DNA of 64,000 bases from Methanosarcina barkeri 3 (GTDB taxonomy: Archaea > Halobacteriota > Methanosarcinia > Methanosarcinales > Methanosarcinaceae). The notes under the pieces are model-generated. The model had not been told where the DNA came from. It worked only from the letters and a program-made list of their open reading frames with translations, and searched no databases. Position 1 is the first letter of the stretch. Every line of letters begins with the position of its first letter. Location: NCBI RefSeq assembly GCF_000970305.1, contig NZ_CP009517.1, positions 2,170,001-2,234,000 on the forward strand. The letters run 5' to 3'. The position numbers and the translations under genes were made by a program. Positions 1 through 64,000 of the stretch are shown in pieces.

Positions 1-1
1 T

Positions 2-1156
2 ATAGTGCTTACTTCAAAGAAAAAACTACTTCCTACACACGATCCTTCACTTTTAGAAGATCTCCCTTCTAGTATAAAGATAACTCGAACATTCACTTTG
101 CAACCTAGAATGAAATCAAAAAAAAGCATTATTAGATATCTAATATTTGTATTAGTATATTCTATTTCGATACCTGATTTAAGCGTTTGGTGGATTCCTT
201 TTGCCTTATATGAGGGTTTTCTTTTGATTAAAAAAGAGAAAATTGATATTATTTATGTGACTGGAGACCCTTTCTCAAGTTACATTATTGGAATATTTTT
301 AAAACTATTAACAGGAAAACCGTTAATTCTTGATTTTAGAGATGCATGGATATTGGATCCACGGAGACCAATTAAAAAGGTATTAAAATGGAAGCTCCCT
401 ATTGAGAATTTCATGTTCAATATTTGCGTGAAGTATGCAGATAAAGTTGTACTCGCTACAAACTCCATGAAAAGTGATTTTATTACACAATTCCACAAAT
501 ACAAATCTCCCGATGATTTTATAGCTATTACCAATGGTTTTGATGTTCAAGATCTAAAGAATATATCTCTTGTGGAAAAAGATTCAAAAACATTTAATTT
601 AGTATATTGTGGCTCGTTAAATGATATTTCTAGAGATCCTATTTACTTATTTAAAGCATTAAGTATAATGAAACGTGAGCAGCCAGATATATATTACCAA
701 ATAAAACTATATTTAGTTGGAAATATACATAATAATTATGTGGAAAATATATATAAATATTGCATCAATGATTGTGTCATTTTAAAAGGGTATCAGCCTC
801 ACAGTAAAAGTCTTGGATATCTTGAAATGGCGGATGTTCTTGTATTTATTATGGAGACAGGAAAAAATGTCCGCCAAATTACAAGTGGAAAAGTGTTTGA
901 ATACATTGCTTTTGGAAAACCAATACTTGCTTTGGCACCAAAAGACTCAGATGCTGCAGACATAATTAAAGAATCAAAATTAGGTATATTTGCAAACCCA
1001 ACAGATGAGTATAGTATTTATAACACTCTATTATATTTATTTGATTCATGGAAAAACAATAAGGAAATAATTGATTGTTCATCTAGTCTTATATCTAAAT
1101 ACAGTAGAGAAAATTTAACTAAAGAACTAGCATTTGTATTTAATGTATGTAGTTGA
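2..1156 (+). CDS. GT4-type glycosyltransferase, 5' end cut by window
   Basis: Cytoplasmic or membrane-associated retaining glycosyltransferase of the GT4 (GT-B fold) type, expected to add a sugar to a lipid-linked surface glycan. The reading frame is open to the window edge, and the N-terminal nucleotide-fold strand usual in GT4 is missing, so the true start lies upstream; a GTG at 5 is only the first in-window start. Visible signatures (numbered from that GTG) are DFRDAW at about 110-115, NGFD near 177, YCGSLN near 202, and the C-terminal KVFEYIAFGKPI block with the donor-binding Glu near 299. It abuts the UDP-GlcNAc 2-epimerase gene with almost no gap, which suggests one transcript. Donor and acceptor cannot be read from sequence. 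Confidence 0.85.
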   Translation: MVLTSKKKLLPTHDPSLLEDLPSSIKITRTFTLQPRMKSKKSIIRYLIFVLVYSISIPDLSVWWIPFALYEGFLLIKKEKIDIIYVTGDPFSSYIIGIFLKLLTGKPLILDFRDAWILDPRRPIKKVLKWKLPIENFMFNICVKYADKVVLATNSMKSDFITQFHKYKSPDDFIAITNGFDVQDLKNISLVEKDSKTFNLVYCGSLNDISRDPIYLFKALSIMKREQPDIYYQIKLYLVGNIHNNYVENIYKYCINDCVILKGYQPHSKSLGYLEMADVLVFIMETGKNVRQITSGKVFEYIAFGKPILALAPKDSDAADIIKESKLGIFANPTDEYSIYNTLLYLFDSWKNNKEIIDCSSSLISKYSRENLTKELAFVFNVCS

Positions 1157-1161
1157 TCAAT

Positions 1162-2232
1162 ATGAAGATTCTATCAATTGTAGGCGCTCGTCCCCAATTT
1201 ATTAAATGCGCCCCTCTCTCCCGCGCAATCCGTAAAGAGCATACAGAAATCCTTGTGCACACTGGCCAGCACTATGACCCCGAAATGTCCGACATATTCT
1301 TCAAAGAATTACAGATCCCTGAACCTGACTACAATCTTGGTGTAGGCTCAACTAGCCACGGTGAACAAACAGGAAAAATGCTTATTGAAATCGAAAAGAT
1401 TCTTCTCAAAGAGAAACCGGATCTTGTCATAGTATATGGAGACACCAACTCCACAGTTGCGGGGGCTCTGGCCGCCTCCAAACTTTACATCAAAGTTGCC
1501 CATGTAGAAGCCGGCCTTCGTTCTTTTGACAGAAGTATGCCAGAAGAGATCAATAGAATACTCACAGATCATATCTCTGATTTACTCTTCTGCCCCACTG
1601 AGACAGCCGTTTTAAACCTCAAAAATGAGGGAATCACAACTGGAGTGTACAATGTAGGAGATGTGATGCTTGATGCTCTTGAACACAATATTAAAATCGC
1701 AGAAGGAAAATCCACGGTTTTGGAAAATATGGGACTCAGTTCAAAAGAATATCTGATTGCAACTGTGCACAGGGCTTCTAATACCGACAGCTTTAGCAAC
1801 CTTTCATCTATAGTTAATGCATTCTGTGACGTTGATATTCCTATTGTGTTTCCGGTACACCCAAGAACTGAGAAATACCTGAAGCATTATGGATTATGGG
1901 ACAAATTATGTGAAAAAGTAAGGGTCATTCCTCCTCTTGGATATCTAGAGATGTTAAAACTCATGGCTCATTCAAGAAAGATCCTTACAGACTCTGGAGG
2001 GGTTCAGAAGGAAGCATACATGCTTGGGGTGCCCTGCATAACTATGAGGGAGAACACTGAGTGGATTGAAACTGTAGAAGATGGAGGAAATGTACTTGTA
2101 GGGACGGATTATAAAAACATTGTAGATGCAATCAAATGTTCCAAAGGGTCTACAAGCAAAAAGGATGTTTTTGGAATAGGAAATTCAAGTGAAAAGATTT
2201 GTAAAATATTAAATAATGGAAATATTTCATAA
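1162..2232 (+). CDS. wecB: UDP-N-acetylglucosamine 2-epimerase (non-hydrolysing)
   Basis: Interconverts UDP-GlcNAc and UDP-ManNAc, the precursor of ManNAc or ManNAcA residues. Family blocks run through the whole protein: GARPQFIK at the N-terminus, HTGQHYD, VYGDTNST, HVEAGLRS, PEEINR, TVHRASN, FPVHPRT, TDSGGVQKEA and RENTEWIE. About 356 residues is normal for the family. The ATG at 1162 is chosen because it gives the canonical MKILSIVGARPQ beginning; a TTG three codons upstream overlaps the stop of the preceding glycosyltransferase. It lies in the same transcription direction as that gene. A partner UDP-ManNAc dehydrogenase could be the nucleotide-sugar dehydrogenase at 26757-28499, but this is inference. 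Confidence 0.95.
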   Translation: MKILSIVGARPQFIKCAPLSRAIRKEHTEILVHTGQHYDPEMSDIFFKELQIPEPDYNLGVGSTSHGEQTGKMLIEIEKILLKEKPDLVIVYGDTNSTVAGALAASKLYIKVAHVEAGLRSFDRSMPEEINRILTDHISDLLFCPTETAVLNLKNEGITTGVYNVGDVMLDALEHNIKIAEGKSTVLENMGLSSKEYLIATVHRASNTDSFSNLSSIVNAFCDVDIPIVFPVHPRTEKYLKHYGLWDKLCEKVRVIPPLGYLEMLKLMAHSRKILTDSGGVQKEAYMLGVPCITMRENTEWIETVEDGGNVLVGTDYKNIVDAIKCSKGSTSKKDVFGIGNSSEKICKILNNGNIS

Positions 2233-2248
2233 ATTTTCCATTAACAAC

Positions 2249-2378
2249 GAGCCTACCCCAAAAGCCATTTAGTTCTTAATCATCAAAAATTTTCAAGATT
2301 GTTTTCATGATCAGAAACTTGATTGATTATTCAGAATACAGAATTCAGAGAAGCAATTTTGGGTTTTGGGATCAGCTC
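2249..2378. repeat. Inverted-repeat element, GAGCCTACCCC type
   Basis: A 130 bp non-coding segment whose ends are inverted copies of GAGC(C/T)nAnCCCAAAA. The left end reads GAGCCTACCCCAAAAGCC and the right end, reverse-complemented, GAGCTGATCCCAAAACCC. The same ends bound a second unit 12 bp downstream and a third at 30833-30928. It may be a MITE or REP-like element, or paired remnants of one insertion sequence. No ORF lies inside. Confidence 0.55.
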
Positions 2379-2389
2379 AATTATAATAT

Positions 2390-2477
2390 GAGCTTATCCC
2401 AAAACATTATCTAATCTACTATTACCGCCAATATTATAACTCCTATTCTGGCATTATATTGGTTTTGAGATAGGCTC
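2390..2477. repeat. Inverted-repeat element, second unit
   Basis: An 88 bp unit bounded by GAGCTTATCCCAAAAC on the left and the inverted copy GGTTTTGAGATAGGCTC on the right. It sits immediately after the unit at 2249-2378, between the convergent 2-epimerase and flippase genes, where it could also act as a transcription end for both. Confidence 0.55.
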
Positions 2478-2509
2478 AACATGTAGAATTTCTCCTCCGA
2501 GTATCAATT

Positions 2510-4024
2510 TTACCTATTTTTGACCCACTTATTAATTCCAAACGAAGTCATAATCTTATTTGCTTGTACATCTGTTTTCAAAATATATATATAATAAATA
2601 CAAATAGCCATGAAGGAACAGAAGACAAATAGACTCTGATTTATTCCAGTCACTTTAAAAACGATAAGAACAATTCCTGCAGGAATAAAAAGAAGAGCGT
2701 TAGTAAATACTATTTCTAGTGTTCTAGAAATAGCTATCCCTGAGTAGTACATCATCTTCAAGCATAAATAGCCGTATACTATAATCCCTGATATTGAAAA
2801 GAGAACCAGTGCAATTCGAGCGCTTCCAAGCAGGCCACCGATAGTAAGAGATAGAAGACGGGTGGCTAAATTAAGAAAATTGTAGAGGAAACCAAATTGT
2901 TGCTTTTCCATTACTACATATATAGTGCTTAAAGGAGATGAAATGAACCAAATAAATGCCCAGAGACTCAATATCTGAGCATAGACACCTGCCTCTGCCC
3001 ATGCTTTCCCAAAAATTACAATAAAAACATCACTACCTACAATTGTTAGAGTCAGCATAGGAAACATCCCTATGATCACAAGCATTCTGAACGTGCTTTC
3101 AACAAGGGAATCAAGATTACCCTCAAGTCTGGCTTTTGCTGCCCTCTGGAAAAATACCTGCGAAATTGAACTACCAATGAAGCTCATAGGCAATTGTAGA
3201 AGGCGAAATCCAAGAGAATAAAAGCCTACTACTGTAGGTGCAAAGAAAGCTGCAAGAAGAAAAGTCGGAAGCTGCCACGAGATTGTGTTCATGAGGGCAG
3301 ACCAACTATCTATAAGTGGAAACTTGCGATATCGTCCAAGAACTTCATAGATCTTTTTCCAGCTCAAATTTTTTCTAATTAGAATTTTGTCATCTCTCCA
3401 TATCTGCCCTCCAAGTACAAGTGTAGCTATAAACAATCCAACAATACTGCCTATTATTTGGCCACTTTTGCTGTAGTTTCTTTCAAGCCCCAAACCTATC
3501 TGCGTTGCTATAGTCGAAATTGAACTGGAAATTCTAGAGAAAGACAACCTCTTAAATTTTTTTGTCCGTGAGTTCCATTGATTCAGTGCAAGAAACATGC
3601 CATTTATAAACACAAAAGGAGATGTAAGCCAGAGATAATTCCCTATCTGCGGAGAATTCAAAATGCTAACTATCGGTTGTTTGAAACACCATATGATCGG
3701 TAATGTTAAACTGCTTATAATCAGCACTGCTAGAAAACTCAATCCTAACAGGTTCACAGCATCTTCGTCCGATTCAGGCAATACTATACAATAATCATAT
3801 CTCATGCATGCGATGACACTGATAATGCTCGTTATAGAAATAAAAAGAGACCATACCCCGAAATCTTCGGGTCCGTAAAGACGAGTTAAAATAGGAGCTG
3901 ATAGAATCGTAAGGATTTGGGCAAAAGTGGTTCCACCTACTAATGTTAACACATCGGATAAAAAACTCGTACTTTTTCTTTTTTGGTGCGATCTCTTGTC
4001 TATATTTTTTTCAATTTCATTCAT
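2510..4024 (-). CDS. Wzx-type polysaccharide flippase / O-antigen transporter
   Basis: Multi-pass membrane protein of the polysaccharide-biosynthesis (MATE-like flippase) superfamily, expected to move lipid-linked oligosaccharide across the membrane. The first transmembrane region carries the typical FLSDVLTLVGGTTFAQ and LTRLYGPEDFGVWSLF blocks, followed by about 12-14 hydrophobic helices over roughly 500 residues, a normal length. The ATG at 4024 gives MNEIEKNIDKRSHQ; a TTG four codons earlier (4036) is possible. It faces the 2-epimerase gene tail to tail. A second, non-identical flippase lies at 21464-22771, so the locus may export two glycans or be a mosaic. Confidence 0.9.
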   Translation of the reverse strand: MNEIEKNIDKRSHQKRKSTSFLSDVLTLVGGTTFAQILTILSAPILTRLYGPEDFGVWSLFISITSIISVIACMRYDYCIVLPESDEDAVNLLGLSFLAVLIISSLTLPIIWCFKQPIVSILNSPQIGNYLWLTSPFVFINGMFLALNQWNSRTKKFKRLSFSRISSSISTIATQIGLGLERNYSKSGQIIGSIVGLFIATLVLGGQIWRDDKILIRKNLSWKKIYEVLGRYRKFPLIDSWSALMNTISWQLPTFLLAAFFAPTVVGFYSLGFRLLQLPMSFIGSSISQVFFQRAAKARLEGNLDSLVESTFRMLVIIGMFPMLTLTIVGSDVFIVIFGKAWAEAGVYAQILSLWAFIWFISSPLSTIYVVMEKQQFGFLYNFLNLATRLLSLTIGGLLGSARIALVLFSISGIIVYGYLCLKMMYYSGIAISRTLEIVFTNALLFIPAGIVLIVFKVTGINQSLFVFCSFMAICIYYIYILKTDVQANKIMTSFGINKWVKNR

Positions 4025-4402
4025 ATTAAGTACCAAACATTATTTACTTTTTAGAACGTGGAATATTATACTTTTCAAAATTTACGCTTTTGAGGGAGAA
4101 GAGCAATAAAATGAGAATTTATGAGATATAAAATATTTAATATATTCCTAGCTTCATTAATAAAATAAAACAGCACCATTTTTTCACCCTCAAAATAACT
4201 TCATTGGTCATCGGTTGAGGAAAAATCGTTATCAATTGCATTGATTTTCATAAAATTTGTTAAATTATTCATCAAATGCAAAACTGGAATCTGATATCGA
4301 TTTCAATTTAAACACTAAACATTTGGGTTTGAGTTTTTCCGTCGAAATCGAGATCAGCAGCTCAAAATCCTTAACCGAATACAAATGAAAATAACTTAAA
4401 TG
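4025..4402. other. Intergenic spacer, no gene seen
   Basis: AT-rich spacer between the start of the flippase gene and the stop of a small minus-strand membrane protein gene. It should hold the flippase promoter. No RNA gene or convincing ORF was seen. Confidence 0.5.
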
Positions 4403-4564
4403 TTATTGTTTCTCTGACTTTGAGAAACTATCAGAAGCTCTAAACCTGACACAAATTCTCCCATTAGGTTTCTGATCTATATCCAGATTAAGAAGATAAG
4501 CAATTATTACACCAGCCATCATAGCAAATGCAATAGAATAATAGTAAATATCACGCAGACCCAT
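4403..4564 (-). CDS. Small single-span membrane protein (53 aa)
   Basis: A short ORF with a good ribosome-binding site (AAGGAG about 10 nt before the ATG at 4564). The product starts MGLRDIYYYS, then has one hydrophobic helix (about residues 8-25, SIAFAMMAGVIIAYLL) and a hydrophilic, basic tail ending SKSEKQ, which suggests an inner-membrane anchor with a cytoplasmic tail or the reverse. No family recognised. It is divergent from the GT2 at 5465 across a 900 bp spacer. Substitutions against the copy at 10072-10231 are consistent with a coding sequence under constraint until recently, but that copy is frameshifted. Real translation is inferred from the ribosome-binding site and duplication. 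Confidence 0.55.
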   Translation of the reverse strand: MGLRDIYYYSIAFAMMAGVIIAYLLNLDIDQKPNGRICVRFRASDSFSKSEKQ

Positions 4565-5464
4565 TTTTGCTTAACTCCTTACAAAGACCCTGATCAGTTT
4601 TTTCCATTTATATCATAATTTTTGCTACTTTGATGATATATCTTAAATTTTTTACTTAGTTATTTAACTCAATTTATTAAATTATAACGGGCACAGTTGG
4701 TAATCTTTTTTACAGATCTTTGTAGCAAATTTAAAGATCCCAGTAGCAAACTTAATTATTTTTTTACTTTATATATATGTCGATCCAGTTTAAATTTTCG
4801 ATTTAAAAAGACAAATGCGTTGAAAGATTTCTCAGTAAAAGTGGTTAAAACCGTTAGAAAATAGCAGAGTAAAATCAAAAGAGAATTAAGAGATAAACAA
4901 GTCAATCATCGCTCTTCCAGAATTTTAGTACATTTGATACTACACCTGACTAAACATACCATAAAGAGATTGGAATTTGGAAAAAATTGCCTCACCAACC
5001 CTCTTGTTTTCCACCAACTTTTCTTCCTATATTCATAAATTGCCTCAAGTTGCATCAAATCTTGTATATTTTAATAACAATCTTCCAAATATGAATTTCA
5101 TCTACAAATTATAATAAAAGATGCCCTGAGGTTCAAAGAATAGCTTTTTTGAAGTCTTAATTTATATTTCGCGAGATGCCGTTCGTGGGAATTATATTTA
5201 CAGAGCTATATTTCCAGGCCTTTAGCTAAATCACTCAACTATATTTTTATTTTTTACCAATACGTTGAACAATAACATTACTCCCCAATTATTTGTATCC
5301 CCTAGAATAATTACAGTAAATTTATATGATAGTCATTCATATTAGTCTCCAAAAAGTTAATATTGCAGTATATATTACACACTTATAATATTATAAGAAT
5401 TAAATGGACTTTCAGGCTAGTACGCAAATTCACTTTCGTTTGCTAATATCAGGGGTTATCCAAA
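4565..5464. other. Long duplicated non-coding spacer between divergent genes
   Basis: About 900 bp with no ORF of note, nearly identical to 10232-11130. It must carry promoters for the small membrane protein (leftward) and the GT2 (rightward). An AT-rich stretch around 5320-5410 with several TATAT tracts is the likely GT2 promoter area. The GT2 start context AGGGGTTATCC before TTG is conserved in both copies. An untranslated RNA within the spacer cannot be excluded. Confidence 0.5.
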
Positions 5465-6136
5465 TTGAGCGAAGAAAAAATAGTGGATAAGAGTGCCCAG
5501 TGCACAGTTCAAAAACAAAGTGAGTGTGTAAAGAGTACAACCCCGCAGAATGTTACGGTGATTCTTCCTGCATATAATGAAGAAGTTTACATCGGAAGTA
5601 TAGTCCTGCTTACAAAATACTATGCCGACAGCGTAATCGTGGTCGATGACGGCAGCTCGGACAGGACAGCCGAGATTGCCAGGAAAGCAGGAGCTGAGGT
5701 AATTGTTCATGAGGTAAACAAAGGGAAAGGCGCAGCTCTCAAGACCGGCTTTGCAGCCGCAGCCAACTTTGGCGCAGATATAATAGTTACCATGGATTCC
5801 GATGGCCAGCACAATCCTGCCGAGATCCAGAAAATTGTTGACCCTATTATCAGAGGTAAAGCCGATATGGTTAACGGCAGCCGATACTTAAACGGCCTGG
5901 GAAAGAATACTCCTTCCTACCGCCGCGTCGGCCAGACTATTCTTGATGGAGCTACCAAGCTAAGTTCAGGGCTTCAGATCACCGATTCCCAGAGCGGCTT
6001 TCGAGCCTTCTCAGCCTCAACAAAAGACATTTTTCGTTTTAAAGCTAATGGCATGGCTATAGAAAGCGAAATGCTTGCAGATGCAGGCAAATTCGGCCTT
6101 CATAACATGAAATTTGTTTTTACCCATACAATTTGA
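5465..6136 (+). pseudogene. Truncated GT2 glycosyltransferase (copy 1)
   Basis: The first 212 codons match the complete GT2 at 11131-12099, including the DDGSSD and DSDGQ catalytic blocks. The reading frame then runs into unrelated sequence and stops after 11 foreign residues. The lost part includes the end of the catalytic domain and both C-terminal membrane helices, so it is unlikely to be active. Start is TTG, preceded by AGGGGTTATCC as in copy 2. The break probably marks a recombination joint with the adjacent GDP-fucose synthase remnant. Confidence 0.85.
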
Positions 6137-6207
6137 AGAGGATACAATTTTTCTTTTTTGTGGATTTTATTCTGTTAGATTCCTCATTTATATGCAATCA
6201 AAACCTT

Positions 6208-6870
6208 TCACTTGATTTGATTTTGATACAACTCATGAGTTTCTTTAATTCCATCTTCAAGTGAAATTTTGACTTTCTATCCCAATCCATCAACCTCGAA
6301 ACATCCATCAACTTTCTTGGAATTCCATCAGGCTTTAAAGTATCATAATTAGTCTTCCCTTCAAACCCTACAACCTTCTTCATTAATTCCACAAGTTCAC
6401 TGATTGTAACATTCTCTCCAATCCCTATATTTACAAACTCTCCTATCTTAGAAAAAGTATAATAATTTTCCATCAAAAAACACATGCTTCAGTCATATTA
6501 TCCACATTCATGAACTCCCTGAGAGGCTTGCCTGTGACCCAAACAACAACTTCAGGTTTGTTATTCACCTTCGCTTCATGGAACTTCCTTACCAATGCAG
6601 GCATCACATGGAAGGTTTCAAGATAAAAACTATCATTAGGTCCGTATAGGTTGGTAGGCATCACGGAAATGAAATTAGTTTCATACTGCTGGTTGTAATG
6701 TTTACAGAGTCTAATGCCTGCAATCTTAGCTATTGCATAGGCTTCATTTGTCTCTTCAAGAAAGCCGGTCAATAGATATTCTTCTTTAAGAGGCTGAGGA
6801 GCGAGTTTTGGGTAAATACAGGAAGAGCCAAGGAAAAGCAGCTTTTTTACTTCATATTTGTAATCGCAAT
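6208..6870 (-). pseudogene. GDP-L-fucose synthase remnant (fcl-like)
   Basis: Recognisable blocks of GDP-4-keto-6-deoxymannose epimerase/reductase are present: [28 protein letters not shown] (active-site YxxxK), [26 protein letters not shown], then VNIGIGENVTI and KPDGIPRKLMDVSRL. The N-terminal NADP-binding GxxGxxG region is absent. The frame breaks near 6473-6485, and again near 6285 where the tail continues in another frame with an internal TAG before KISLEDGIKETHEL, ending at 6208. It therefore encodes no working enzyme. Sequence upstream to about 7003 is open but not homologous. Sits next to the truncated GT2, suggesting a decayed cassette edge. Confidence 0.85.
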
Positions 6871-7104
6871 GAGTAGGAGATATTATAGAAAATAGAAAAT
6901 GAAAGCGATTTTCAACCAATAATTTCGGTAAAGGAATTAATATGTTGCCTTCAAATACCGTTTTTACCATTAACTTATTGATTGATTTGTTTCCTCTTAT
7001 CACAACAAAGAGTTTATTTCAATATAATTAAAATTTTATTGTTTTGCACGATTCAAAGTGGAAATTGAAAGAGACCAGAAAATAATAAAAAGTCTCGAAA
7101 ATTT

Positions 7105-7635
7105 TTACCGATATTTCAAAAATCTGGCTGGCACGCCAGCTGCTATTGTATACGGTTCTACGTCTTTAGTTACAACACTTCCTGCTCCAACAATAGCTCC
7201 TTCTCCTACAGTGACCCCAGGAAGAATTATAGAACCAATGCCAATATCACAACCATCTTCTAATACAACTTCTTTTGTACTTAGTTCGGTAAATAATACA
7301 GGTATTTTTATGTTATCACCTTTATGTTGAGAAGTCAATATTTTTACCATTGGGCCTATACCTACACATTTCCCAATTGTGATCCTCCCAGCAGAATGGA
7401 TAAAACAATTTTGTCCAATCCAGGTATGGTCACCAATGGACATATTATTATTATAATAGCCTTTAAGGATCGTATTGTGCCCAATATATACATTGTTTCC
7501 GATCTCTATGTTTTCAGGGTGAAAAACAAGCACATTATCTTCAAAGATTACATTTTCACCTAATTTTTTGAAATCTTCTTCTTTGAACAAACCATTTCCA
7601 TGGCTTTTATATGGTCTCTCATTCTCAAAAATCAT
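7105..7635 (-). CDS. Left-handed beta-helix (hexapeptide) acyltransferase
   Basis: A 176-residue acyltransferase of the WbbJ/maltose-O-acetyltransferase type, with hexapeptide repeats from about residue 45 to 160 (for example ENIEIGNNVYIGHNTIL and VGEGAIVGAGSVVTKDV) and the usual ending YTIAAGVPARFLKYR. Predicted to transfer an acetyl group from acetyl-CoA to a nucleotide sugar or glycan intermediate. It follows the SDR and PLP aminotransferase genes on the same strand, separated from the SDR by about 20 bp. Dehydratase/SDR, aminotransferase and acetyltransferase is the classic set for an N-acetylated amino-deoxy sugar, so amide formation is a reasonable guess. Confidence 0.88.
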   Translation of the reverse strand: MIFENERPYKSHGNGLFKEEDFKKLGENVIFEDNVLVFHPENIEIGNNVYIGHNTILKGYYNNNMSIGDHTWIGQNCFIHSAGRITIGKCVGIGPMVKILTSQHKGDNIKIPVLFTELSTKEVVLEDGCDIGIGSIILPGVTVGEGAIVGAGSVVTKDVEPYTIAAGVPARFLKYR

Positions 7636-7655
7636 ATAACTCCTGCTTAACTTTA

Positions 7656-8639
7656 TTATTCGTTTTTTGGTTCTCCTCTGGTGAAGCTACTTTTATACCA
7701 GTCAATCGTCTTTTTGAGCCCTTCTTCAAAAGTAACTTCAGGTTTAAACTGAATCAAATCTTCTGCAAGATAAACATTTGCTATGTGCCTTTTTACATCT
7801 CCAATTCTTGGAGGTTCATAAATAATTTTATTTTCGCAGTCTAAATACTCGGCAATAAGAGTAACTAAATACTTTATGGATACTTCTTTTCCGCTTGCAA
7901 TGTTCAATACTCTATTTCTTGTTTTGTTATTTTTGTATACATTTATTGCTGCATTTACTGTATCAGTTACATACAAGTAATCTCTTGTTTGCTCTCCATT
8001 TCCAAATATTACAGGAACGCCGCCCTGCAAAATCCGCTCTATTGTTATTGGGATCACTCCGGCATAACTCTGATCATTTTGTCTGGGTCCATAGTTATTA
8101 AAGGGTCTGATTATTGAGGTATCTATACCAAATGTTTCACAGTATGAGGATACTAGAAGATCAGATGATGCTTTGCTGGCTGCATAAGGTGTAGTTCCAT
8201 TCAAAGGATGATTTTCGTCCATAGGAGCGTATACAGAAGTCCCGTAAGCTTCAGACGAAGAAAAATGGATTAAGGTATCAAAAAGATCATTTCGAGCCAA
8301 TTCGCATAATGAAGCAGCAATATCTACATTATGCTTGAACGTCCATGCCGGTTTTTCAAGGCTTGCTGGTAAGGGAATCACTGCAAGATTGAAAACGACG
8401 TCAATTCCTTCGTTTTCCATAATGACTTTCATTTGTTCATACTCTGTACAGTCCTGGTTTAATATTTTTAAATCTGGATAATTTTCCATTGCATCATTCA
8501 AATTTTCTTTTTTGCCTAAGAAAAAAGAATCCGCAACAACAAGATTGTCTGGATTTTCAAGGATCAATTTATCAACAAGATGACTTCCGATAAATCCAGC
8601 ACCTCCAGTAACAAGTACAGACTTATTATTCAATCTCAT
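7656..8639 (-). CDS. NAD-dependent epimerase/dehydratase (extended SDR)
   Basis: Nucleotide-sugar-modifying enzyme of the extended SDR family, 327 residues. The NAD-binding motif GGAGFIGS is at about 12-19, the Ser triad region SSSEAYG near 127-133, and the catalytic YAASK near 152-156; the end carries the GLKKTIDWYKSS motif. It may be a 4,6-dehydratase or 4-epimerase; these cannot be separated by eye. It overlaps the upstream aminotransferase gene by 4 bp (start at 8639, aminotransferase stop at 8636), indicating translational coupling and a shared pathway to an amino sugar. Confidence 0.92.
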   Translation of the reverse strand: MRLNNKSVLVTGGAGFIGSHLVDKLILENPDNLVVADSFFLGKKENLNDAMENYPDLKILNQDCTEYEQMKVIMENEGIDVVFNLAVIPLPASLEKPAWTFKHNVDIAASLCELARNDLFDTLIHFSSSEAYGTSVYAPMDENHPLNGTTPYAASKASSDLLVSSYCETFGIDTSIIRPFNNYGPRQNDQSYAGVIPITIERILQGGVPVIFGNGEQTRDYLYVTDTVNAAINVYKNNKTRNRVLNIASGKEVSIKYLVTLIAEYLDCENKIIYEPPRIGDVKRHIANVYLAEDLIQFKPEVTFEEGLKKTIDWYKSSFTRGEPKNE

Positions 8640-9754
8640 TTCAGCTCACTCACCGATATTTTAATACTTTTTGTTACAAAATCGATATCTTCTTCTTTTA
8701 ACTCATAATATAGAGGCAATGCTATTGATCTATTAAATATGTCCAATGAGTTTGGACATTTATCTTGAGAAGCATAAACAGGTTGAATATGAGATGCATA
8801 TGTTCCAATTTGAGTTTGAATTCCATGTTTCATCAGTTTTGAAATTAGTTTGTTCCTGTTTATATTTTTGTCAATGAGAGCTACATAGCTTTGATAGATA
8901 TGTCTCACATCCTTTTGAACATAAGGCTTACTAATGAAATCGATGTCTTCTAACCTTTCGTCCCAATATTTTGCTAACTTCTTTTTTCTTTCAATAATCA
9001 TGTCTATTTTTTTTAGCTGGGCGACTCCTATAGCAGCCGTTATATCACTCATTTTGTAATTATAACCTATATCCGAAAATTCTGGAATACTGAGAATCTG
9101 ATCTTTTTCTCTATCCCAAGCAGACTTCATCCCAAAAACGGACAAATATCTAATTTTCTCAGCAAGAGTTTTATCACTGGTAACTACCATACCTCCTTCC
9201 CCTGTGGTAATCCCTTTTCTTGCATGAAACGAATAACACCCTATATTTCCAATGGTTCCAGCATACTCTGTTTTGTATTTTGCACCTAAGGCACAGGCTG
9301 CATCCTCAACAATTTTTAGATTATAATCATGAGCGATTTTCATAATTTTATCCATTTCTGCAGGTTGGCCAAATGTATGAACAGGGATAATCGCCTTTGT
9401 TCTTTCTGTTATTTTTTCCTCAATTTTGTCAGAATCTATATTGTAGGTATCTAAATTTACATCTACGAAGATCGGCTTTGCTCCACAATATAACACTGAA
9501 TGACCTGTAGCTGGAAAAGTATAATCGGCTACTAAAACCTCATCTCCCATACTAATACCAAGGCTCAAAAGTGCCAAATGGAGTGATGCTGTGCAGTTTG
9601 TGACAGCAATGGCATACTTAGCACCAACATAATCTGCAACCTTATTTTCGAATTCTCTTACTTTAGGTCCTTGAGATACCCATCCAGAATCCAATACTTC
9701 TTTTATCTCATACAATTCTTCGGAATCAAAATATGGTCTACACAACGGAATCAT
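8636..9754 (-). CDS. DegT/DnrJ/EryC1 PLP-dependent sugar aminotransferase
   Basis: Transfers an amino group to a keto nucleotide sugar. Signatures are IPLCRPYF at the N-terminus, SGWVSQGPKVREFE, VTNCTASLHLAL, VEDAACALGA (Asp near 151 contacts the PLP ring) and CYSFHARKGITTGEGG with the Schiff-base lysine near 180. About 372 residues is standard. It is the first gene of a minus-strand trio with the SDR (4 bp overlap) and hexapeptide acyltransferase. Together these could make an N-acetylated amino-deoxysugar nucleotide. Confidence 0.95.
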   Translation of the reverse strand: MIPLCRPYFDSEELYEIKEVLDSGWVSQGPKVREFENKVADYVGAKYAIAVTNCTASLHLALLSLGISMGDEVLVADYTFPATGHSVLYCGAKPIFVDVNLDTYNIDSDKIEEKITERTKAIIPVHTFGQPAEMDKIMKIAHDYNLKIVEDAACALGAKYKTEYAGTIGNIGCYSFHARKGITTGEGGMVVTSDKTLAEKIRYLSVFGMKSAWDREKDQILSIPEFSDIGYNYKMSDITAAIGVAQLKKIDMIIERKKKLAKYWDERLEDIDFISKPYVQKDVRHIYQSYVALIDKNINRNKLISKLMKHGIQTQIGTYASHIQPVYASQDKCPNSLDIFNRSIALPLYYELKEEDIDFVTKSIKISVSELK

Positions 9755-10071
9755 TAAACCATACCTCTTTCTCTAGTACATTTTACTACATTTTTCCTAA
9801 TTGCGTTTTTTGTTCTCAACTTAAAAACTCATGCAATTTTCGAACATTATTTGTGAAAAATACATATCATAATTCATAAAGGTTGTATAAAAATAACAAT
9901 TTTCATTATTTTAGACCTTAATTAAATCTAAACAATATTTAGTTACTTTCTTATACAAATAGCTGGAATTTTGAAGAAAATTCAAAATTAAAGGAGGCAG
10001 AGTTAATTCTATTCTAATTGGTTTTTATGAGAATATTATGACGATATCCACATAAAACAACGAAAAACCAA
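9755..10071. other. Intergenic spacer upstream of aminotransferase
   Basis: AT-rich spacer between the aminotransferase start and the second duplicated block; it should carry the promoter of the aminotransferase trio. No gene seen. Confidence 0.4.
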
Positions 10072-10231
10072 TTATTTCTTTAACTTAGAAAAACCATCAG
10101 TGGTTCTAAACTTAACACAAATTCTCCCATTTGATTTCTGGTCTATATCCAGATTAAGCAGATAAGCAACTATTACACCAGCCATCATAGCAAATGCAAT
10201 AGAGTAATAGTAAATAATCACGCAGACCCAT
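10072..10231 (-). pseudogene. Frameshifted copy of small membrane protein gene
   Basis: Homologous to the 53-residue ORF at 4403-4564, with the same ribosome-binding site and start, but one extra base (AATAATC instead of AATATC in plus-strand reading near 10216) shifts the frame after MGLRD. The original frame remains open from an internal ATG ATG, giving a shorter product that starts in the membrane helix. It is either a pseudogene, an internally started short form, or a sequencing error. Confidence 0.6.
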
Positions 10232-11130
10232 TTTTGCTTAACTCCTTACAAAGGTCCCTGATCAGTTTTTCCCTTTTATCATAATTTTTGCTACTTTGAT
10301 GACAATAACTTAAATTTTTTACTTTGTATTTAACTCAATTTATTAAATTATAACAGACACAATCAGCAATCTTTTTTGCAGATCTTTGTGGCAAATTTAA
10401 AGATCCCATTAGCAAACTTAATTATTTTTTTACTTTATAAATATATCGATCCAGTTTAAACTCTAGATTTAGAGAGACAAACACGTTGAAAGATTTCTCA
10501 ATAAAAATGGTTAAACTTGTTGGAAAATAGCAGAGTGAAATCAAAAGAGAATTAAAAGATAAACAAGTCAATCATTATTCTTCCGGAATTTTTAGTACAT
10601 TTGATACCACACCTGACTAAAATACCATAAAGAGATTGGAATTCGGAAAAATTGCCTCACTAACGCTCTTGTTTTCCACCAATTTCTCTTCCTATATTCA
10701 TAAATTGCCTCAAGTTGCATCAAATCCTGTATATTTAAATAACAACCTTCCAAATATGAATTTCATTTACAAATTATAATAAAAAATGCCCTGAGATTCA
10801 AAGAATAGCTTTTTTGAAGCCTTAATTTATACTTTGCGAGATACTGTTCGTGGAAATTATATTTACAGAGCTATATTTCCATGTATTTAGCTAAATCACT
10901 CAACTATATTTTTATTTTTTACCAATACGTTAAACAATAACATTATTCCCCAATTATTTTCATCCTTTAGAATAATTACAGTAAATTTATATGATAGTCA
11001 TTCATATTAGTCTCCAAAAAGTTAATATTGCAGTATATATTACACACTTATAATATTATAAGAATTAAATGGACTTTCAGGCCAGTACGCAAATTCACTT
11101 TAGTTTGCTAATATCCAGGGGTTATCCGAA
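10232..11130. other. Duplicated long spacer (copy 2)
   Basis: Near-identical counterpart of 4565-5464, with no gene. It contains the promoter and long upstream region of the intact GT2 at 11131. Confidence 0.5.
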
Positions 11131-12099
11131 TTGAGCGAAGAAAAAATAATGGATAAGAGTGTCCAGTGCACAGTTCAAAAACAAAGTGAGTGTGTAAAGA
11201 GCACAGCCCCGCAGAATGTCACGGTAATTCTTCCTGCATATAATGAAGAAGTTTACATCGGAAGTATAGTCCTGCTTACAAAATACTATGCCGACAACGT
11301 AATCGTGGTCGATGACGGCAGCTCGGACAGGACAGCCGAGATTGCCAGGAAAGCAGGAGCTGAGGTAATTGTTCACGAGGTAAACAAAGGGAAAGGTGCA
11401 GCTCTCAAGACCGGCTTTGCAGCCGCAGCCAACTTTGGTGCGGATATAATAGTTACCATGGATTCCGATGGTCAGCACAATCCTGCCGAGATCCAGAAAC
11501 TTGTTAATCCTATTATAAGAGGCAAAGCCGATATGGTCAACGGCAGCCGATACTTAAACGGCCTGGGAAAAAATACTCCTTCCTACCGCCGCGTCGGCCA
11601 GACTATTCTTGATGGAGCTACCAAGCTAAGTTCAGGGCTTCAGATCACCGATTCCCAGAGCGGCTTTCGAGCCTTCTCAGCCTCAACAAAAGATACTTTT
11701 CGCTTCAAAGCTAAGGGCATGGCTATAGAAAGCGAAATGCTTGCAGATGCAGGCAAATGCGGCCTTCGTATAGCCGAAGTTGAAATCGGAGTCAGATACG
11801 ACGTTGGCTGTTCAACCGAACATCCTATAAAACACGGTTTTGGGGTTCTTCTTATGGTTTTAAAAGATATCGAGTTCAACAAACCTCTTTACTACCTTAC
11901 AGTCCCTGGACTGGCTCTTGGAATAATCGGGCTTGTTATGGGCACCATTTTCATACAGGATTTCACGATGGGAAAAAGTTTGTATTTTGGGCCTACAATG
12001 CTCATGATTCTGCTTATTATTGTAGGGAGTTTCATGGCTTTGACAGGTATCATGCTGCATTCGATATCTGCTATTCTGGAGGATGCGAAGACAGTTTAA
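11131..12099 (+). CDS. GT2 glycosyltransferase with two C-terminal membrane helices
   Basis: Dolichyl-phosphate-sugar-synthase-like GT2 of 322 residues. The catalytic domain begins VTVILPAYNEE near 30, with DDGSSD at 61-66 and DSDGQHN at 111-117 for nucleotide-sugar and metal binding. Two hydrophobic helices lie near 254-276 and 285-311. It likely transfers a sugar to a polyprenyl phosphate at the cytoplasmic face. Start is TTG, with AGGGGTTATCCG just upstream; the same context precedes the truncated copy at 5465, which supports this start. The N-terminal 30 residues before the catalytic fold are hydrophilic and of unknown role. It is the complete member of the duplicated pair. Confidence 0.9.
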   Translation: MSEEKIMDKSVQCTVQKQSECVKSTAPQNVTVILPAYNEEVYIGSIVLLTKYYADNVIVVDDGSSDRTAEIARKAGAEVIVHEVNKGKGAALKTGFAAAANFGADIIVTMDSDGQHNPAEIQKLVNPIIRGKADMVNGSRYLNGLGKNTPSYRRVGQTILDGATKLSSGLQITDSQSGFRAFSASTKDTFRFKAKGMAIESEMLADAGKCGLRIAEVEIGVRYDVGCSTEHPIKHGFGVLLMVLKDIEFNKPLYYLTVPGLALGIIGLVMGTIFIQDFTMGKSLYFGPTMLMILLIIVGSFMALTGIMLHSISAILEDAKTV

Positions 12100-12130
12100 G
12101 CTATGAGGAATTGTTTTTTAAAACCGTCTG

Positions 12131-12358
12131 GACTAGTTCCCAATTATTAGATCAACTTCCGCTTATTAGACTAACTCCCATTATTAGACTAATTCCCGCT
12201 TATTAGACTAACTCCCGTTAAACTAACTCCCGTTATTAGACTAACTCCCAATTATTAGACTAACTTCCATTAGACCAACTCCCATTATTAGACAAATTCC
12301 CAAATATTAGACAAATTCCCAATTATTAGACAAATTCCCAATTATTAGAAACTCCCCA
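12131..12358. repeat. Degenerate tandem repeat, about 19-20 bp unit
   Basis: About a dozen imperfect units related to TTAGACTAACTCCCATTA follow one another between the GT2 and the next glycosyltransferase. Unit length drifts (about 14-22 bp), and sequence shifts gradually from GACTAACTCCC to GACAAATTCCC, which fits slippage expansion. There are no unique spacers, so it is not a CRISPR array. Confidence 0.85.
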
Positions 12359-12391
12359 TTATTTATTATTATCTTTATAGCAGGTAATTCA

Positions 12392-13558
12392 ATGAAAATA
12401 TTAGCGTTTGTTTCTACTATCGACTTAAAATACAAACTTGGGTGTACACCCTCATGGTGGCAGTTACTGAAGGCTCTCCATGAGACAGGAAACGAGGTTA
12501 TAGTAGTCCCTTATCTTGGAGGGGCAGTGGAAAGTCTCTGGTGGAGAACATATGAGAACTCGTGTAAACTTGAGAGTGTTCTTTACAACAACTTTCTGAA
12601 ATCCAATAAAAAAACTGCTAATCCTTCAAAACCCAATGAGTTTCTTTCTGCCATAACTAAAAACCTGATCAATCTCGATATCAAACCCAAGATAAAAAAG
12701 CAGCTCACAGACATTATAAACAGAGAAAAAGATCTTGATTTTATTCTTTTTATGAATATTCCCCTTAACCATATCACAGGAATTCCTTCTGAGTTAAAAA
12801 CAGAGTTTGGAATTCCATGCCTTTATTATGATGGGGATATGCCTACTATTCTTCCCAAGTATGCGGTATCACGTGGATTTAAGTTTGACTACTATGTGAA
12901 CTCGGATGTTTCAGAGTATGATGCTTTTTTTGTTAATTCAAAAGGAGTTATAGAGGATCTACAGGAAGCCGGTGCAAAAAACGTTACTCCTTTGTATTAT
13001 GCAGCAGACGCAGATCTTTTTGCTCCTGTAAATGTTGAGCAGACCATTGATGTCTCATTCTATGGCCACGGAAGCGAATTAAGGGAAGAATGGATGACAA
13101 ATATGATTGCAAATCCCAGTAAAAGGCTGCCTGGTGTAAATTTCTCAGTAGGGGGCAGCAATTTTGGAATTGATATGGGAAATGCAAAGCTTATTGGCCC
13201 GGTTTCCTACAGCGCATTCCGCGAATTCTGCTGCAAAAGTAAGATCAACCTGAATATTACCAGATGGTCTCATACAAATATATATGCCTCTGCTACAGCC
13301 AGGCCCTTTGAACTTGCAGCTTACGGAGCCTGCATAGTTTCTCAGCCTTACAAAGGGATTGAAAATTGGTTTGAAATTGGAAAAGAGATTATTGTTGTCA
13401 ATAGTGAAGATGAGGCTGTAGAAGCCTATGAATGGTTATTGTCCTCTGAGGAAGAAAGGCTGAAGATCGGTGAAAGGGCAAGGCAGAGGGTTCTAAAGGA
13501 ACATACATACCGGCATAGGGCAAAAACGATTATTGAAGTATGCAAATTGTGTAACTGA
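12392..13558 (+). CDS. CgeB-like glycosyltransferase
   Basis: A 388-residue GT-B protein resembling the CgeB/GT1 group. The N-terminal half is divergent (MKILAFVSTIDL, then a TPSWWQLLKALHETG helix), and the C-terminal half has ARPFELAAYGACIVSQPYKGIENWFEIGKE (read in parts: FELAAYGACIVS, then ENWFEIGKE), the donor-binding section, followed by the RARQRVLKEHTYRHRA helix typical of this group. Probably adds one sugar in glycan assembly. It begins a plus-strand series extending to 21170, and its C-terminus overlaps the alternative start region of the next acetyltransferase gene. Confidence 0.82.
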   Translation: MKILAFVSTIDLKYKLGCTPSWWQLLKALHETGNEVIVVPYLGGAVESLWWRTYENSCKLESVLYNNFLKSNKKTANPSKPNEFLSAITKNLINLDIKPKIKKQLTDIINREKDLDFILFMNIPLNHITGIPSELKTEFGIPCLYYDGDMPTILPKYAVSRGFKFDYYVNSDVSEYDAFFVNSKGVIEDLQEAGAKNVTPLYYAADADLFAPVNVEQTIDVSFYGHGSELREEWMTNMIANPSKRLPGVNFSVGGSNFGIDMGNAKLIGPVSYSAFREFCCKSKINLNITRWSHTNIYASATARPFELAAYGACIVSQPYKGIENWFEIGKEIIVVNSEDEAVEAYEWLLSSEEERLKIGERARQRVLKEHTYRHRAKTIIEVCKLCN

Positions 13559-13568
13559 TGTGATTTAT

Positions 13569-14228
13569 ATGACTGAGAGGCAAAACGAAAGAGATGACCG
13601 GCAAACGCTAAAAAACATTAGCTTTGTTAAGAAAATCTTGCTAGGTCTCTCAATGTACATTCCCTCATCTACATTTAAAAAAACAGTGCTGAAATTGCTG
13701 GGTGCACACGTTGGCAAAAATGTGTATTTTGGTCCAGGGTCTCTTGTTCTTTCCAACGATTACACTGGTGTTCATATCGAAGACAATGTCTTTGTGGCTC
13801 CGGGTGCGTTAATAAACGTAAATAAAATAACAATCGGAAAAAATTCGCATCTTGGATATCAGTGTTTGATGGTAGGAGAGTCCCTCAAGATTGGGTCCAG
13901 ATGTAATATCAGCAACCGGACGTTTATAGAATGTTCCTATTCTCCGATAACTCTTGAAGATGATGTTACGATTGGAGCAAGTGCTATGATTTCATCTCAT
14001 GATGGAGCATATAAGCAGGTATATGGTTTTGAAATGAAAGCAGCTCCCATTTCTATTCGAAAAAAGGCTTTTATTGGAAATAATGCTATTGTTTTGCCAG
14101 GGGTTGTGATTAACGAAAATGCTATTATAGGCGCAGGAGCCGTTGTAACCAAAGATGTATTCCCAAACTCAGTAGCAGTGGGAGTTCCTGCAAGAGAACT
14201 CAAAAGAAGTTTCAGGGAAAATTCTTAA
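13569..14228 (+). CDS. Hexapeptide-repeat acetyltransferase (WbbJ-like)
   Basis: Left-handed beta-helix acyltransferase of about 219 residues. The N-terminal region has KTVLKLLGAHVGKNVYFGPG, then hexapeptide turns and SHDGAYKQVYG (His of the active-site loop), ending in GAGAVVTKDVFPNSVAVGVPAREL. The ATG at 13569 is preferred; a GTG at 13560 and a TTG at 13533 overlapping the previous gene are alternatives. It probably O-acetylates a sugar in the glycan built by neighbouring transferases. Confidence 0.88.
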   Translation: MTERQNERDDRQTLKNISFVKKILLGLSMYIPSSTFKKTVLKLLGAHVGKNVYFGPGSLVLSNDYTGVHIEDNVFVAPGALINVNKITIGKNSHLGYQCLMVGESLKIGSRCNISNRTFIECSYSPITLEDDVTIGASAMISSHDGAYKQVYGFEMKAAPISIRKKAFIGNNAIVLPGVVINENAIIGAGAVVTKDVFPNSVAVGVPARELKRSFRENS

Positions 14229-14332
14229 TGTCAGTTTCACAAAACGTTTACAAGACGTTTATATTTAACACTTGCCTCTATTACTGCATTTACTCACACT
14301 TTCATTGATTTTTATTATGGATTTGATATCTA

Positions 14333-15358
14333 ATGGCTACAATAAATGATTCTATAGTATACATAAGTGATGTAACCGAAAGAAACCTTTTACAAGAGAT
14401 TAAAAATGGGTTAGAATTCATAAAAGTAGATGAAATTATAAACAGTGATTCTATAATATTCATAAAACCAAATTTTACAGATTCCGTTCATAGACCGGGA
14501 ATAACTACAACTCCCTTGATGGTAAAAACAGTAGCTGAGGTGTTTTCACCGTTAGTCAAAAAAATATATATCGGCGAATCTGATGGTGGAAATTATTCTT
14601 TTTCTGCGGATTTGTCTTTAGAGAATCACGGAGTTTTTGATATAGCCAAAAAATTCAAAAATGTTGAAGTTGTGAATCTTTCAAAATTACCTCGTACAAG
14701 AATTACTGAAAATGTATGTGGGAAAAACGTATGGGTTGATCTTCCGGATTTATTGGTCCGGGATATAGATCTTCTGGTTTCAGTTCCTGTTCTAAAATCT
14801 CATGCTATGACGCATGGTACATTTAGTATCAAAAATTTATGGGGTTGTTACCCGGACCCTATGAGAGTTTTATACCACAAAAATCTTGACCATAAGTTAG
14901 CTTTAATTAATAAAATTGTAAAGAATAGAATTCAAATTATTGATGGGTTCTGGGCTTTAGATGGACATGGTCCAATGGAAGGGACTCCACTAAAAACAAA
15001 TAAACTTTTAGTCTCAAATGATCCTGTTGCGATAGATTCCTCAGCAGCGTTCTTAATGAACTTAGACAAAAGTAAAATTCATCACTTACATGTAGCTGAA
15101 TGTTTTGGCTTAGGGATTTCAAATATTGATAATATTCATTTCAATAAAGATATAACAAAAGAAAGACTATCAAAATTCACACCATATAAGATAAAAATTG
15201 ATTATCTTTCCTCACTTTTGTTTAAAAGCGAAATACTTTCCAAAATAGTCTTGTCTTCCCCTCTTACTCCTTACATATATCAATCATTAAACTTGCTTAG
15301 AGCCGATGATAAAAAAACATATTGGGCTGAATACAATAAGAAACGAAATAAGCTCTAA
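14333..15358 (+). CDS. DUF362 domain protein
   Basis: A 341-residue protein whose central part matches the DUF362 family: FIKPNFTDS near 45, a GITTTP block, IGESDGGNYSF near 82, LLVSVPVLKSHAMTHGTFS and IKNLWGCYPDPMR in the middle, and DGFWALDGHGPMEGTPLK plus NDPVAIDSSAA later. No CxxCxxC iron-sulfur motif is visible, unlike some family members fused to ferredoxin domains. Function is unknown; the family is sometimes found near cell-surface polysaccharide genes. It lies within a co-directional glycosyltransferase series, ending 30 bp before the next GT4 start, so a role in glycan synthesis is inferred. Confidence 0.85.
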   Translation: MATINDSIVYISDVTERNLLQEIKNGLEFIKVDEIINSDSIIFIKPNFTDSVHRPGITTTPLMVKTVAEVFSPLVKKIYIGESDGGNYSFSADLSLENHGVFDIAKKFKNVEVVNLSKLPRTRITENVCGKNVWVDLPDLLVRDIDLLVSVPVLKSHAMTHGTFSIKNLWGCYPDPMRVLYHKNLDHKLALINKIVKNRIQIIDGFWALDGHGPMEGTPLKTNKLLVSNDPVAIDSSAAFLMNLDKSKIHHLHVAECFGLGISNIDNIHFNKDITKERLSKFTPYKIKIDYLSSLLFKSEILSKIVLSSPLTPYIYQSLNLLRADDKKTYWAEYNKKRNKL

Positions 15359-15388
15359 TGTTTGTTTTTGCTATTTCGAGGATTTATT

Positions 15389-16537
15389 ATGAAAATTTTA
15401 CAAGTAATTCAGTTTTTTTCTCCTAAGCACGGTGGTTCAGCAACGGTTGCTTATGAGTTGACAAAACAACTGGCGAAAAACGGTCATGAGGTTACAGTAC
15501 TAACTACTGATTTTGAACTGGATTCATGTTTCATTGATCCTTTAAACGGTGTAGAGGTTATTCCTTTTCATTGCGACTTGAATATCGGAGGTCTTTTAAT
15601 CTCTTTTTCAATGAATAAGTATCTAAAAGAAAACATCTCTAAATTTGACATAATCCATATGCATAATTTCCGAACTTATCAAAATATAATTGTTAGTATA
15701 TACGCGAAGAAATACAAAATTCCATATCTTTTGCAAGCACATGGGACCATGCTTCGAATTATTAACAAAAAAGGTTTTAAATATCTTTTCGATTTTGTTT
15801 TTGGATATCCTGTGTTGAAAAATGTGTCAAAAGTAATTGCAGTATCTAATGAGGAGATTGATCAATATCTCGGGATTGGGGTGCCTAAAGAAAAGATAGT
15901 TGTAATCCCGAATGGAATTGATATTGATTCTTTTTACCGATTGCCTGAAAAAGGTTCTTTTAGGGACAAAATGGGAGTCAGGGACAAATATATTGTTTTA
16001 TACTTAGAACGGTTGCATGAAAGAAAAGGCATTTCTTTTTTAATTGAAGCTTACTCAGAATTATTAAAACAAAAAGAAGATGTCGCTTTAGTTTTGGCAG
16101 GACCTGACGATGGTTATCGGGATAAAGCAGAGTTACTAATTCATAAATTTGGTCTAAAAAATAATGTAAAATTTACTGGTTATATTGATACATTTGATAA
16201 ACTTGCAGCTTATGTAGATTGTGATGTCTTGATATATCCTTCTATTCTTGAAATATTTGGGCTTGTGCCATTCGAAGCTATAATGTGTGGAAATCCTGTA
16301 ATTGTGACCGATGACTGTGGGTGTGGAGAGTTTATAAAAAAAGCTAATTGTGGATGCTTAGTAAAATATGGAGACGTAGTTGATTTAAAAAACAAAATGA
16401 AGTTAATTCTTGAAAATCCCGACATTGGAAGCAAACTTGTTGAAAATGGACAAAAATATATTGTAAATAATTTAACCTGGCCACTAATTTGCAAAAACAT
16501 AGAGACCCTTTATGAGAGTTGTATTTCAAAAGTTTGA
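15389..16537 (+). CDS. GT4 glycosyltransferase
   Basis: A 382-residue GT-B retaining glycosyltransferase. The N-terminus MKILQVIQFFSPKHGGSA has the typical glycine-rich loop, then HMHNFRTYQN, AVSNEEIDQYLGIGV, VIPNGIDIDSF, and the C-terminal donor site YPSILEIFGLVPFEAIMCG with the paired Glu residues. The ATG at 15389 is chosen because GAGG lies about 6 nt upstream and it gives the canonical beginning; a TTG at 15362 is less likely. It follows DUF362 closely. The specific sugar is unknown. Confidence 0.93.
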   Translation: MKILQVIQFFSPKHGGSATVAYELTKQLAKNGHEVTVLTTDFELDSCFIDPLNGVEVIPFHCDLNIGGLLISFSMNKYLKENISKFDIIHMHNFRTYQNIIVSIYAKKYKIPYLLQAHGTMLRIINKKGFKYLFDFVFGYPVLKNVSKVIAVSNEEIDQYLGIGVPKEKIVVIPNGIDIDSFYRLPEKGSFRDKMGVRDKYIVLYLERLHERKGISFLIEAYSELLKQKEDVALVLAGPDDGYRDKAELLIHKFGLKNNVKFTGYIDTFDKLAAYVDCDVLIYPSILEIFGLVPFEAIMCGNPVIVTDDCGCGEFIKKANCGCLVKYGDVVDLKNKMKLILENPDIGSKLVENGQKYIVNNLTWPLICKNIETLYESCISKV

Positions 16538-16567
16538 GTCTGCTATAATGTTTGAGTCTGTTATAAT
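16532..16567. repeat. 18 bp tandem duplication at GT4 stop
   Basis: Two copies of GTTTGAGTCTGCTATAAT (one mismatch) in tandem, the first including the TGA stop codon of the preceding glycosyltransferase. A small slippage duplication. Confidence 0.7.
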
Positions 16568-16786
16568 TTCTCTCGGGATACGGGATTAAATTAAAAATAC
16601 CTACATTTTCAAACATTATACACCTTGGAAAAAATAAGCATCCAATAACCTTGATTTTTCCCACAATTTCTTATTTAATCGCACGGAATTTTCTCATTTT
16701 GAGATTGAGTGCATAAGTAAGGCCTGAAACCGGCAAGGCTGAGATCTCTATCTTCCAACTGATGTTAAATAAAAGAAGGAATATAC

Positions 16787-17908
16787 ATGGCAACTAAAAG
16801 AAAAAGCATTTGTGTGATCACTTTTCCACCCATGAAAGCAGGGCTCACTCCATTATCAAATCTTATTGATATTTTATCATCTTCTTCTGACGAGATATAT
16901 CTAATCACTGGAAATGATGGTTATTATCATTTCATTGATAACAATAATATTCATCTGTACGGTATATTCCATTCGACAGGTGATGGTTCAGTAAACAGAA
17001 TTAAAAACTATATTTTTACCCAATTTAAAATTGCTCATCTACTTTTAAAAATAATCGACAAGATCGATGTATGTATTTTTTTCTTGGGAGGGGAAATGTT
17101 AGTTTTATCGTTAATACCTGCAAAAGTATTTAAAAAGAAAACAATTACTATGCTTTCCGGATATTCGATAAAATACGAGAAAGGCATTTTATCAAAAGTA
17201 ATTACAAAATTTTGTACTATGAATTTTAATCTGGTAGACAAGATAATATTATACTCTCCACGTCTCATAAGTGAATGGAACTTTGAGAAATATTCCCATA
17301 AAATTTTAATAGCTCCCAGGCATTTTCTGGATTTTTCTAATTTTAAGTTAAATATTGAGCTCAGTCAAAGAAATGATTTCATAGGATATGTAGGTCGTTT
17401 ATCTGAAGAAAAAGGCATCATAAATTTCATAGAGTCTATTCCCCTTATTTTAAAGCAAAAGCCGGATCTGAATATTTTGGTAATAGGTGATGGAGATTTA
17501 AGAAATAATATTGATAAGTATCTTTCCAATAATGGACTTGAAAACAATGTAAAACTTGTTGGATGGAGCTCTCGTGAGGATCTTCCCAAATACTTAAATT
17601 CATTAAAATTGCTAATCATTCCTTCTTATACAGAAGGTCTGCCTAATATTATGTTAGAAGCAATGGCTTGCGGTACACCTGTACTAGCTAAAGGAGTAGG
17701 GGCAATTCCTGACATAATAAGTGATGGAGAAACTGGTTTTATTATGGAAAATAATTCTCCTGAATGCATTGCAAAAAACATTTTTCGTGCTATGGAACAT
17801 CCAGATCTTGAAAACATTGTGAAGAATTCTATTATTCTTGTAAAAAATAACTTTACCTACAAAAAAGCTGTAGAAAGATATTCAGAAATACTTGATAACG
17901 CTAAATAA
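16787..17908 (+). CDS. GT4 glycosyltransferase
   Basis: A 373-residue GT-B glycosyltransferase. The N-terminal half is divergent (CVITFPPMKAGLTPLSNLIDIL). The C-terminal half is classic: FIGYVGRLSEEKGI near 200, LVIGDGDLRNNI, VKLVGWSSREDLPKYL, and SYTEGLPNIMLEAMACGTPVLA with the two donor-binding Glu residues. Start ATG follows AGAAGGAATATAC. Separated by a 250 bp spacer from the previous gene, so it may have its own promoter. Expected to act in the same glycan pathway. Confidence 0.92.
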   Translation: MATKRKSICVITFPPMKAGLTPLSNLIDILSSSSDEIYLITGNDGYYHFIDNNNIHLYGIFHSTGDGSVNRIKNYIFTQFKIAHLLLKIIDKIDVCIFFLGGEMLVLSLIPAKVFKKKTITMLSGYSIKYEKGILSKVITKFCTMNFNLVDKIILYSPRLISEWNFEKYSHKILIAPRHFLDFSNFKLNIELSQRNDFIGYVGRLSEEKGIINFIESIPLILKQKPDLNILVIGDGDLRNNIDKYLSNNGLENNVKLVGWSSREDLPKYLNSLKLLIIPSYTEGLPNIMLEAMACGTPVLAKGVGAIPDIISDGETGFIMENNSPECIAKNIFRAMEHPDLENIVKNSIILVKNNFTYKKAVERYSEILDNAK

Positions 17909-18065
17909 ATTCGCAAATTGATGATTTATAAAATTATTATTGCCTGAATGGGTTGTTACAGTAGTTCCCGTTTAGAATAATCCTGCAGTAAATTAACAAA
18001 AGCTTATGAATATATACTTAATATATCTCTAAAGATTTATATTCAGGACTATTTAAGCGGCACAA

Positions 18066-19895
18066 ATGAGACATAGATATTTTAATGGGCGGATAAAAGT
18101 GTTCTCCAAAGACAAGTACATTAATACTACCAGATATATAAAAATAGTATCAATATTTGGATTTATAATAATACTATTAGCATTAAATATTATAATTAAC
18201 AGTCATTCTCCTAATGTATACGGTTTTTCAATATACAAAATGTATCCGTGGTATTTCTGGGTCCTTATTACTATGGCAATTTTCATCGGCCAGATAATAT
18301 TAATGTATAATGCAATTTCTAAGTATGAGACTAATACCTGGCACATTGGTTTTTTAATGATAATTATTTCAAACCTAGTTTTATTATTTATGCCAATTAT
18401 CAAAGGTTATTTCATACATGGCAGGGAAGATGTTTTAACTCATGTTGGCTATATGATTGATATTGAAAATAACCATAACATTGGTTCTAACGCTTATCCC
18501 ATGCTTCACATAATAGGTTTTACGCTAAAGTGCTTTTCTGGTATAAGTTATAATGATATTACTATGTTTCTACCCATATTTTATTCGTTATTATATATAT
18601 TTTCGTGGTATATTCTTGGGAAATATGTGTTTAAAAATAAACGTGAAATATTTATAATGCTAGCATTTTCTTCAATACTATTACTTGGCAGTAAAAATAT
18701 TATGCTTAGTCCTAACGGGCAAGCAATTCTTTTTGTCCCTTTCTTTCTTTATATCTTTTTTAAATCGAGATTACCAAAGAAAGCTGTGCCATATTCAATA
18801 CTATTAATTATACTTAGTTTTTTTATAATATTTTCTCATCCTTTAGTCACAATTTTGCTTACAATAACGATTTTATTATCTGATTTCACCATGTATCTTA
18901 ATAATAAGAGCCCTGAAATTAAAATTAAAAAATCAACTAATTTATTATCAATTATGATATGTTCCTTTCTCGTATGGTCTTCATATTTACATATTCTTGC
19001 ATACAGTCTAGAAAACATAATGTATACGTTAATGTCCACTGACGGAGGAAGCTCTGAATTTGGAAGATATCAAACCTCTCTTAGTTCTGTTCACATATCT
19101 CTTTTGGAAATTGTCGGAATGGTACTAAGTATATATGGACCTTACCTCTTATTATCCGTACTCTCTGCAATTTGCATACTATACATAATCGTTTTTAGAA
19201 AAAAAGATAACATAAAGGTGAATTATTACCATAAACTTTCAATTTTAGGGTGGATATTACTAGTATTTTTCTCAATGTTACTATTTATCCTCAATGATCA
19301 GTTTGGTTTCGTAAGAGTATACAGTTATTCAATATTTTTCTCTATTATTTTGATAGCTTATTCAATAAGTATCTTCTTAAGAAGATCTTCGGACAAAAGA
19401 AATAGTAATTTGAAATTCTTAATGGCAATATCTTCAGTTTTGATACTTATTACGGGTTTATCCACATATAGTTTATTTTTATCACCTGCAATTCTAAAAA
19501 TAGATCAACAGACTCCAGAGAGCGAGTTTTCTGCAATGAAAACATTTTATAAAGTAAAAGAGAATTCATACCCGGTACTGGAACGTGGAACAGTAAACTA
19601 TAGGGTTCATAATTCAATTTATGGAGTTTCAGGAAGTAAGAAGAAAGGTATTACTCGTGAGAATCAAGTTATCGATCATTTTGGATACGATAACAATTCT
19701 TCGTTAAGTAATTCTTATAAAAAATCATATCTACTGATTAGTTATATTGGTAGAAACCAGGATCAAAATTTATTGCCAAAATTTCAAGACCGATGGAGTT
19801 TTAATTATAGTGATTTTATGCACCTAGATAATGATGTTGGAGTTACTAAAATTTACTCAGATAAATTTTCGGATGTTTACATTATCAGTCCTTAA
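18066..19895 (+). CDS. Multi-pass membrane protein, GT-C or polymerase-like
   Basis: A 609-residue protein with about 10-12 hydrophobic helices from residue 22 to 480, then a soluble C-terminal domain of about 130 residues, probably outside the membrane. After the third helix there is an acidic loop, HGREDVLTHVGY, followed by YPMLHIIGF; Asp in the first long loop is a hallmark of GT-C enzymes. I do not recognise a named family. A paralogue lies at 62389-64000 with the matching loop (PGVDSWKQ, then YFPVMHIQ) and a similar ending (KIYSDKFSDVYIIS versus KIYDNKDLSAYYIS). Wzy polymerase or lipid-linked-sugar transferase are the two candidate roles; it sits where a polysaccharide locus usually holds its polymerase. 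Confidence 0.75.
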   Translation: MRHRYFNGRIKVFSKDKYINTTRYIKIVSIFGFIIILLALNIIINSHSPNVYGFSIYKMYPWYFWVLITMAIFIGQIILMYNAISKYETNTWHIGFLMIIISNLVLLFMPIIKGYFIHGREDVLTHVGYMIDIENNHNIGSNAYPMLHIIGFTLKCFSGISYNDITMFLPIFYSLLYIFSWYILGKYVFKNKREIFIMLAFSSILLLGSKNIMLSPNGQAILFVPFFLYIFFKSRLPKKAVPYSILLIILSFFIIFSHPLVTILLTITILLSDFTMYLNNKSPEIKIKKSTNLLSIMICSFLVWSSYLHILAYSLENIMYTLMSTDGGSSEFGRYQTSLSSVHISLLEIVGMVLSIYGPYLLLSVLSAICILYIIVFRKKDNIKVNYYHKLSILGWILLVFFSMLLFILNDQFGFVRVYSYSIFFSIILIAYSISIFLRRSSDKRNSNLKFLMAISSVLILITGLSTYSLFLSPAILKIDQQTPESEFSAMKTFYKVKENSYPVLERGTVNYRVHNSIYGVSGSKKKGITRENQVIDHFGYDNNSSLSNSYKKSYLLISYIGRNQDQNLLPKFQDRWSFNYSDFMHLDNDVGVTKIYSDKFSDVYIISP

Positions 19896-19991
19896 TTTTA
19901 TTAAATAGTGCGATATAAAAATATACAATAGTAATTTTGAAAGTGATATTTAAACATATCTAAGCATATTATCTAATTAAAAGGGATCTTT

Positions 19992-21170
19992 ATGAAAGTG
20001 TTGTACTTAATCTCAACAATGGAACCACACTCGGGTAGGGGAGGACATTATTATAGTTTAAGAACTACTGCTGAAGAAATGAGCAAAAAGTTGGATTGTG
20101 CTATAGTTGTTATCGGAAAAAGAGAATCACCGGTTATAAATCAGTCGAAAGTAAAAATATATAATTTGACCTATAAAAAGATAAATACTATTAAAGTAAT
20201 TAAAGATCTGAAAAACATTATTGATATTGAGCGCCCTCAAGTTATTCACAGTTTTGATGAAGATACTTTCTTTTTTGGAAGTTTAATCAGTAATATTTTA
20301 AAAAAACCATATATTCATACGAAATGTGGAGGCCCAAATTCAAGGATAGCTTTTCCAAAAGTGAATAACTTAATATTGTTTTCTCAAGAAGATGTTAGGT
20401 TTTACCAGTCTTCAAGAAGATTTAAAAAAACAAATCTATTTTTTATTCCAAATCGAATCAGAGAAATTCCTTCAGATATTTTAAGAATAAAAAACATAAA
20501 GTTATCAGTAGATTGCAATGAATCAAAAACATTTTTAATAATTTCCAGGCTTGAAGAATACAAAAAGAACGACATACTACAAGCAATAAATCTTGTAAAA
20601 AAATTAAATTCTGATGGGATAAAAACTAAATTAATTATTATTGGAGCTCTCCAAGATGTAAATGTTGGTAAAGAAATAAAAGAGAATGTGGATAATAATA
20701 TCTACCTGTTCACAGATGATAAGTACGCAATTAACGCGAGTCAGCTAATTGATGTTGCAGATTTTGTTATTGGTGGCGGAAGAAGCTTTATGGAGGCTGC
20801 ATTGAAGGGAAAGATTATGCTGTGCCCCTTAAAGAATTCAAATTATCCTTTATTAATTACAGAAGAAAATTTTCAAAATGCTTTTGATCAAAACTTTTCA
20901 AGTAGATTAACTATTGATAATTTTGATCCAGAAGATAATTATAAACAAATTATTCAAGCGTTAATTGATGAAGAATACGCAGATAATATAATTAGTTTTA
21001 TAAAATCAGTTTCAAGTGAACATTTTGAAATCAGCAGTCAACTCAATAGATATTGTAAGATTTATAACGAAGCAAAATATAAAATGCATTTTAGTATATT
21101 CGACATGTTAACTCAATATTTCAGAATGGTTTATTGCAATGAATTAATCCCAAAACTTAAAACTACTTGA
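19992..21170 (+). CDS. Glycosyltransferase, GT-B type
   Basis: A 392-residue protein beginning MKVLYLISTMEPHSGRGGHYYSL, a GT-B N-terminal glycine-rich loop, with VIHSFDEDTFFFGSL, KCGGPNSRIAFPK, FLIISRLEEYKKNDILQAI and IIGALQDVNVGKEI. The C-terminal donor site is degenerate: IGGGRSFMEAALKGKIMLCPL keeps one Glu of the usual ExxxxxE. AAGGGATC before the ATG is a good ribosome-binding site. It is the last gene of the plus-strand series and faces the flippase at 21464. Substrate unknown. Confidence 0.8.
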   Translation: MKVLYLISTMEPHSGRGGHYYSLRTTAEEMSKKLDCAIVVIGKRESPVINQSKVKIYNLTYKKINTIKVIKDLKNIIDIERPQVIHSFDEDTFFFGSLISNILKKPYIHTKCGGPNSRIAFPKVNNLILFSQEDVRFYQSSRRFKKTNLFFIPNRIREIPSDILRIKNIKLSVDCNESKTFLIISRLEEYKKNDILQAINLVKKLNSDGIKTKLIIIGALQDVNVGKEIKENVDNNIYLFTDDKYAINASQLIDVADFVIGGGRSFMEAALKGKIMLCPLKNSNYPLLITEENFQNAFDQNFSSRLTIDNFDPEDNYKQIIQALIDEEYADNIISFIKSVSSEHFEISSQLNRYCKIYNEAKYKMHFSIFDMLTQYFRMVYCNELIPKLKTT

Positions 21171-21463
21171 TTAAAGCATGTTCAAGAATCGATCTTCAAC
21201 CAAAGCAGACCTACTGAGCTTTTTCCAGAAGACAAAAGCAAATATATAAGGCGGTCTCAAAACTGTATTTGACTTTACAATTGGAATAATATACTGTAGT
21301 TCAAGGCAAATACCTTGATTTCAGGATAATTTCCAATTTAGATTTAAAGCCAATAATTCCAATTACCCAATTGCAGAAATGGGTCGAGTTTTTAGACAGC
21401 CTGATATGTATACTTGTAGACAAAATTATGGATCTGTTCCAAAACGCTGACTTGGATGGTTTT
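21171..21463. other. Spacer between convergent gene series
   Basis: About 290 bp between convergent genes. It contains GGTCTCAAAAC near 21254 and TCTGTTCCAAAACGC near 21433, weakly like the ends of the 2249 element but in direct rather than inverted orientation. No gene seen; transcription of both series should end here. Confidence 0.4.
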
Positions 21464-22771
21464 TTAGCGCTTAATCGGTAACGTATGAATCAATCCTAAA
21501 ATTAAATCGATATCACTTTTCTTACAAATAAAGATATCACTTAGACTCAATTGAGTAATTTTCATATAGTAATACAAAATAGACACTGATGCAAGCGTAT
21601 AACTAATTGTCGAAGCAAAAGCAGCACCACAACCTCCAAAATCAGGCACTAAAATTATATTAAGCATTATATTGACCAAAACTGCTGGTAAAAATGCTGT
21701 TATAGTAACACCGGGTTTCCCTCTACCGGCCAGATCCATATTAATAATTTTGAAGAAACTCATCATAACTATTCCAGGTAGTAAAATTTTTAGCATTTTG
21801 ACACTTGGAGTGTACTCACTTCCATACAAAAAAGGAATTATATATTCACTTGAAGAATATAAAAATATTGACCCAATGAGTATAACAGGGAAGACAATCC
21901 TGATCATTTTTGCAATATCTTGTGAAAATTTATCGGAATTTTTTGCGTTTGCACTATATGAAAAGATAACTAGTCCAAAAGCAGTCGGTAGCTGCCATAA
22001 CAATTCAGCAAAACCTACTCCTATAGTGTATTGACCTATTTCTGTAACATTACTTAAATGTTCAAGTATGATTACATCCACTCTATAATTAAGATTTAAA
22101 ATGAACAGTGAAAGTGCATAAATAGATCCTAAAGAAATCATTTTTTTAATTAGTTCAGGCACGTAACATATTTTTAAAGAATATTCTCTATTAATCGATA
22201 ACAACGCATATAGAGCAAGCACAATATTGGAAATCAGAGTAGCCAAAACTGCACCTACTATGTATAATTTGATAAAAAATACTAAGAAGATTATGAGTAC
22301 GAAATTAATGATAGGTACTAGATACATAAATTTGTTGAATTTATTTATTCGTTGTTTCCCAATTAAAATCCCGGTAAAATAGTTAATAGTCAAATTTGCG
22401 GGAATTGTAAATGACGTAAGTAATATTAAAATTAGGCTATAATCTGAATTTTGAGTATATGAGATTATTGCAACTGAAGTTAGAACTCCAATTATGCTTG
22501 ACAAAATAAGTAATAATAATATTACACCTACAACCTCCGATTCTGAATACTTTTTCTTACCAAGATAATAAACAGTTGCTTGGCGCGTTCCCATACTTAA
22601 AAGGCTAATCATGATTGTAGGATAAACCAAAAGAGCCGTAAAGGCTCCTCTTCCAGCAGGTCCAAGCCATCTCGCAAGTAGTACTCCTGATACGAAACCT
22701 ATAACTAATGTCAATATCTGAGTGCCAAAAACAGATATACCATCTTTTACAAAACTGTAGTTCTTTAACAT
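21464..22771 (-). CDS. Wzx-type flippase (second)
   Basis: A 435-residue multi-pass protein of the polysaccharide flippase family. The N-terminus has GISVFGTQILTLVIGFVSG and ARWLGPAGRGAFTALLVYP, the signature region of Wzx-like proteins, followed by about 12 helices. It starts 25 bp after the acyltransferase stop and is the last gene of the murA-murB-acyltransferase-flippase series, making it the natural exporter for whatever lipid-linked glycan that series builds. GTAGGG lies about 8 nt before the ATG. Confidence 0.9.
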   Translation of the reverse strand: MLKNYSFVKDGISVFGTQILTLVIGFVSGVLLARWLGPAGRGAFTALLVYPTIMISLLSMGTRQATVYYLGKKKYSESEVVGVILLLLILSSIIGVLTSVAIISYTQNSDYSLILILLTSFTIPANLTINYFTGILIGKQRINKFNKFMYLVPIINFVLIIFLVFFIKLYIVGAVLATLISNIVLALYALLSINREYSLKICYVPELIKKMISLGSIYALSLFILNLNYRVDVIILEHLSNVTEIGQYTIGVGFAELLWQLPTAFGLVIFSYSANAKNSDKFSQDIAKMIRIVFPVILIGSIFLYSSSEYIIPFLYGSEYTPSVKMLKILLPGIVMMSFFKIINMDLAGRGKPGVTITAFLPAVLVNIMLNIILVPDFGGCGAAFASTISYTLASVSILYYYMKITQLSLSDIFICKKSDIDLILGLIHTLPIKR

Positions 22772-22795
22772 TTTATACCCTACATCACTTAGTAG

Positions 22796-23335
22796 TTATT
22801 TTGCAGGAATTCCTACTGCGTTTGAGTTTTTAGGTACATCGGTCAGTACAACTGAATTTGCACCAATTACAGCATTTTCATGAACAGTTAGTCCACCTAT
22901 AATTTTTGCCCCGGAATAAATTATTGCTCCTTGTTTTATTATGGGGTAGGATTTTGGTTCGTCTTTATGCCCATGGCTTCCAAATGTAGTTTGTTGAAAA
23001 ATCGTAACTTCATCTTCAATAATAACTCCCGCTCCAATTATTACGCCTGAAGGATGAGCAAACTTTACTCTATTACCTAACTTAGCTCTATAATCGATTT
23101 CATTGCCACCAAGAATATATTGTCGATATTTAATAAGCGGAAGAGCTCTTCTAGTCATTTTTGATTTTAGATAACAATATCTAGAGAGACGATACCAAAA
23201 TATCAGTTTAAAAGAAACACTCAAAGAAAAGATCACAATCTTACTCAATAAGTTTTTGCCACCGTAGAAAAGTAAGTCTTGAGATATATCTTTTAAGCAG
23301 CTACTAAAACTGTATTCAGGATCATCTTTATTCAA
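22796..23335 (-). CDS. CysE-like serine acetyltransferase-family protein
   Basis: A 179-residue left-handed beta-helix acyltransferase closest in look to the serine-acetyltransferase branch: GVIIGAGVIIEDEVTIFQQTTFGSHG, AIIYSGAKIIGGLTVHENAVIGANSVVLTDVP and the ending SNAVGIPAK (read as separate motifs). The N-terminal 60 residues are helical. In glycan loci such proteins acetylate sugars rather than serine. It starts with TTG, overlapping the murB stop by 8 bp, so it is translationally coupled. Role in modifying the MurA/MurB product is inference. Confidence 0.85.
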   Translation of the reverse strand: MNKDDPEYSFSSCLKDISQDLLFYGGKNLLSKIVIFSLSVSFKLIFWYRLSRYCYLKSKMTRRALPLIKYRQYILGGNEIDYRAKLGNRVKFAHPSGVIIGAGVIIEDEVTIFQQTTFGSHGHKDEPKSYPIIKQGAIIYSGAKIIGGLTVHENAVIGANSVVLTDVPKNSNAVGIPAK

Positions 23336-24284
23336 TTATTCCAACCTCATGCAACGATTTAAGATCTCCCATCTCCCCTACATACTTTATTTCGCTTTCT
23401 AGATAAAGTCCGTAACGTTGATATACAATTTTTCGGACGTACTGGACAATAGAAATCACGTCTTTAGCTGTAGCATTTCCCAAATTTACTATAAAATTGG
23501 CATGTTTTTCCGAAATTTGAGCACCACCTACTTGATAACCTTTTAAACCTGCTTCTTCAATTAACTTTCCTGGAGGTGCAAAAGTGTCATTTACAACCGG
23601 ATTACTTAAAAAAACAGATCCACAATTGGGATAATTAAGTGGAAACTTGTTTTTACGATTATCCAGTATGTTTCTCATTTCGAACTTTATGTTTTCTTCT
23701 TCCCTAGTTTCACATTCTAGCTCAATTTTACAAATTATATAATTTGAATCCTGAAACACTGATTTTCTATAAGAAAAGTCACATTCACTTTTGGAGAAAG
23801 ATATTAAATTATAATTTTTGTCAATAACCCATATTTTTTTGACAATATCTCCTATGCATTTTCCACCGCTCCCTCCATTCATGAAAACAAGTCCACCAAG
23901 GGTGCCTGGTATTCCAATGGCGTGTTCAAGACCTGATAAACCATTATCGGACAATATTTTTGCAAATTTTGGAGTCCAGATACCTGCCTCCGCGCAAGCT
24001 CTTTTACCCTTAATAGTATATTTAGAAAAGTTTTTACCCATTTTTATTATAATTCCACGAAAACCTTCATCAGAAAAAAGTAAATTTGTTCCATTCCCTA
24101 TAACCACTGTAGGAATTTTCATTAAGTCAGCATATTGTAATGTTTCGAGTATCTGTTCGACAGTATATGGTTCAACTAGAACATCTACAGGACCACCTAT
24201 ACGCCAGCTACTGTGTTTTGAAAGAGGTTCTTTTAAATAAATATCTCCTACATTTTTATTGATAAAACTGCTTACTTTATCCAT
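23328..24284 (-). CDS. murB: UDP-N-acetylenolpyruvylglucosamine reductase (MurB)
   Basis: FAD-dependent reductase converting UDP-GlcNAc-enolpyruvate to UDP-N-acetylmuramate with NADPH. The FAD-binding motifs are present: SSWRIGGPVDVLVEP near 25-39, IGNGTNLLFSDEGFRG near 62-77, and GIPGTLGGLVFMNGGSGG near 124-141. The active-site YRKS is at about 172-175, the proton-donor Ser in NCGSVF near 223, and the C-terminal Glu in YLESEI near 296-298. The PGKLIEEAGLKG and GGAQISEKHANFIVN blocks and the shorter length (318) fit the type II MurB of Gram-positives. It overlaps the murA stop by 8 bp. Archaea are not known to make murein, so this is a strong candidate for lateral transfer put to use in surface glycan synthesis. 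Confidence 0.95.
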   Translation of the reverse strand: MDKVSSFINKNVGDIYLKEPLSKHSSWRIGGPVDVLVEPYTVEQILETLQYADLMKIPTVVIGNGTNLLFSDEGFRGIIIKMGKNFSKYTIKGKRACAEAGIWTPKFAKILSDNGLSGLEHAIGIPGTLGGLVFMNGGSGGKCIGDIVKKIWVIDKNYNLISFSKSECDFSYRKSVFQDSNYIICKIELECETREEENIKFEMRNILDNRKNKFPLNYPNCGSVFLSNPVVNDTFAPPGKLIEEAGLKGYQVGGAQISEKHANFIVNLGNATAKDVISIVQYVRKIVYQRYGLYLESEIKYVGEMGDLKSLHEVGIIE

Positions 24285-25533
24285 ATCTCACATTTCCCCC
24301 CAGTGAAATTAATTTTTCCATAAAATTGTCATAGCCTCTTTCAATCTGCCAGGCATCTGAGATCCGAGTTTCACCGTTTGCCACTAATCCGGCTAACGCT
24401 AATGCGATACCAGCTCGGAGATCAAGAGCTCTTACTTGAGCACCATTAAGTTGATTTCCACCGATGATTTCCAGTATGTTACCGTTGATATTATATTTCA
24501 AACCCATTTTAGCCAGTTCACTTGCATACCCATATCTACCAGGGAAACGTAAGTCAACAATTTTTGAACTTCCTTTTGCACAAGCACCATAAACTGCAAA
24601 AAGAGGCTGAACATCAGATTTGATTTCTGGATATGGACCAGTACTAATCTCCACGGGATAAGGTGTCCCACCTCTTACAATAAGACTATTATCTCCAATA
24701 TAGTACTTCGCTCCGCTTTGACGAAGATGTATTAGCGTAACTTCAATATCTTTGAAGGGAAAACCAATAATCTCAATATCTCCACCTGTAATCACTGAAG
24801 CAATTAGCCATGTGACCGCTTCAATATTATCAGCAATTACAGAATGTCTAGCTCCAAGTAATTTTTTTACTCCAGTAATTTTTATATGCTCCTGGCCAAA
24901 AACCTCAATCTTCGCGCCCATCTCATTAAGAAAATGTGCCAAATCAAGAATTTCGGGTTGAATATGAGGATTCCAAACTCTAGTTACACCTTCAGCTAAA
25001 GATCCACAGATCATTGCATTTTCAGTTGCTCCTGTTGAACGGATAGGTAAAAAAATGTCAGCTCCTTTTAGCCCGTTTTCTGCTTTAGCACAAAGCATAT
25101 TATCTTCAATCCAAACTTTTGCTCCCATGTTTCTGAGGAGCATCTCGTGTAGATCAAATTTTCTTTCTCCAAGATTACAACCTCCTGGAAGAGGAACCTT
25201 TGCTTCACCTATACGACTTACCAGTGCACCTAATATAAGTAAAGTATTACGAATTGAACGCTTGTTCCAATTAAGAATTTTCAAAGGATCTTTTTCCTCA
25301 TAAATGGTTATTTTTTCATCCTCTACAATGCATTTTTTTCCAAGAGCTTCCAACATACCGACATGAATTTGAGCATCAAGTAACTTAGAGGGATAATTTG
25401 TCAGCTCTATTTTTTCATCTGTTAGCAGTGAAGCTGCAAGAAGCCTTAAAGCACTATTTTTTGCACCACTTACTTTTACTTTCCCTTGAAGCCTGGATGG
25501 TCTGACTATATATTCACAGCTTTCTTGATTCAT
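24277..25533 (-). CDS. murA: UDP-N-acetylglucosamine 1-carboxyvinyltransferase (MurA)
   Basis: Transfers enolpyruvate from PEP to the 3-OH of UDP-GlcNAc. All expected catalytic positions are visible: KN at about 25-26 in GAKNSAL, Arg near 95 in IRNTLLILGAL, the PEP-binding Cys near 119 in PLPGGCNLGER with Arg 124, Asp near 307 in EIKSDVQPLF, Arg near 333 in PGRYGY, Arg near 373 in DLRAGIALALAG and Arg near 399 in ERGYDNF. The PGGC loop and ERGY end separate it from the EPSP synthase AroA. Length 418 is typical. AAGGGA precedes the ATG. It is the first gene of a coupled murA-murB-acyltransferase series, with a 265 bp gap to the upstream SDR gene. Confidence 0.96.
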   Translation of the reverse strand: MNQESCEYIVRPSRLQGKVKVSGAKNSALRLLAASLLTDEKIELTNYPSKLLDAQIHVGMLEALGKKCIVEDEKITIYEEKDPLKILNWNKRSIRNTLLILGALVSRIGEAKVPLPGGCNLGERKFDLHEMLLRNMGAKVWIEDNMLCAKAENGLKGADIFLPIRSTGATENAMICGSLAEGVTRVWNPHIQPEILDLAHFLNEMGAKIEVFGQEHIKITGVKKLLGARHSVIADNIEAVTWLIASVITGGDIEIIGFPFKDIEVTLIHLRQSGAKYYIGDNSLIVRGGTPYPVEISTGPYPEIKSDVQPLFAVYGACAKGSSKIVDLRFPGRYGYASELAKMGLKYNINGNILEIIGGNQLNGAQVRALDLRAGIALALAGLVANGETRISDAWQIERGYDNFMEKLISLGGNVRYG

Positions 25534-25798
25534 TTTTGTTTCCCTTCATTGGTTTTTCAAACTAAAATTTAACTTTAAGCTTGAATGTACTCAGTAACAC
25601 TGATTAAAACAATTACACACATAAACCCAAGATTAATCTTTTTTATCAGCTGCTAACGGACTTTGACTCTTTTACAGATCATTGTCATCAAAATCATGAA
25701 GTTAACTATTACAAGCCACAGACCAATAAACAATTCCCAAATTTAAACATAATATGTCAATTGATTGGATTATGTTTCTCTAAAAATAGCTCATCAAC

Positions 25799-26725
25799 TT
25801 AGTCCATGAACCATTCTGCTACTGTCTTGAGTTCATCCTTAAAATTACCAATAGGACTATACCCGAATTCTGTAGCTTTTGATATATCTGCTAACGAATG
25901 CTTAATATCTCCTGGTCTTAAGTTTGTGTGTTTTGCTTTGATATCTTTCCCAATAATTTCATTAATGTAATCGGCTAATTGATTAATTGTAATTCTTCTA
26001 CCGCACGCGATATTGAAAACTCCGGTTTTCTCAGACTCGCAGGAAAGAATATTTGCGTCAACAACGTTTTTGACAAAAGTAAAATCCCTGCTTTGTTCTC
26101 CATCGCCATATATCACAGGGCTTTCATCATTCAAAATTGCAGTTATAAATTTTGGAATCACGGCAGCGTACTGAGAATTCGGATCCTGCCTTGGACCAAA
26201 AACGTTGAAGTATCTTAAGCTGACTGTCGGAAGGTTATAAAGATCCTGAAAAACCTTACAGTACATTTCTCCGGTTGCTTTTGTAATTGCATATGGAGAC
26301 ATCGGGTTTATGGGCATATCTTCTCTTTTTGGGAGAGTTGGCGTATCGCCGTACACTGAAGAGGAAGATGAAAATACTACTTTTTTAACTCCAGCATCTC
26401 TTGCAGCTATAAGAACATTCAACGTTCCTGTGACATTAGAGTTATTTGAGTTAAAAGGATCTTTCACACTTCTTGGAACACTGGGAATTGCTGCAAGGTG
26501 GAAGACATAATCCTTGTCTTTGAAAATTTCTGTCAAGTTAAGGTCTACTATACTGTCTTTTATTACAGTTAGATTTTTGTGATTCAGTAGATGCCTTATA
26601 TTCTCAATCTTACCTGTAGATTCATTATCAATAATTGTTACTTCATTATCCTCAAGTAGCCTCTCAGCAAGATGGGAACCTATGAAACCCATACCACCTG
26701 TGACCACTACATTTTTAGTTTTCAA
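25799..26725 (-). CDS. UDP-sugar 4-epimerase-like SDR
   Basis: Extended SDR acting on nucleotide sugars, about 308 residues when started at the TTG at 26725. That start is chosen because GAGGG lies 5-6 nt upstream and it gives MKTKNVVVTGGMGFIGSH; a longer frame reaching 26905 would overlap the preceding dehydrogenase gene in another frame. The active-site YAITKATGE and the SSSSSVYGDTPTLP block with the Ser of the triad are present, as is LRYFNVFGPRQDPNSQYA. It resembles UDP-GlcNAc/UDP-GalNAc 4-epimerases (WbpP/GalE group). It begins 31 bp after the dehydrogenase stop, so the two probably form an operon making a uronic-acid-type or galacto-configured sugar nucleotide. Confidence 0.92.
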   Translation of the reverse strand: MKTKNVVVTGGMGFIGSHLAERLLEDNEVTIIDNESTGKIENIRHLLNHKNLTVIKDSIVDLNLTEIFKDKDYVFHLAAIPSVPRSVKDPFNSNNSNVTGTLNVLIAARDAGVKKVVFSSSSSVYGDTPTLPKREDMPINPMSPYAITKATGEMYCKVFQDLYNLPTVSLRYFNVFGPRQDPNSQYAAVIPKFITAILNDESPVIYGDGEQSRDFTFVKNVVDANILSCESEKTGVFNIACGRRITINQLADYINEIIGKDIKAKHTNLRPGDIKHSLADISKATEFGYSPIGNFKDELKTVAEWFMD

Positions 26726-26756
26726 ATAATCCCTCTGTGAAACAATAATTGTAAAG

Positions 26757-28499
26757 TTAGGAATTCTGTTGCAATTTTCTTTTCTGAACTTCTTTTTTAA
26801 TTTGCTGAATATGGCCTCTTCCAAGGGCTTTAACTTCACAGCCAAGTTCAAAATATTTTCTGATGTTTTCATCCGATAATATTCCAAAACAGTCAATAAC
26901 TGCAATAGGCCCGCCTGCCATCTTTACGATAGTTTCCGGCTCAAAGTTGAGATACTCCTTATGCGGAACTGCAAGGATCAGGGCTTCTATATCGTTAATT
27001 GCCGTTGAAAAATCACTTTCGATTTTTAACTCTGCCAGACCGTCCTGGTTTCTAAAGAAACGTTTCCAGGACTGGCCAGACGCCGGATATGTATCCTGAT
27101 TTTCCATCTCGTACCAGTGATCAACGTACGGATCATGAACACGCATTTCAGCGCCCATTTCAGTCAGTTTCCTGACTACAATTTCACTTCCACTGTATCT
27201 AGTGTCGCCTACATCCTGCCTGTAACTGGCTCCGCAAACGAGAACATCTGCTCCGGCTATATAGTGGCCCATATTCCGAAGAGCATCTCGCGTAAGTTCG
27301 GCTACGTGAAGAGCTCTTGTGTCGTTTACATCAATTGCTGTGGGAGTGATCTTGAATACCTCATCTCCATCTTCAAAGCCCAGAATATGCTTATAAGACC
27401 AGTAACCCAGACCACCGTCTTTTGGAAGGCAATAACCTCCAATCCCTGGTCCCGGGAAGATTATATTACTGTGAGTCGGACGCATTTTGATTGCATTAAT
27501 AACTTTTATGAGATCGATACCGTTTCTTTCCGAAAAAAGACTCCATTCATTAAGGAAAGCGAGTATCGTTGCACGGTAGGAATTCTCAACAATTTTTGCA
27601 GTTTCAGACTCAATAGGCCTATCCATTATAGTCAGAGGGTAATCTTTAGTGTTTATTACCTCAGAAAGGAATTTTTCGACCTTTACTCTTGCTTCGTCAG
27701 TACAACCTGCACAGACTCTCCAGAAATCGCGTACACTTGCCACATAATCTCTTCCAGGCATAACACGTTCAAAACTATGTGCAAGTAAAGGAGTTGAATT
27801 AATTCCACGCTTCTGGAAGGCTTTTTTCAGGAGAGGAAGAGCAACAAACTCGGTCGTCCCTGGAGCAACAGTAGTTTCTATTAGCACAAGGCAATCGGGG
27901 CAGATATTTTCTCCGATTATTTTCATGGAAGCTTCAAGTGCTGCCATATCAGCTTCACCGGTTCTGACATTTCCAAGTTCGCACTTTACATAATCGCACT
28001 GGATATCTACCACAACAACATCAGCAAGTTTCAGGCATTCGTTTGTGTAAGTAGCTACAAGTGTTTTTGTTTCAAGAACACAGCGTTTTATAATCTCATC
28101 TACTTCTTTATCTTCGGATTTCACAGGAGACTGTCCTCTGTTGAGCAGAGGTATTTTCCAGTAACTACGAGTACTTGGTCTTTGACAACCGATTACAAAT
28201 TTACTATAATTACCGTTTTCGTCTTTCGTATCTGCAATAATCGCAGCCATTACAGCTCCAACAAACCCGACACCCATCACAACAACAATCTCTTTTCCTT
28301 CTTCACGGGCTTTGTCCACAAGATCTTTAATTCTTTTAAATTCTTCTGCATATTCATCAGATTCAGGTAAAGGAAATTCTTCTCCTTCAGGACTAACCGA
28401 GAAATTTATGCTATTAGGAGTAAGTTCAATGGACTTATTTTTTTCACCCTGAAGGCTTTCCTGAGAAGAAAAACAATTTTTTATTTGGGAAGACATCAC
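26757..28499 (-). CDS. UDP-sugar dehydrogenase (UDPGDH/MviM-like superfamily)
   Basis: Oxidises the C6 of a UDP-sugar to a carboxylate using NAD. The Rossmann motif VVVMGVGFVG is near 72-81, ETTVAPGTTE near 208, KIVENSYRAT near 302, and the catalytic Cys is near 357 in GIGGYCLPKD. The last third has the UDP-binding domain (VLVCGASYRQDVGDTRYSG). At 580 residues it is much longer than the usual 420-440: there is a 65-residue N-terminal extension and an insertion around residues 90-135. Substrate (UDP-Glc, UDP-GlcNAc or UDP-ManNAc) cannot be fixed by eye; with the 2-epimerase at 1162 a UDP-ManNAcA route is possible, and with the SDR a galacto-uronic route. Confidence 0.92.
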   Translation of the reverse strand: MMSSQIKNCFSSQESLQGEKNKSIELTPNSINFSVSPEGEEFPLPESDEYAEEFKRIKDLVDKAREEGKEIVVVMGVGFVGAVMAAIIADTKDENGNYSKFVIGCQRPSTRSYWKIPLLNRGQSPVKSEDKEVDEIIKRCVLETKTLVATYTNECLKLADVVVVDIQCDYVKCELGNVRTGEADMAALEASMKIIGENICPDCLVLIETTVAPGTTEFVALPLLKKAFQKRGINSTPLLAHSFERVMPGRDYVASVRDFWRVCAGCTDEARVKVEKFLSEVINTKDYPLTIMDRPIESETAKIVENSYRATILAFLNEWSLFSERNGIDLIKVINAIKMRPTHSNIIFPGPGIGGYCLPKDGGLGYWSYKHILGFEDGDEVFKITPTAIDVNDTRALHVAELTRDALRNMGHYIAGADVLVCGASYRQDVGDTRYSGSEIVVRKLTEMGAEMRVHDPYVDHWYEMENQDTYPASGQSWKRFFRNQDGLAELKIESDFSTAINDIEALILAVPHKEYLNFEPETIVKMAGGPIAVIDCFGILSDENIRKYFELGCEVKALGRGHIQQIKKEVQKRKLQQNS

Positions 28500-29319
28500 T
28501 AATCTCTCCTAAAACTTTCAATCTAACTGATTATTTTCTAGTAAATACCATATTTGATATTGTTTTATGCCGAGAATAATTAAAAGCCCATAATTTTACT
28601 TTATCTACACCAGAAAATCTTATTATTTCAACTAATTTTTATCGAAGAACACACTATAGTTATTTAATTTATTTAATTAACATTTATACCTTATTCTTTG
28701 AGTATTTAGGATTCTTTTAGCTTATTTAGATTCTGCTTTGCTTTTATAGTAATTATTTTTATTAACTCTTTTGCAATATAAATTTTAAATAAATCACGTT
28801 ATACATAAAAAATCTTTCCTAAATTATACTAATATTATTGTTTTAAAGGCTCAGTAAGAATTATTAATATTGAGATGCCCAGCTTTGAACTTGAATCTTC
28901 TAACAAACTTGTTATGTTTGGGAAATTTTTATAATTATGGAAGACTTGGAATCTATTATATTGACCAGAAACCTTTCTTGAAAATTACTTGCCCACGGGG
29001 AGACTGAAAAACAAAAAAATAATACAGAAGTTATACTTTGTCCAAAGAAGGTACAATTGGCAAATATTCACTTTACTATATAAAGTATATAGAAAAAGAC
29101 TCTTTAAATAGAGATCTATTAAAAACATCTCAATAAAAATCAGAGTGTTATCAAACTATATTACCGGAGAGTAAAGACAAAAGCAGATTTCATATTTTAA
29201 AAATCTATTCTAATTTCATAACGACTCATACAATTGTACTGGAAAATTCGATTCTTACAGGAAACTTAATGAAATAAATAATCGCTAGACATAAATAAAA
29301 CTATTAATAAAATTAGTTT
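28500..29319. other. Long AT-rich spacer between divergent genes
   Basis: About 820 bp between the divergent UDP-sugar dehydrogenase and acyltransferase-3 genes. TATA-like stretches occur (for example near 29080 in CTATATAAAGTATATAG). No gene, RNA or clear repeat was seen. Confidence 0.45.
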
Positions 29320-30357
29320 ATGATCTTTCAGTTATATTCAGAAATAAAAGACAAAATTACTTTAATTGATGGTATTAGTATTATTTTTATTGTGCTCTTT
29401 CACGAGTTAGGTGGGATAAATCGGTCAGATTCTATATTTTTGATAAGATATCTCGCCACATTTGGTTTAGTTTTGTTTACATTCTCATCTGGACTTAAGA
29501 TGGGAATAAATCATTCTGCAGAAATCAACGACAAATCATTTATAAGTAAGTATTTTGTGAAGAGATTCACGCGACTATATAAAGCATACATTGGGTATAC
29601 ACTGCTGGCTTTTGTTCCTCTATATTGCATTAGTTATATATCAATCAATTATCTTAACCTAAACTTTGAAAATATTATAAATTTTTGGAATAATTTAAAT
29701 ATAGACGGTTTACTTAAAACTCTAATTGGTCATAATATTGTTTCTTATCAATTGGGGTATCTAATTGTATTAATTTTAATAACAACTGTTTGTTTTGCAA
29801 TTATATATTACTTTCAGATTAATACTTTATTTTATTTCATAATACCATTACTGGCATTTGATGTTATTTATAAGGACACTTTAAAACAGTACCCTAGTAT
29901 TTTGTTTAATGTCATGATGTATATGCCAGCTTATATTTTTGGGATAGCTTATGGCTACAAACAATTAGAACAAAATAAACTGTCAGTTTCGTATATCTGT
30001 TCAATAACTTTTGTTGCAATATTTGTTATTTCCATAGTTTACCCACAATCGTTTGCACATAAATATGCTATCTTATTATATGGAATAACATTTCCACCAT
30101 TTATGATGTTATTTTCTAGAATACTACTAAATTTCAAATATTTAAAAGAATTATTACTACTATGTGGGAAGTATTCATTCCAAATTTATTTATTTCATTG
30201 GCCAATAATTTTACCTTTGATAAGCAAATTAACTATTAATATTTTCAAAATTAATAATTTTTTCACTCCATATGGTGTAACAGTCCTTGCAATAATTATC
30301 TGTGTTTACGTATACAAAGTAAGTAAAAAATTAAAGTTAAATCAGATATTTGAGTAA
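29320..30357 (+). CDS. Acyltransferase 3 family membrane protein
   Basis: A 345-residue integral membrane acyltransferase (OafA/NodX type) with about 10 helices. The first helix is followed by the family His in IIFIVLFHELGG near 28, and LFTFSSGLKMG near 60 takes the place of the usual SGF region. KYSFQIYLFHWPIIL near 289 matches the conserved late motif. It likely O-acetylates an exported glycan using acyl donor from the cytoplasm. It stands alone on the plus strand. No ribosome-binding site is obvious, so the transcript may be leaderless. Confidence 0.82.
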   Translation: MIFQLYSEIKDKITLIDGISIIFIVLFHELGGINRSDSIFLIRYLATFGLVLFTFSSGLKMGINHSAEINDKSFISKYFVKRFTRLYKAYIGYTLLAFVPLYCISYISINYLNLNFENIINFWNNLNIDGLLKTLIGHNIVSYQLGYLIVLILITTVCFAIIYYFQINTLFYFIIPLLAFDVIYKDTLKQYPSILFNVMMYMPAYIFGIAYGYKQLEQNKLSVSYICSITFVAIFVISIVYPQSFAHKYAILLYGITFPPFMMLFSRILLNFKYLKELLLLCGKYSFQIYLFHWPIILPLISKLTINIFKINNFFTPYGVTVLAIIICVYVYKVSKKLKLNQIFE

Positions 30358-31004
30358 TATAATCTACTTTCGCCAGGCTGGTATTAAGAGTTAAAACATT
30401 TTCTCTGATGTCGTTTTAGATAATAACTAATAATTTATGAAATTTTAAGATATTTTACTTGTGGCTTGACTTTCACGAGATATATAAGCACCAAGTTATT
30501 TTTTTCATTTTTCTATTTCCGTGGTTATTGACTAGAAAAGAATTCCTCTTTTGTGAGCACCAGATGCAATAGTTATGATAAGAAAAGTTCTCATCAAAAC
30601 CATAAAAGTAAGTAACACAGAACCTGAATCTTGATTAGAGAGTTTATATATTGCAGACAGCACATTTATACTGAAGATGATGTCAAAGAGACAGGAATCA
30701 ACGCTTTTTTAATATCAAAAGTTTCTGCAACCATCAATGAAACAAGCAACTCTTGAGGCAGATAAAATTATGGAAACATACTCTTATGAATATTACTCTT
30801 GTTATGCTGTAAAATCCTGTTGTTTATTCTTCGAGCCTATCCCAAAACCTTGAATTTTGAATAATTGCTCTAATTTCTAAACATGAAAACAGTAGATTTG
30901 GGAATAAAATTGGTTTTGGGATGAGCTCTTCTTTTAATCGTGATGCTTTCACTCATTTCATGCTGCTATGCTCAGGTTAATTGAATCTTTTGAACTGCTA
31001 TTGC
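30358..31004. other. Spacer with repeat element
   Basis: About 650 bp between acyltransferase 3 and the stop of the GT-C-like gene. It holds the inverted-repeat element at 30833-30928 and a copied gene end at 30972-31004. No further gene was recognised. Confidence 0.45.
30833..30928. repeat. Inverted-repeat element, third unit
   Basis: A 96 bp unit with 17 bp ends: GAGCCTATCCCAAAACC on the left and, reverse-complemented, GAGCTCATCCCAAAACC on the right (two mismatches). It matches the units at 2249 and 2390. Flanks share TTCTT, a possible short target duplication. Confidence 0.6.
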
Positions 31005-31037
31005 TCAAGTTAATTGAATCTTTTGAACTGCTATACT
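30972..31037 (-). repeat. 33 bp tandem duplication including a stop codon
   Basis: The last ten codons plus TGA of the GT-C-like gene (31005-31037) are repeated directly downstream (30972-31004) with few changes; both units end in a TGA. The coding product is unaffected because the first stop is intact. Confidence 0.8.
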
Positions 31038-33257
31038 CAGTTCCCTGTTGTCATCTTTACTATTTAACTCTGGAATTTCACTTGGGCTTTCAGACCCTTC
31101 TGGCACATGCAGAAGGATGAGATTATCGCCTTTCTTCAAGCTAATTGGGATAGACATACTGGAAAAATCTGTAGTTATAGCTTGTCTGCCTTGAAGATCT
31201 TCGTTATTGTAAACCTCCAGTGTTCTCGGACTGTAGAAACTGAACGCCTGAATATTTAATGTAGCGTTTCTGACGCTATCTGAGTGAATTAATATTGTAG
31301 CGTTGTCTGATATCCATCTGGTAGGTTTTCCACTTATATTTTCCAGCTGATTCCATCCGTCTTTTAAAATCATAAAAGACTTCAAAGGCTCTTTTTTGAC
31401 ATGGTACACGATTAGAGAATCTTTTTCATATATTTTTCTTTCTGCGTTTAATGTTTTCTGTATCAGTTTCTCAATAAAGTCAATATCTCCATCATTCATA
31501 TAGTTTGTATGCAAAATAATATATGATATGTTATAATAATTTAAAATGGATGTTCCGACTTCATTTATATCCTGGTCCAGAATATCATCAGTAAAAGGCT
31601 GCAAATAGGTTAATTCCCTTACTACAGGTGTCTTTAGTTCAAAATCTCTCGCAGTAGACGGATATCTAGCAGCCCAATTACCTACAACAGGTTTTCCATG
31701 TATTGTCTGGTAATAAATGATGGTTGAACCTGCCAAATAATCTTTGGTTGCAGGAATTTCAAGCAGTGCGTAGTTATCTTTATCCTGTGAAATCTCTTTG
31801 TAAAATGAGGGTTCATCAACAGGTGATAAAGATACAGGAACTGCCAGATATTCGAAGATTATCAAACCGGTTATTACAATTGCAGACACCTTTTTATTAA
31901 TCCGGTTAGATTTTAGCAGTTCTGTGGTTCCATAACCCATCAAAACTGCGAATGAGAGAGAAGCAATTACAAAAAATCTACCGGTTGTCCGGCAGTTGTC
32001 CAGAAATGGGATCACATAATACAAAACTAAATACGGAAGAGGAACAGTAGTATTAAACTCTGTAAATGAGGTCTTACCATTTACGTGAAGAAGTGGACCA
32101 AGACTGATTAGCGAAAAAGACAGGGCAGCTATTAGCCAGAACTTTACGTTTTTGTTTCCCTTCAATCTATGAGCTGCAAATAAAGAGAGAAAAATCACAG
32201 TGTATCCGATAAACATCGTGTTTTCACTGATATTTCCTGAAAAATTGCTGTAAATGTTTGTAGTAATATTTCCAAAAACAGGATGCAAAACCGAAGGAAG
32301 AAAAAAGCTCAGTAAATCAGCTGAATACATAACCGCTTCAGAGGAGCCTAATTTTAAAAAGTTGTTACCGGACGTTGCTGTTAGAATGTTTTCCAGCGTG
32401 AGAGGTATTATACCTATAAAAGAAACAAACCCAAATAAGCTATATTTGCAGAAAGTTTGTTTCAGGATCTCCTTAGAACTTGTTATCTCTTTAGAATTTG
32501 TTATTTTTTTAGAATTTGTTATCACTTTAGAATTTACTTTTTTTTCCTTTAAGGAAATATAAATTTCATATGTGAATAGTAGCATCACGAAAATTCCCAT
32601 AAATACCATATATTGAAGGTCGCTCATGGCTACTAGAATAAAGAATATCCCCGCAAAAAAACTGTTTCGAACTCCGCCTTCTTTAAACATTTTCATTAAA
32701 TAAAGAGCGCAGAAAGGTATCCATTCAATACTGGTTGCCCCAAAATGGCCAAGTGCATGTACAAAATGATAAGGTGAGAAAGCAAACACAATTCCTGCAA
32801 TGAAAGAAGAAATTCTGTCATTAGTCAGATACCTTACAAGCAAATATGCACCGTATGCCCCAAAAATAAATGAGAATAACCATAGTATGGTGTATACGAC
32901 GTGAATTTCCATTATACTTGATAAAATGTATGAGAGGATTTGATTAAATGCCGATTGAAAGGGTGAAGCTGGGATTCCATCCGGATAAAATATTAAATAA
33001 TCGTGTGTTAATTTTGTTAGTCCAGGGTTAAATATCGCTACTGGCATATACCAGAGTATTCTTATCCATTGAAATGCGTCACCGCCTCCCGGAATATGAT
33101 TGCGTATATTGAAAACCACAGGATAAGTGAGTATAAAAGTTAATAAAGTATACAGTGTTAAGACACTGGCATGCTCTTTCAAACTTTTTTTGGAAAAATT
33201 CAATATTTGGCTATTAATTAAGTGTTTTTTTAGCCATTTCGGTGTACCCGATATCAT
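31005..33257 (-). CDS. Large GT-C-like membrane glycosyltransferase
   Basis: About 750 residues with roughly 12 membrane helices over the first 480 residues and a soluble C-terminal domain of about 260 residues. The first outer loop carries HIPGGGDAFQWIRILWYM, with the acidic residue expected of a GT-C enzyme using polyprenyl-phosphate sugar. The FSPYHFVHALGHFGA loop is typical of archaeal and bacterial GT-C/YfhO-like proteins. The ATG at 33257 is preferred over that at 33269 because AGAGGAAC lies just before it. The minus-strand GtrB-like GT2 immediately upstream (33859-34809) could supply the lipid-linked sugar. Exact donor and acceptor are unknown. Confidence 0.8.
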   Translation of the reverse strand: MISGTPKWLKKHLINSQILNFSKKSLKEHASVLTLYTLLTFILTYPVVFNIRNHIPGGGDAFQWIRILWYMPVAIFNPGLTKLTHDYLIFYPDGIPASPFQSAFNQILSYILSSIMEIHVVYTILWLFSFIFGAYGAYLLVRYLTNDRISSFIAGIVFAFSPYHFVHALGHFGATSIEWIPFCALYLMKMFKEGGVRNSFFAGIFFILVAMSDLQYMVFMGIFVMLLFTYEIYISLKEKKVNSKVITNSKKITNSKEITSSKEILKQTFCKYSLFGFVSFIGIIPLTLENILTATSGNNFLKLGSSEAVMYSADLLSFFLPSVLHPVFGNITTNIYSNFSGNISENTMFIGYTVIFLSLFAAHRLKGNKNVKFWLIAALSFSLISLGPLLHVNGKTSFTEFNTTVPLPYLVLYYVIPFLDNCRTTGRFFVIASLSFAVLMGYGTTELLKSNRINKKVSAIVITGLIIFEYLAVPVSLSPVDEPSFYKEISQDKDNYALLEIPATKDYLAGSTIIYYQTIHGKPVVGNWAARYPSTARDFELKTPVVRELTYLQPFTDDILDQDINEVGTSILNYYNISYIILHTNYMNDGDIDFIEKLIQKTLNAERKIYEKDSLIVYHVKKEPLKSFMILKDGWNQLENISGKPTRWISDNATILIHSDSVRNATLNIQAFSFYSPRTLEVYNNEDLQGRQAITTDFSSMSIPISLKKGDNLILLHVPEGSESPSEIPELNSKDDNRELSIAVQKIQLT
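32473..32536 (-). repeat. In-frame 21 bp tandem repeat inside GT-C gene
   Basis: Three to four copies of a 21 bp unit encode KVITNSKKITNSKEITSSKE in a cytoplasmic loop following a KEKK run. Each unit adds seven residues (K-x-I-T-N-S-K pattern), so copy-number change would alter the loop length without a frameshift. Confidence 0.8.
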
Positions 33258-33269
33258 TGTTCCTCTCAT

Positions 33270-33858
33270 GGGTAAAACTCGATTATGATTTTACTCGATT
33301 ATTTTAAGTTTATGTAAGATCAACCTCTAGTTAGCCGCTTGGCAAATTAATTATGTATATGTTTTTAATTTTTAAATATTTTTTAATTCATTGAATCTTT
33401 TAGTTCTTTGAATTTTTTAATTTTTAGAACTTTTTAGTTTTTTGAATCTTTTTTAATTTTTCAATCTCTTTTAAATATTTTTAACTTTTATTTTTAAGTT
33501 ATTCTTTTTTAATCTTCTTCTTAAATTCTTTTTATTAAATCTTCTTTTTAATCCCCTTTTTAATTTCTATTCTTTAATTGTTGCTTTGTATAGAATTTCA
33601 GAGATATTATTAAGTTAATGGTCGGATTCCGCTGAAAAGTTATAATTAACTTTTTATCATTTTATGGAAAATTCACTATTTTTACGGGTAATTTCTCAGG
33701 CTATGTAGAAAACTTTGTGAAATAATTTCTCCATAAGTTTGAATTGAAGAAGCCAGCATATTCGATATATATTTACTCATAAACTTCAACCTTTTGGAAC
33801 TGATCTGGATAAGTTTTCTAAGGAGCTGTAAAACGTTAAAACTGAAGTAACTATAATT
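33270..33858. other. Low-complexity T-rich spacer
   Basis: About 590 bp; from 33355 to 33570 it is a long run of degenerate TTTTTAAT, TTTGAATTTT and TTCTTTTTAA units. It probably carries the GT-C gene promoter. No gene seen. Confidence 0.6.
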
Positions 33859-34809
33859 TTACCTGCCATTTTCCAGTTCATAGCTATCGTATTTTATGAC
33901 ATAATCATCGTTATTTCTCGAATTTGTGATCAGTTCTCCTATCAGGCCAAGGGAAATAAACTGAGCCCCAGTGACTGTAAGTAAGATCCCGAGCATGAGA
34001 AGAGGCCTATCTCCTATTTTTAGTCCTGCAGCCCACAAAACTATTAAATATATGGATATAATCACCCCGGATAACCCAAAAAGGATTCCTATACCTCCGA
34101 AAACGTGTAGAGGCCTCTTTTTGTACATCATCAGAAACGTAACTGTAATAAGGTCAAGAAATCCTTTCAATAGCCTTTCAATCCCATACTTTGATTCTCC
34201 GTGTACTCTCGGGTGATGTTCAACTTCAATCTCTCCTACGGTGTAACCTTTCCAGTAAACAAGAGCCGGGATGTAACGATGAAGTTCTCCATACAAATTT
34301 ATGTTTTTTACGACATAGTTATTGTATGCTTTATATCCACAATTGAAGTCGTGGACCTCGACTCCGGTTATGAACCGAGTTAACCTGTTAAAGACTTTTG
34401 AAGGCAATGTTTTTGAAATAGGGTCCTGTCTTTTGTTTTTCCAGCCAGAAACCATATCATACCTTTTTAATTCTTCTATAAACCTGGGAATTTCTTTAGG
34501 ATCATCCTGCAGATCTCCGTCCATGGTGATGACAAAATCTCCTTTTGACCGTTTGAATCCGCAAGACAGAGCTGCAGCCTTTCCATAATTTCTCTGAAAT
34601 CTTACAACCTTAACCTTAGAATTTTTTATTTTTTTTATTTCTTCAAAGGTACCATCTGTAGACCCATCGTCAATAAAAATAATTTCATATGTTGTTTCAA
34701 TTAGGGACGGTAGTGAAAGAGTACTGTACAGTCTTTCGTATAGTTCCAGTATATTTTCCTCTTCATTATGGACTGGGATTATAATTGATAGATTGGGTTT
34801 ACTAGACAT
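33859..34809 (-). CDS. GtrB/DPM1-like polyprenyl-phosphate glycosyltransferase (GT2)
   Basis: A 316-residue GT2 that transfers a hexose from a nucleotide sugar to polyprenyl phosphate. Motifs are LSIIIPVHNEEENI, FIDDGSTDGT near 46, RNYGKAAALSCGF, TMDGDLQDDPKEIP near 96 and FNCGYKAYN, followed by HHPRVHGESKYG, the typical linker. Two helices lie near 231-258 and 268-300. It is upstream of and co-directional with the GT-C-like gene at 31005-33257, the usual pairing in which this enzyme makes the donor for the GT-C. Confidence 0.93.
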   Translation of the reverse strand: MSSKPNLSIIIPVHNEEENILELYERLYSTLSLPSLIETTYEIIFIDDGSTDGTFEEIKKIKNSKVKVVRFQRNYGKAAALSCGFKRSKGDFVITMDGDLQDDPKEIPRFIEELKRYDMVSGWKNKRQDPISKTLPSKVFNRLTRFITGVEVHDFNCGYKAYNNYVVKNINLYGELHRYIPALVYWKGYTVGEIEVEHHPRVHGESKYGIERLLKGFLDLITVTFLMMYKKRPLHVFGGIGILFGLSGVIISIYLIVLWAAGLKIGDRPLLMLGILLTVTGAQFISLGLIGELITNSRNNDDYVIKYDSYELENGR

Positions 34810-35621
34810 GCATATCCTCTAGAATGTGGCGACGCACTCTGGAAAACATGCCGGAGTACGTGCTGTATAAACTGTTTCTGCCATATAGTTTTTCGATTTT
34901 TTGGTTGGTTTTTGAGATGTATATATTTAAGATGTATATAAATATCCGTTTAAATGTTTAATGCTTATGAAAAACACAACTATGCGTACTACTGCATTAT
35001 TTGCTTGGGAACACGAGCCAGTCTTTCTAACCAGGTGTCAAAGTAATCCAAACCTCGGTACTCAAGTTACAGAGAAAGAGGAGACAACTTAACTCACTCT
35101 TACCTATCCATACTAAATAATGTGAACAGGAATTTAACTATAAAGCAGTCCACACTGTCAGTGCTCAGACTACTGAGATATGAACCATAAATATAACCCA
35201 TTTTGACCTAACCCCACTAAATAGTGTAAATAGGAATTTAACTACTTTTCGAACTCTTCGTGATTTTTCTTAATTGTTTTATTTTAATTGAAAATAATTA
35301 CCCAGTTAAACAATGTGACCCTAAACAGATAAACATTTGTCTTACATATTTTTTCCAGAAAAAACATATTCAAATATTATATACTTAGTAACTGCCAAGA
35401 CGACCTCTTCGAGATTTTGAGTAGCTATCTTAGAAGACTCTCGGTTTAATATATAAATTCTAGTGTCCATTACATCATTTCTTTGAATTGATGCCAAAAC
35501 CAATTTGACTCTCACTCAGTAAGATTTTAAGAGTTATATTAGTAAGATTAAGAGTTATATTAGTAAGTTAATAAGGACCATGTCAGAATCATTTTTCAGG
35601 ATCAGCAACTTTACTGGTTGT
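34810..35621. other. Spacer with short direct repeats
   Basis: About 810 bp without a recognised gene. A roughly 40 bp direct repeat starts near 35102 and 35208 (shared core AGGAATTTAACTA), and a 21-23 bp tandem repeat, AGTAAGATTAAGAGTTATATT type, lies at 35517-35570. Confidence 0.5.
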
Positions 35622-35822
35622 TTATAACGCCAAATTCAAAGAAACAACTTTTTTGGTCAGCTCAACTTTAATTTGCTGATTCGTAGACTGAGCAGGCACT
35701 TTCATGGATGCAGCTGAGGATATAGATCCACATTTTCTGCAGTAGTAAAACTCATTTGAGCCAAGTATCTGCTTTTTGAGAAGTGTACAACAACGGGTAC
35801 ACTCAAAAGAGAATTCAAACAT
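35622..35822 (-). CDS. Small zinc-ribbon protein (66 aa)
   Basis: A 66-residue protein beginning MFEFSFECTRCCTLLKKQ, with CxxC at about 8-11 and a second CxxC in YYCRKCGSIS near 28-31, forming a zinc ribbon; the rest is unstructured. The ATG at 35822 is chosen because GGAG precedes it at 11 nt and because an upstream copy of the same start is closed by a stop. It lies 40 bp downstream of a second tiny zinc-ribbon gene on the same strand. DNA or protein binding is plausible; function unknown. Confidence 0.6.
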   Translation of the reverse strand: MFEFSFECTRCCTLLKKQILGSNEFYYCRKCGSISSAASMKVPAQSTNQQIKVELTKKVVSLNLAL

Positions 35823-35859
35823 ATTATTGTCACTCCAAAAAGAATTCAAACATATTATT
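35798..35859 (-). repeat. 31 bp tandem duplication of a start region
   Basis: Two 31 bp units, both starting AATAATATGTTTGAATTCT (minus strand), sit in tandem. The upstream unit opens a seven-codon frame closed by TGA, and its end supplies the GGAG before the downstream unit's ATG, which starts the 66-residue zinc ribbon. Confidence 0.8.
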
Positions 35860-35860
35860 T

Positions 35861-35998
35861 TTACTCCAGGATTATTAATGGTTCAAGCCGTGCAGTATCT
35901 TTCCTTGTCCAGTAACCACATACAGAGCAATACTGAAAATCCCTGAATGTATCATTTTCAAGCCTGGAACTACACTTTGGACATTTTTTTAATAACAT
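35861..35998 (-). CDS. Small zinc-ribbon protein (45 aa)
   Basis: A 45-residue ORF starting MLLKKCPKCSSRLEN with AGGAG seven nt before the ATG. It has CPKC at about 6-9 and CSVCGYW near 25-31, a compact zinc ribbon. The stop is followed after only 8 bp by the duplicated start region of the second zinc-ribbon gene, so the two are probably one transcript. Too short for many gene callers. Confidence 0.65.
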   Translation of the reverse strand: MLLKKCPKCSSRLENDTFRDFQYCSVCGYWTRKDTARLEPLIILE

Positions 35999-36197
35999 TT
36001 AATAATCTCCTGTTCTCCAAAGATACAGATAAAATCGACTCGCGACTTATTTTAAAATTTTCGTTGATTAGGCAGTTCAACATCATGAAGTTTCAATAGT
36101 CTACAGAGAAATTGTCCATGTATTAAGCTGAACATGTAACGGAGATAATTTGACATTCAGCAAATGCTACACAATATAAGTGTCCGCTTTTTGAAAG

Positions 36198-36292
36198 ATG
36201 GATTTTGGTTAGTATCCATTTTGGTTTGAGGGTGGATTTTGGTTAGTGTTCGTTTTGGTTTGAGGGTGGATTTTGGTTTAGATTCGTTTTTC
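36198..36292. repeat. Tandem repeat, about 34 bp unit
   Basis: Three imperfect units sharing TGGATTTTGGTT, then TTTTGGTTTGAGGG in the first two. They lie upstream of the zinc-ribbon genes and downstream of the secreted-protein gene (36410-37357), within a 411 bp spacer otherwise without a gene. Confidence 0.75.
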
Positions 36293-36409
36293 CAGATATC
36301 AGGAAAAAAGATGGAAAGATAAATTTAGTATAATTTGTTTTCAACTTTCCGTCTTTTTTCCTTGTTAATTTCCCATCTCACTTTAATCAAACTTTAAATC
36401 TGCCAAAAC

Positions 36410-37357
36410 TTAAGCTTCGGTGCTATTATTGGCGCTGTTTTCAGGCATTCTTCCGGGGCACATTGGGAAATTACCTCCATGCTGCATCGGATCTTGTTCA
36501 GGACACATTCCAGGACCCATCCCAGGACACATTCCAGGCATTGCCTGTGAAGAGGATATAATTTCTTCCAGATCCACAAGGGACTCAGCTGCGTTGATAT
36601 TATCCATTAGAGTGGTAAGTTCCGTGATTTTGTTGTTTAGTTCTGTGACATTCTCATTGCTATCATTGGTTGTGTTTTCACTCTTGCTCACTTTAGCTTG
36701 AATGTGTTCGATTTCTTTTTCAATTGAGTCAACAGCCTGTGTCTTCATATGAGTTAATACAACTTCTTGCAATTCTGCTGCACTGGAGACTGCACTTACG
36801 TTAGTAGATAAATCTTCAAGCTCAGTTATCTGTTTACTTATCATCTCAGTTCTGTTTTCATCAGTAGTATTTTCCAGCTGCTTGTTAAGCGTTTCAGTCA
36901 TATTTCCGATTGAATTAACTATGTTGGTCTGGACATCAGTATAATTGTCATCGGTTACGTTTTCTACCTGATCAAGATTAAATAGTCCAGGCATTCCACA
37001 AGGTCCCCTATTCATTCTATCAGGTCCTCTGTGCTTCCCATCCGGTCCGCATCCGTCCACACATGTCTGACTGCGCAGAACTTGCTGAAGCTCGGAGGCA
37101 CTGGATGTTTCACTTACATTAGTATAGAAACTTTGAAGCTCAGTAATTTGTTCACTGATAGAATTAAGTATATTGGCCCTAATGTCGGTGAAGTTGTCTT
37201 CAGTTATGTTTTGCACAGGAGCAAACTTTGTACTGTTTTCTGCAGCATAGACTCCTGAAGGAAGAATACATAACACCATTAGTACCGTTGCAAAACGGGA
37301 AATTGATTTTAATGAGTTTGTTATCTTCATATTCTCATCCAATCTTGACTTATTCAT
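36410..37357 (-). CDS. Secreted coiled-coil protein with Met/Cys/His-rich segments
   Basis: A 315-residue protein of no recognised family. A signal peptide ends near residue 38 (FATVLMVLCILPSGVYA). Then come two related helical modules, NFTDIRANILNSISEQITEL near 55 and NYTDVQTNIVNSIGNMTETL near 137, each ending SSA(S/A)ELQ, rich in N-x-S/T sequons. The first module is followed by CVDGCGPDGKHRG and GPCGMPG, and the C-terminus by MCPGMGPGMCPEQDPMQHGG and FPMCPGRMP. The Met, Cys and His density suggests metal binding outside the cell. The ATG at 37357 is used; the ATG at 37330 gives a tighter signal peptide and is also plausible. Confidence 0.75.
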   Translation of the reverse strand: MNKSRLDENMKITNSLKSISRFATVLMVLCILPSGVYAAENSTKFAPVQNITEDNFTDIRANILNSISEQITELQSFYTNVSETSSASELQQVLRSQTCVDGCGPDGKHRGPDRMNRGPCGMPGLFNLDQVENVTDDNYTDVQTNIVNSIGNMTETLNKQLENTTDENRTEMISKQITELEDLSTNVSAVSSAAELQEVVLTHMKTQAVDSIEKEIEHIQAKVSKSENTTNDSNENVTELNNKITELTTLMDNINAAESLVDLEEIISSSQAMPGMCPGMGPGMCPEQDPMQHGGNFPMCPGRMPENSANNSTEA

Positions 37358-37791
37358 TGTTCCGTTTTTTGCAGGCTATCAACCTGCTGACAGCTTTGAA
37401 ATTAGCTGGCTTAAATATAAGCTTACTTCTCATGATAAAGAGATTAAAGAGAATCATTTTAAGAAAAAAGCTTTATTGAACCTTTAAACTCAGATTAAAC
37501 CTTAAAAAGCGAAACTAAAACTTATCGGAATCCTTAAAAACCGTACATAAAATGCAGATGATTATTGATTTATTTCAAATATTCTTCAGGGAACAAATAT
37601 GTTCCAAAACAGAAATATTCTAAAATACAAATATTTTAAGATAGAAACGTTTTAAAATAGAAAGGTACTAAGCTTCTTTGAGTAACTCGCCCGTATTTGA
37701 AGTAACTGAATAGAGAAATACTTATGCTCACACTTTAAACAGCGAGCCTCAATCTTTTTATACAGACGTACTCAGATACTCAACATTAATC
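37358..37791. other. Spacer, no gene seen
   Basis: About 430 bp between the GT4 stop and the secreted-protein start. Contains repeats of AAATATTTTAAGATAGAAACG type near 37600-37660. No gene. Confidence 0.4.
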
Positions 37792-38955
37792 TTACTTTAT
37801 ACATGCTTCAAACATTAACTGAACATTTGTAATTATTTCTTCCCAGTCATAGTTGTCAGCTTTCCGCAATGCGGCTTCCGAAGCTTTTTTACTTCTTGAA
37901 GTATTCCCAATTACTTTTATCACGGCTTTTGCAATCTCCCTCTCATCAAGTTCTACAACAAACCCGTCAACTCCATTTTCAACAAGTCCCTGTGCGGCAT
38001 TATACTTTGCTCTGACCGTCACCACAGGTATTCCGCAGGCAAACGCCTCGATAACTACCATTCCGAACCCTTCACGGCTTGAAGGCAGTACAAGCATCTT
38101 TGAAGCCTTGATCTTTCCGATTAATGTCCCATACTCCTGAAAGCCTGCAAACTCGATATTTTCGTAAACTCCGGTTTTCTTTGCTAGTTCCACCAGTGCT
38201 AACTTTTCAGGTCCGTCCCCAACAATACAGCACCTGAGATATGGAAAATCGGCTTTAAGAAAAGCTACAGCTTTAATCAGCAGGTCAACATTTTTTTCCC
38301 TTATAAGACGGCCTGCAAAAATGAGATCATAAGCTTTACATTCAAGACTCATAGGGTTCTTTCCCCAGTTGGGCTCAATCCCGGAGATATTTTTAAGATC
38401 GATACCGTTAGAGATAACCGTGATTCTTTCTTCAGGCACACCGAGTCCCTCAAGTCTATCCTTTGTCCACTTCGAGACCGCAATATTATTCCTTGATAGC
38501 TTGGAGACTGCCTTCTCAACTAGCAGTCCAAAAATCCCTGCCCTCCCTAAATATTCATACCAGTAGTCATCCCATACCTCGTGCCAGGTAAATACTGAAG
38601 GTACTTTTTCGAAGATTGAGACAGCTTTTACGGTAAAACAGGAAAAATAGGGAAAGACACTCACATCTATAAGGTCAAAGTTTTCTTTCCTTAGCGCAGG
38701 GAACAACTTCATAGCGAAGATTATTGCCTCGGAAATCGAGCGTCTACCATTGACATACAGGTTTCGAGCTTTACAGACACCGTGAAGGGTCATACCTTCA
38801 TATTCAAAGGTATCTTCTCCTTCCCACCACTTGACCCCAAAAATGTGTACTTCATGTCCCCTGGCTGAGAGACGCTTTCCCAGTTCATGGATGCGCATTT
38901 CCGCACCGCCCTTGACCCATGGATAAACAGCATCGTACACAAAAGCGATTTTCAT
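37792..38955 (-). CDS. GT4 glycosyltransferase
   Basis: A 387-residue GT-B glycosyltransferase with nearly textbook motifs: MKIAFVYDAVYPWVKGGAEM at the start, WHEVWDDYW, AVSKWTKDRLEGLGV, TVISNGIDLKNI, LIFAGRLIREKNVDLLIKA, CIVGDGPEKLAL and LPSSREGFGMVVIEAFACG with both donor-site Glu residues. It starts 8 bp after the GT2 stop at 38964, so the two are co-transcribed and probably act on the same lipid-linked intermediate. Confidence 0.95.
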   Translation of the reverse strand: MKIAFVYDAVYPWVKGGAEMRIHELGKRLSARGHEVHIFGVKWWEGEDTFEYEGMTLHGVCKARNLYVNGRRSISEAIIFAMKLFPALRKENFDLIDVSVFPYFSCFTVKAVSIFEKVPSVFTWHEVWDDYWYEYLGRAGIFGLLVEKAVSKLSRNNIAVSKWTKDRLEGLGVPEERITVISNGIDLKNISGIEPNWGKNPMSLECKAYDLIFAGRLIREKNVDLLIKAVAFLKADFPYLRCCIVGDGPEKLALVELAKKTGVYENIEFAGFQEYGTLIGKIKASKMLVLPSSREGFGMVVIEAFACGIPVVTVRAKYNAAQGLVENGVDGFVVELDEREIAKAVIKVIGNTSRSKKASEAALRKADNYDWEEIITNVQLMFEACIK

Positions 38956-38963
38956 TGCACCAC

Positions 38964-40094
38964 TTACCAGTCAGTATCCACCTCAAGGAGCATTACACTC
39001 AGGATAATTGCCGAAAAAATCATCTGAAGGCCAATAAAGGCAAACACCATTGAAATAACTGCACTTTTCACTTCCGAAAGAGAGCCGTATCCTGAGCTGA
39101 TCCAGGTGTACACTACTTTCAGCCCAAGCAGGAGGCCTGCAACAAGTATGATTGAACCTGCAAACAGCTCTTTTTCAAGAGAATGGTAATTCAACCATTT
39201 TGTAGTGTTTCCCTTATTATTAGGGTACATCCCGCGGATAAGACCATACGTTTTCAAATAACCGCCAGTAGAGAGAGCCTGTCCTCCGAGAATCAAAAGC
39301 ATACACCCTAAAATGAAGGAATGAAACCTGTTTTCTGCCACATCTCCGGTAAGAAGGAGAGAGCCAGTTATCAGAACTCCAAGGACGAAAACCACAGCTC
39401 CAGGTAGAAAAAGAAAAGGTAAAGGGCGATATAGCATCATAAACCTTATATGCCGCCAGCCGTCCTGAAAAGAACGAAGTTTGGAGGGAGCCCGGCGTGA
39501 GTAGTAAGTTATGGGGACTTCTTTTATTCTCAACCCGCATTTTGCGGCTTCAATTACCATCTCGGATGCAAGTTCCATGCCGTGAGTTTTAAGGTTCATT
39601 TTCTCAAGGGCTTCTTTTGTAAAAGCCCTCATCCCACAGTGAGCGTCTGAAATTCTCGTTCCGAAAAGAAGATTGAGTATTGCCGTCAGGAAAGGATTGC
39701 CTATATACTGATGCAGCCAGGGCATAGCTCCTTTTTTGATATCACCTTTAAGCCTGGTACCCATTATAAAATCCGCTTCTCCTGCCATAAGAGGATCCAG
39801 GAACTTATCAAGCTCAAGCAGGTCATAGGTATTATCGGCATCGGCAATAGCAATATAGTCTCCTTTTGCTTCGGCCAGCCCTTTTAGATAAGCGTTTCCA
39901 TAACCTTTTATCGGGCCTATTACCTTTGCACCCATTGAAGCTGCAATTTCTGCGGTCCTGTCTGACGAGTTGTCAGCAACTATTATCTCTCCTTCTATAC
40001 CATATTTTTTGAATATAGACTGAGCTTTCTCTATGCAAATTCGGATGGTTTCTTCTTCATTCATGGAAGGCATTACGATAGAAAGAGAAGGCAT
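38964..40094 (-). CDS. Polyprenyl-phosphate GT2 with four membrane helices
   Basis: A 376-residue GT2 starting MPSLSIVMPSMNEEETIRIC, with DNSSDRTAEIA near 46, ADADNTYDLLEL near 89 in place of the usual DxD, and SDAHCGMRAFTKEALEK. The C-terminal third has about four helices from residue 225 on. This is the long archaeal variant of dolichyl-phosphate sugar synthase-like proteins. ATG at 40094 is preferred; GTG at 40112 adds six residues. It forms a two-gene operon with the GT4 downstream. Confidence 0.9.
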   Translation of the reverse strand: MPSLSIVMPSMNEEETIRICIEKAQSIFKKYGIEGEIIVADNSSDRTAEIAASMGAKVIGPIKGYGNAYLKGLAEAKGDYIAIADADNTYDLLELDKFLDPLMAGEADFIMGTRLKGDIKKGAMPWLHQYIGNPFLTAILNLLFGTRISDAHCGMRAFTKEALEKMNLKTHGMELASEMVIEAAKCGLRIKEVPITYYSRRAPSKLRSFQDGWRHIRFMMLYRPLPFLFLPGAVVFVLGVLITGSLLLTGDVAENRFHSFILGCMLLILGGQALSTGGYLKTYGLIRGMYPNNKGNTTKWLNYHSLEKELFAGSIILVAGLLLGLKVVYTWISSGYGSLSEVKSAVISMVFAFIGLQMIFSAIILSVMLLEVDTDW

Positions 40095-40112
40095 GTCCAG
40101 CTTATAAAGCAC

Positions 40113-40417
40113 TATAGCCTAATAACTATTTTGATACGTTTTATTCTCAGGAATTTGTACTCCTCTTTAGTTCTCAAAACACCCTCAACAGGTTAAAGAA
40201 CAAAACAGGGAATAAACCAGGAAATAAACTAAGAAATCGGATCAGGAAATCACGAGTACGGAGCCAGGGAAAAAATTTAACTCCTGCTAATAAGCTATAT
40301 AAGGTATCAGAAAATTATTTTTAAGAAGGGACCCGGATTTTTCCGGAATTGTCAATTCACTTCATGTATAGTTAAGGCGTTTTACTTACTTTTAATTGGC
40401 TTTAACGGGGGATTTTA
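40113..40417. other. Spacer with WrbA promoter
   Basis: About 300 bp between divergent genes. The TATA box at 40295 is the main feature; no gene seen. Confidence 0.5.
40295..40303 (+). promoter_or_regulatory. Putative TATA box for wrbA
   Basis: CTATATAAG matches the archaeal TATA box. It lies about 120 nt before the wrbA ATG, implying a leader of about 90 nt. Confidence 0.45.
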
Positions 40418-41047
40418 ATGGTTAAGGTAAACGTGATATTTCACAGTATTCATGGTCACATATATAAAATGGCAGAAGCTATAGCTGATGGAGCCAGAGA
40501 AGTCAAAGGAGCTGAAGTAGAGATTTATCAGGTACCTGAAACCCTGCCTTACGAAGTCCTGGAAAAAATGGGAGCAATCGAAACAAAAAATCTTTTTGCT
40601 CATATTCCCGTGGTTACCAGGAGTATGTATGAAGATGTATTTGCAGGAGCAGATGCCCTTATATTCGGGACACCTACGCGCTATGGAAATATGACTGCTC
40701 AGATGCGTACAGTTTTTGACGGCCTTGGAGGGCTCTGGAGCAGAGATGCTCTTGTTGGAAAAGTAGGAAGTGTCTTTACATCAAGTGGGACACAGCATGG
40801 AGGCCAGGAATCTACAATTCTCACAACACATGTTACCCTTCTCCATCTCGGAATGATCATTGTCGGGCTTCCGTATTCAGAAAAACGTCAAAGAAGAATG
40901 GATGAAGTTACAGGAGGTAGCCCGTACGGAGCTTCAACGATTGCAGGAGCAGATGAAAACCGCCAGCCTTCTGAAAATGAACTGGCAATGGCCCGTTATC
41001 AGGGTAGATATGTAACTCAAATCGCAAAAAAACTCGCTGGAAGATAA
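40418..41047 (+). CDS. wrbA: WrbA-type NAD(P)H:quinone oxidoreductase
   Basis: FMN-binding flavodoxin-fold quinone reductase, 209 residues, the usual length. Signatures are VNVIFHSIHGHIYKMAEAI for the FMN phosphate loop, GTPTRYGNMTAQMR near 85-98, GKVGSVFTSSGTQHGGQE near 117, and MDEVTGGSPYGASTIAG near 163. It reduces quinone-like compounds in two-electron steps and is linked to oxidative-stress defence. GGGGG lies 8 nt before the ATG. It is monocistronic and unrelated to the glycan locus. Confidence 0.96.
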   Translation: MVKVNVIFHSIHGHIYKMAEAIADGAREVKGAEVEIYQVPETLPYEVLEKMGAIETKNLFAHIPVVTRSMYEDVFAGADALIFGTPTRYGNMTAQMRTVFDGLGGLWSRDALVGKVGSVFTSSGTQHGGQESTILTTHVTLLHLGMIIVGLPYSEKRQRRMDEVTGGSPYGASTIAGADENRQPSENELAMARYQGRYVTQIAKKLAGR

Positions 41048-41133
41048 AGGAATTGTAAAAATAAAAAGATTGGAAAACATTTTCCTTTTAAGGATGTTCT
41101 CCGCATTTTTAGTTTTTTTCACATTACAAACGT

Positions 41134-41289
41134 TCAACTAAAGCTTGGAAAAGTCATACCTCTGGATTCAACTTTACTCTGGGCTTTTATCAGGCATGCC
41201 AAAGTACAGTAAGTTGCTTTTTCCTCAGCCTTTTCAAGAACAAAGAACTCTTTCCCACACATGGGACATATTTTTTTTACGTAAGACAT
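41134..41289 (-). CDS. Small zinc-finger protein (51 aa)
   Basis: A 51-residue ORF beginning MSYVKKICPMCGKEFFVLEK, with CPMC at about 8-11 and YCTLAC near 27-31, a small treble-clef or ribbon zinc site. It faces wrbA tail to tail. No strong ribosome-binding site (GAGAATGAG lies upstream). Function unknown; coding potential is inferred from the paired cysteine motifs. Confidence 0.5.
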   Translation of the reverse strand: MSYVKKICPMCGKEFFVLEKAEEKATYCTLACLIKAQSKVESRGMTFPSFS

Positions 41290-41893
41290 TGTAAACACTC
41301 ATTCTCTGTAGTGAGTGATTTTTTAATATTCGTTTTTAAGGCATTTATTAAAATAGCACAATAAAATATAAACTTTCTTATTTAGATTATATATATTTAT
41401 AATAAGAAATTAAACTCGTTTACCGGACGAATTAAGAGATCTTGATCAAAACCGGGATAAGGAAAAGACTATTTTAAGAAAGAAGTTGTATTAAAATTGA
41501 ATAATCTTTAGAATTAGATCATAAATACTATACTAAGAAATAAATTTAGGATTGCAGATTGCAAAAAACAGAACCTTATGCAACAATTTTAGGCTAGCCT
41601 GCCAAAATCATAGAAGCTAAAAGGTTCCTGAAAATAGAAAAAAATGACTTTCAAATCTGACAAAACAAGGTCATTATGCCATTTTTGTCAGATTTGGTTC
41701 TGTTCTACTGTAAATATTTATATTTGGTTATAGGAAGAACCAGCGATATAGGTTTTTAATGGAATTGGGTATATCTTTTTGTTTTGTGTTCTTCCTTACT
41801 CTAACTTAGATTAACTCTTTGCTCAAATATTTAGATAAGCCTTTACCTGATATAGCTGTAGTTATTTCCGTACTTGCTACTATTGACTATGTT
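41290..41893. other. Spacer with strong hairpin
   Basis: About 600 bp between two minus-strand genes; see the hairpin at 41652-41696. CAGAACC-type ends near 41570 and 41700 may be an old insertion remnant. No gene seen. Confidence 0.4.
41652..41696. other. 14 bp perfect inverted repeat
   Basis: CAAATCTGACAAAA and TTTTGTCAGATTTG are perfect inverted arms around a 17 nt loop. It is downstream of the PKD protein gene (minus strand), where it could end transcription or protect the RNA 3' end. Confidence 0.65.
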
Positions 41894-43198
41894 TTATCTT
41901 CTTCTGTAGAGTGCCACTCCAAGAAGTCCGATTACTCCATAAATCATTTCAAATCCAGGAGACTTTTCGTTTCCAGTTCCAGAGGCGTTTGAGCTTTGTG
42001 CCTGCTCAGGCGTCTGTTCATCAGTGTTTGCTTCCGTACTTTCGTTATCCTGTTCAAAGCCCTGAGTTTCAGGTTCGGACTGTGTTTCATTCATAGCTTC
42101 TGTTACATTGCTTTGAAGTTCAGGAGAAGCACTTAAGTTATCACTAACGTTTGTTGCTGTACTGTTATTTTGATCAATACCAGTAGATTCAGACTCAGTT
42201 CCACTCATATGTATTACTGTACCAGAAGTACCGGTATTACTGCTGCTGATACCAACACCGCCACTACTACTGCTGCTGTGATGGTGGTGGCTGCTGCTAC
42301 TGCTGCTACTACTGCTGCTACTACTGCTACTGCTACTACTGCTGCTGTCATCGTTAGCAATAGCTTCTTCCGTTACGTTTACCACATGAACTTTTGAGAG
42401 AGATCCAACTTCGTTGCTTGCCGTGAGTGTTACTGTATAGTTTCCTGCTGTGGAATAAGTGTGTGCTGGGCTCTCATCTTCTGAAGTGTCCCCGTCTCCG
42501 AAGTCCCAGACCCATTCGGTTGCGTTTTGGGATAAATCCGTAAACTGCACAGAGCCACTTGAATTATCTGCACTAAAGTCAACCATAGGAAGACCGTTGT
42601 GTACGGATATTTCTTGAGTTTTTGCGCTCCAACCGTTTGAATTGTTTACTGCAAGGATAACAGTATAATCTCCATCAGCAGAGTAATTATAAGTTGGGTT
42701 CCTCTCTGTCGAAACATTTCCGTCCCCAAACTTCCAGTACCAGGAAGTTGCATTTGTACTGTTATCGGTAAATGATACATTCAACGGTGCACTTCCGTAA
42801 GTGGGAGATGCAGTGAAATCTGCAGTTGGTGTGCTTGAGTTACCCATGTTGGCTGTTACATAGGCAACCTTTGTAAGTGAGTCGTTTCCTTCAGGTCCCC
42901 ATGCGACCAGTGTAACATTGTAAACACCAGGTTTTTTAAAATAATGACCGGTTGTAACGTTTTCACTACCGGTTCCTTTGCTGTAAGTAGTGTTTTCTGT
43001 CACTACATTTTCAAATACAAACTTCCAATCAGTAACGTTCCCGGTGACATCACCAGTAAATCTGGTATTTAAAGTAACAGTTCCATTTGTAATGTTAGAA
43101 GAAAAGTCATTAACTTGTACATTGCCTTCTGCTAAAGTTGTGGGCACTAAAAGTGTTACTAATACTAGTAAAACCATAGGCAAGAGAATTTTTTTCAT
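41894..43198 (-). CDS. PKD-domain surface protein with PGF-type sorting tail
   Basis: A 434-residue exported protein. A signal peptide ends near residue 23. Three PKD-like beta-sandwich modules follow: about 28-116 (diverged), 125-200 (SWYWKFGDGNVST) and 205-275 (EWVWDFGDGDTSE). Next is a pure serine tract of about 19 residues near 285-303, four His and more Ser, then an acidic Glu/Gln/Thr-rich linker. The C-terminus, SPGFEMIYGVIGLLGVALYR, is a PGF motif, helix and basic end, the form processed by archaeosortase. Expected to be a lipid-anchored or S-layer-associated adhesion or structural protein. Many N-x-S/T sequons suggest N-glycosylation by enzymes like those encoded nearby. Confidence 0.92.
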   Translation of the reverse strand: MKKILLPMVLLVLVTLLVPTTLAEGNVQVNDFSSNITNGTVTLNTRFTGDVTGNVTDWKFVFENVVTENTTYSKGTGSENVTTGHYFKKPGVYNVTLVAWGPEGNDSLTKVAYVTANMGNSSTPTADFTASPTYGSAPLNVSFTDNSTNATSWYWKFGDGNVSTERNPTYNYSADGDYTVILAVNNSNGWSAKTQEISVHNGLPMVDFSADNSSGSVQFTDLSQNATEWVWDFGDGDTSEDESPAHTYSTAGNYTVTLTASNEVGSLSKVHVVNVTEEAIANDDSSSSSSSSSSSSSSSSSSSHHHHSSSSSGGVGISSSNTGTSGTVIHMSGTESESTGIDQNNSTATNVSDNLSASPELQSNVTEAMNETQSEPETQGFEQDNESTEANTDEQTPEQAQSSNASGTGNEKSPGFEMIYGVIGLLGVALYRRR

Positions 43199-43381
43199 AT
43201 CGAGTTCTCCTCAGGACTAGTGCACTTGATGTGCAAAATAAAGCAAGAGCAAATTTATCCTGAACACTTGGTTCATACAGCTTGAAGATTTATGCCGCTT
43301 ATTTTATCTCAGTTGCTTAAGTCCCATTTTTCTTAAATTGTCTACCGGCTATTTGCCGTTTGACAGTTCCAAAATTGACTG

Positions 43382-43394
43382 ACTTATATATAAA
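43382..43394 (-). promoter_or_regulatory. Putative TATA box for PKD surface protein
   Basis: ACTTATATATAAA (TTTATATATAAGT on the minus strand) lies about 185 nt upstream of the PKD gene start. A plausible archaeal promoter with a long leader. Confidence 0.4.
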
Positions 43395-44243
43395 GCTATT
43401 TTTTAGAGTATTCAAAAATAATTCAATTTATAAAAATTATTTAGACTTTTTTAAGAAATTAACAGGATTTACAAGATTTTTTTAGTAAAATTACAATTTT
43501 AATTGATTAATTAGCAATTTAGGAATTTAATTAACTTTCAATTTAAGTTTATAGCTTTATTAGTCCTTTTTTTAAAGGCAAGATACAGTATAATATAAAA
43601 AACCGGATCAGGAGGTACAGTTTTAAAAAAACAAATTAAAAATATAAAACTTTAGTTTAGTTCGCATCTTATATTAAGGATGAATTGAGGCCACTATTTT
43701 AAAAATTAGATTTTAAAAGCGAAATTCTGAAAGAAGAGCTTTCTAAATATCATTAATGCTAAAAATAAATTATATTAGCGTTTGGTTTTAATCCTTTAAC
43801 TCAAAATCCCAATGACTTAAAAATGTAAAAAAGTTACTTTTAAAAAACTGTGAATTTTCTAAAGAAGTGAATATTCCACTGTCCTCTATATTTCGCCAAT
43901 TCATATTACAGTAGTTTAACAGAGACTAAATTTGCTGTTTGCAGTTACTGAAGAATCCAGGGATGAAGTATCTTTTGGTACTGTACTTTTTTGGTAATTT
44001 CCTGAATATTTTTATCTAAAATTTTGGCCAATTAAAACTAATTATAAGCCTCACTTCCTTTTTCGTTCTTACGAAATTACTAAAGAGTACATTTTACCTA
44101 TCTCAATCGAATGCCCCACAACTTATTGCTAGGTGAATCATTACAACTTTGATAGAATAACTGAGTATACCCAGAAAGTGAATAAACAATTTTGTTACTT
44201 GCAAAGAGGCTTACCAGCTTCACGTACTGATTCAAACTGCAAA

Positions 44244-44363
44244 TGAGCATGAAATTTTAAAGGATAAGTAATCACGACATTTTAAAGGATAAATGAGCAT
44301 GAAATTTTAAAGGATAAACGAGAAGATATTTTTAAGGCTGAACGAGCACGTACTTTTTAAGGC
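44244..44363. repeat. Tandem repeat array, about 27-31 bp unit
   Basis: Four to five imperfect units based on GAGCATGAAATTTTAAAGGA (later units GAGCACGTACTTTTTAAGGC) upstream of the glucoamylase gene. Unit sequences diverge progressively along the array. Confidence 0.75.
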
Positions 44364-44561
44364 TAAAATCCGGTTCTTGCTAAAATATTCCGTACCAATC
44401 TATTTTAGGTAATATAGTCATTTTTGTAATGGTTATATAAAAAAGAGAATTCAACAAGGTAGAGCCATTATAACATACTTTGGTAACCTGAGCTGAAGCT
44501 TAAATTTCTGAGTTATATAGTTTATAGTTCATGAAAACTAAAGAAGCAGGGGGTATCCGGA

Positions 44562-46577
44562 ATTAGGCCACTAATTTTCGGAAATGGGAGAATCCTGATC
44601 TGCGAAGACGAAAAAGGGATTATAAGAGATATATATTTTCCATATGTAGGACTTGAAAATCATGGGAACTCCATAAAGGTTGGCATATGCGATCTTGATT
44701 CCCTTTATTGTAGCTGGCTTGAAAACTGGAAAATCCATCAGCAATATAAATCCGAATTTAAGAAGGATTTCTGCAAGCGTATTCTTGAAACCTCAGGCGA
44801 GAACAGGGAAGGCGTAAGAAGGAAAAACAATATTATTGAAAGCAATCAGGAAGTCCCTGAGGCCTGCATGGGAGTTGTCTCCAACATAGGGGAAATAGTG
44901 TTCGAAAACCCGGAAATCGGACTTCAAATTACTATCTGGGAAGCTGTCCATCCCTCGGCAAACATTTTTTACAGGACTTTTAAGGTCACTAATACCTCTA
45001 ATAAGCCCAAACATTTGCGTCTTTTCTCAAACCAGAACTACCGAATTCTTGAGACAAAAATCGGAGAAACGGCTGTAATCGATAAACATACGCTTATACA
45101 TTACAAGCGCGACCGTTACTTTCTGCACGCAAGTGACCCTGCGTTTGACCAGTATGCAGTTGGAACTGCAGAGTGGAAAGGGCTTGAAGGCACCTGGAGA
45201 GACATGGAAAACGATGCCTCCCTCAGTGGGAATATTGTTGCTCACGGCTCGGTAGATTCCACCCTTGGTTGGACTCTTCCTGAACTGAAGCCAGGAGAAT
45301 CGGCAAGAATACACTACTGGATAGTTCTCGGAAAAAAGTACTGCAGCGTACTTCACACTCATAAACAGGAAAAGAAAGCCGGAAGAAAAGCCCTTTTTTA
45401 TCATAACTTCAATTTCTGGAGTTCATTTATTGAGAGAGTATCCGTCCTTCCTGAGTTTTCCCGTATATCTCAGTTGCCACATAATGTCTTAAAGTGCTTT
45501 TACAGAAGCCTTCTTGCAGTTATCGCTCATATGGACATTACAGGCTCGATAATTGCATCCTGCGATTCGGATATAAAGCAATTCGGAGCAGACCTTTATA
45601 CATACTGCTGGCCCAGGGATGCAGCCTGGGTTTGCCTTGCACTCGATAAAGCACGATATCATCACCTTACCTCAGAGACCTTTGAATTTTTCTCAAAAAT
45701 CATCACCCCTAGAGGCAACTTCCTTCACAAGTATACGCCTGCCGGAGATTTCGGGAGTACCTGGCATCCTGTCCCTATGATTCAGATCGATGAAACAGGT
45801 ATTCCTCTTTACGCTCTCTATAACAACTGGGAAATTGCAAAGAGTGTCTGGACTACAGGCAGATACTACAGAACGCTTGTAATTCCCACGGCCAGCTATC
45901 TTATAAAATCTATTGACGCGGAAACAGGCCTTCCAATTTCAAGTTTTGACCTGTGGGAAGAACGAAAAGGTGTGTATACCTACAGCGCTTGTACTGTATA
46001 TGCCGGCCTCACAGGGGCTTATGAACTCTCCCGTTCTCTTGGTGATTATGACAATGCAGACATATGGAAGAAAGCTTCAGATCGAATACGGAAGTCCATA
46101 CTGGAGAAACTTTATGATAAAAAACTAAAGCGTTTTCGCCGCGCTCTTGACGATTCAACTCTTGATTCTTCGGTTTTTGCAGTCTGGTACTTCGGAATTC
46201 TTCCTCCAGATGACCACAGGGTTGTCCAGACAATGGAAGCTATCGAACGTGAACTTAAGCGTCCCTCAGGCGGAATAGCCAGGTACCTTCATGATACTTA
46301 TTTTGGCTATATGAATAGCTGGATTATCTGCACTCTCTGGCTTTCACAGTGGCATTCCGCAACCGGTAACCTTGACCAGGCTCTCAAACTCCTGGAATGG
46401 TGCGCAGATCACGCCTATCCCACAGGCCTCCTATCCGAACAAATTGATGACAGAGGCAAACCTCTCTCCGTCCTCCCTTTAGCCTGGTCTCACTCAGCCT
46501 ATGTATTGGCTGTCCTCGAATACCTGCAAGCCCTTGAGAAAAAAGAGAGCGATTCATGCAATTATCCAGAAAAATAG
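44562..46577 (+). CDS. GH15 glucoamylase-like glycoside hydrolase, apparent AUU start
   Basis: Exo-acting alpha-glucosidase (glucoamylase or trehalase-like) of about 671 residues. The N-terminal beta-sandwich begins RPLIFGNGRILICEDEKG and includes RDIYFPYVGLENHG. The helical barrel carries DLYTYCWPRDAAWV near 345, the general-acid region SSFDLWEERKGVYTYSAC, and the base region LLSEQIDDRGKPLSVLPLAW. The first in-frame ATG (44868) would remove 100 well-conserved residues. No ATG, GTG or TTG occurs between the upstream stop and RPLIF; ATT at 44562 sits exactly where TTG starts the GT2 at 11131, in the same context AGGGG-TATCCG. A one-base indel in the G5 run at 44548-44552 reading from an ATG at 44531 is the alternative. 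It has no signal peptide, so it probably acts on intracellular polysaccharide. Confidence 0.9.
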   Translation: MRPLIFGNGRILICEDEKGIIRDIYFPYVGLENHGNSIKVGICDLDSLYCSWLENWKIHQQYKSEFKKDFCKRILETSGENREGVRRKNNIIESNQEVPEACMGVVSNIGEIVFENPEIGLQITIWEAVHPSANIFYRTFKVTNTSNKPKHLRLFSNQNYRILETKIGETAVIDKHTLIHYKRDRYFLHASDPAFDQYAVGTAEWKGLEGTWRDMENDASLSGNIVAHGSVDSTLGWTLPELKPGESARIHYWIVLGKKYCSVLHTHKQEKKAGRKALFYHNFNFWSSFIERVSVLPEFSRISQLPHNVLKCFYRSLLAVIAHMDITGSIIASCDSDIKQFGADLYTYCWPRDAAWVCLALDKARYHHLTSETFEFFSKIITPRGNFLHKYTPAGDFGSTWHPVPMIQIDETGIPLYALYNNWEIAKSVWTTGRYYRTLVIPTASYLIKSIDAETGLPISSFDLWEERKGVYTYSACTVYAGLTGAYELSRSLGDYDNADIWKKASDRIRKSILEKLYDKKLKRFRRALDDSTLDSSVFAVWYFGILPPDDHRVVQTMEAIERELKRPSGGIARYLHDTYFGYMNSWIICTLWLSQWHSATGNLDQALKLLEWCADHAYPTGLLSEQIDDRGKPLSVLPLAWSHSAYVLAVLEYLQALEKKESDSCNYPEK

Positions 46578-46595
46578 TAACGATAAGAGGTAATT

Positions 46596-47010
46596 CGTAA
46601 GTCTAGAATCATGTTTTGGATCATATTAGCCAGCAATATCTTTTCAGCTACCATTCAATTTTTCTGCCTAATAAACCCAGATTCAAACATATGGTACCAG
46701 TTAGGTGCCGATTGCCTGGGCATCATAGGACAGAGTACACTCCTGATAGGAATTGTGTGGATGAAATTGATAGCTAAACCGAGTCCAAAACCGATGAAAA
46801 TTTTGGCACTTGGAGCCCATCCAGATGACATGGAGATCGCCTGTGGAGGATCTCTCGCAAAGCTTTCCGATGCAGGGCACACTATAAGTGGGCTTGATCG
46901 CAAGTGGTGGGGAATGTGGGGGCAATGGTTCATCTAGGCGTAAAGAAGCAATGAAAGGTGCTGAATTCTTAGGTCTAAATAAGGTCGAAACTGAGATTTT
47001 CGCAATGGAA
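46596..47010 (+). pseudogene. Fragment of PIG-L deacetylase gene (duplicate)
   Basis: A 415 bp copy of 51434-51848. It encodes two of the membrane helices and the HPDD metal motif (GAHPDDMEIACGG) but lacks the gene start and C-terminal half. An inserted base after GHTI (ATAAGTGG instead of ATAGTGG) shifts the frame and ends it at 46937. It lies 19 bp after the glucoamylase stop. Confidence 0.9.
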
Positions 47011-47466
47011 CCTATAAAGATAGGATCTTCCAAATCATCGTTAAAACTAAGGATCTAGAAGGCTTACTTTATGACAATATATTTACAGTTAAAACTCCCC
47101 ATTTAGGTGCACTCTAAAAACCATTTTTTAGATAAATAATTTATAATACTCTTTAAAATCAGTAGATAATCAATATAGTTCCTTTGTTTGTCCACAATTT
47201 ATTTTTATTTATAACTAAGGCATCGAATGCCATTTTTACCCATCATAAGTTCTATGATAAGTGCAAGGAAAAAAGATATTTAATTAATTAATTAAAGCAC
47301 TTAATCTTTCTAAATAACAAATAAATTATTTAATGGCTGTACCTTAATGAGAGAAGACTAACACTATATTTAATTAGGCAAATAAGGCTTAATAGTCTTT
47401 AAAAACTAGTCATTTTTTGAGGGGGTTATATAAAGAATAAAGTAAATTTATAATAATGGTGAAAAT
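47011..47466. other. Spacer upstream of GH16-like gene
   Basis: About 455 bp AT-rich DNA with a TATA box at its end (47426). No gene seen. Confidence 0.45.
47426..47435 (+). promoter_or_regulatory. Putative TATA box for GH16-like gene
   Basis: TTATATAAAG preceded by GAGGGGG, about 35 nt upstream of the ATG at 47467; implies a very short leader. Confidence 0.5.
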
Positions 47467-48243
47467 ATGAGAAAATCGATATTCCTGTTAATTGGAATTA
47501 TGTTACTTATATCAAATGCAAGTGCTCTTAGTTGGTCGAGATACGATGGGACACTTAAAAGTGGTACAAAAGGTCCTGGATCAAACTATTGGAACCCAAA
47601 TAACGTATATATAGATCCAGATGAATCAAATGCAAGTGTCCTTAGTTGGTCGGGATATGATTGGATACTTAAAAGTGGTATAAAAGGTCCTGGATCAAAC
47701 TATTGGAACCCAAATAATGCATATGTAGACTCAGATGGTAAACTACACCTAGAAATAAACTATACAGATGGCCATTGGAATTGTGTTGAACTAGACAGTG
47801 TTAAAAACTTTAAATACGGAAAATATACGTGGGTAGTATCTTCACAATCATTAAATCTTGATAAAAATGTAGTGCTTGGACTCTTCACATATACAGACGA
47901 CAATCATGAGATTGATATTGAATCAGGTCAGTGGGGTAACTCAAGCTCAGACCATCTACATTTCACATGCCAGCCAGACCAAACAGTAACGTTTGTGTCA
48001 CCTGATTCTAGTTATATAAACGCAACTAACGTGACTTATACATTTGACTGGCGACCAACTTACATACATTACACTGCTACAGCGTCAAATGGCAAAATCA
48101 TTGCTAATTGGTACTGTACAAACGCTAGAGATATTCCTAAAGTAAAAGCGAAAGTAATGATAAACCTTTGGTTGCAGCATAGTGTACCACCAAGTAATGG
48201 CAAACCAGTAGACGTGATTATAAGCTCCTTTTATAGGAGCTAA
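47467..48243 (+). CDS. Secreted GH16-like beta-glucanase fold protein
   Basis: A 258-residue protein with a signal peptide (IFLLIGIMLLISNASA). It has the concanavalin-like fold of GH16: KFGYGKYTWVV-type strand (KNFKYGKYTWVV near 117), then the catalytic motif HEIDIESGQWG near 156-166 with both Glu and the Asp, and FTFDWRP-type strand (TYTFDWRPTYIHY near 199). It probably cleaves or remodels a beta-linked polysaccharide outside the cell. Near the N-terminus a 38-residue segment (LSWSRYDGTLKSG and YWNPNNVY) is repeated in tandem. It lies in the island between the two PIG-L copies and has its own TATA box. Confidence 0.85.
   Translation: MRKSIFLLIGIMLLISNASALSWSRYDGTLKSGTKGPGSNYWNPNNVYIDPDESNASVLSWSGYDWILKSGIKGPGSNYWNPNNAYVDSDGKLHLEINYTDGHWNCVELDSVKNFKYGKYTWVVSSQSLNLDKNVVLGLFTYTDDNHEIDIESGQWGNSSSDHLHFTCQPDQTVTFVSPDSSYINATNVTYTFDWRPTYIHYTATASNGKIIANWYCTNARDIPKVKAKVMINLWLQHSVPPSNGKPVDVIISSFYRS
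47511..47738 (+). repeat. 114 bp in-frame tandem duplication
   Basis: Units 47511-47624 and 47625-47738 share most bases (for example GGTCCTGGATCAAACTATTG in both). The period is exactly 38 codons, so the frame is kept. The first unit includes the last signal-peptide residues. Confidence 0.9.
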
Positions 48244-48291
48244 ACCTTTTTGGCTTAGTTGTAAAAACCTAGTCTCTCAGGATATTTTGGA

Positions 48292-48322
48292 ATACGAACA
48301 TTTTGACATAAAATGTTCGTAT
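48292..48322. terminator. 13 bp perfect hairpin after GH16-like gene
   Basis: ATACGAACATTTT and AAAATGTTCGTAT form a perfect stem around GACAT. It lies 49 bp past the GH16 stop and before a convergent IS66 fragment; probably a transcript end or insertion scar. Confidence 0.55.
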
Positions 48323-48496
48323 ATTACCTATGCAAATGCAAATCCAAATGTTACATCCTATCAGAGAATACGCTTGTTTCCTTCGACAAACCCCATCCAA
48401 TATCAAAAAAGCATAAGAAACACTTAGACAGTTTTCTCAGTGCCTCTAGATGACAAAAAATGCCATAGTTCTTATTTTATAAAAATTAGTAGCTAT

Positions 48497-48851
48497 TCAG
48501 GGTATACTTATCGGCATTCTTTTGAGCGCCGATAAAATAGCATCTATAACAGACAAATTGTTCTTTCTAACTGTAGAAATATATGCTCTAATTCTGCAGA
48601 AAGCTTCCACTCCTTGCATGGTCCTGAAAGTTCCTGATATTTTCTGCTGTAGCTTCATCATTCTGATATCTCTTTCTACCTGATTATTCTCAAACTGAAC
48701 CTCCAAATCTGTCAGGAGTCTCAGAATATTTTCTTTGTGTTCTATAAACCTATAAAGCAGATTCTTTGCTTTTGTTTTTGGATTCTTACCATGTTTTCCT
48801 TGTTTTCTAGGATTTAGAGAAGGTGAATTTTCTTCAATTCCTTTCGCGACT
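48497..48851 (-). pseudogene. IS66 transposase C-terminal fragment
   Basis: The frame reads GIEENSPSLNPRKQGKHGKN, KTKAKNLLYRF, then FENNQVERDIRMMKLQQK and SGTFRTMQGVEAFCRIRAY, the C-terminal end of IS66-family TnpC, including the Glu of VERDIRM. About 115 residues remain of more than 450. The upstream end is cut exactly at the MITE at 48852. No terminal repeats of the original element were found. Confidence 0.88.
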
Positions 48852-48987
48852 GGCAGTGTGCCACTTTTTCTGTAAAATCAGAAAACTTAGAAAGTTTGTG
48901 GTTTAAAAATCCCTGAGCAAGAGAACCGAATTTTGTTCAGTACACAAAAATTTGACTTTGAATTTACAGAACTTTCGGCACACTGCC
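48852..48987. mobile_element. 136 bp MITE with 25 bp terminal inverted repeats
   Basis: The left end reads GGCAGTGTGCCACTTTTTCT, continuing GTAAA; the right end, reverse-complemented, reads GGCAGTGTGCCGAAAGTTCT, continuing GTAAA. It has no ORF. It abuts the IS66 fragment. A degraded half-copy (TTCTGTAAATCCAGAGTCAA) occurs near 49939-49958. The parent insertion sequence is not in the window. Confidence 0.8.
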
Positions 48988-49230
48988 GAAAAATAACTCA
49001 TTGTAAGTCCAATTTTTCCTCGGAAAGAGGAAAAATTACGTAGCCTTAACAAGAATACCTGAACAGTTACGGTTTTCTTCTCAATTTCTTAACATAATAT
49101 TAATAATTAAATGCAGTAGTTAGTATCAAAATACTGTATTTTTCATATTATCTTAACAGATATTCACCCATACAAATTTTAGTCAAACAATAATAAAGTA
49201 TTTTTATGAAAAACAACTGTATACCAATAA
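48988..49230. other. Spacer before recombinase gene
   Basis: Contains the imperfect palindrome GCAGTAGTTAGTATCAAAAT to ACTGTA at 49113-49138 and AACTGTAT near 49215, just before the recombinase start. These are members of the ACTGTATT motif set described downstream. Confidence 0.5.
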
Positions 49231-49845
49231 ATGAAAGAAAAGTATCCGGTTTCAGGATTTATAAGGGACAAAGAAGCCATTTATGTAAATGGAATCCGTA
49301 TCTTTGTCCCTGTAGAATATGATAGGTTTAAGGCAGGAATTCCAAAAAAGAGACACAAAACTCTTTTTGAGCTATCAACAATCACTGGCATGAGGTATGC
49401 TGAAATCCAAAGGCTGTACGATCATCCTGAATGGTACTCTGAGAGCAGGAACCAAATTCGTCTTAATGAAGATGCACAGAAGAAAGTGAAACGAAAAGCG
49501 AAGGAGAGAACCATTGATTTGTTACCCTCAACTTTTCCCTATATTCTTGATCAATTTTTCAACGGGCCCGCTCCTCCAGATATTGATACATGGAACCAAG
49601 ACCTTAAAAGATGGGCTATTAAAACTAATTTTAATCCATTTGGAATCTCAGCAAAAACTACAAGAAAAAGTATTGAGTCTTGGATGCTAAGTTCAGGAGT
49701 ACCGCCTTTTAAAGTTTACCAAAGACAGGGACACGATCCTGAGACATCTCTTTATCATTATCAAGGACTCAGCTTTACGGATATAGAGATGCACCAGATT
49801 AAAAAAAGATTAATGGAATGGGGTATTCTTAGAACAGATAGTTGA
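49231..49845 (+). CDS. Minimal tyrosine recombinase (phage-type integrase)
   Basis: A 204-residue protein matching only the catalytic domain of tyrosine recombinases. The first catalytic Arg is in STITGMRYAEIQRL near 53, the second Arg region TTRKSIESWMLSSGV near 147, then the His in RQGHDPETS near 167, and the nucleophile Tyr in YHYQGLSF near 175. The N-terminal core-binding domain seen in XerC/D is absent, as in some archaeal virus and plasmid integrases. A classic element would be larger, so this may be the relic recombinase of an integrated plasmid or virus. Palindromic ACTGTATT motifs lie on both sides. Confidence 0.82.
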   Translation: MKEKYPVSGFIRDKEAIYVNGIRIFVPVEYDRFKAGIPKKRHKTLFELSTITGMRYAEIQRLYDHPEWYSESRNQIRLNEDAQKKVKRKAKERTIDLLPSTFPYILDQFFNGPAPPDIDTWNQDLKRWAIKTNFNPFGISAKTTRKSIESWMLSSGVPPFKVYQRQGHDPETSLYHYQGLSFTDIEMHQIKKRLMEWGILRTDS

Positions 49846-50123
49846 AAGGATAATAGCCAAACTGGTCTAAAGTCTTGTACGGCTTATTCATTAATTAACT
49901 GCATAGGTTTTATATTTACAGAGATTGTTTCGAATTTTCTGTAAATCCAGAGTCAAATTTCAGGTTTGGAATACATACGGAAAAAAGATACTAAATAAGA
50001 TTTGAAAAGACAACAACTAAAGAAGTCATAGTTTGGTGAGATATAAGATTATAAAAGTTGTTGTCTTACTTAGCTTAATATACTTACCCGATATTGATTT
50101 TGTACAATTTTGTGGATAAATGT

Positions 50124-50146
50124 AGTAGTTTTCCTATAAAACTACT
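50124..50146. repeat. Palindrome AGTAGTTTT-CCTAT-AAAACTACT
   Basis: Nine-base perfect arms around CCTAT. Loop and arms are the reverse complement of the central part of the palindrome at 50974-51008. Confidence 0.8.
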
Positions 50147-50973
50147 GGTTATTCTATAAATTCTCAGGAGTTTTTGTCATCGAAATAAAATATATTAATG
50201 TAAAAATACAGTATTATTAAGAAAATAACTGTATTAGAACCATTTTAATTTTAGTTTCTTTATAGTTTATACTAAATTTATTACGCTGTGTAGACTGTTT
50301 GCATATCTCTTCCGTAGACCTTAATTACTGTTTTCTACATTGATTTTCATAAAATCCATCTACTTTACTCTTCTTCATACTAATTCTAACAGTAAATTTT
50401 TAAGAATATTTGAGTATGCATAGAGGTTTATGAGACCTTCTGCGTTTTCTCAGTTTAGTTCCAATTGTAATTTTACGGAACTTTTAGGACAGTATAGAAT
50501 ATATTATATTTAAATTTTACTTTTAAATAGTTAATATTTTTGAAAATATTTTTGTTATAATAATTAAAATTACTTTTGTCTTTATCTGGCGAATTGCCTG
50601 ATAACTAAAATTAATAGTTGTCTAAAAATCTTCTATTATATTTAACATAGACATCTCGTTATTCTCATTAAATCTTAATATTCTTCTCATCTGTTTCTCA
50701 ACAATAATTACAAAAATATTAAACTTTTCCAATGCGATAGCATTCCTTTTCGTTAGTTAGTGTGTGTAGAAATAAGTATTCCTAAGAAGGAATTTAGCTT
50801 AAATTATTTCTGTAGTCATAAACTATGACTACTTAAATTACTGTTATCTATCAAAAAATTTTAATTCGATTTATAAATTAATATAGTTCGTAATAAAGTT
50901 ATTTACTTAAAACTACTGTATTATTGGTTGGATACCACTGTTATTAAGGAATATATGTTAAGATAAAGTGCAA

Positions 50974-51008
50974 AAATACAGTAGTTTTATAGGAAAACTA
51001 CTGTATTT
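50974..51008. repeat. 15 bp perfect palindrome with 5 nt loop
   Basis: AAATACAGTAGTTTT, ATAGG, AAAACTACTGTATTT: perfect 15-base arms. It lies about 320 bp upstream of the PIG-L gene start. It is the longest member of the ACTGTATT set. Confidence 0.85.
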
Positions 51009-51331
51009 CCAAGATTTTCCATTTATATCTAGTATGGGTTGTGCGTTATTGGATGGTTGATATTTTGTCTTAGAGCATCTTTGCTTTAGGACTTAAGCAG
51101 TTGAACTGAAAAATGAATAGCATAAGTTCTATTTGCTTAATTGCATTTGTTTTTAAGCTTGCCTACATACAGGAAAATTGAGTGTATATGAAACAGAAAC
51201 AGAGAGCGGAATGCGAATGTGTGTATCTTCTGAAAAATATCAACTGACTATTAGTAAACCACCAAATTTTTGAGAGAATTATAAAAATTGGAATCGCGAT
51301 CAAGAGATTAGATTGGAGTTAGAGAGTACAT

Positions 51332-52240
51332 ATGTTCGGCTTGACAGGATTTATACATCTGATTAATTGTATAATTTTCAACATAGTGATTATACTCGTT
51401 TTAACGAAAAAGCTGCCGCTGAAGAGAATGGTCCGTAAATCTAGAATTTTGTTTTGGATCATATTAGCCAGCAATATCTTTTCAGCTACCATTCAGTTTT
51501 TCTGCCTAATAAACCCAGATTCAAACATATGGTACCAGTTAGGTGCCGATTGCCTGGGCATCATAGGACAGAGTACACTCCTGATAGGAATTGTGTGGAT
51601 GAAATTGATAGCTAAACCGAGTCCAAAACCGATGAAAATTTTGGCACTTGGAGCCCATCCAGATGACATAGAGATCGCCTGTGGAGGATCTCTCGCAAAG
51701 CTTTCCGATGCAGGGCACACTATAGTGGGCTTGATCGCAAGTGGTGGGGAATGTGGGGGCAATGGTTCATCTAGGCGTAAAGAAGCAATGAAAGGCGCTG
51801 ATTTCTTAGGTCTAAATAAGATTGAAATTATGGATTTTCCTGATACTAGACTGGATCAGTTTGTCTTAGAGATTAGCAAACAAATCGAAGTAATCGTAAC
51901 CGAGTTGAAACCTGATATAGTATTTACACACTCAATTCATGATATACATCAGGATCATAGAGCGGTTCACTATGCAACACTGCGTGCTTGTCGCAACCTG
52001 AGCACGATATTATGCTATGAAAGCCCTTCTATTACTCAGTACTTCCAGCCAAATGTTTTTGTAAATATCGAACAGTATATAGATATCAAAATAGAAAGTA
52101 TCAGGGAACATGGGGATCAAAACAAAAAAAGCTATGTACAGCCAGAGCAGGTCTATGGAAAAGCCATCTTCCGAGGTACTCAAGCAAAAGTCAAACAAGC
52201 AGAAGGTTTTGAGGCAATTCGGATTAATTTACCAATTTAA
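51332..52240 (+). CDS. Membrane-anchored PIG-L family deacetylase
   Basis: A 302-residue zinc-dependent N-deacetylase of the PIG-L/LmbE family. Three hydrophobic segments (about 5-27, 40-62 and 70-90) form an N-terminal membrane anchor. The metal-binding motif GAHPDDIEIACGG is near 108, with the third ligand in HDIHQDHRAV near 202. Expected to remove acetyl groups from GlcNAc-type sugars on lipid carriers or polymer. It leads a plus-strand series with an ATP-grasp ligase and a processive GT2. It is the intact counterpart of the fragment at 46596-47010. Confidence 0.92.
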   Translation: MFGLTGFIHLINCIIFNIVIILVLTKKLPLKRMVRKSRILFWIILASNIFSATIQFFCLINPDSNIWYQLGADCLGIIGQSTLLIGIVWMKLIAKPSPKPMKILALGAHPDDIEIACGGSLAKLSDAGHTIVGLIASGGECGGNGSSRRKEAMKGADFLGLNKIEIMDFPDTRLDQFVLEISKQIEVIVTELKPDIVFTHSIHDIHQDHRAVHYATLRACRNLSTILCYESPSITQYFQPNVFVNIEQYIDIKIESIREHGDQNKKSYVQPEQVYGKAIFRGTQAKVKQAEGFEAIRINLPI

Positions 52241-52315
52241 TTATATCTGTGATGATATGAAATAAACAATTGTAAATTTGAAATGACACATCATAAATTG
52301 GGCAATAGGGATTAT

Positions 52316-53170
52316 ATGGTAAAGATTATGGTGACTGGTATTGGAGGCCCAGCCGGTCGTAATGTTGCATTACTCCTTTTAGAAAAAGGACATAACGTCA
52401 TTGGCGTTGATATGCAGAAGATTTCGCTTCCAGGGATCAAGGTGCATAGAATTCCTCCTGCTTCACACCCATTGTTCTTGGAAAAACTATACACTCTTGC
52501 AGTCGAGGAGAGCATTCAACTGCTAATACCAACTGTAAGCGAGGAATTACCAATCTTAGCATCAGAATGGAAAAAATTGAGTGATATACCGACGGTCATT
52601 GGTCAACAGCAAGCAGTCTCCGATGCAGATGATAAATTTCTGACATATAAACGTCTTTCAAGCCATGGGGTATGTATTCCCAGGTACTTACTGCCTTCAC
52701 AGGTCTCTTCGCCTGAGGAGATCTCGCTTAATTTGGGATGGCCATGCCTGAGTAAACCGCGAGTAAGTAGAGGTGGTAGAGAGGTAGTTATCAGAAACAT
52801 AAAGGATTGGCCTGCAATCTCCATGCTTGATGACAGATATATATTACAGGAGTTTATCCCTGGAACGGAGTACGCACCTAATGTATACATTGGAAAAAAA
52901 TCTGTTATCGTAGTTTTAGAAAAGACTAAGCTAAAAGAAGGAATCGTGGGCAATGCAACTGAAGTGAAGTGCGTAAACGCCCCAGACGTAGCAGATATAG
53001 CTAAATCCGCAGCAAAGGCTATGAATCTGACTGGTCCAATGGACATAGATATTCGCCGTCGAAACGATCAAAATCCTGTAGTTCTGGAGATCAATGCCAG
53101 GTTTGGGGCAAATATTGCCAGAGCCAAAGAAGTGCTGGATGCAGTTTTAGAAGATTTTGGAGTTTGCTAA
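52316..53170 (+). CDS. ATP-grasp ligase
   Basis: A 284-residue ATP-grasp protein. The N-terminal pre-ATP-grasp fold begins MVKIMVTGIGGPAGRNVALL, with LIPTVSEELPIL near 76; then KRLSSHGVCIPRYLLP near 113, GWPCLSKPRVSRGGREV near 143 (ATP lysine and Gly-rich loop), QEFIPGTEYAPNVY near 180, and PVVLEINARFGANIARA near 255 with the metal-binding Glu-x-Asn. Such enzymes join a carboxylate to an amine through an acyl phosphate. The ATG at 52316 gives the canonical beginning. Its stop TAA overlaps the ATG of the GT2 gene (TAATG), so they are coupled. An amino acid or acid donated to the amine freed by the PIG-L enzyme is a tempting inference. Confidence 0.9.
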   Translation: MVKIMVTGIGGPAGRNVALLLLEKGHNVIGVDMQKISLPGIKVHRIPPASHPLFLEKLYTLAVEESIQLLIPTVSEELPILASEWKKLSDIPTVIGQQQAVSDADDKFLTYKRLSSHGVCIPRYLLPSQVSSPEEISLNLGWPCLSKPRVSRGGREVVIRNIKDWPAISMLDDRYILQEFIPGTEYAPNVYIGKKSVIVVLEKTKLKEGIVGNATEVKCVNAPDVADIAKSAAKAMNLTGPMDIDIRRRNDQNPVVLEINARFGANIARAKEVLDAVLEDFGVC

Positions 53171-54381
53171 TGGAACCGCTTCTTTTATTCTTCTATATTA
53201 CAGGATTCACCTGCTTTTCTGTAGGTATTCTGACGATTCCATATTATCCACTATCTTTGGCTTTCGAAATGCGCAAAAGCAAACAGGACATATTCAACAG
53301 CAAGGATCCCTTTGTCTCTATAGTGGTACCAGCCTATAACGAAGGAAAAGTGATAGGCCATTGTATAAAGTCCATTCTAGAATCAAATTATTCAGAATAT
53401 GAGGTTATCCTAGTAGATGATGGTTCATCTGATAATACACTTGAAGAGATGCAGCGTTATGAAACGAACTCTCACGTAATTGTGGTAACCAAGAAAAATG
53501 GAGGCAAAGCCTCAGCTCTTAACGTGGGACTAAAACTAGCCAAAGGAGAAGTAATATTCTTCGTCGATGCTGACGGCATCTTTGCTCCTGATACCATAAG
53601 CAAGATGCTCAGTGGTTTTATCAGCGAAGATGTAGGTGCAGTATGTGGCAACGATGCTCCCATTAACGTTACTAATCTTCAGACAAAACTGGCGAACTTG
53701 CTCACTCATGTAGGCACAGGCTTTGTGCGTAGAGCACTATCTTCTATCGATTGCCTTCCTGTCGTATCTGGCAATATAGGTGCCTTCCGATATAGCACTC
53801 TTGAAAAGACTGGTCCCTTCTTAGAGGGATTTATAGGCGAAGACATAGAATTGACCTGGCGTGTGCACAGGGCAGGTTACAAAATAGTGTTTCAACCTTG
53901 GGCCATAGTATATGCAGAATCACCCTCAACTATCACGGGCCTGTGGAAGCAGCGCGTGCGATGGGCACGTGGGCTACTTAAGACAGCTTATATTCACCGA
54001 GATATGTTATTCAATCCAAAGTATGCCCCTTTTGCTTTTTATTTGCCAATTAACTTAACATCAATGATTATCATACCTTTGCTACAGTTGATATCAATCC
54101 TACTGTTACCGGTCTTGCTATATCTCAACGTTAATCCCATCCCTTTGAGCTGGATAAGCATCATGGGTTGGCTTGGTATGTTCTCTGCCATTTTTGCATT
54201 ATTATTTGCTATTGCTCTTGACCGAGCTTGGTCTGATTTAAAATACTTCTACGTGATACCATTATGGGTACTATATTCCTTAATGATGGATGTAGTAATG
54301 CTATGGGCGATCATCGTTGAGCTGCGTAAAGAGGAGGCAAAATGGAACAAGCTAGATCGGACCGGCATTGTAAGCCGCTGA
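53170..54381 (+). CDS. Processive GT2 glycosyltransferase (PgaC/NodC-like)
   Basis: A 403-residue membrane GT2. One N-terminal helix (about 1-23), then the catalytic domain with VSIVVPAYNEGKVI near 50, DDGSSDNT near 81, FFVDADGIF near 134, GEDIELTWR near 222 and the processivity motif QRVRWARG near 259; then three to four helices. These QxxRW enzymes extend beta-linked polymers such as poly-GlcNAc or hyaluronan. The ATG at 53170 overlaps the ATP-grasp stop; a TTG two codons earlier is possible. Together with PIG-L deacetylase this is similar in logic to poly-N-acetylglucosamine systems. Confidence 0.93.
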   Translation: MEPLLLFFYITGFTCFSVGILTIPYYPLSLAFEMRKSKQDIFNSKDPFVSIVVPAYNEGKVIGHCIKSILESNYSEYEVILVDDGSSDNTLEEMQRYETNSHVIVVTKKNGGKASALNVGLKLAKGEVIFFVDADGIFAPDTISKMLSGFISEDVGAVCGNDAPINVTNLQTKLANLLTHVGTGFVRRALSSIDCLPVVSGNIGAFRYSTLEKTGPFLEGFIGEDIELTWRVHRAGYKIVFQPWAIVYAESPSTITGLWKQRVRWARGLLKTAYIHRDMLFNPKYAPFAFYLPINLTSMIIIPLLQLISILLLPVLLYLNVNPIPLSWISIMGWLGMFSAIFALLFAIALDRAWSDLKYFYVIPLWVLYSLMMDVVMLWAIIVELRKEEAKWNKLDRTGIVSR

Positions 54382-54436
54382 GAGATTCCAATGCAATAAT
54401 ATGCAGAATAGCTGTTGTTTTATTATAATATTCATT

Positions 54437-54583
54437 GGTTTCGTTGCAAAAAGTCTTGTTCTTTTACAAAAGAACTAAAAAACTTCATAATAGGAGAATT
54501 AATGATTTATATTATCCGGAAAATGATACGTAAGGTTGCCAATTATAGCCTAAAAGTGCGAGACGAAAATTTTGCAACAAACC
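54437..54583. mobile_element. 147 bp MITE, IS6-like ends
   Basis: Terminal repeats GGTTTCGTTGCAAAA and, reverse-complemented at the right, GGTTTGTTGCAAAAT. The GGTTnnGTTGCAAA form resembles ends of IS6/IS240-family elements. No transposase is inside. No exact 8 bp target duplication was found. Confidence 0.65.
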
Positions 54584-54671
54584 TACTTTTGGTACCTAGT
54601 CTCACCAATCACCTTTCTAATATCAAGTTCATCATAAATACCAGAAACGATTCCGTAATGATCAAGAAAAC

Positions 54672-54712
54672 GTGTTGTAAAGAAGAAGTGTTGTAAAGAA
54701 GAAGTGTTGTAA
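54672..54712. repeat. 16 bp tandem repeat
   Basis: Two full copies and one partial copy of GTGTTGTAAAGAAGAA, perfectly matched; a slippage array. Confidence 0.85.
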
Positions 54713-55027
54713 TAACTATAATTAAATCCTGATACATTCGTTATCGGTTAAGATACGATCCATTAAAAATGTGTTACTATTATCATGTTTTTCTGTAAAC
54801 CTGTAAAGTAAATCAAGATGCGTGGATAATTGTAGCCATGTTATGGCTAACTGATTCATTAACAGAAGACAAATGAATCCAGATAAAGACAAGATATTTT
54901 TTAATATAATATAGTAATAGAGAAATAGATGAATTAATCAGACATCTGCGGAAGATCAGATTCAGCCATCTTGAGCGAACAAAGTTAGCGAAAATGTCTC
55001 CATCCTCCCGAAAACGTAACTCTGGTG

Positions 55028-55465
55028 TTAAAACATTTTCTCGAAATACAGGTACCCCCTTTCTTCTTTCTGAAAAGTGAAACCGCATTTAAGGTACATG
55101 TCTATTGCTTTCGTGAGGGTTGAATCGGTTTTAAGAAACGCACCTGAGCAGTTTTTCTCAGCAAAATTGAGAGCAGTTCCGAAGAGCTGCTTTCCGTAGC
55201 CTTTACTTCTGAAAGCCTTTTTAAGGTAAATACGCCGGATTTCACACAGGTTTCCGTCAAGTTTTCGGACGCCTGCGGTGCCTACGACTTTACCGTCAAC
55301 GATCCCCACGAAAAACACGCCTCCGCTTCCAAAGTAGTAATCGTTTATGTCATTGAGGTCGGCATCTTTTAGCCTGTCAGGTTCAAAGCCGTGCTCCATC
55401 AGAACTCCAAGCACAACTTCACAGACCTCTTTCTTTCTGGAATCATCATATCTCTGGATTATCAT
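55028..55465 (-). CDS. GNAT-family N-acetyltransferase
   Basis: A 145-residue GNAT protein. The acetyl-CoA loop is FRSKGYGKQLFGTA near 88-101, preceded by the CEIRRIYLKKA strand, and the end has YLKCGFTFQKEERGYLYFEK. The FFVGIVDGKVVGTAGV strand pair is near 50-65. It acetylates an unknown amine. It is on the same strand as the M20 amidohydrolase upstream, separated by a 100 bp repeat-bearing gap. Confidence 0.92.
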   Translation of the reverse strand: MIIQRYDDSRKKEVCEVVLGVLMEHGFEPDRLKDADLNDINDYYFGSGGVFFVGIVDGKVVGTAGVRKLDGNLCEIRRIYLKKAFRSKGYGKQLFGTALNFAEKNCSGAFLKTDSTLTKAIDMYLKCGFTFQKEERGYLYFEKMF

Positions 55466-55482
55466 TTAACTCATTCCGCAAA

Positions 55483-55568
55483 GAACAGTTCATTTCCTGT
55501 TCACCTATTGCAAGGGACAGTTCACTTCCTGCTCATCTATCACAAGGGACAGTTCATTTCCTGTTCAC
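55483..55568. repeat. Tandem repeat, about 37 bp unit
   Basis: Two and a half units carrying GGGACAGTTCACTTCCTG and TTCACCTATTGCAA, between the M20 and GNAT genes. The last unit touches the M20 stop. Confidence 0.8.
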
Positions 55569-56842
55569 CTGTCGATTTTCAGGCTTTTTCTTAAGGGTTC
55601 TGTGTTAAAACAGCCCTGAGAATTAAGATATTTTTCCGGGTTTTTGAGAAAATCCAGAGAAAGAGTATAAAATATTTCAGTGCCGGTAACCAGGATCTCT
55701 TCATCAATATCAAACTTGCAAGAGTGATTGATTTCCACAATCTTTTTTTCCTTGTTTAGGGTACCCAGGGAAATGAAAATTCCCGGAACTTTCTGCAAGT
55801 AACTTGCAAAGTCTTCGGCGGCAAAGGTTTTTTCGAGTTCAGGGTAGACTGTAAGTTCCGGAAAACTTTCCTGCAGCTTTGAATTTACAGCACTTGTGAA
55901 CTTAGGATTATTCACAAGAACAGGATAGCCGTGCAGTATATCTAGCTCGTAGTCCGGAAAACCTGAAAATTCTTCTCCTGGTTTTACATATCTTTTTACT
56001 ACCTCGTCCAGGCACTCCTTTATTGTCCTGTCAATGATATCCGTAGTTTCCCGGTCAAAAGTTCGGTAACTTCCAAGAATCTCTACAGTGTCAGGAACTC
56101 TATTGAACTGAGCTCCTCCTCGAATCCTTCCCACTCCAACAATATACCTATCCGGTTCAAGCTGTTTTTTCAGGGCAGGATAAAGATTACTCAGAAAATC
56201 CGTTGCCATTCGGACGGGATCAATGCAGCTTTCAGGCTTTGAGATATGGCCTCCCTTTCCTTTAACGATCACTTCAAACCGATTGGTGCTTGCCATGAAA
56301 GGTCCGGGACGAAAACCCACACTTCCAGACTCGTGATTTGTAAAAATGTGCATGCCCATAATCGCATCTACACCCTCAAGCCCTCCCTCTGCAATTACCC
56401 TCTCCGAACCGCCCGGAGGAATTTCTTCGGCAGGCTGGAAGATAAGGCGGACTTCTCCCGGAAAATTCCTGTTTTCCTGAAAAAGCCGTGCAGCCCCAAA
56501 AAGCATTGCCATGTGTCCGTCGTGTCCGCAAGCGTGCATAATTCCATCGTTTCTGGAGATATAGTTAGTATTTCTTTCAGTCAACTCTTCCTGCACCTGC
56601 AGTCCATCCGTATCCGATCGAAGGGCAATACAGGGACCAGGTAACGTCCCCCGAATGCTTGCAAGTACGCCGGTATCTGCTATTTTTCTGGCTTCTACTC
56701 CCAGTTCTCCAAGGATTTTCAGAATTTTTTTCTGGGTCTCGTATTCTTCAAAACTGAGTTCTGGATATCTGTGAAATTCGCGCCTGAGCTGTATAATCCA
56801 GGCCTCAAGCGCTTCTGTACTCGAATTTTCTCTCAAAAGCAT
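55565..56842 (-). CDS. M20 family amidohydrolase (N-acyl-amino-acid type)
   Basis: A 425-residue metal-dependent amidohydrolase of the M20D branch (IAA-amino-acid hydrolase or hippurate hydrolase-like). The motifs are RREFHRYPELSFEEYET near 20-36, IALRSDTDGLQVQEE near 71, HACGHDGHMAMLFGAA near 103-118 (metal ligands), IFQPAEEIPPGGSERVI near 134 (catalytic Glu pair), and FAAEDFASYLQKVPG near 350. It releases acyl groups from amino acids or similar amides in the cytoplasm. The length is slightly above the usual 390 because of about 30 extra C-terminal residues. Confidence 0.95.
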   Translation of the reverse strand: MLLRENSSTEALEAWIIQLRREFHRYPELSFEEYETQKKILKILGELGVEARKIADTGVLASIRGTLPGPCIALRSDTDGLQVQEELTERNTNYISRNDGIMHACGHDGHMAMLFGAARLFQENRNFPGEVRLIFQPAEEIPPGGSERVIAEGGLEGVDAIMGMHIFTNHESGSVGFRPGPFMASTNRFEVIVKGKGGHISKPESCIDPVRMATDFLSNLYPALKKQLEPDRYIVGVGRIRGGAQFNRVPDTVEILGSYRTFDRETTDIIDRTIKECLDEVVKRYVKPGEEFSGFPDYELDILHGYPVLVNNPKFTSAVNSKLQESFPELTVYPELEKTFAAEDFASYLQKVPGIFISLGTLNKEKKIVEINHSCKFDIDEEILVTGTEIFYTLSLDFLKNPEKYLNSQGCFNTEPLRKSLKIDR

Positions 56843-56996
56843 TCCCTCGGATGTTCTGCATTTGCAGTCTATTCCGTTTACTGGTCCGTAATATTTATTG
56901 TCTTTATATCGACTGGTAGTAATATTAAGAATTATTAAGAATTTTTTACTTTAGGGTGTTCTATTTCAATATACTTTATTTATGTCTATTTTATTC

Positions 56997-57064
56997 CTTC
57001 AGTATATTTCCCTTAAGTCTTTCAGTATATTTCCCTTAAGTCTTTCAGTATATTTCCCTTAAGT
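56997..57064. repeat. 23 bp tandem repeat, three copies
   Basis: Three near-perfect copies of CTTTCAGTATATTTCCCTTA (continuing AGT), the first lacking one base. Confidence 0.9.
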
Positions 57065-57162
57065 ATCTGTAACTCCAGGTATATTATCCATGTTGCTACG
57101 TCATTTATTACATAACATGCCATTTGTTACATAACATACCGTTTAATCCAGAACTTTTCGCT

Positions 57163-57187
57163 AAAGCCTTTTTAAAAGGCTTTTTTT
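57163..57187 (+). terminator. Hairpin followed by T run
   Basis: AAAGCCTTTT and AAAAGGCTTT pair as a 10 bp stem around one T, followed by TTTT. It resembles a factor-independent terminator, yet no gene ends here on the plus strand. Confidence 0.5.
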
Positions 57188-57327
57188 AAAACACATGATA
57201 ACTATATACAGAATTAACAATACATTTCATATTATTCATTATAGATTATTATAAAGTTCAGCCATTAAGGTTCCTTAAACCAGAGTACTTTGCAGTACTC
57301 CCATAATTTCCAGGATGGATGGTATAA

Positions 57328-58269
57328 ATGCTAAAAACACGTCTGAGGGATTTTCTTGTCACGAAAGACAACTGGTTTTTTGCGGTTTCAGACTATTTCC
57401 GTAGGGATGGAATCCGCTCCACACTCCGCTACGTGCCCGATGAGAACGGGAAAAGGGAGTTAAACGGAATAAGATACAAAAAATATGACTTCGGTCCGGC
57501 TTTTGAATTCATGAGTGAACATAAACCTGAATGGGTGCAGGATGTTCACGTAGTGCCTGAATCCGAGGTAAAGCAGGTGCTTCGCCCATCGGATGCGATT
57601 CCCAGGCTTGTAAACTCTGACAGTCGCGTAAGGGCAATCGTAAAAGCACTTGACCTGGCAGGTGTTCCCAGGACAAGCATGGGAGTTACGGGCTCGATGC
57701 TTGCAGGACTCCAGAACGAGAACTCGGATATTGACTTTGTTGTTTACGGCCCTGTATGGTTCAGAGCAAGGGATGCAATAACCGCAGCAAAACAGCAGGA
57801 GGGGCCCATTGAAGAAATCAATGAGGAAATGTGGAAGAGAATCTATACAAAGAGAATTCCGGAGATTTCATTTGATGAGTTCATGCTGCACGAATCGAGA
57901 AAAGGTAACAGAGGCATGGTCGAAGGGACTTACTTTGACCTCCTTTTCGTAAGGGAATGGGACCAGATTAAAGAGCCTCTCCTGCGTGGGAAGGATACTG
58001 TCAAAATGAAAATCGAAGCCAAAGTTACAAATGCTGACTTTGCTTTTGACAGCCCTGCGTATTACAAGGTCGAACACGATGAAATAGACCACGTGCTCTC
58101 ATATACCCATACCTATGCAGGCCAGGCGCTTCCCGGAGAACTGATAGAAGCTCGAGGCATCGTCGAAGAAGTAGGAGATATCAAGCGACTTGTTGTGGGC
58201 ACTTCAAGGGAACCAAAAGGAGAATGGATAAGGTCTCTTACCTGGCTTGAGAAATGCGGATATCGGTAA
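57328..58269 (+). CDS. Archaeal predicted nucleotidyltransferase
   Basis: A 313-residue protein with a polymerase-beta-like nucleotidyltransferase core: GVTGSMLAGLQNENSDIDFVV near 128-148, i.e. the GS and DxD metal-binding pattern. The N-terminal RLRDFLVTKDNWFFAVSDYF and C-terminal ALPGELIEARGIVEEVGD regions are typical of a conserved archaeal family of unknown substrate. Only one gene follows before a strong bidirectional hairpin. A role in RNA or small-molecule nucleotidylation is a family-level guess. Confidence 0.85.
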   Translation: MLKTRLRDFLVTKDNWFFAVSDYFRRDGIRSTLRYVPDENGKRELNGIRYKKYDFGPAFEFMSEHKPEWVQDVHVVPESEVKQVLRPSDAIPRLVNSDSRVRAIVKALDLAGVPRTSMGVTGSMLAGLQNENSDIDFVVYGPVWFRARDAITAAKQQEGPIEEINEEMWKRIYTKRIPEISFDEFMLHESRKGNRGMVEGTYFDLLFVREWDQIKEPLLRGKDTVKMKIEAKVTNADFAFDSPAYYKVEHDEIDHVLSYTHTYAGQALPGELIEARGIVEEVGDIKRLVVGTSREPKGEWIRSLTWLEKCGYR

Positions 58270-58437
58270 AATAATTGAATGTAGATAAAATGATTTGATA
58301 TCAATAAAACATTGGATACCGGTAAATGATTGGATGTGTTAAAACGATTGGACGCAGGTAAAACAGTGTGGAACAGTGTGGATATCGCTAAAAAATCAAA
58401 AGCGTAAACTTAATGAATGTAATTTGCTCAAAGAATG

Positions 58438-58477
58438 CAACTTTTTACTTCAGTCTGGACACTGAAGTAAAAAGTTG
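58438..58477. terminator. 17 bp perfect hairpin between convergent genes
   Basis: CAACTTTTTACTTCAGT and its exact complement surround CTGGAC. It lies between the 3' ends of the nucleotidyltransferase and PKD genes, within a 370 bp spacer that also has degenerate repeats of TAAAATGATTGGAT type (58270-58375) and TTTTATTTTTTTATCCC type (58560-58650). It fits a bidirectional transcription end. Confidence 0.65.
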
Positions 58478-58641
58478 AAGAGAGGATAGAGATGGAAATA
58501 AAGCCTCTATGAGAAGACTTTCAACAAAAAAGCTTCTATACTCTAGCTTTTGTTTTAATTACCTTTTTTATTCCCGAATTTTATTTTTTTATCCCAGGAT
58601 TTTATTCTTTTGTCCTCGAATTTTATCTTTTTACCTCAGGA

Positions 58642-60147
58642 TTATTTCTTTCTATTTAATAGCCCATACAAAACCAGTAATTCAACTGCCACAAAGTCAA
58701 ATTTAAACCCTGGAGAGCTCTTTGTCTCTTCTTTTTCAATATCTGAAGCAAGGTTCTCCTGTTTATCCTTTTCAGATGTTTTCTCTTCGTTCAGGGTCTG
58801 ATTTTTTTCGATTTTGGATGAAGGAGTTTCAACCGATTGAATTCTCTTTTCGCTGCCTGAGATTGCAAAGGGAGAAAAACCAGATGTTTCTGCGGTAAAG
58901 TAGAAGTAAACGTTATCTTCTCTACTCAGGGTCGTAGGTAGCGGGTTCCAGACTCCATCACTGTAGCGGTACAGGGTTACAGTATCTTTACTGACTCCCT
59001 GTTCAATAGTCCAGGCTCTGTTCACCCTGAAATTTATTTGGGCATTTTCAAAATTCTCCCGACTTGAAAAGCCACTATTTCCAACCCAGAGATTTATATT
59101 CCTGTATACAGTTCCGGGCGCAGGTTCCTTAACAATTGACGATGTATTTTTTAGCATTTCTACAATAGCAGTTATTTTTCCAAAATTCTTTTTCGGATCA
59201 AACTCCACAGAGACTATTTCGTTTGTTTCGCCTTTAAAAGTGAAACATGTGTGGACCTCTTTGAAAACCTGTTCACTCGAAATTTCCTTTAGCTCGACAT
59301 TACTGGTTGATTCAGGAGAGACAGAACCTCCTCCGCCTCCTCCACTTCCTCCATTTCCTCCACTTCCTCCGCTACTTTCCCTATTTTCATAACTGGAAGT
59401 TCCCTCGGTGACGGTTATATATCCTGCTTTTGTTTGGGTAATATTTCTGTATTTATTATTAGTTGCTTTTAATATTACAGTGTAGGTTCCAGGACTCTCA
59501 TACGTGTAAACCGGATTCCTTTCATTTGAGTCAATGTTCCCGTTTCCGTCAAAGTCCCATTCCCAGGAATCAGGGTTGAAGGTAGATAAACCCGTGAACC
59601 GGACAATCAGAGGTGCAGGGCCAAGGAGAGGAACTGCGGAAAAGTTGGCTTCAGGTGGTGAAGAAGTAACTGTTACTTTTGAAAATCCTTCTACAGGGAC
59701 AGCAGAAACAGAATAAGCAGAGATCCTGCCCGAAAGTGTAAAGTTTCCAGGCTCGTAGTTTGAAGGCACAGTCACATTATACACAACTGTCCTTTCTTCC
59801 CCTGCTGAAAGGTTCTCAACCCAGATCCATTCCAGAGTGGATGCTTTGAATGTGCTGGTTTCCTGGAATACAGCCCCATTATTTTCCCACTCACTCACCT
59901 GCCACCCTTCAGGGAGATTTTCATCGAGCGTCAGGGATTCAATATCCTGATCTGTAATTATATGTACAGTTATTGCAAAACTCTCTCCTGGATCAACTGT
60001 TCCGGCAGAAATTTCCCTGTTTGCTTCTATTCCTGCGGCTGAAGCAGGGAGGATTATCCAGGCAAATAAAATAATCAGAGCGAAGCCTGAAATAAGGCCT
60101 GATAGTTTAATCCAGCTTTTATTCCTGAAAGTTTTGATGAGATTCAT
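58642..60147 (-). CDS. PKD and PGF-pre-PGF domain surface protein
   Basis: A 501-residue exported protein. The signal helix (LSGLISGFALIILFAWIILP) ends near residue 37; an N-terminal beta-rich domain with LDENLPEGWQVSEWE (typical of cell-wall repeat domains) covers about 40-165; a PKD module lies at about 168-248 (PDSWEWDFDGNGNIDSNERN); a Gly/Ser linker follows; then a PGF-pre-PGF-type domain at about 290-430 (NINLWVGNSGFSSRENFENA). The C-terminus SSPGFKFDFVAVELLVLYGL is a PGF sorting tail with the terminal NRKK. It is an archaeosortase-processed envelope protein. Confidence 0.92.
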   Translation of the reverse strand: MNLIKTFRNKSWIKLSGLISGFALIILFAWIILPASAAGIEANREISAGTVDPGESFAITVHIITDQDIESLTLDENLPEGWQVSEWENNGAVFQETSTFKASTLEWIWVENLSAGEERTVVYNVTVPSNYEPGNFTLSGRISAYSVSAVPVEGFSKVTVTSSPPEANFSAVPLLGPAPLIVRFTGLSTFNPDSWEWDFDGNGNIDSNERNPVYTYESPGTYTVILKATNNKYRNITQTKAGYITVTEGTSSYENRESSGGSGGNGGSGGGGGGSVSPESTSNVELKEISSEQVFKEVHTCFTFKGETNEIVSVEFDPKKNFGKITAIVEMLKNTSSIVKEPAPGTVYRNINLWVGNSGFSSRENFENAQINFRVNRAWTIEQGVSKDTVTLYRYSDGVWNPLPTTLSREDNVYFYFTAETSGFSPFAISGSEKRIQSVETPSSKIEKNQTLNEEKTSEKDKQENLASDIEKEETKSSPGFKFDFVAVELLVLYGLLNRKK

Positions 60148-60580
60148 AAGAAAGGACCCTTAATTCATTTCCAGATTTTACGGGTTTCCGATTTACGGCC
60201 ATCTGATTTGTTTTTGAGCTTGTTTCTTCTCCGATCTTCTTCTAGCTCATTTTTCTATTAGGTATGTGTTTTTCAGATCATTTCAGATATAACGAAATTA
60301 ACTTTATGATAATATTAACTATGTACTTCTGTATATTATTTATAACTGTCTTCTACCCTTTTATTCTAAAAATAAAAGTTAAAGTATTTACAGTCTATAG
60401 CCTTGAAAAACGCTAAATCTGAAAGGCAAAACCGGATATTTGAGAATGATAAGAAGCTATTCGGAATTTTAAAGTCATATCTAAAGTCCTGCAAAACTAT
60501 GTAGAAAAATGAAGAAATAGCCTCAAATAAAACTGCACCTAAAGCTAAATATAAATAAGAAAGTTACCTACACATCTATT
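60148..60580. other. Divergent promoter region
   Basis: About 430 bp AT-rich DNA between the divergent PKD and DUF4139 genes. It should carry both promoters. No gene seen. Confidence 0.45.
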
Positions 60581-62113
60581 ATGAAAATAAATAAAAGTTG
60601 TATCTTGCTTATTATGGCATCAAGCTTAATTTTAGCCACATCTGCAGCTTTCCTGTATCCTGACTTTTCCTTCCATCCTGATTATACAGTAAGCATAGCT
60701 CAAGCAGCTCAAGCAGATAGGTCTGAAACTACAATTAACGGAATAGAATCCAGTTCGAGCATAGTTACCAGAGTACAAACTTCAAATCCCCTGGAGATTC
60801 TCACTGCAGGTGCTCAGGCAATTGATTCGGGTACCGAAGTTACTGTTTATAATAATAACCTTGCTCTTGTAAAAGAAAAAAGGGAACTTGAACTTGATTC
60901 AGGAGTGAATAAAGTTGAATATAAGGATGTTGCTGCTCTTATTGACCCGACATCAGTAATGTTTGAGGATACGAAAAATAAGAATACTGTCGTACTGGAG
61001 CAGAACTATGAGTATGATCTCGTGAGCAGCCAGGAGCTCCTGGAGAAATTTCTGGACAAAGAAATTACCGTAACCGAAAAAGAAGGGGGTACATACACAG
61101 GGATTCTCATGAATTATAACGAGTACAAAGGTCTGGTACTCAAGTTAAGTGACGGAAAAGTTGTAACTCTTTCCGAAATCTCGAAAGTGGAATTTCCTGA
61201 CTCTGCCGGACTGCTCACAAAACCTACCCTTATCTGGCAAGTCTACTCGCCTTCTGCAGGCAAGAGGGATGTCCTCACTTCCTATCTTACAAACGGGATG
61301 AGCTGGAAAGCAAACTATATCGTAAAGACCAGTGCGGATGATAAGAAAGCCGATGTCCAGGGTTGGGTTACTGTTAATAATAAAGTAGGGACAACCTATG
61401 AGAACGCCAAATTGAAACTGGTTGCAGGGGATGTTCATCGTGTAACTGTACCGAAGGGAATGACTGCAAGAGAGCCAGCTGTAGAAGAAGGAGTTGCATA
61501 TGATGAAGCTGTGGAAAGTGTTGTTGAGGAATCCCTTTTTGAGTATCACCTGTATACACTTCAAAGACCGGCTACCCTCAGGAATAATCAGGTAAAACAA
61601 CTTTCCCTGCTCTCTGTCAATTCCGTGCCTGTAGAAAAAGAGCTCATTTTTGATATTTCAAAAAGTAGAGATGTGCAGGTCGCCCTGAGTTTCAACAATT
61701 CAAAAGAAAAAGGCCTTGGAATGCCTCTTCCTGCCGGGGTTTTGAGGGTATACAAAACTGACTCCGAAGGTCAGCTTCAATTCCTGGGGGAAGACAGCAT
61801 AAAGCACACCCCAAAAGACGAAGAGATAAAAGTTGTTGTTGGAAACGCTTTTGATGTAACAGGTAAAAGGACCCAGACCAATTACAGTAAGATCAGCTTG
61901 AATGTTTGGAGAGAAAGCTATGAAACCGAAATCAAAAACCACAAATCCGAGTCCCAGAAAGTAAAAATCGTAGAACACTTCTACGGTGACTGGGAAATCA
62001 CAACCAGCTCTGACCCTTACGAGAAAAAAGATGCTTATACCGCTGAATGGGATATAACCATACCAGCAGACGGCTCAAAGAAAGTTACTTACACCGTAAA
62101 ACGCAGTTATTAA
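60581..62113 (+). CDS. DUF4139 domain exported protein
   Basis: A 510-residue protein with an N-terminal signal helix (SCILLIMASSLILATSAAFL). The DUF4140-like part begins VTVYNNNLALVKEKRELEL near 87, and the DUF4139 part VYSPSAGKRDVLTSYLTNGM and SWKANYIVKTSADD near 223-250 continues to a beta-rich C-terminus ending WDITIPADGSKKVTYTVKRS. These proteins look like mucoidy-inhibitor-A relatives, but the substrate is unknown. The region lacks a sorting tail, so it is probably free or tethered by the signal helix. Monocistronic. Confidence 0.9.
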   Translation: MKINKSCILLIMASSLILATSAAFLYPDFSFHPDYTVSIAQAAQADRSETTINGIESSSSIVTRVQTSNPLEILTAGAQAIDSGTEVTVYNNNLALVKEKRELELDSGVNKVEYKDVAALIDPTSVMFEDTKNKNTVVLEQNYEYDLVSSQELLEKFLDKEITVTEKEGGTYTGILMNYNEYKGLVLKLSDGKVVTLSEISKVEFPDSAGLLTKPTLIWQVYSPSAGKRDVLTSYLTNGMSWKANYIVKTSADDKKADVQGWVTVNNKVGTTYENAKLKLVAGDVHRVTVPKGMTAREPAVEEGVAYDEAVESVVEESLFEYHLYTLQRPATLRNNQVKQLSLLSVNSVPVEKELIFDISKSRDVQVALSFNNSKEKGLGMPLPAGVLRVYKTDSEGQLQFLGEDSIKHTPKDEEIKVVVGNAFDVTGKRTQTNYSKISLNVWRESYETEIKNHKSESQKVKIVEHFYGDWEITTSSDPYEKKDAYTAEWDITIPADGSKKVTYTVKRSY

Positions 62114-62388
62114 CTCAGAAAAAAGAACAAATTGCCAAATGCAGATTTTACAATGCTGAAATCTGCAGAAAACCCAATCAAGAACCTGTAACTCTGGAAA
62201 AACGGAAAAACGAAAAATATGGATCTCATTAAACAGCTCTAAGCTTGTTGAAAGACAATTTACTTACCTAAAACAAGTCAGATTGGCTTAACTAAACATC
62301 TTCGTTAGAATTTATCTCTCTCAATCACAATCGTTGCACTGCATGATCAAGCAGACAATATTTATTGATTGGACTTTCGATAAAGTGC
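62114..62388. other. Spacer between convergent genes
   Basis: About 275 bp, no gene or hairpin recognised. Confidence 0.35.
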
Positions 62389-64000
62389 TTAAGAAATATA
62401 ATAAGCACTCAAGTCTTTGTTGTCATATATTTTATCATATTGACCCAATCTGGAGTGAAAAACCGGTCCAAGTACGGTATGCGAGGGTATTGGTTCATGT
62501 CCTACTAATTTTATAGCATATTCTATAGGCCTTTTTTCCAAAAAAGATCTCCATAAAAAAATACTACCATGATTGAAATGCATACCGTTACTAAACATAC
62601 CTGGATATTGCTTCGAATATGAATTAACTGCAAGACTTCCAAAACCGGGATCAGCAATAAAGTTTGTCCCAAGTTTAGACAATGTTTCTGCACCCTTTAC
62701 CTCTTCTAAATTAAATGTTGTAGATACGGTATCGTTTTTGAGCCACAAAGGACTATCTAAATTTGAAACTGTACTTGCAGACATAAAAAAAGAGAAACCA
62801 ATAAAAACAAAAAAAATGAAAATAAGTCTAGATATCCTACTTTTAAAATAGACAGTAAGTTCAATTATAGAGAAACTGGCCAGTATACTTAGAAAAAAAT
62901 ACTCAAAAGAAAACCATCTGGTTGGCAGAATATCCCTCAGTCCGAAGAAAGGAAAGCAAAAGGTTATGCCAAAGAGAACTGCTAGCGAAAAAATAAACAT
63001 AAAATTAGTCTTACTTCTATATTTAGATGATAAACAAAAAAGAGATCCAATAATTCCAAAAAACAAAAATAGAAATAAACCAAAGGTATTCGCAAATCTT
63101 TCAAGAAATGGGGGCAACATAGCAGATATTGTTGAAATTGCTTCCGGTCTGTATAAGTCTACAGGCCCTGTGACATAATTATAAAATGTAGAAACTACTA
63201 CATCAAATAAAGACTTTCCTTCCTTAGAATAAACAACGATGAACCACCATTGAAGCAATGCTATTACAGAAACAAGAGAAATATTTTTAAACATTGATAT
63301 TTTACTTTTTTCATATATTAAACTGTAAAAAATAGATCCGAAGAAAAAGCCCAATATAGTAATTACAAATATAAAAGATGAGACCGCATGGGTGATTGTC
63401 AAAATAAAAATCAAACATATAGAGAGCGATACGAACTTCGGATCGGGTTTTGGGAAATATGCTTTAACAAGAATATATATGAGTAAATAATATAAAATAA
63501 TTCCATAAGAAGTTGTTTGAGGAGCGGAGCCCCAGTATATATTGAAATCATTAATACTAACCAGCAACATGGTAAATAGCCCTATTCTTTCTCCGAAAAA
63601 ATGTTTTGATGTTAAATATACAAAACTGGATGCAAGAACGAAGGGGATAATTATCGCAAAATTACTGGCATCCTTTAATGAGACATTAGAAATAAGGTTC
63701 ATAATTGCAGTTTGGATATGCATTACAGGAAAATACATTTCTTTATCAAATAACACCCCAATATTTCCTGTTTGAGAAAGCAGATAGTTCATTTTAGCCT
63801 GTTTCCAAGAATCGACACCAGGGACAAATCCGGCTAAATTAAAAATTGAATAATCGATATTAAAAGAAAGCAAAATTATCTTTGAATACTGAGTTAGGTA
63901 ATCAAGTTTATGAGTACTGAAAAATATAGACACTGCAACAGAACCTACACATAAGGAATATATAAAAAAATAACTGAAAGGCCGATATTCTGAGTAATGT
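62389..64000 (-). CDS. Multi-pass membrane protein, GT-C-like, 5' end cut by window
   Basis: The reading frame is open to the window end, so the N-terminus lies outside; a GTG at 63933 is an internal candidate start only. At least 537 residues are visible, with about 10-12 helices, an early loop FVPGVDSWKQAKM with an Asp followed by KEMYFPVMHIQTA, and a soluble C-terminal part. The same architecture and matching motifs occur in the protein at 18066-19895, so the two are paralogues. The family is not recognised; lipid-linked-sugar transferase or polymerase is plausible. Confidence 0.75.
   Translation of the reverse strand, partial: HYSEYRPFSYFFIYSLCVGSVAVSIFFSTHKLDYLTQYSKIILLSFNIDYSIFNLAGFVPGVDSWKQAKMNYLLSQTGNIGVLFDKEMYFPVMHIQTAIMNLISNVSLKDASNFAIIIPFVLASSFVYLTSKHFFGERIGLFTMLLVSINDFNIYWGSAPQTTSYGIILYYLLIYILVKAYFPKPDPKFVSLSICLIFILTITHAVSSFIFVITILGFFFGSIFYSLIYEKSKISMFKNISLVSVIALLQWWFIVVYSKEGKSLFDVVVSTFYNYVTGPVDLYRPEAISTISAMLPPFLERFANTFGLFLFLFFGIIGSLFCLSSKYRSKTNFMFIFSLAVLFGITFCFPFFGLRDILPTRWFSFEYFFLSILASFSIIELTVYFKSRISRLIFIFFVFIGFSFFMSASTVSNLDSPLWLKNDTVSTTFNLEEVKGAETLSKLGTNFIADPGFGSLAVNSYSKQYPGMFSNGMHFNHGSIFLWRSFLEKRPIEYAIKLVGHEPIPSHTVLGPVFHSRLGQYDKIYDNKDLSAYYIS

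Follow-up and report, generated by a model that had tools for sequence, protein, structure and literature searches.

A MurA/MurB pair of Methanosarcina that probably serves a surface polysaccharide and belongs to a branch shared with bacterial plasmids

MurA (EC 2.5.1.7) and MurB (EC 1.3.1.98) are the enzymes of canonical murein synthesis, with the paralogues MurAA, MurAB and MurAC in Bacillota, and muramic acid is commonly treated as a bacterial hallmark. We know of no MurA/MurB step in the pseudomurein pathway of archaea. That pathway resembles the case described here in that murein-like enzymes of bacterial origin occur in archaea, and it works with N-acetyltalosaminuronic acid and with ligases of the Mur type (PMC11915815). 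According to a recent survey, archaea lack MurA (PMC11588093). Outside murein, MurNAc occurs in the capsule of Vibrio vulnificus ATCC 27562 (PMC7247339) and in the lipooligosaccharide of Psychrobacter arcticus (PMC4515632), so that lactyl-sugar chemistry has precedent. In these bacterial glycans, as in the pathway proposed below, MurNAc is a polysaccharide residue without the murein peptide; there it presumably comes from the murein UDP-MurNAc pool, and the V. vulnificus capsule repeat is linked to serine. A MurA-like fold outside murein synthesis is also found in NikO, an enolpyruvyl transferase for a nucleoside antibiotic that acts on UMP (PMC6801904), but its identity to the protein studied here is only about 26% in the fold match. 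The capsule genes of Methanosarcina are still reported as unknown (PMC12369344, PMC4582637), and methanochondroitin is described as containing GlcA and GalNAc only (PMC12369344). In the open-access literature we found no archaeal precedent for MurNAc-type glycan chemistry, and none of the papers found reports a lactyl-ether sugar on the Methanosarcina surface.

The window, which is the whole stretch of 64,000 nucleotides that was analysed, is part of a single closed 4.56-Mb Methanosarcina chromosome (one contig, 99.99% complete). A sequence-only reading had proposed that it carries overlapping murA and murB genes for catalytically complete enzymes. Both open reading frames are indeed intact, and they overlap by exactly 8 bp (ATGGATAA). 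A UDP-HexNAc dehydrogenase/4-epimerase module lies on one side of the genes and a Wzx flippase on the other (Table 1).

Table 1. Features of the murAB locus in the window.
Feature	Coordinates	Strand	Evidence and remarks
GT4 glycosyltransferase	15362..16537	+	Pfam Glycos_transf_1
GT4 glycosyltransferase	16787..17908	+	Pfam Glycos_transf_1; kept in 5/5 murAB loci
GT4-like glycosyltransferase	19992..21170	+	In 5/5 murAB loci; not seen in four compared murAB-less loci
Wzx/MurJ-type polysaccharide flippase	21464..22771	-	Pfam Polysacc_synt 55 bits, MurJ 34 bits
Left-handed beta-helix acyltransferase, serine acetyltransferase/EpsC-related	22796..23335	-	EpsC 122 bits, below its cut-off; 8 bp overlap with murB
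murB-like FAD reductase, 318 aa	23328..24284	-	PRK13905 315 bits; TIGR00179 240 bits; 8 bp overlap with murA
murA-like UDP-sugar enolpyruvyl transferase, polysaccharide-associated MurA subfamily, 418 aa	24277..25533	-	Pfam EPSP_synthase 254 bits
WbpP-type UDP-HexNAc 4-epimerase	25799..26905	-	Closest solved relative 6dnt, 375 bits
UDP-HexNAc 6-dehydrogenase	26757..28499	-	Closest solved relative 3g79, 147 bits
Acyltransferase family 3 membrane protein	29320..30357	+	Pfam Acyl_transf_3 81 bits; kept in five loci

The true start of the epimerase is probably about 150 bases inside the listed frame. Its solved relative 6dnt is a UDP-GlcNAc 4-epimerase that was crystallised with UDP-MurNAc, and 3g79 bears the title NDP-N-acetyl-D-galactosaminuronic acid dehydrogenase. 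The family 3 acyltransferase could O-acylate the glycan, and two large membrane proteins (18066-19895 and 31005-33269), which have no Pfam match, are possible Wzy-type polymerases. The beta-helix acyltransferase gene is truncated or decayed in two of the five related genomes (G298 and M. spelaei); its product is 34% identical to that of the gene directly preceding murA in Qingshengfaniella. Elsewhere in the window, on the plus strand at 51332-54381, lies a set consisting of a PIG-L deacetylase, an ATP-grasp protein and a GT2, of which the ATP-grasp protein is possibly an amide-forming enzyme in a glycan-rich region.

Window MurA scored 397 bits with the NCBIfam subfamily model PRK09369, above the cut-off of 297, whereas the score of 375.3 bits with the murA equivalog model TIGR01072 fell short of the cut-off of 392.7. 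It is therefore filed as a divergent subfamily: by its sequence a recognisable but divergent MurA and not the murein equivalog. In an alignment with E. coli MurA all ten residues compared are identical, with K22/N23/R91/C115/R120/D305/R331/D369/R371/R397 of E. coli corresponding to K25/N26/R95/C119/R124/D307/R333/D371/R373/R399; these include the seven residues listed in the sequence-only reading. The AlphaFold model (pLDDT 89.8) has the inside-out alpha/beta barrel of MurA and matches MurA crystal structures with a TM score of about 0.94, with AroA scoring lower. Window MurB exceeds the PRK13905 cut-off of 259 and contains both the FAD_binding_4 and MurB_C domains. The FAD motifs, Arg173, Ser223 and Glu298 are retained, and the FAD loops, YRKS, the Ser of CGSVF and the late Glu are all present as described earlier. 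The pair is thus like canonical MurA/MurB in fold, catalytic residues, substrate class and two-step pairing, and unlike it in falling into a separate clade, in an altered pocket, in the lack of Mur ligases and in its location in a glycan locus.

The sequence-only reading had suggested placing both proteins in family trees, and these separate them from the cell-wall enzymes. In the MurA tree ten subfamily members split from 20 canonical MurAs with support 100/100, the branch between the two groups being 1.89 changes per column long, and all three MurA copies of Aneurinibacillus are on the canonical side. Identity of window MurA is 57-65% to a haloarchaeal MurA and to the plasmid MurAs of Rhizobium gallicum, R. 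etli 8C-3, Agrobacterium sp. MA01 and Qingshengfaniella alkalisoli, as against 30-40% to canonical MurAs. The plasmid pairs share the diagnostic residues and an adjoining murB with the window pair, but their hosts are bacteria and not archaea. Such hosts would be expected to make murein with a canonical MurA and MurB of their own. None of the papers found describes a function for the plasmid pairs. In the MurB tree the Methanosarcina proteins form a clade with the alphaproteobacterial plasmid MurBs, Haematobacter included (support 100/99), in which changes at G137, S139, K142 and H121 are fixed; the haloarchaeal MurB is more canonical and falls outside this clade.

Every subfamily member has murB next to murA, and most pairs lie within polysaccharide genes. 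The order is murA-murB-GT2-flippase on the Rhizobium plasmids, acyltransferase-murA-murB-GT2 in Qingshengfaniella, and dehydrogenase-epimerase-(two genes)-murB-murA-O-antigen ligase in Agrobacterium MA01. Plasmid pOT1-6 of Haematobacter massiliensis has the order dehydrogenase-epimerase-two transferases-murA-murB, with a very divergent MurA that lies outside the 57-65% range. This MurA was left out of the final tree; when it was included, its long branch fell beside the canonical side. The haloarchaeal MurA groups with Rhizobium MurA (91/82), but a tree holding the archaeal MurAs together was not rejected (AU p 0.165), and the archaeal genes may come from one transfer or two. The bacterial distribution of the subfamily covers plasmid members only. 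At E <= 1e-105, a search without a positive control genome gave no subfamily member in samples of 369, 283 and 296 genomes from three bacterial phyla, namely those of a Proteobacteria MAG, a cyanobacterium and a Bacteroidia MAG, with Alphaproteobacteria outside the sample. Viral contigs contained no subfamily relative, and the MurA matches in a phage collection were at the canonical level, with up to 39% identity. Taken on sequence and gene order, window MurA is a member of a separate subfamily and not a stray cell-wall MurA, and this subfamily appears to be a polysaccharide-associated MurA/MurB branch that spread between bacteria and euryarchaea.

The subfamily differs from canonical MurA at positions attributed to the nucleotide-sugar pocket. 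The position of E. coli Val327 is Arg in all ten clade MurAs (Arg329 in the window) and in Haematobacter MurA, and V, I or L in each of 25 canonical MurAs. We take Val327 to line the sugar pocket in MurA-UDP-GlcNAc structures; a search of the literature for this contact found nothing. Further changes fixed in the ten clade MurAs are V161 to Arg165, V163 to Thr167, A186 to His190, R232 to Asn236 and T304S. The alignments thus suggest a subfamily in which the catalytic chemistry is kept and the nucleotide-sugar pocket is altered, and a positively charged Arg at the 327 position would be compatible with an acceptor that is acidic or differs in some other way.

A search of Methanosarcina genomes for murA and murB, which had been put forward earlier as a check, recovered the subfamily MurA at the same locus in 5 of 31 genomes, M. 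spelaei included, with 83-100% identity. In the Halobacteria class it was present in one of 391 genomes, the host of which looks like a haloarchaeon from the character of its proteins; the other listed matches in this class, being weak, with about 30% identity, or partial, were taken as AroA. Of 295 genomes in the phylum, two had MurB_C. A 38% MurA in a Methanosarcina MAG (G302) was set aside as contamination: this canonical MurA lies on a 9-kb contig (contig 167, L124) with MurC, MurD and a transposase-like open reading frame, and this contig is likely bacterial contamination of the bin.

All five murAB loci of Methanosarcina have the order dehydrogenase, one or two SDR epimerases, murA, murB, the hexapeptide protein related to serine acetyltransferase, Wzx flippase and convergent glycosyltransferases. 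Both genes are under purifying selection, with dN/dS values over the five genomes of 0.10-0.18 for murA and 0.16-0.27 for murB. Four Methanosarcina genomes without murAB retain the dehydrogenase (three of the four with its epimerase), followed by different flippases and transferases. This recurrence of the module in front of other export and transfer genes is the behaviour of a serotype-like locus. The region contains a flippase, several glycosyltransferases and nucleotide-sugar genes, as in Wzx-type surface polysaccharide loci, and from the gene content that varies between relatives it is a variable, serotype-like surface-polysaccharide locus.

Some variation was also seen within the murAB loci. 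An additional SDR epimerase with about 41% identity to the first one lies between that epimerase and murA in M. spelaei and G316 (L004:5737-6705, L122:11322-12257). It is missing from the window, and the 265-bp gap before murA showed no remnant of the additional M. spelaei gene. Window murA is a mosaic, with the 5′ two thirds like G298 and the last 200-300 bp nearly identical to M. spelaei; unlike this mosaic, murB and the dehydrogenase have M. spelaei as nearest overall relative. The differing kinship would point to allelic exchange at the locus.

In the pathway that we propose, a UDP-N-acetylhexosamine would receive the enolpyruvyl group from PEP through MurA, and the flavin of the coupled MurB would then reduce this enolpyruvyl ether, so that a lactyl ether is formed, either UDP-MurNAc or a closely related sugar. 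As Mur ligases that could attach a peptide are absent, the nucleotide sugar would serve as a single sugar unit. One of the glycosyltransferases in the locus, for which the GT4-like protein is a candidate, would add the lactyl sugar to a lipid-linked oligosaccharide, the Wzx-type flippase would export the lipid-linked unit, and the surface polysaccharide that finally carries the sugar as an acidic residue would be one of several alternatives in Methanosarcina. We put the probability that MurA and MurB make UDP-MurNAc or a relative for a surface polysaccharide at about 0.75. Intact genes and residues, the fold, the gene order, the type of locus, selection, the lack of a peptide pathway and the shared subfamily support this reading, from which we infer the substrate, product, transferase and final polymer. 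Judged by the sequences, the product would most likely be a UDP-linked 3-O-lactyl amino sugar, either MurNAc or a close relative. The earlier proposal that an archaeal surface polysaccharide contains a lactyl-ether amino sugar therefore stands as the best reading; its naming of muramic acid holds less firmly, since the pocket changes cast doubt on UDP-GlcNAc as the exact acceptor.

These pocket changes also lead to a sub-case of the main reading, in which the pathway is the same but the acceptor is not UDP-GlcNAc and the product is a new 3-O-lactyl sugar. UDP-N-acetylhexosaminuronic acid or UDP-GalNAc, supplied by the neighbouring dehydrogenase and epimerase, would be the candidate acceptors. 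The Arg at the Val327 position and the further fixed changes in both clades agree with it, as do a UDP-sugar dehydrogenase and epimerase adjoining murAB in Methanosarcina, Agrobacterium MA01 and Haematobacter. We nevertheless consider both this sub-case and its acceptors rather unlikely, as the sugar-binding role of position 327 is a presumed one, the module is likewise present in Methanosarcina genomes that lack murAB and was not observed next to murAB in Qingshengfaniella, and the haloarchaeon pairs the same type of MurA with a more canonical MurB. A related and tentative possibility is a pair of enolpyruvyl transferase and reductase that is dedicated to a lactyl-ether nucleotide sugar different from UDP-MurNAc, such as a 3-O-lactyl HexNAc uronic acid, and that spread between bacterial plasmids and euryarchaeal chromosomes. 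No description of such a sugar in archaea was found in the literature.

Use of the pair for a murein- or pseudomurein-like peptide polymer would agree with the MurA/MurB product being the first committed murein precursor, but is scarcely credible given the gene content. The absence of MurC-F and MraY from the window that was pointed out earlier extends to the whole genome in profile searches. The Mur ligase domain (Mur_ligase_M) gave a single weak match genome-wide, adjoining what reads as the gene for a sirohydrochlorin chelatase of the cfbA type; from this neighbourhood and established knowledge the protein is most likely CfbE of coenzyme F430 synthesis. The MraY/WecA family (PF00953) gave zero matches genome-wide, whereas the MraY search was positive in Methanocaldococcus and ten bacterial genomes, and the Mur ligase search also in the control bacteria and Methanocaldococcus. 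A lone CfbE-type ligase and no MraY/WecA protein mean neither murein nor pseudomurein, and such a pathway is excluded as far as the searched families show; a peptide polymer is refuted as far as gene content can do so. A plant MurA that makes EPSP (PMC11588093) raises the option that MurA acts as an EPSP synthase in the shikimate pathway, or else moonlights, and that MurB is incidental. This is very improbable because the genome has a separate AroA-like match (C1:3089142-3090395), murA and murB are paired in all lineages seen, and the locus is a glycan locus. We give equally little credence to the view that the genes are contaminants or came by a recent transfer and are decaying without a function. 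The patchy occurrence (5/31 Methanosarcina and 1/391 Halobacteria-class genomes) would suit it, but the closed archaeal chromosome, on which a bacterial origin of the contig fails, the same locus and order in five genomes, dN/dS values of 0.10-0.27 and intact residues argue against it; the 38% MurA of G302 does look like a contaminant, but is a separate case.

Contrary to the statement of the survey, methanogens carry a conserved and selected murA/murB pair. The main reading makes a prediction on the surface chemistry of Methanosarcina that is specific and can be tested, points to a branch of MurA that apparently serves polysaccharides in bacteria too, and advises caution where muramic acid is taken as a strictly bacterial biomarker. 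The target of fosfomycin in MurA is a Cys. This residue is kept in window MurA, and fosfomycin sensitivity of the enzyme would offer an uncommon tool for work on an archaeon.

Two observations concern the bacterial and haloarchaeal relatives. The GT2 directly after murB in the haloarchaeon, Qingshengfaniella and Rhizobium (L084:2821-3834, L085:12270-13241, L087:12256-13272) is about 34% identical between these lineages and has the shared motif IA(V/L/I)(Q/H)G(A/S)GD. It is a candidate lactyl-sugar transferase in these three, but was rejected as the dedicated transferase here as it has no close match in this genome. The 13-kb plasmid pAES7 of Paracoccus aestuarii encodes an 845-aa fusion of a polysaccharide pyruvyl transferase with a complete MurB (FAD_binding_4 and MurB_C; L171:2492-5029), which suggests another route to lactyl-modified glycans.
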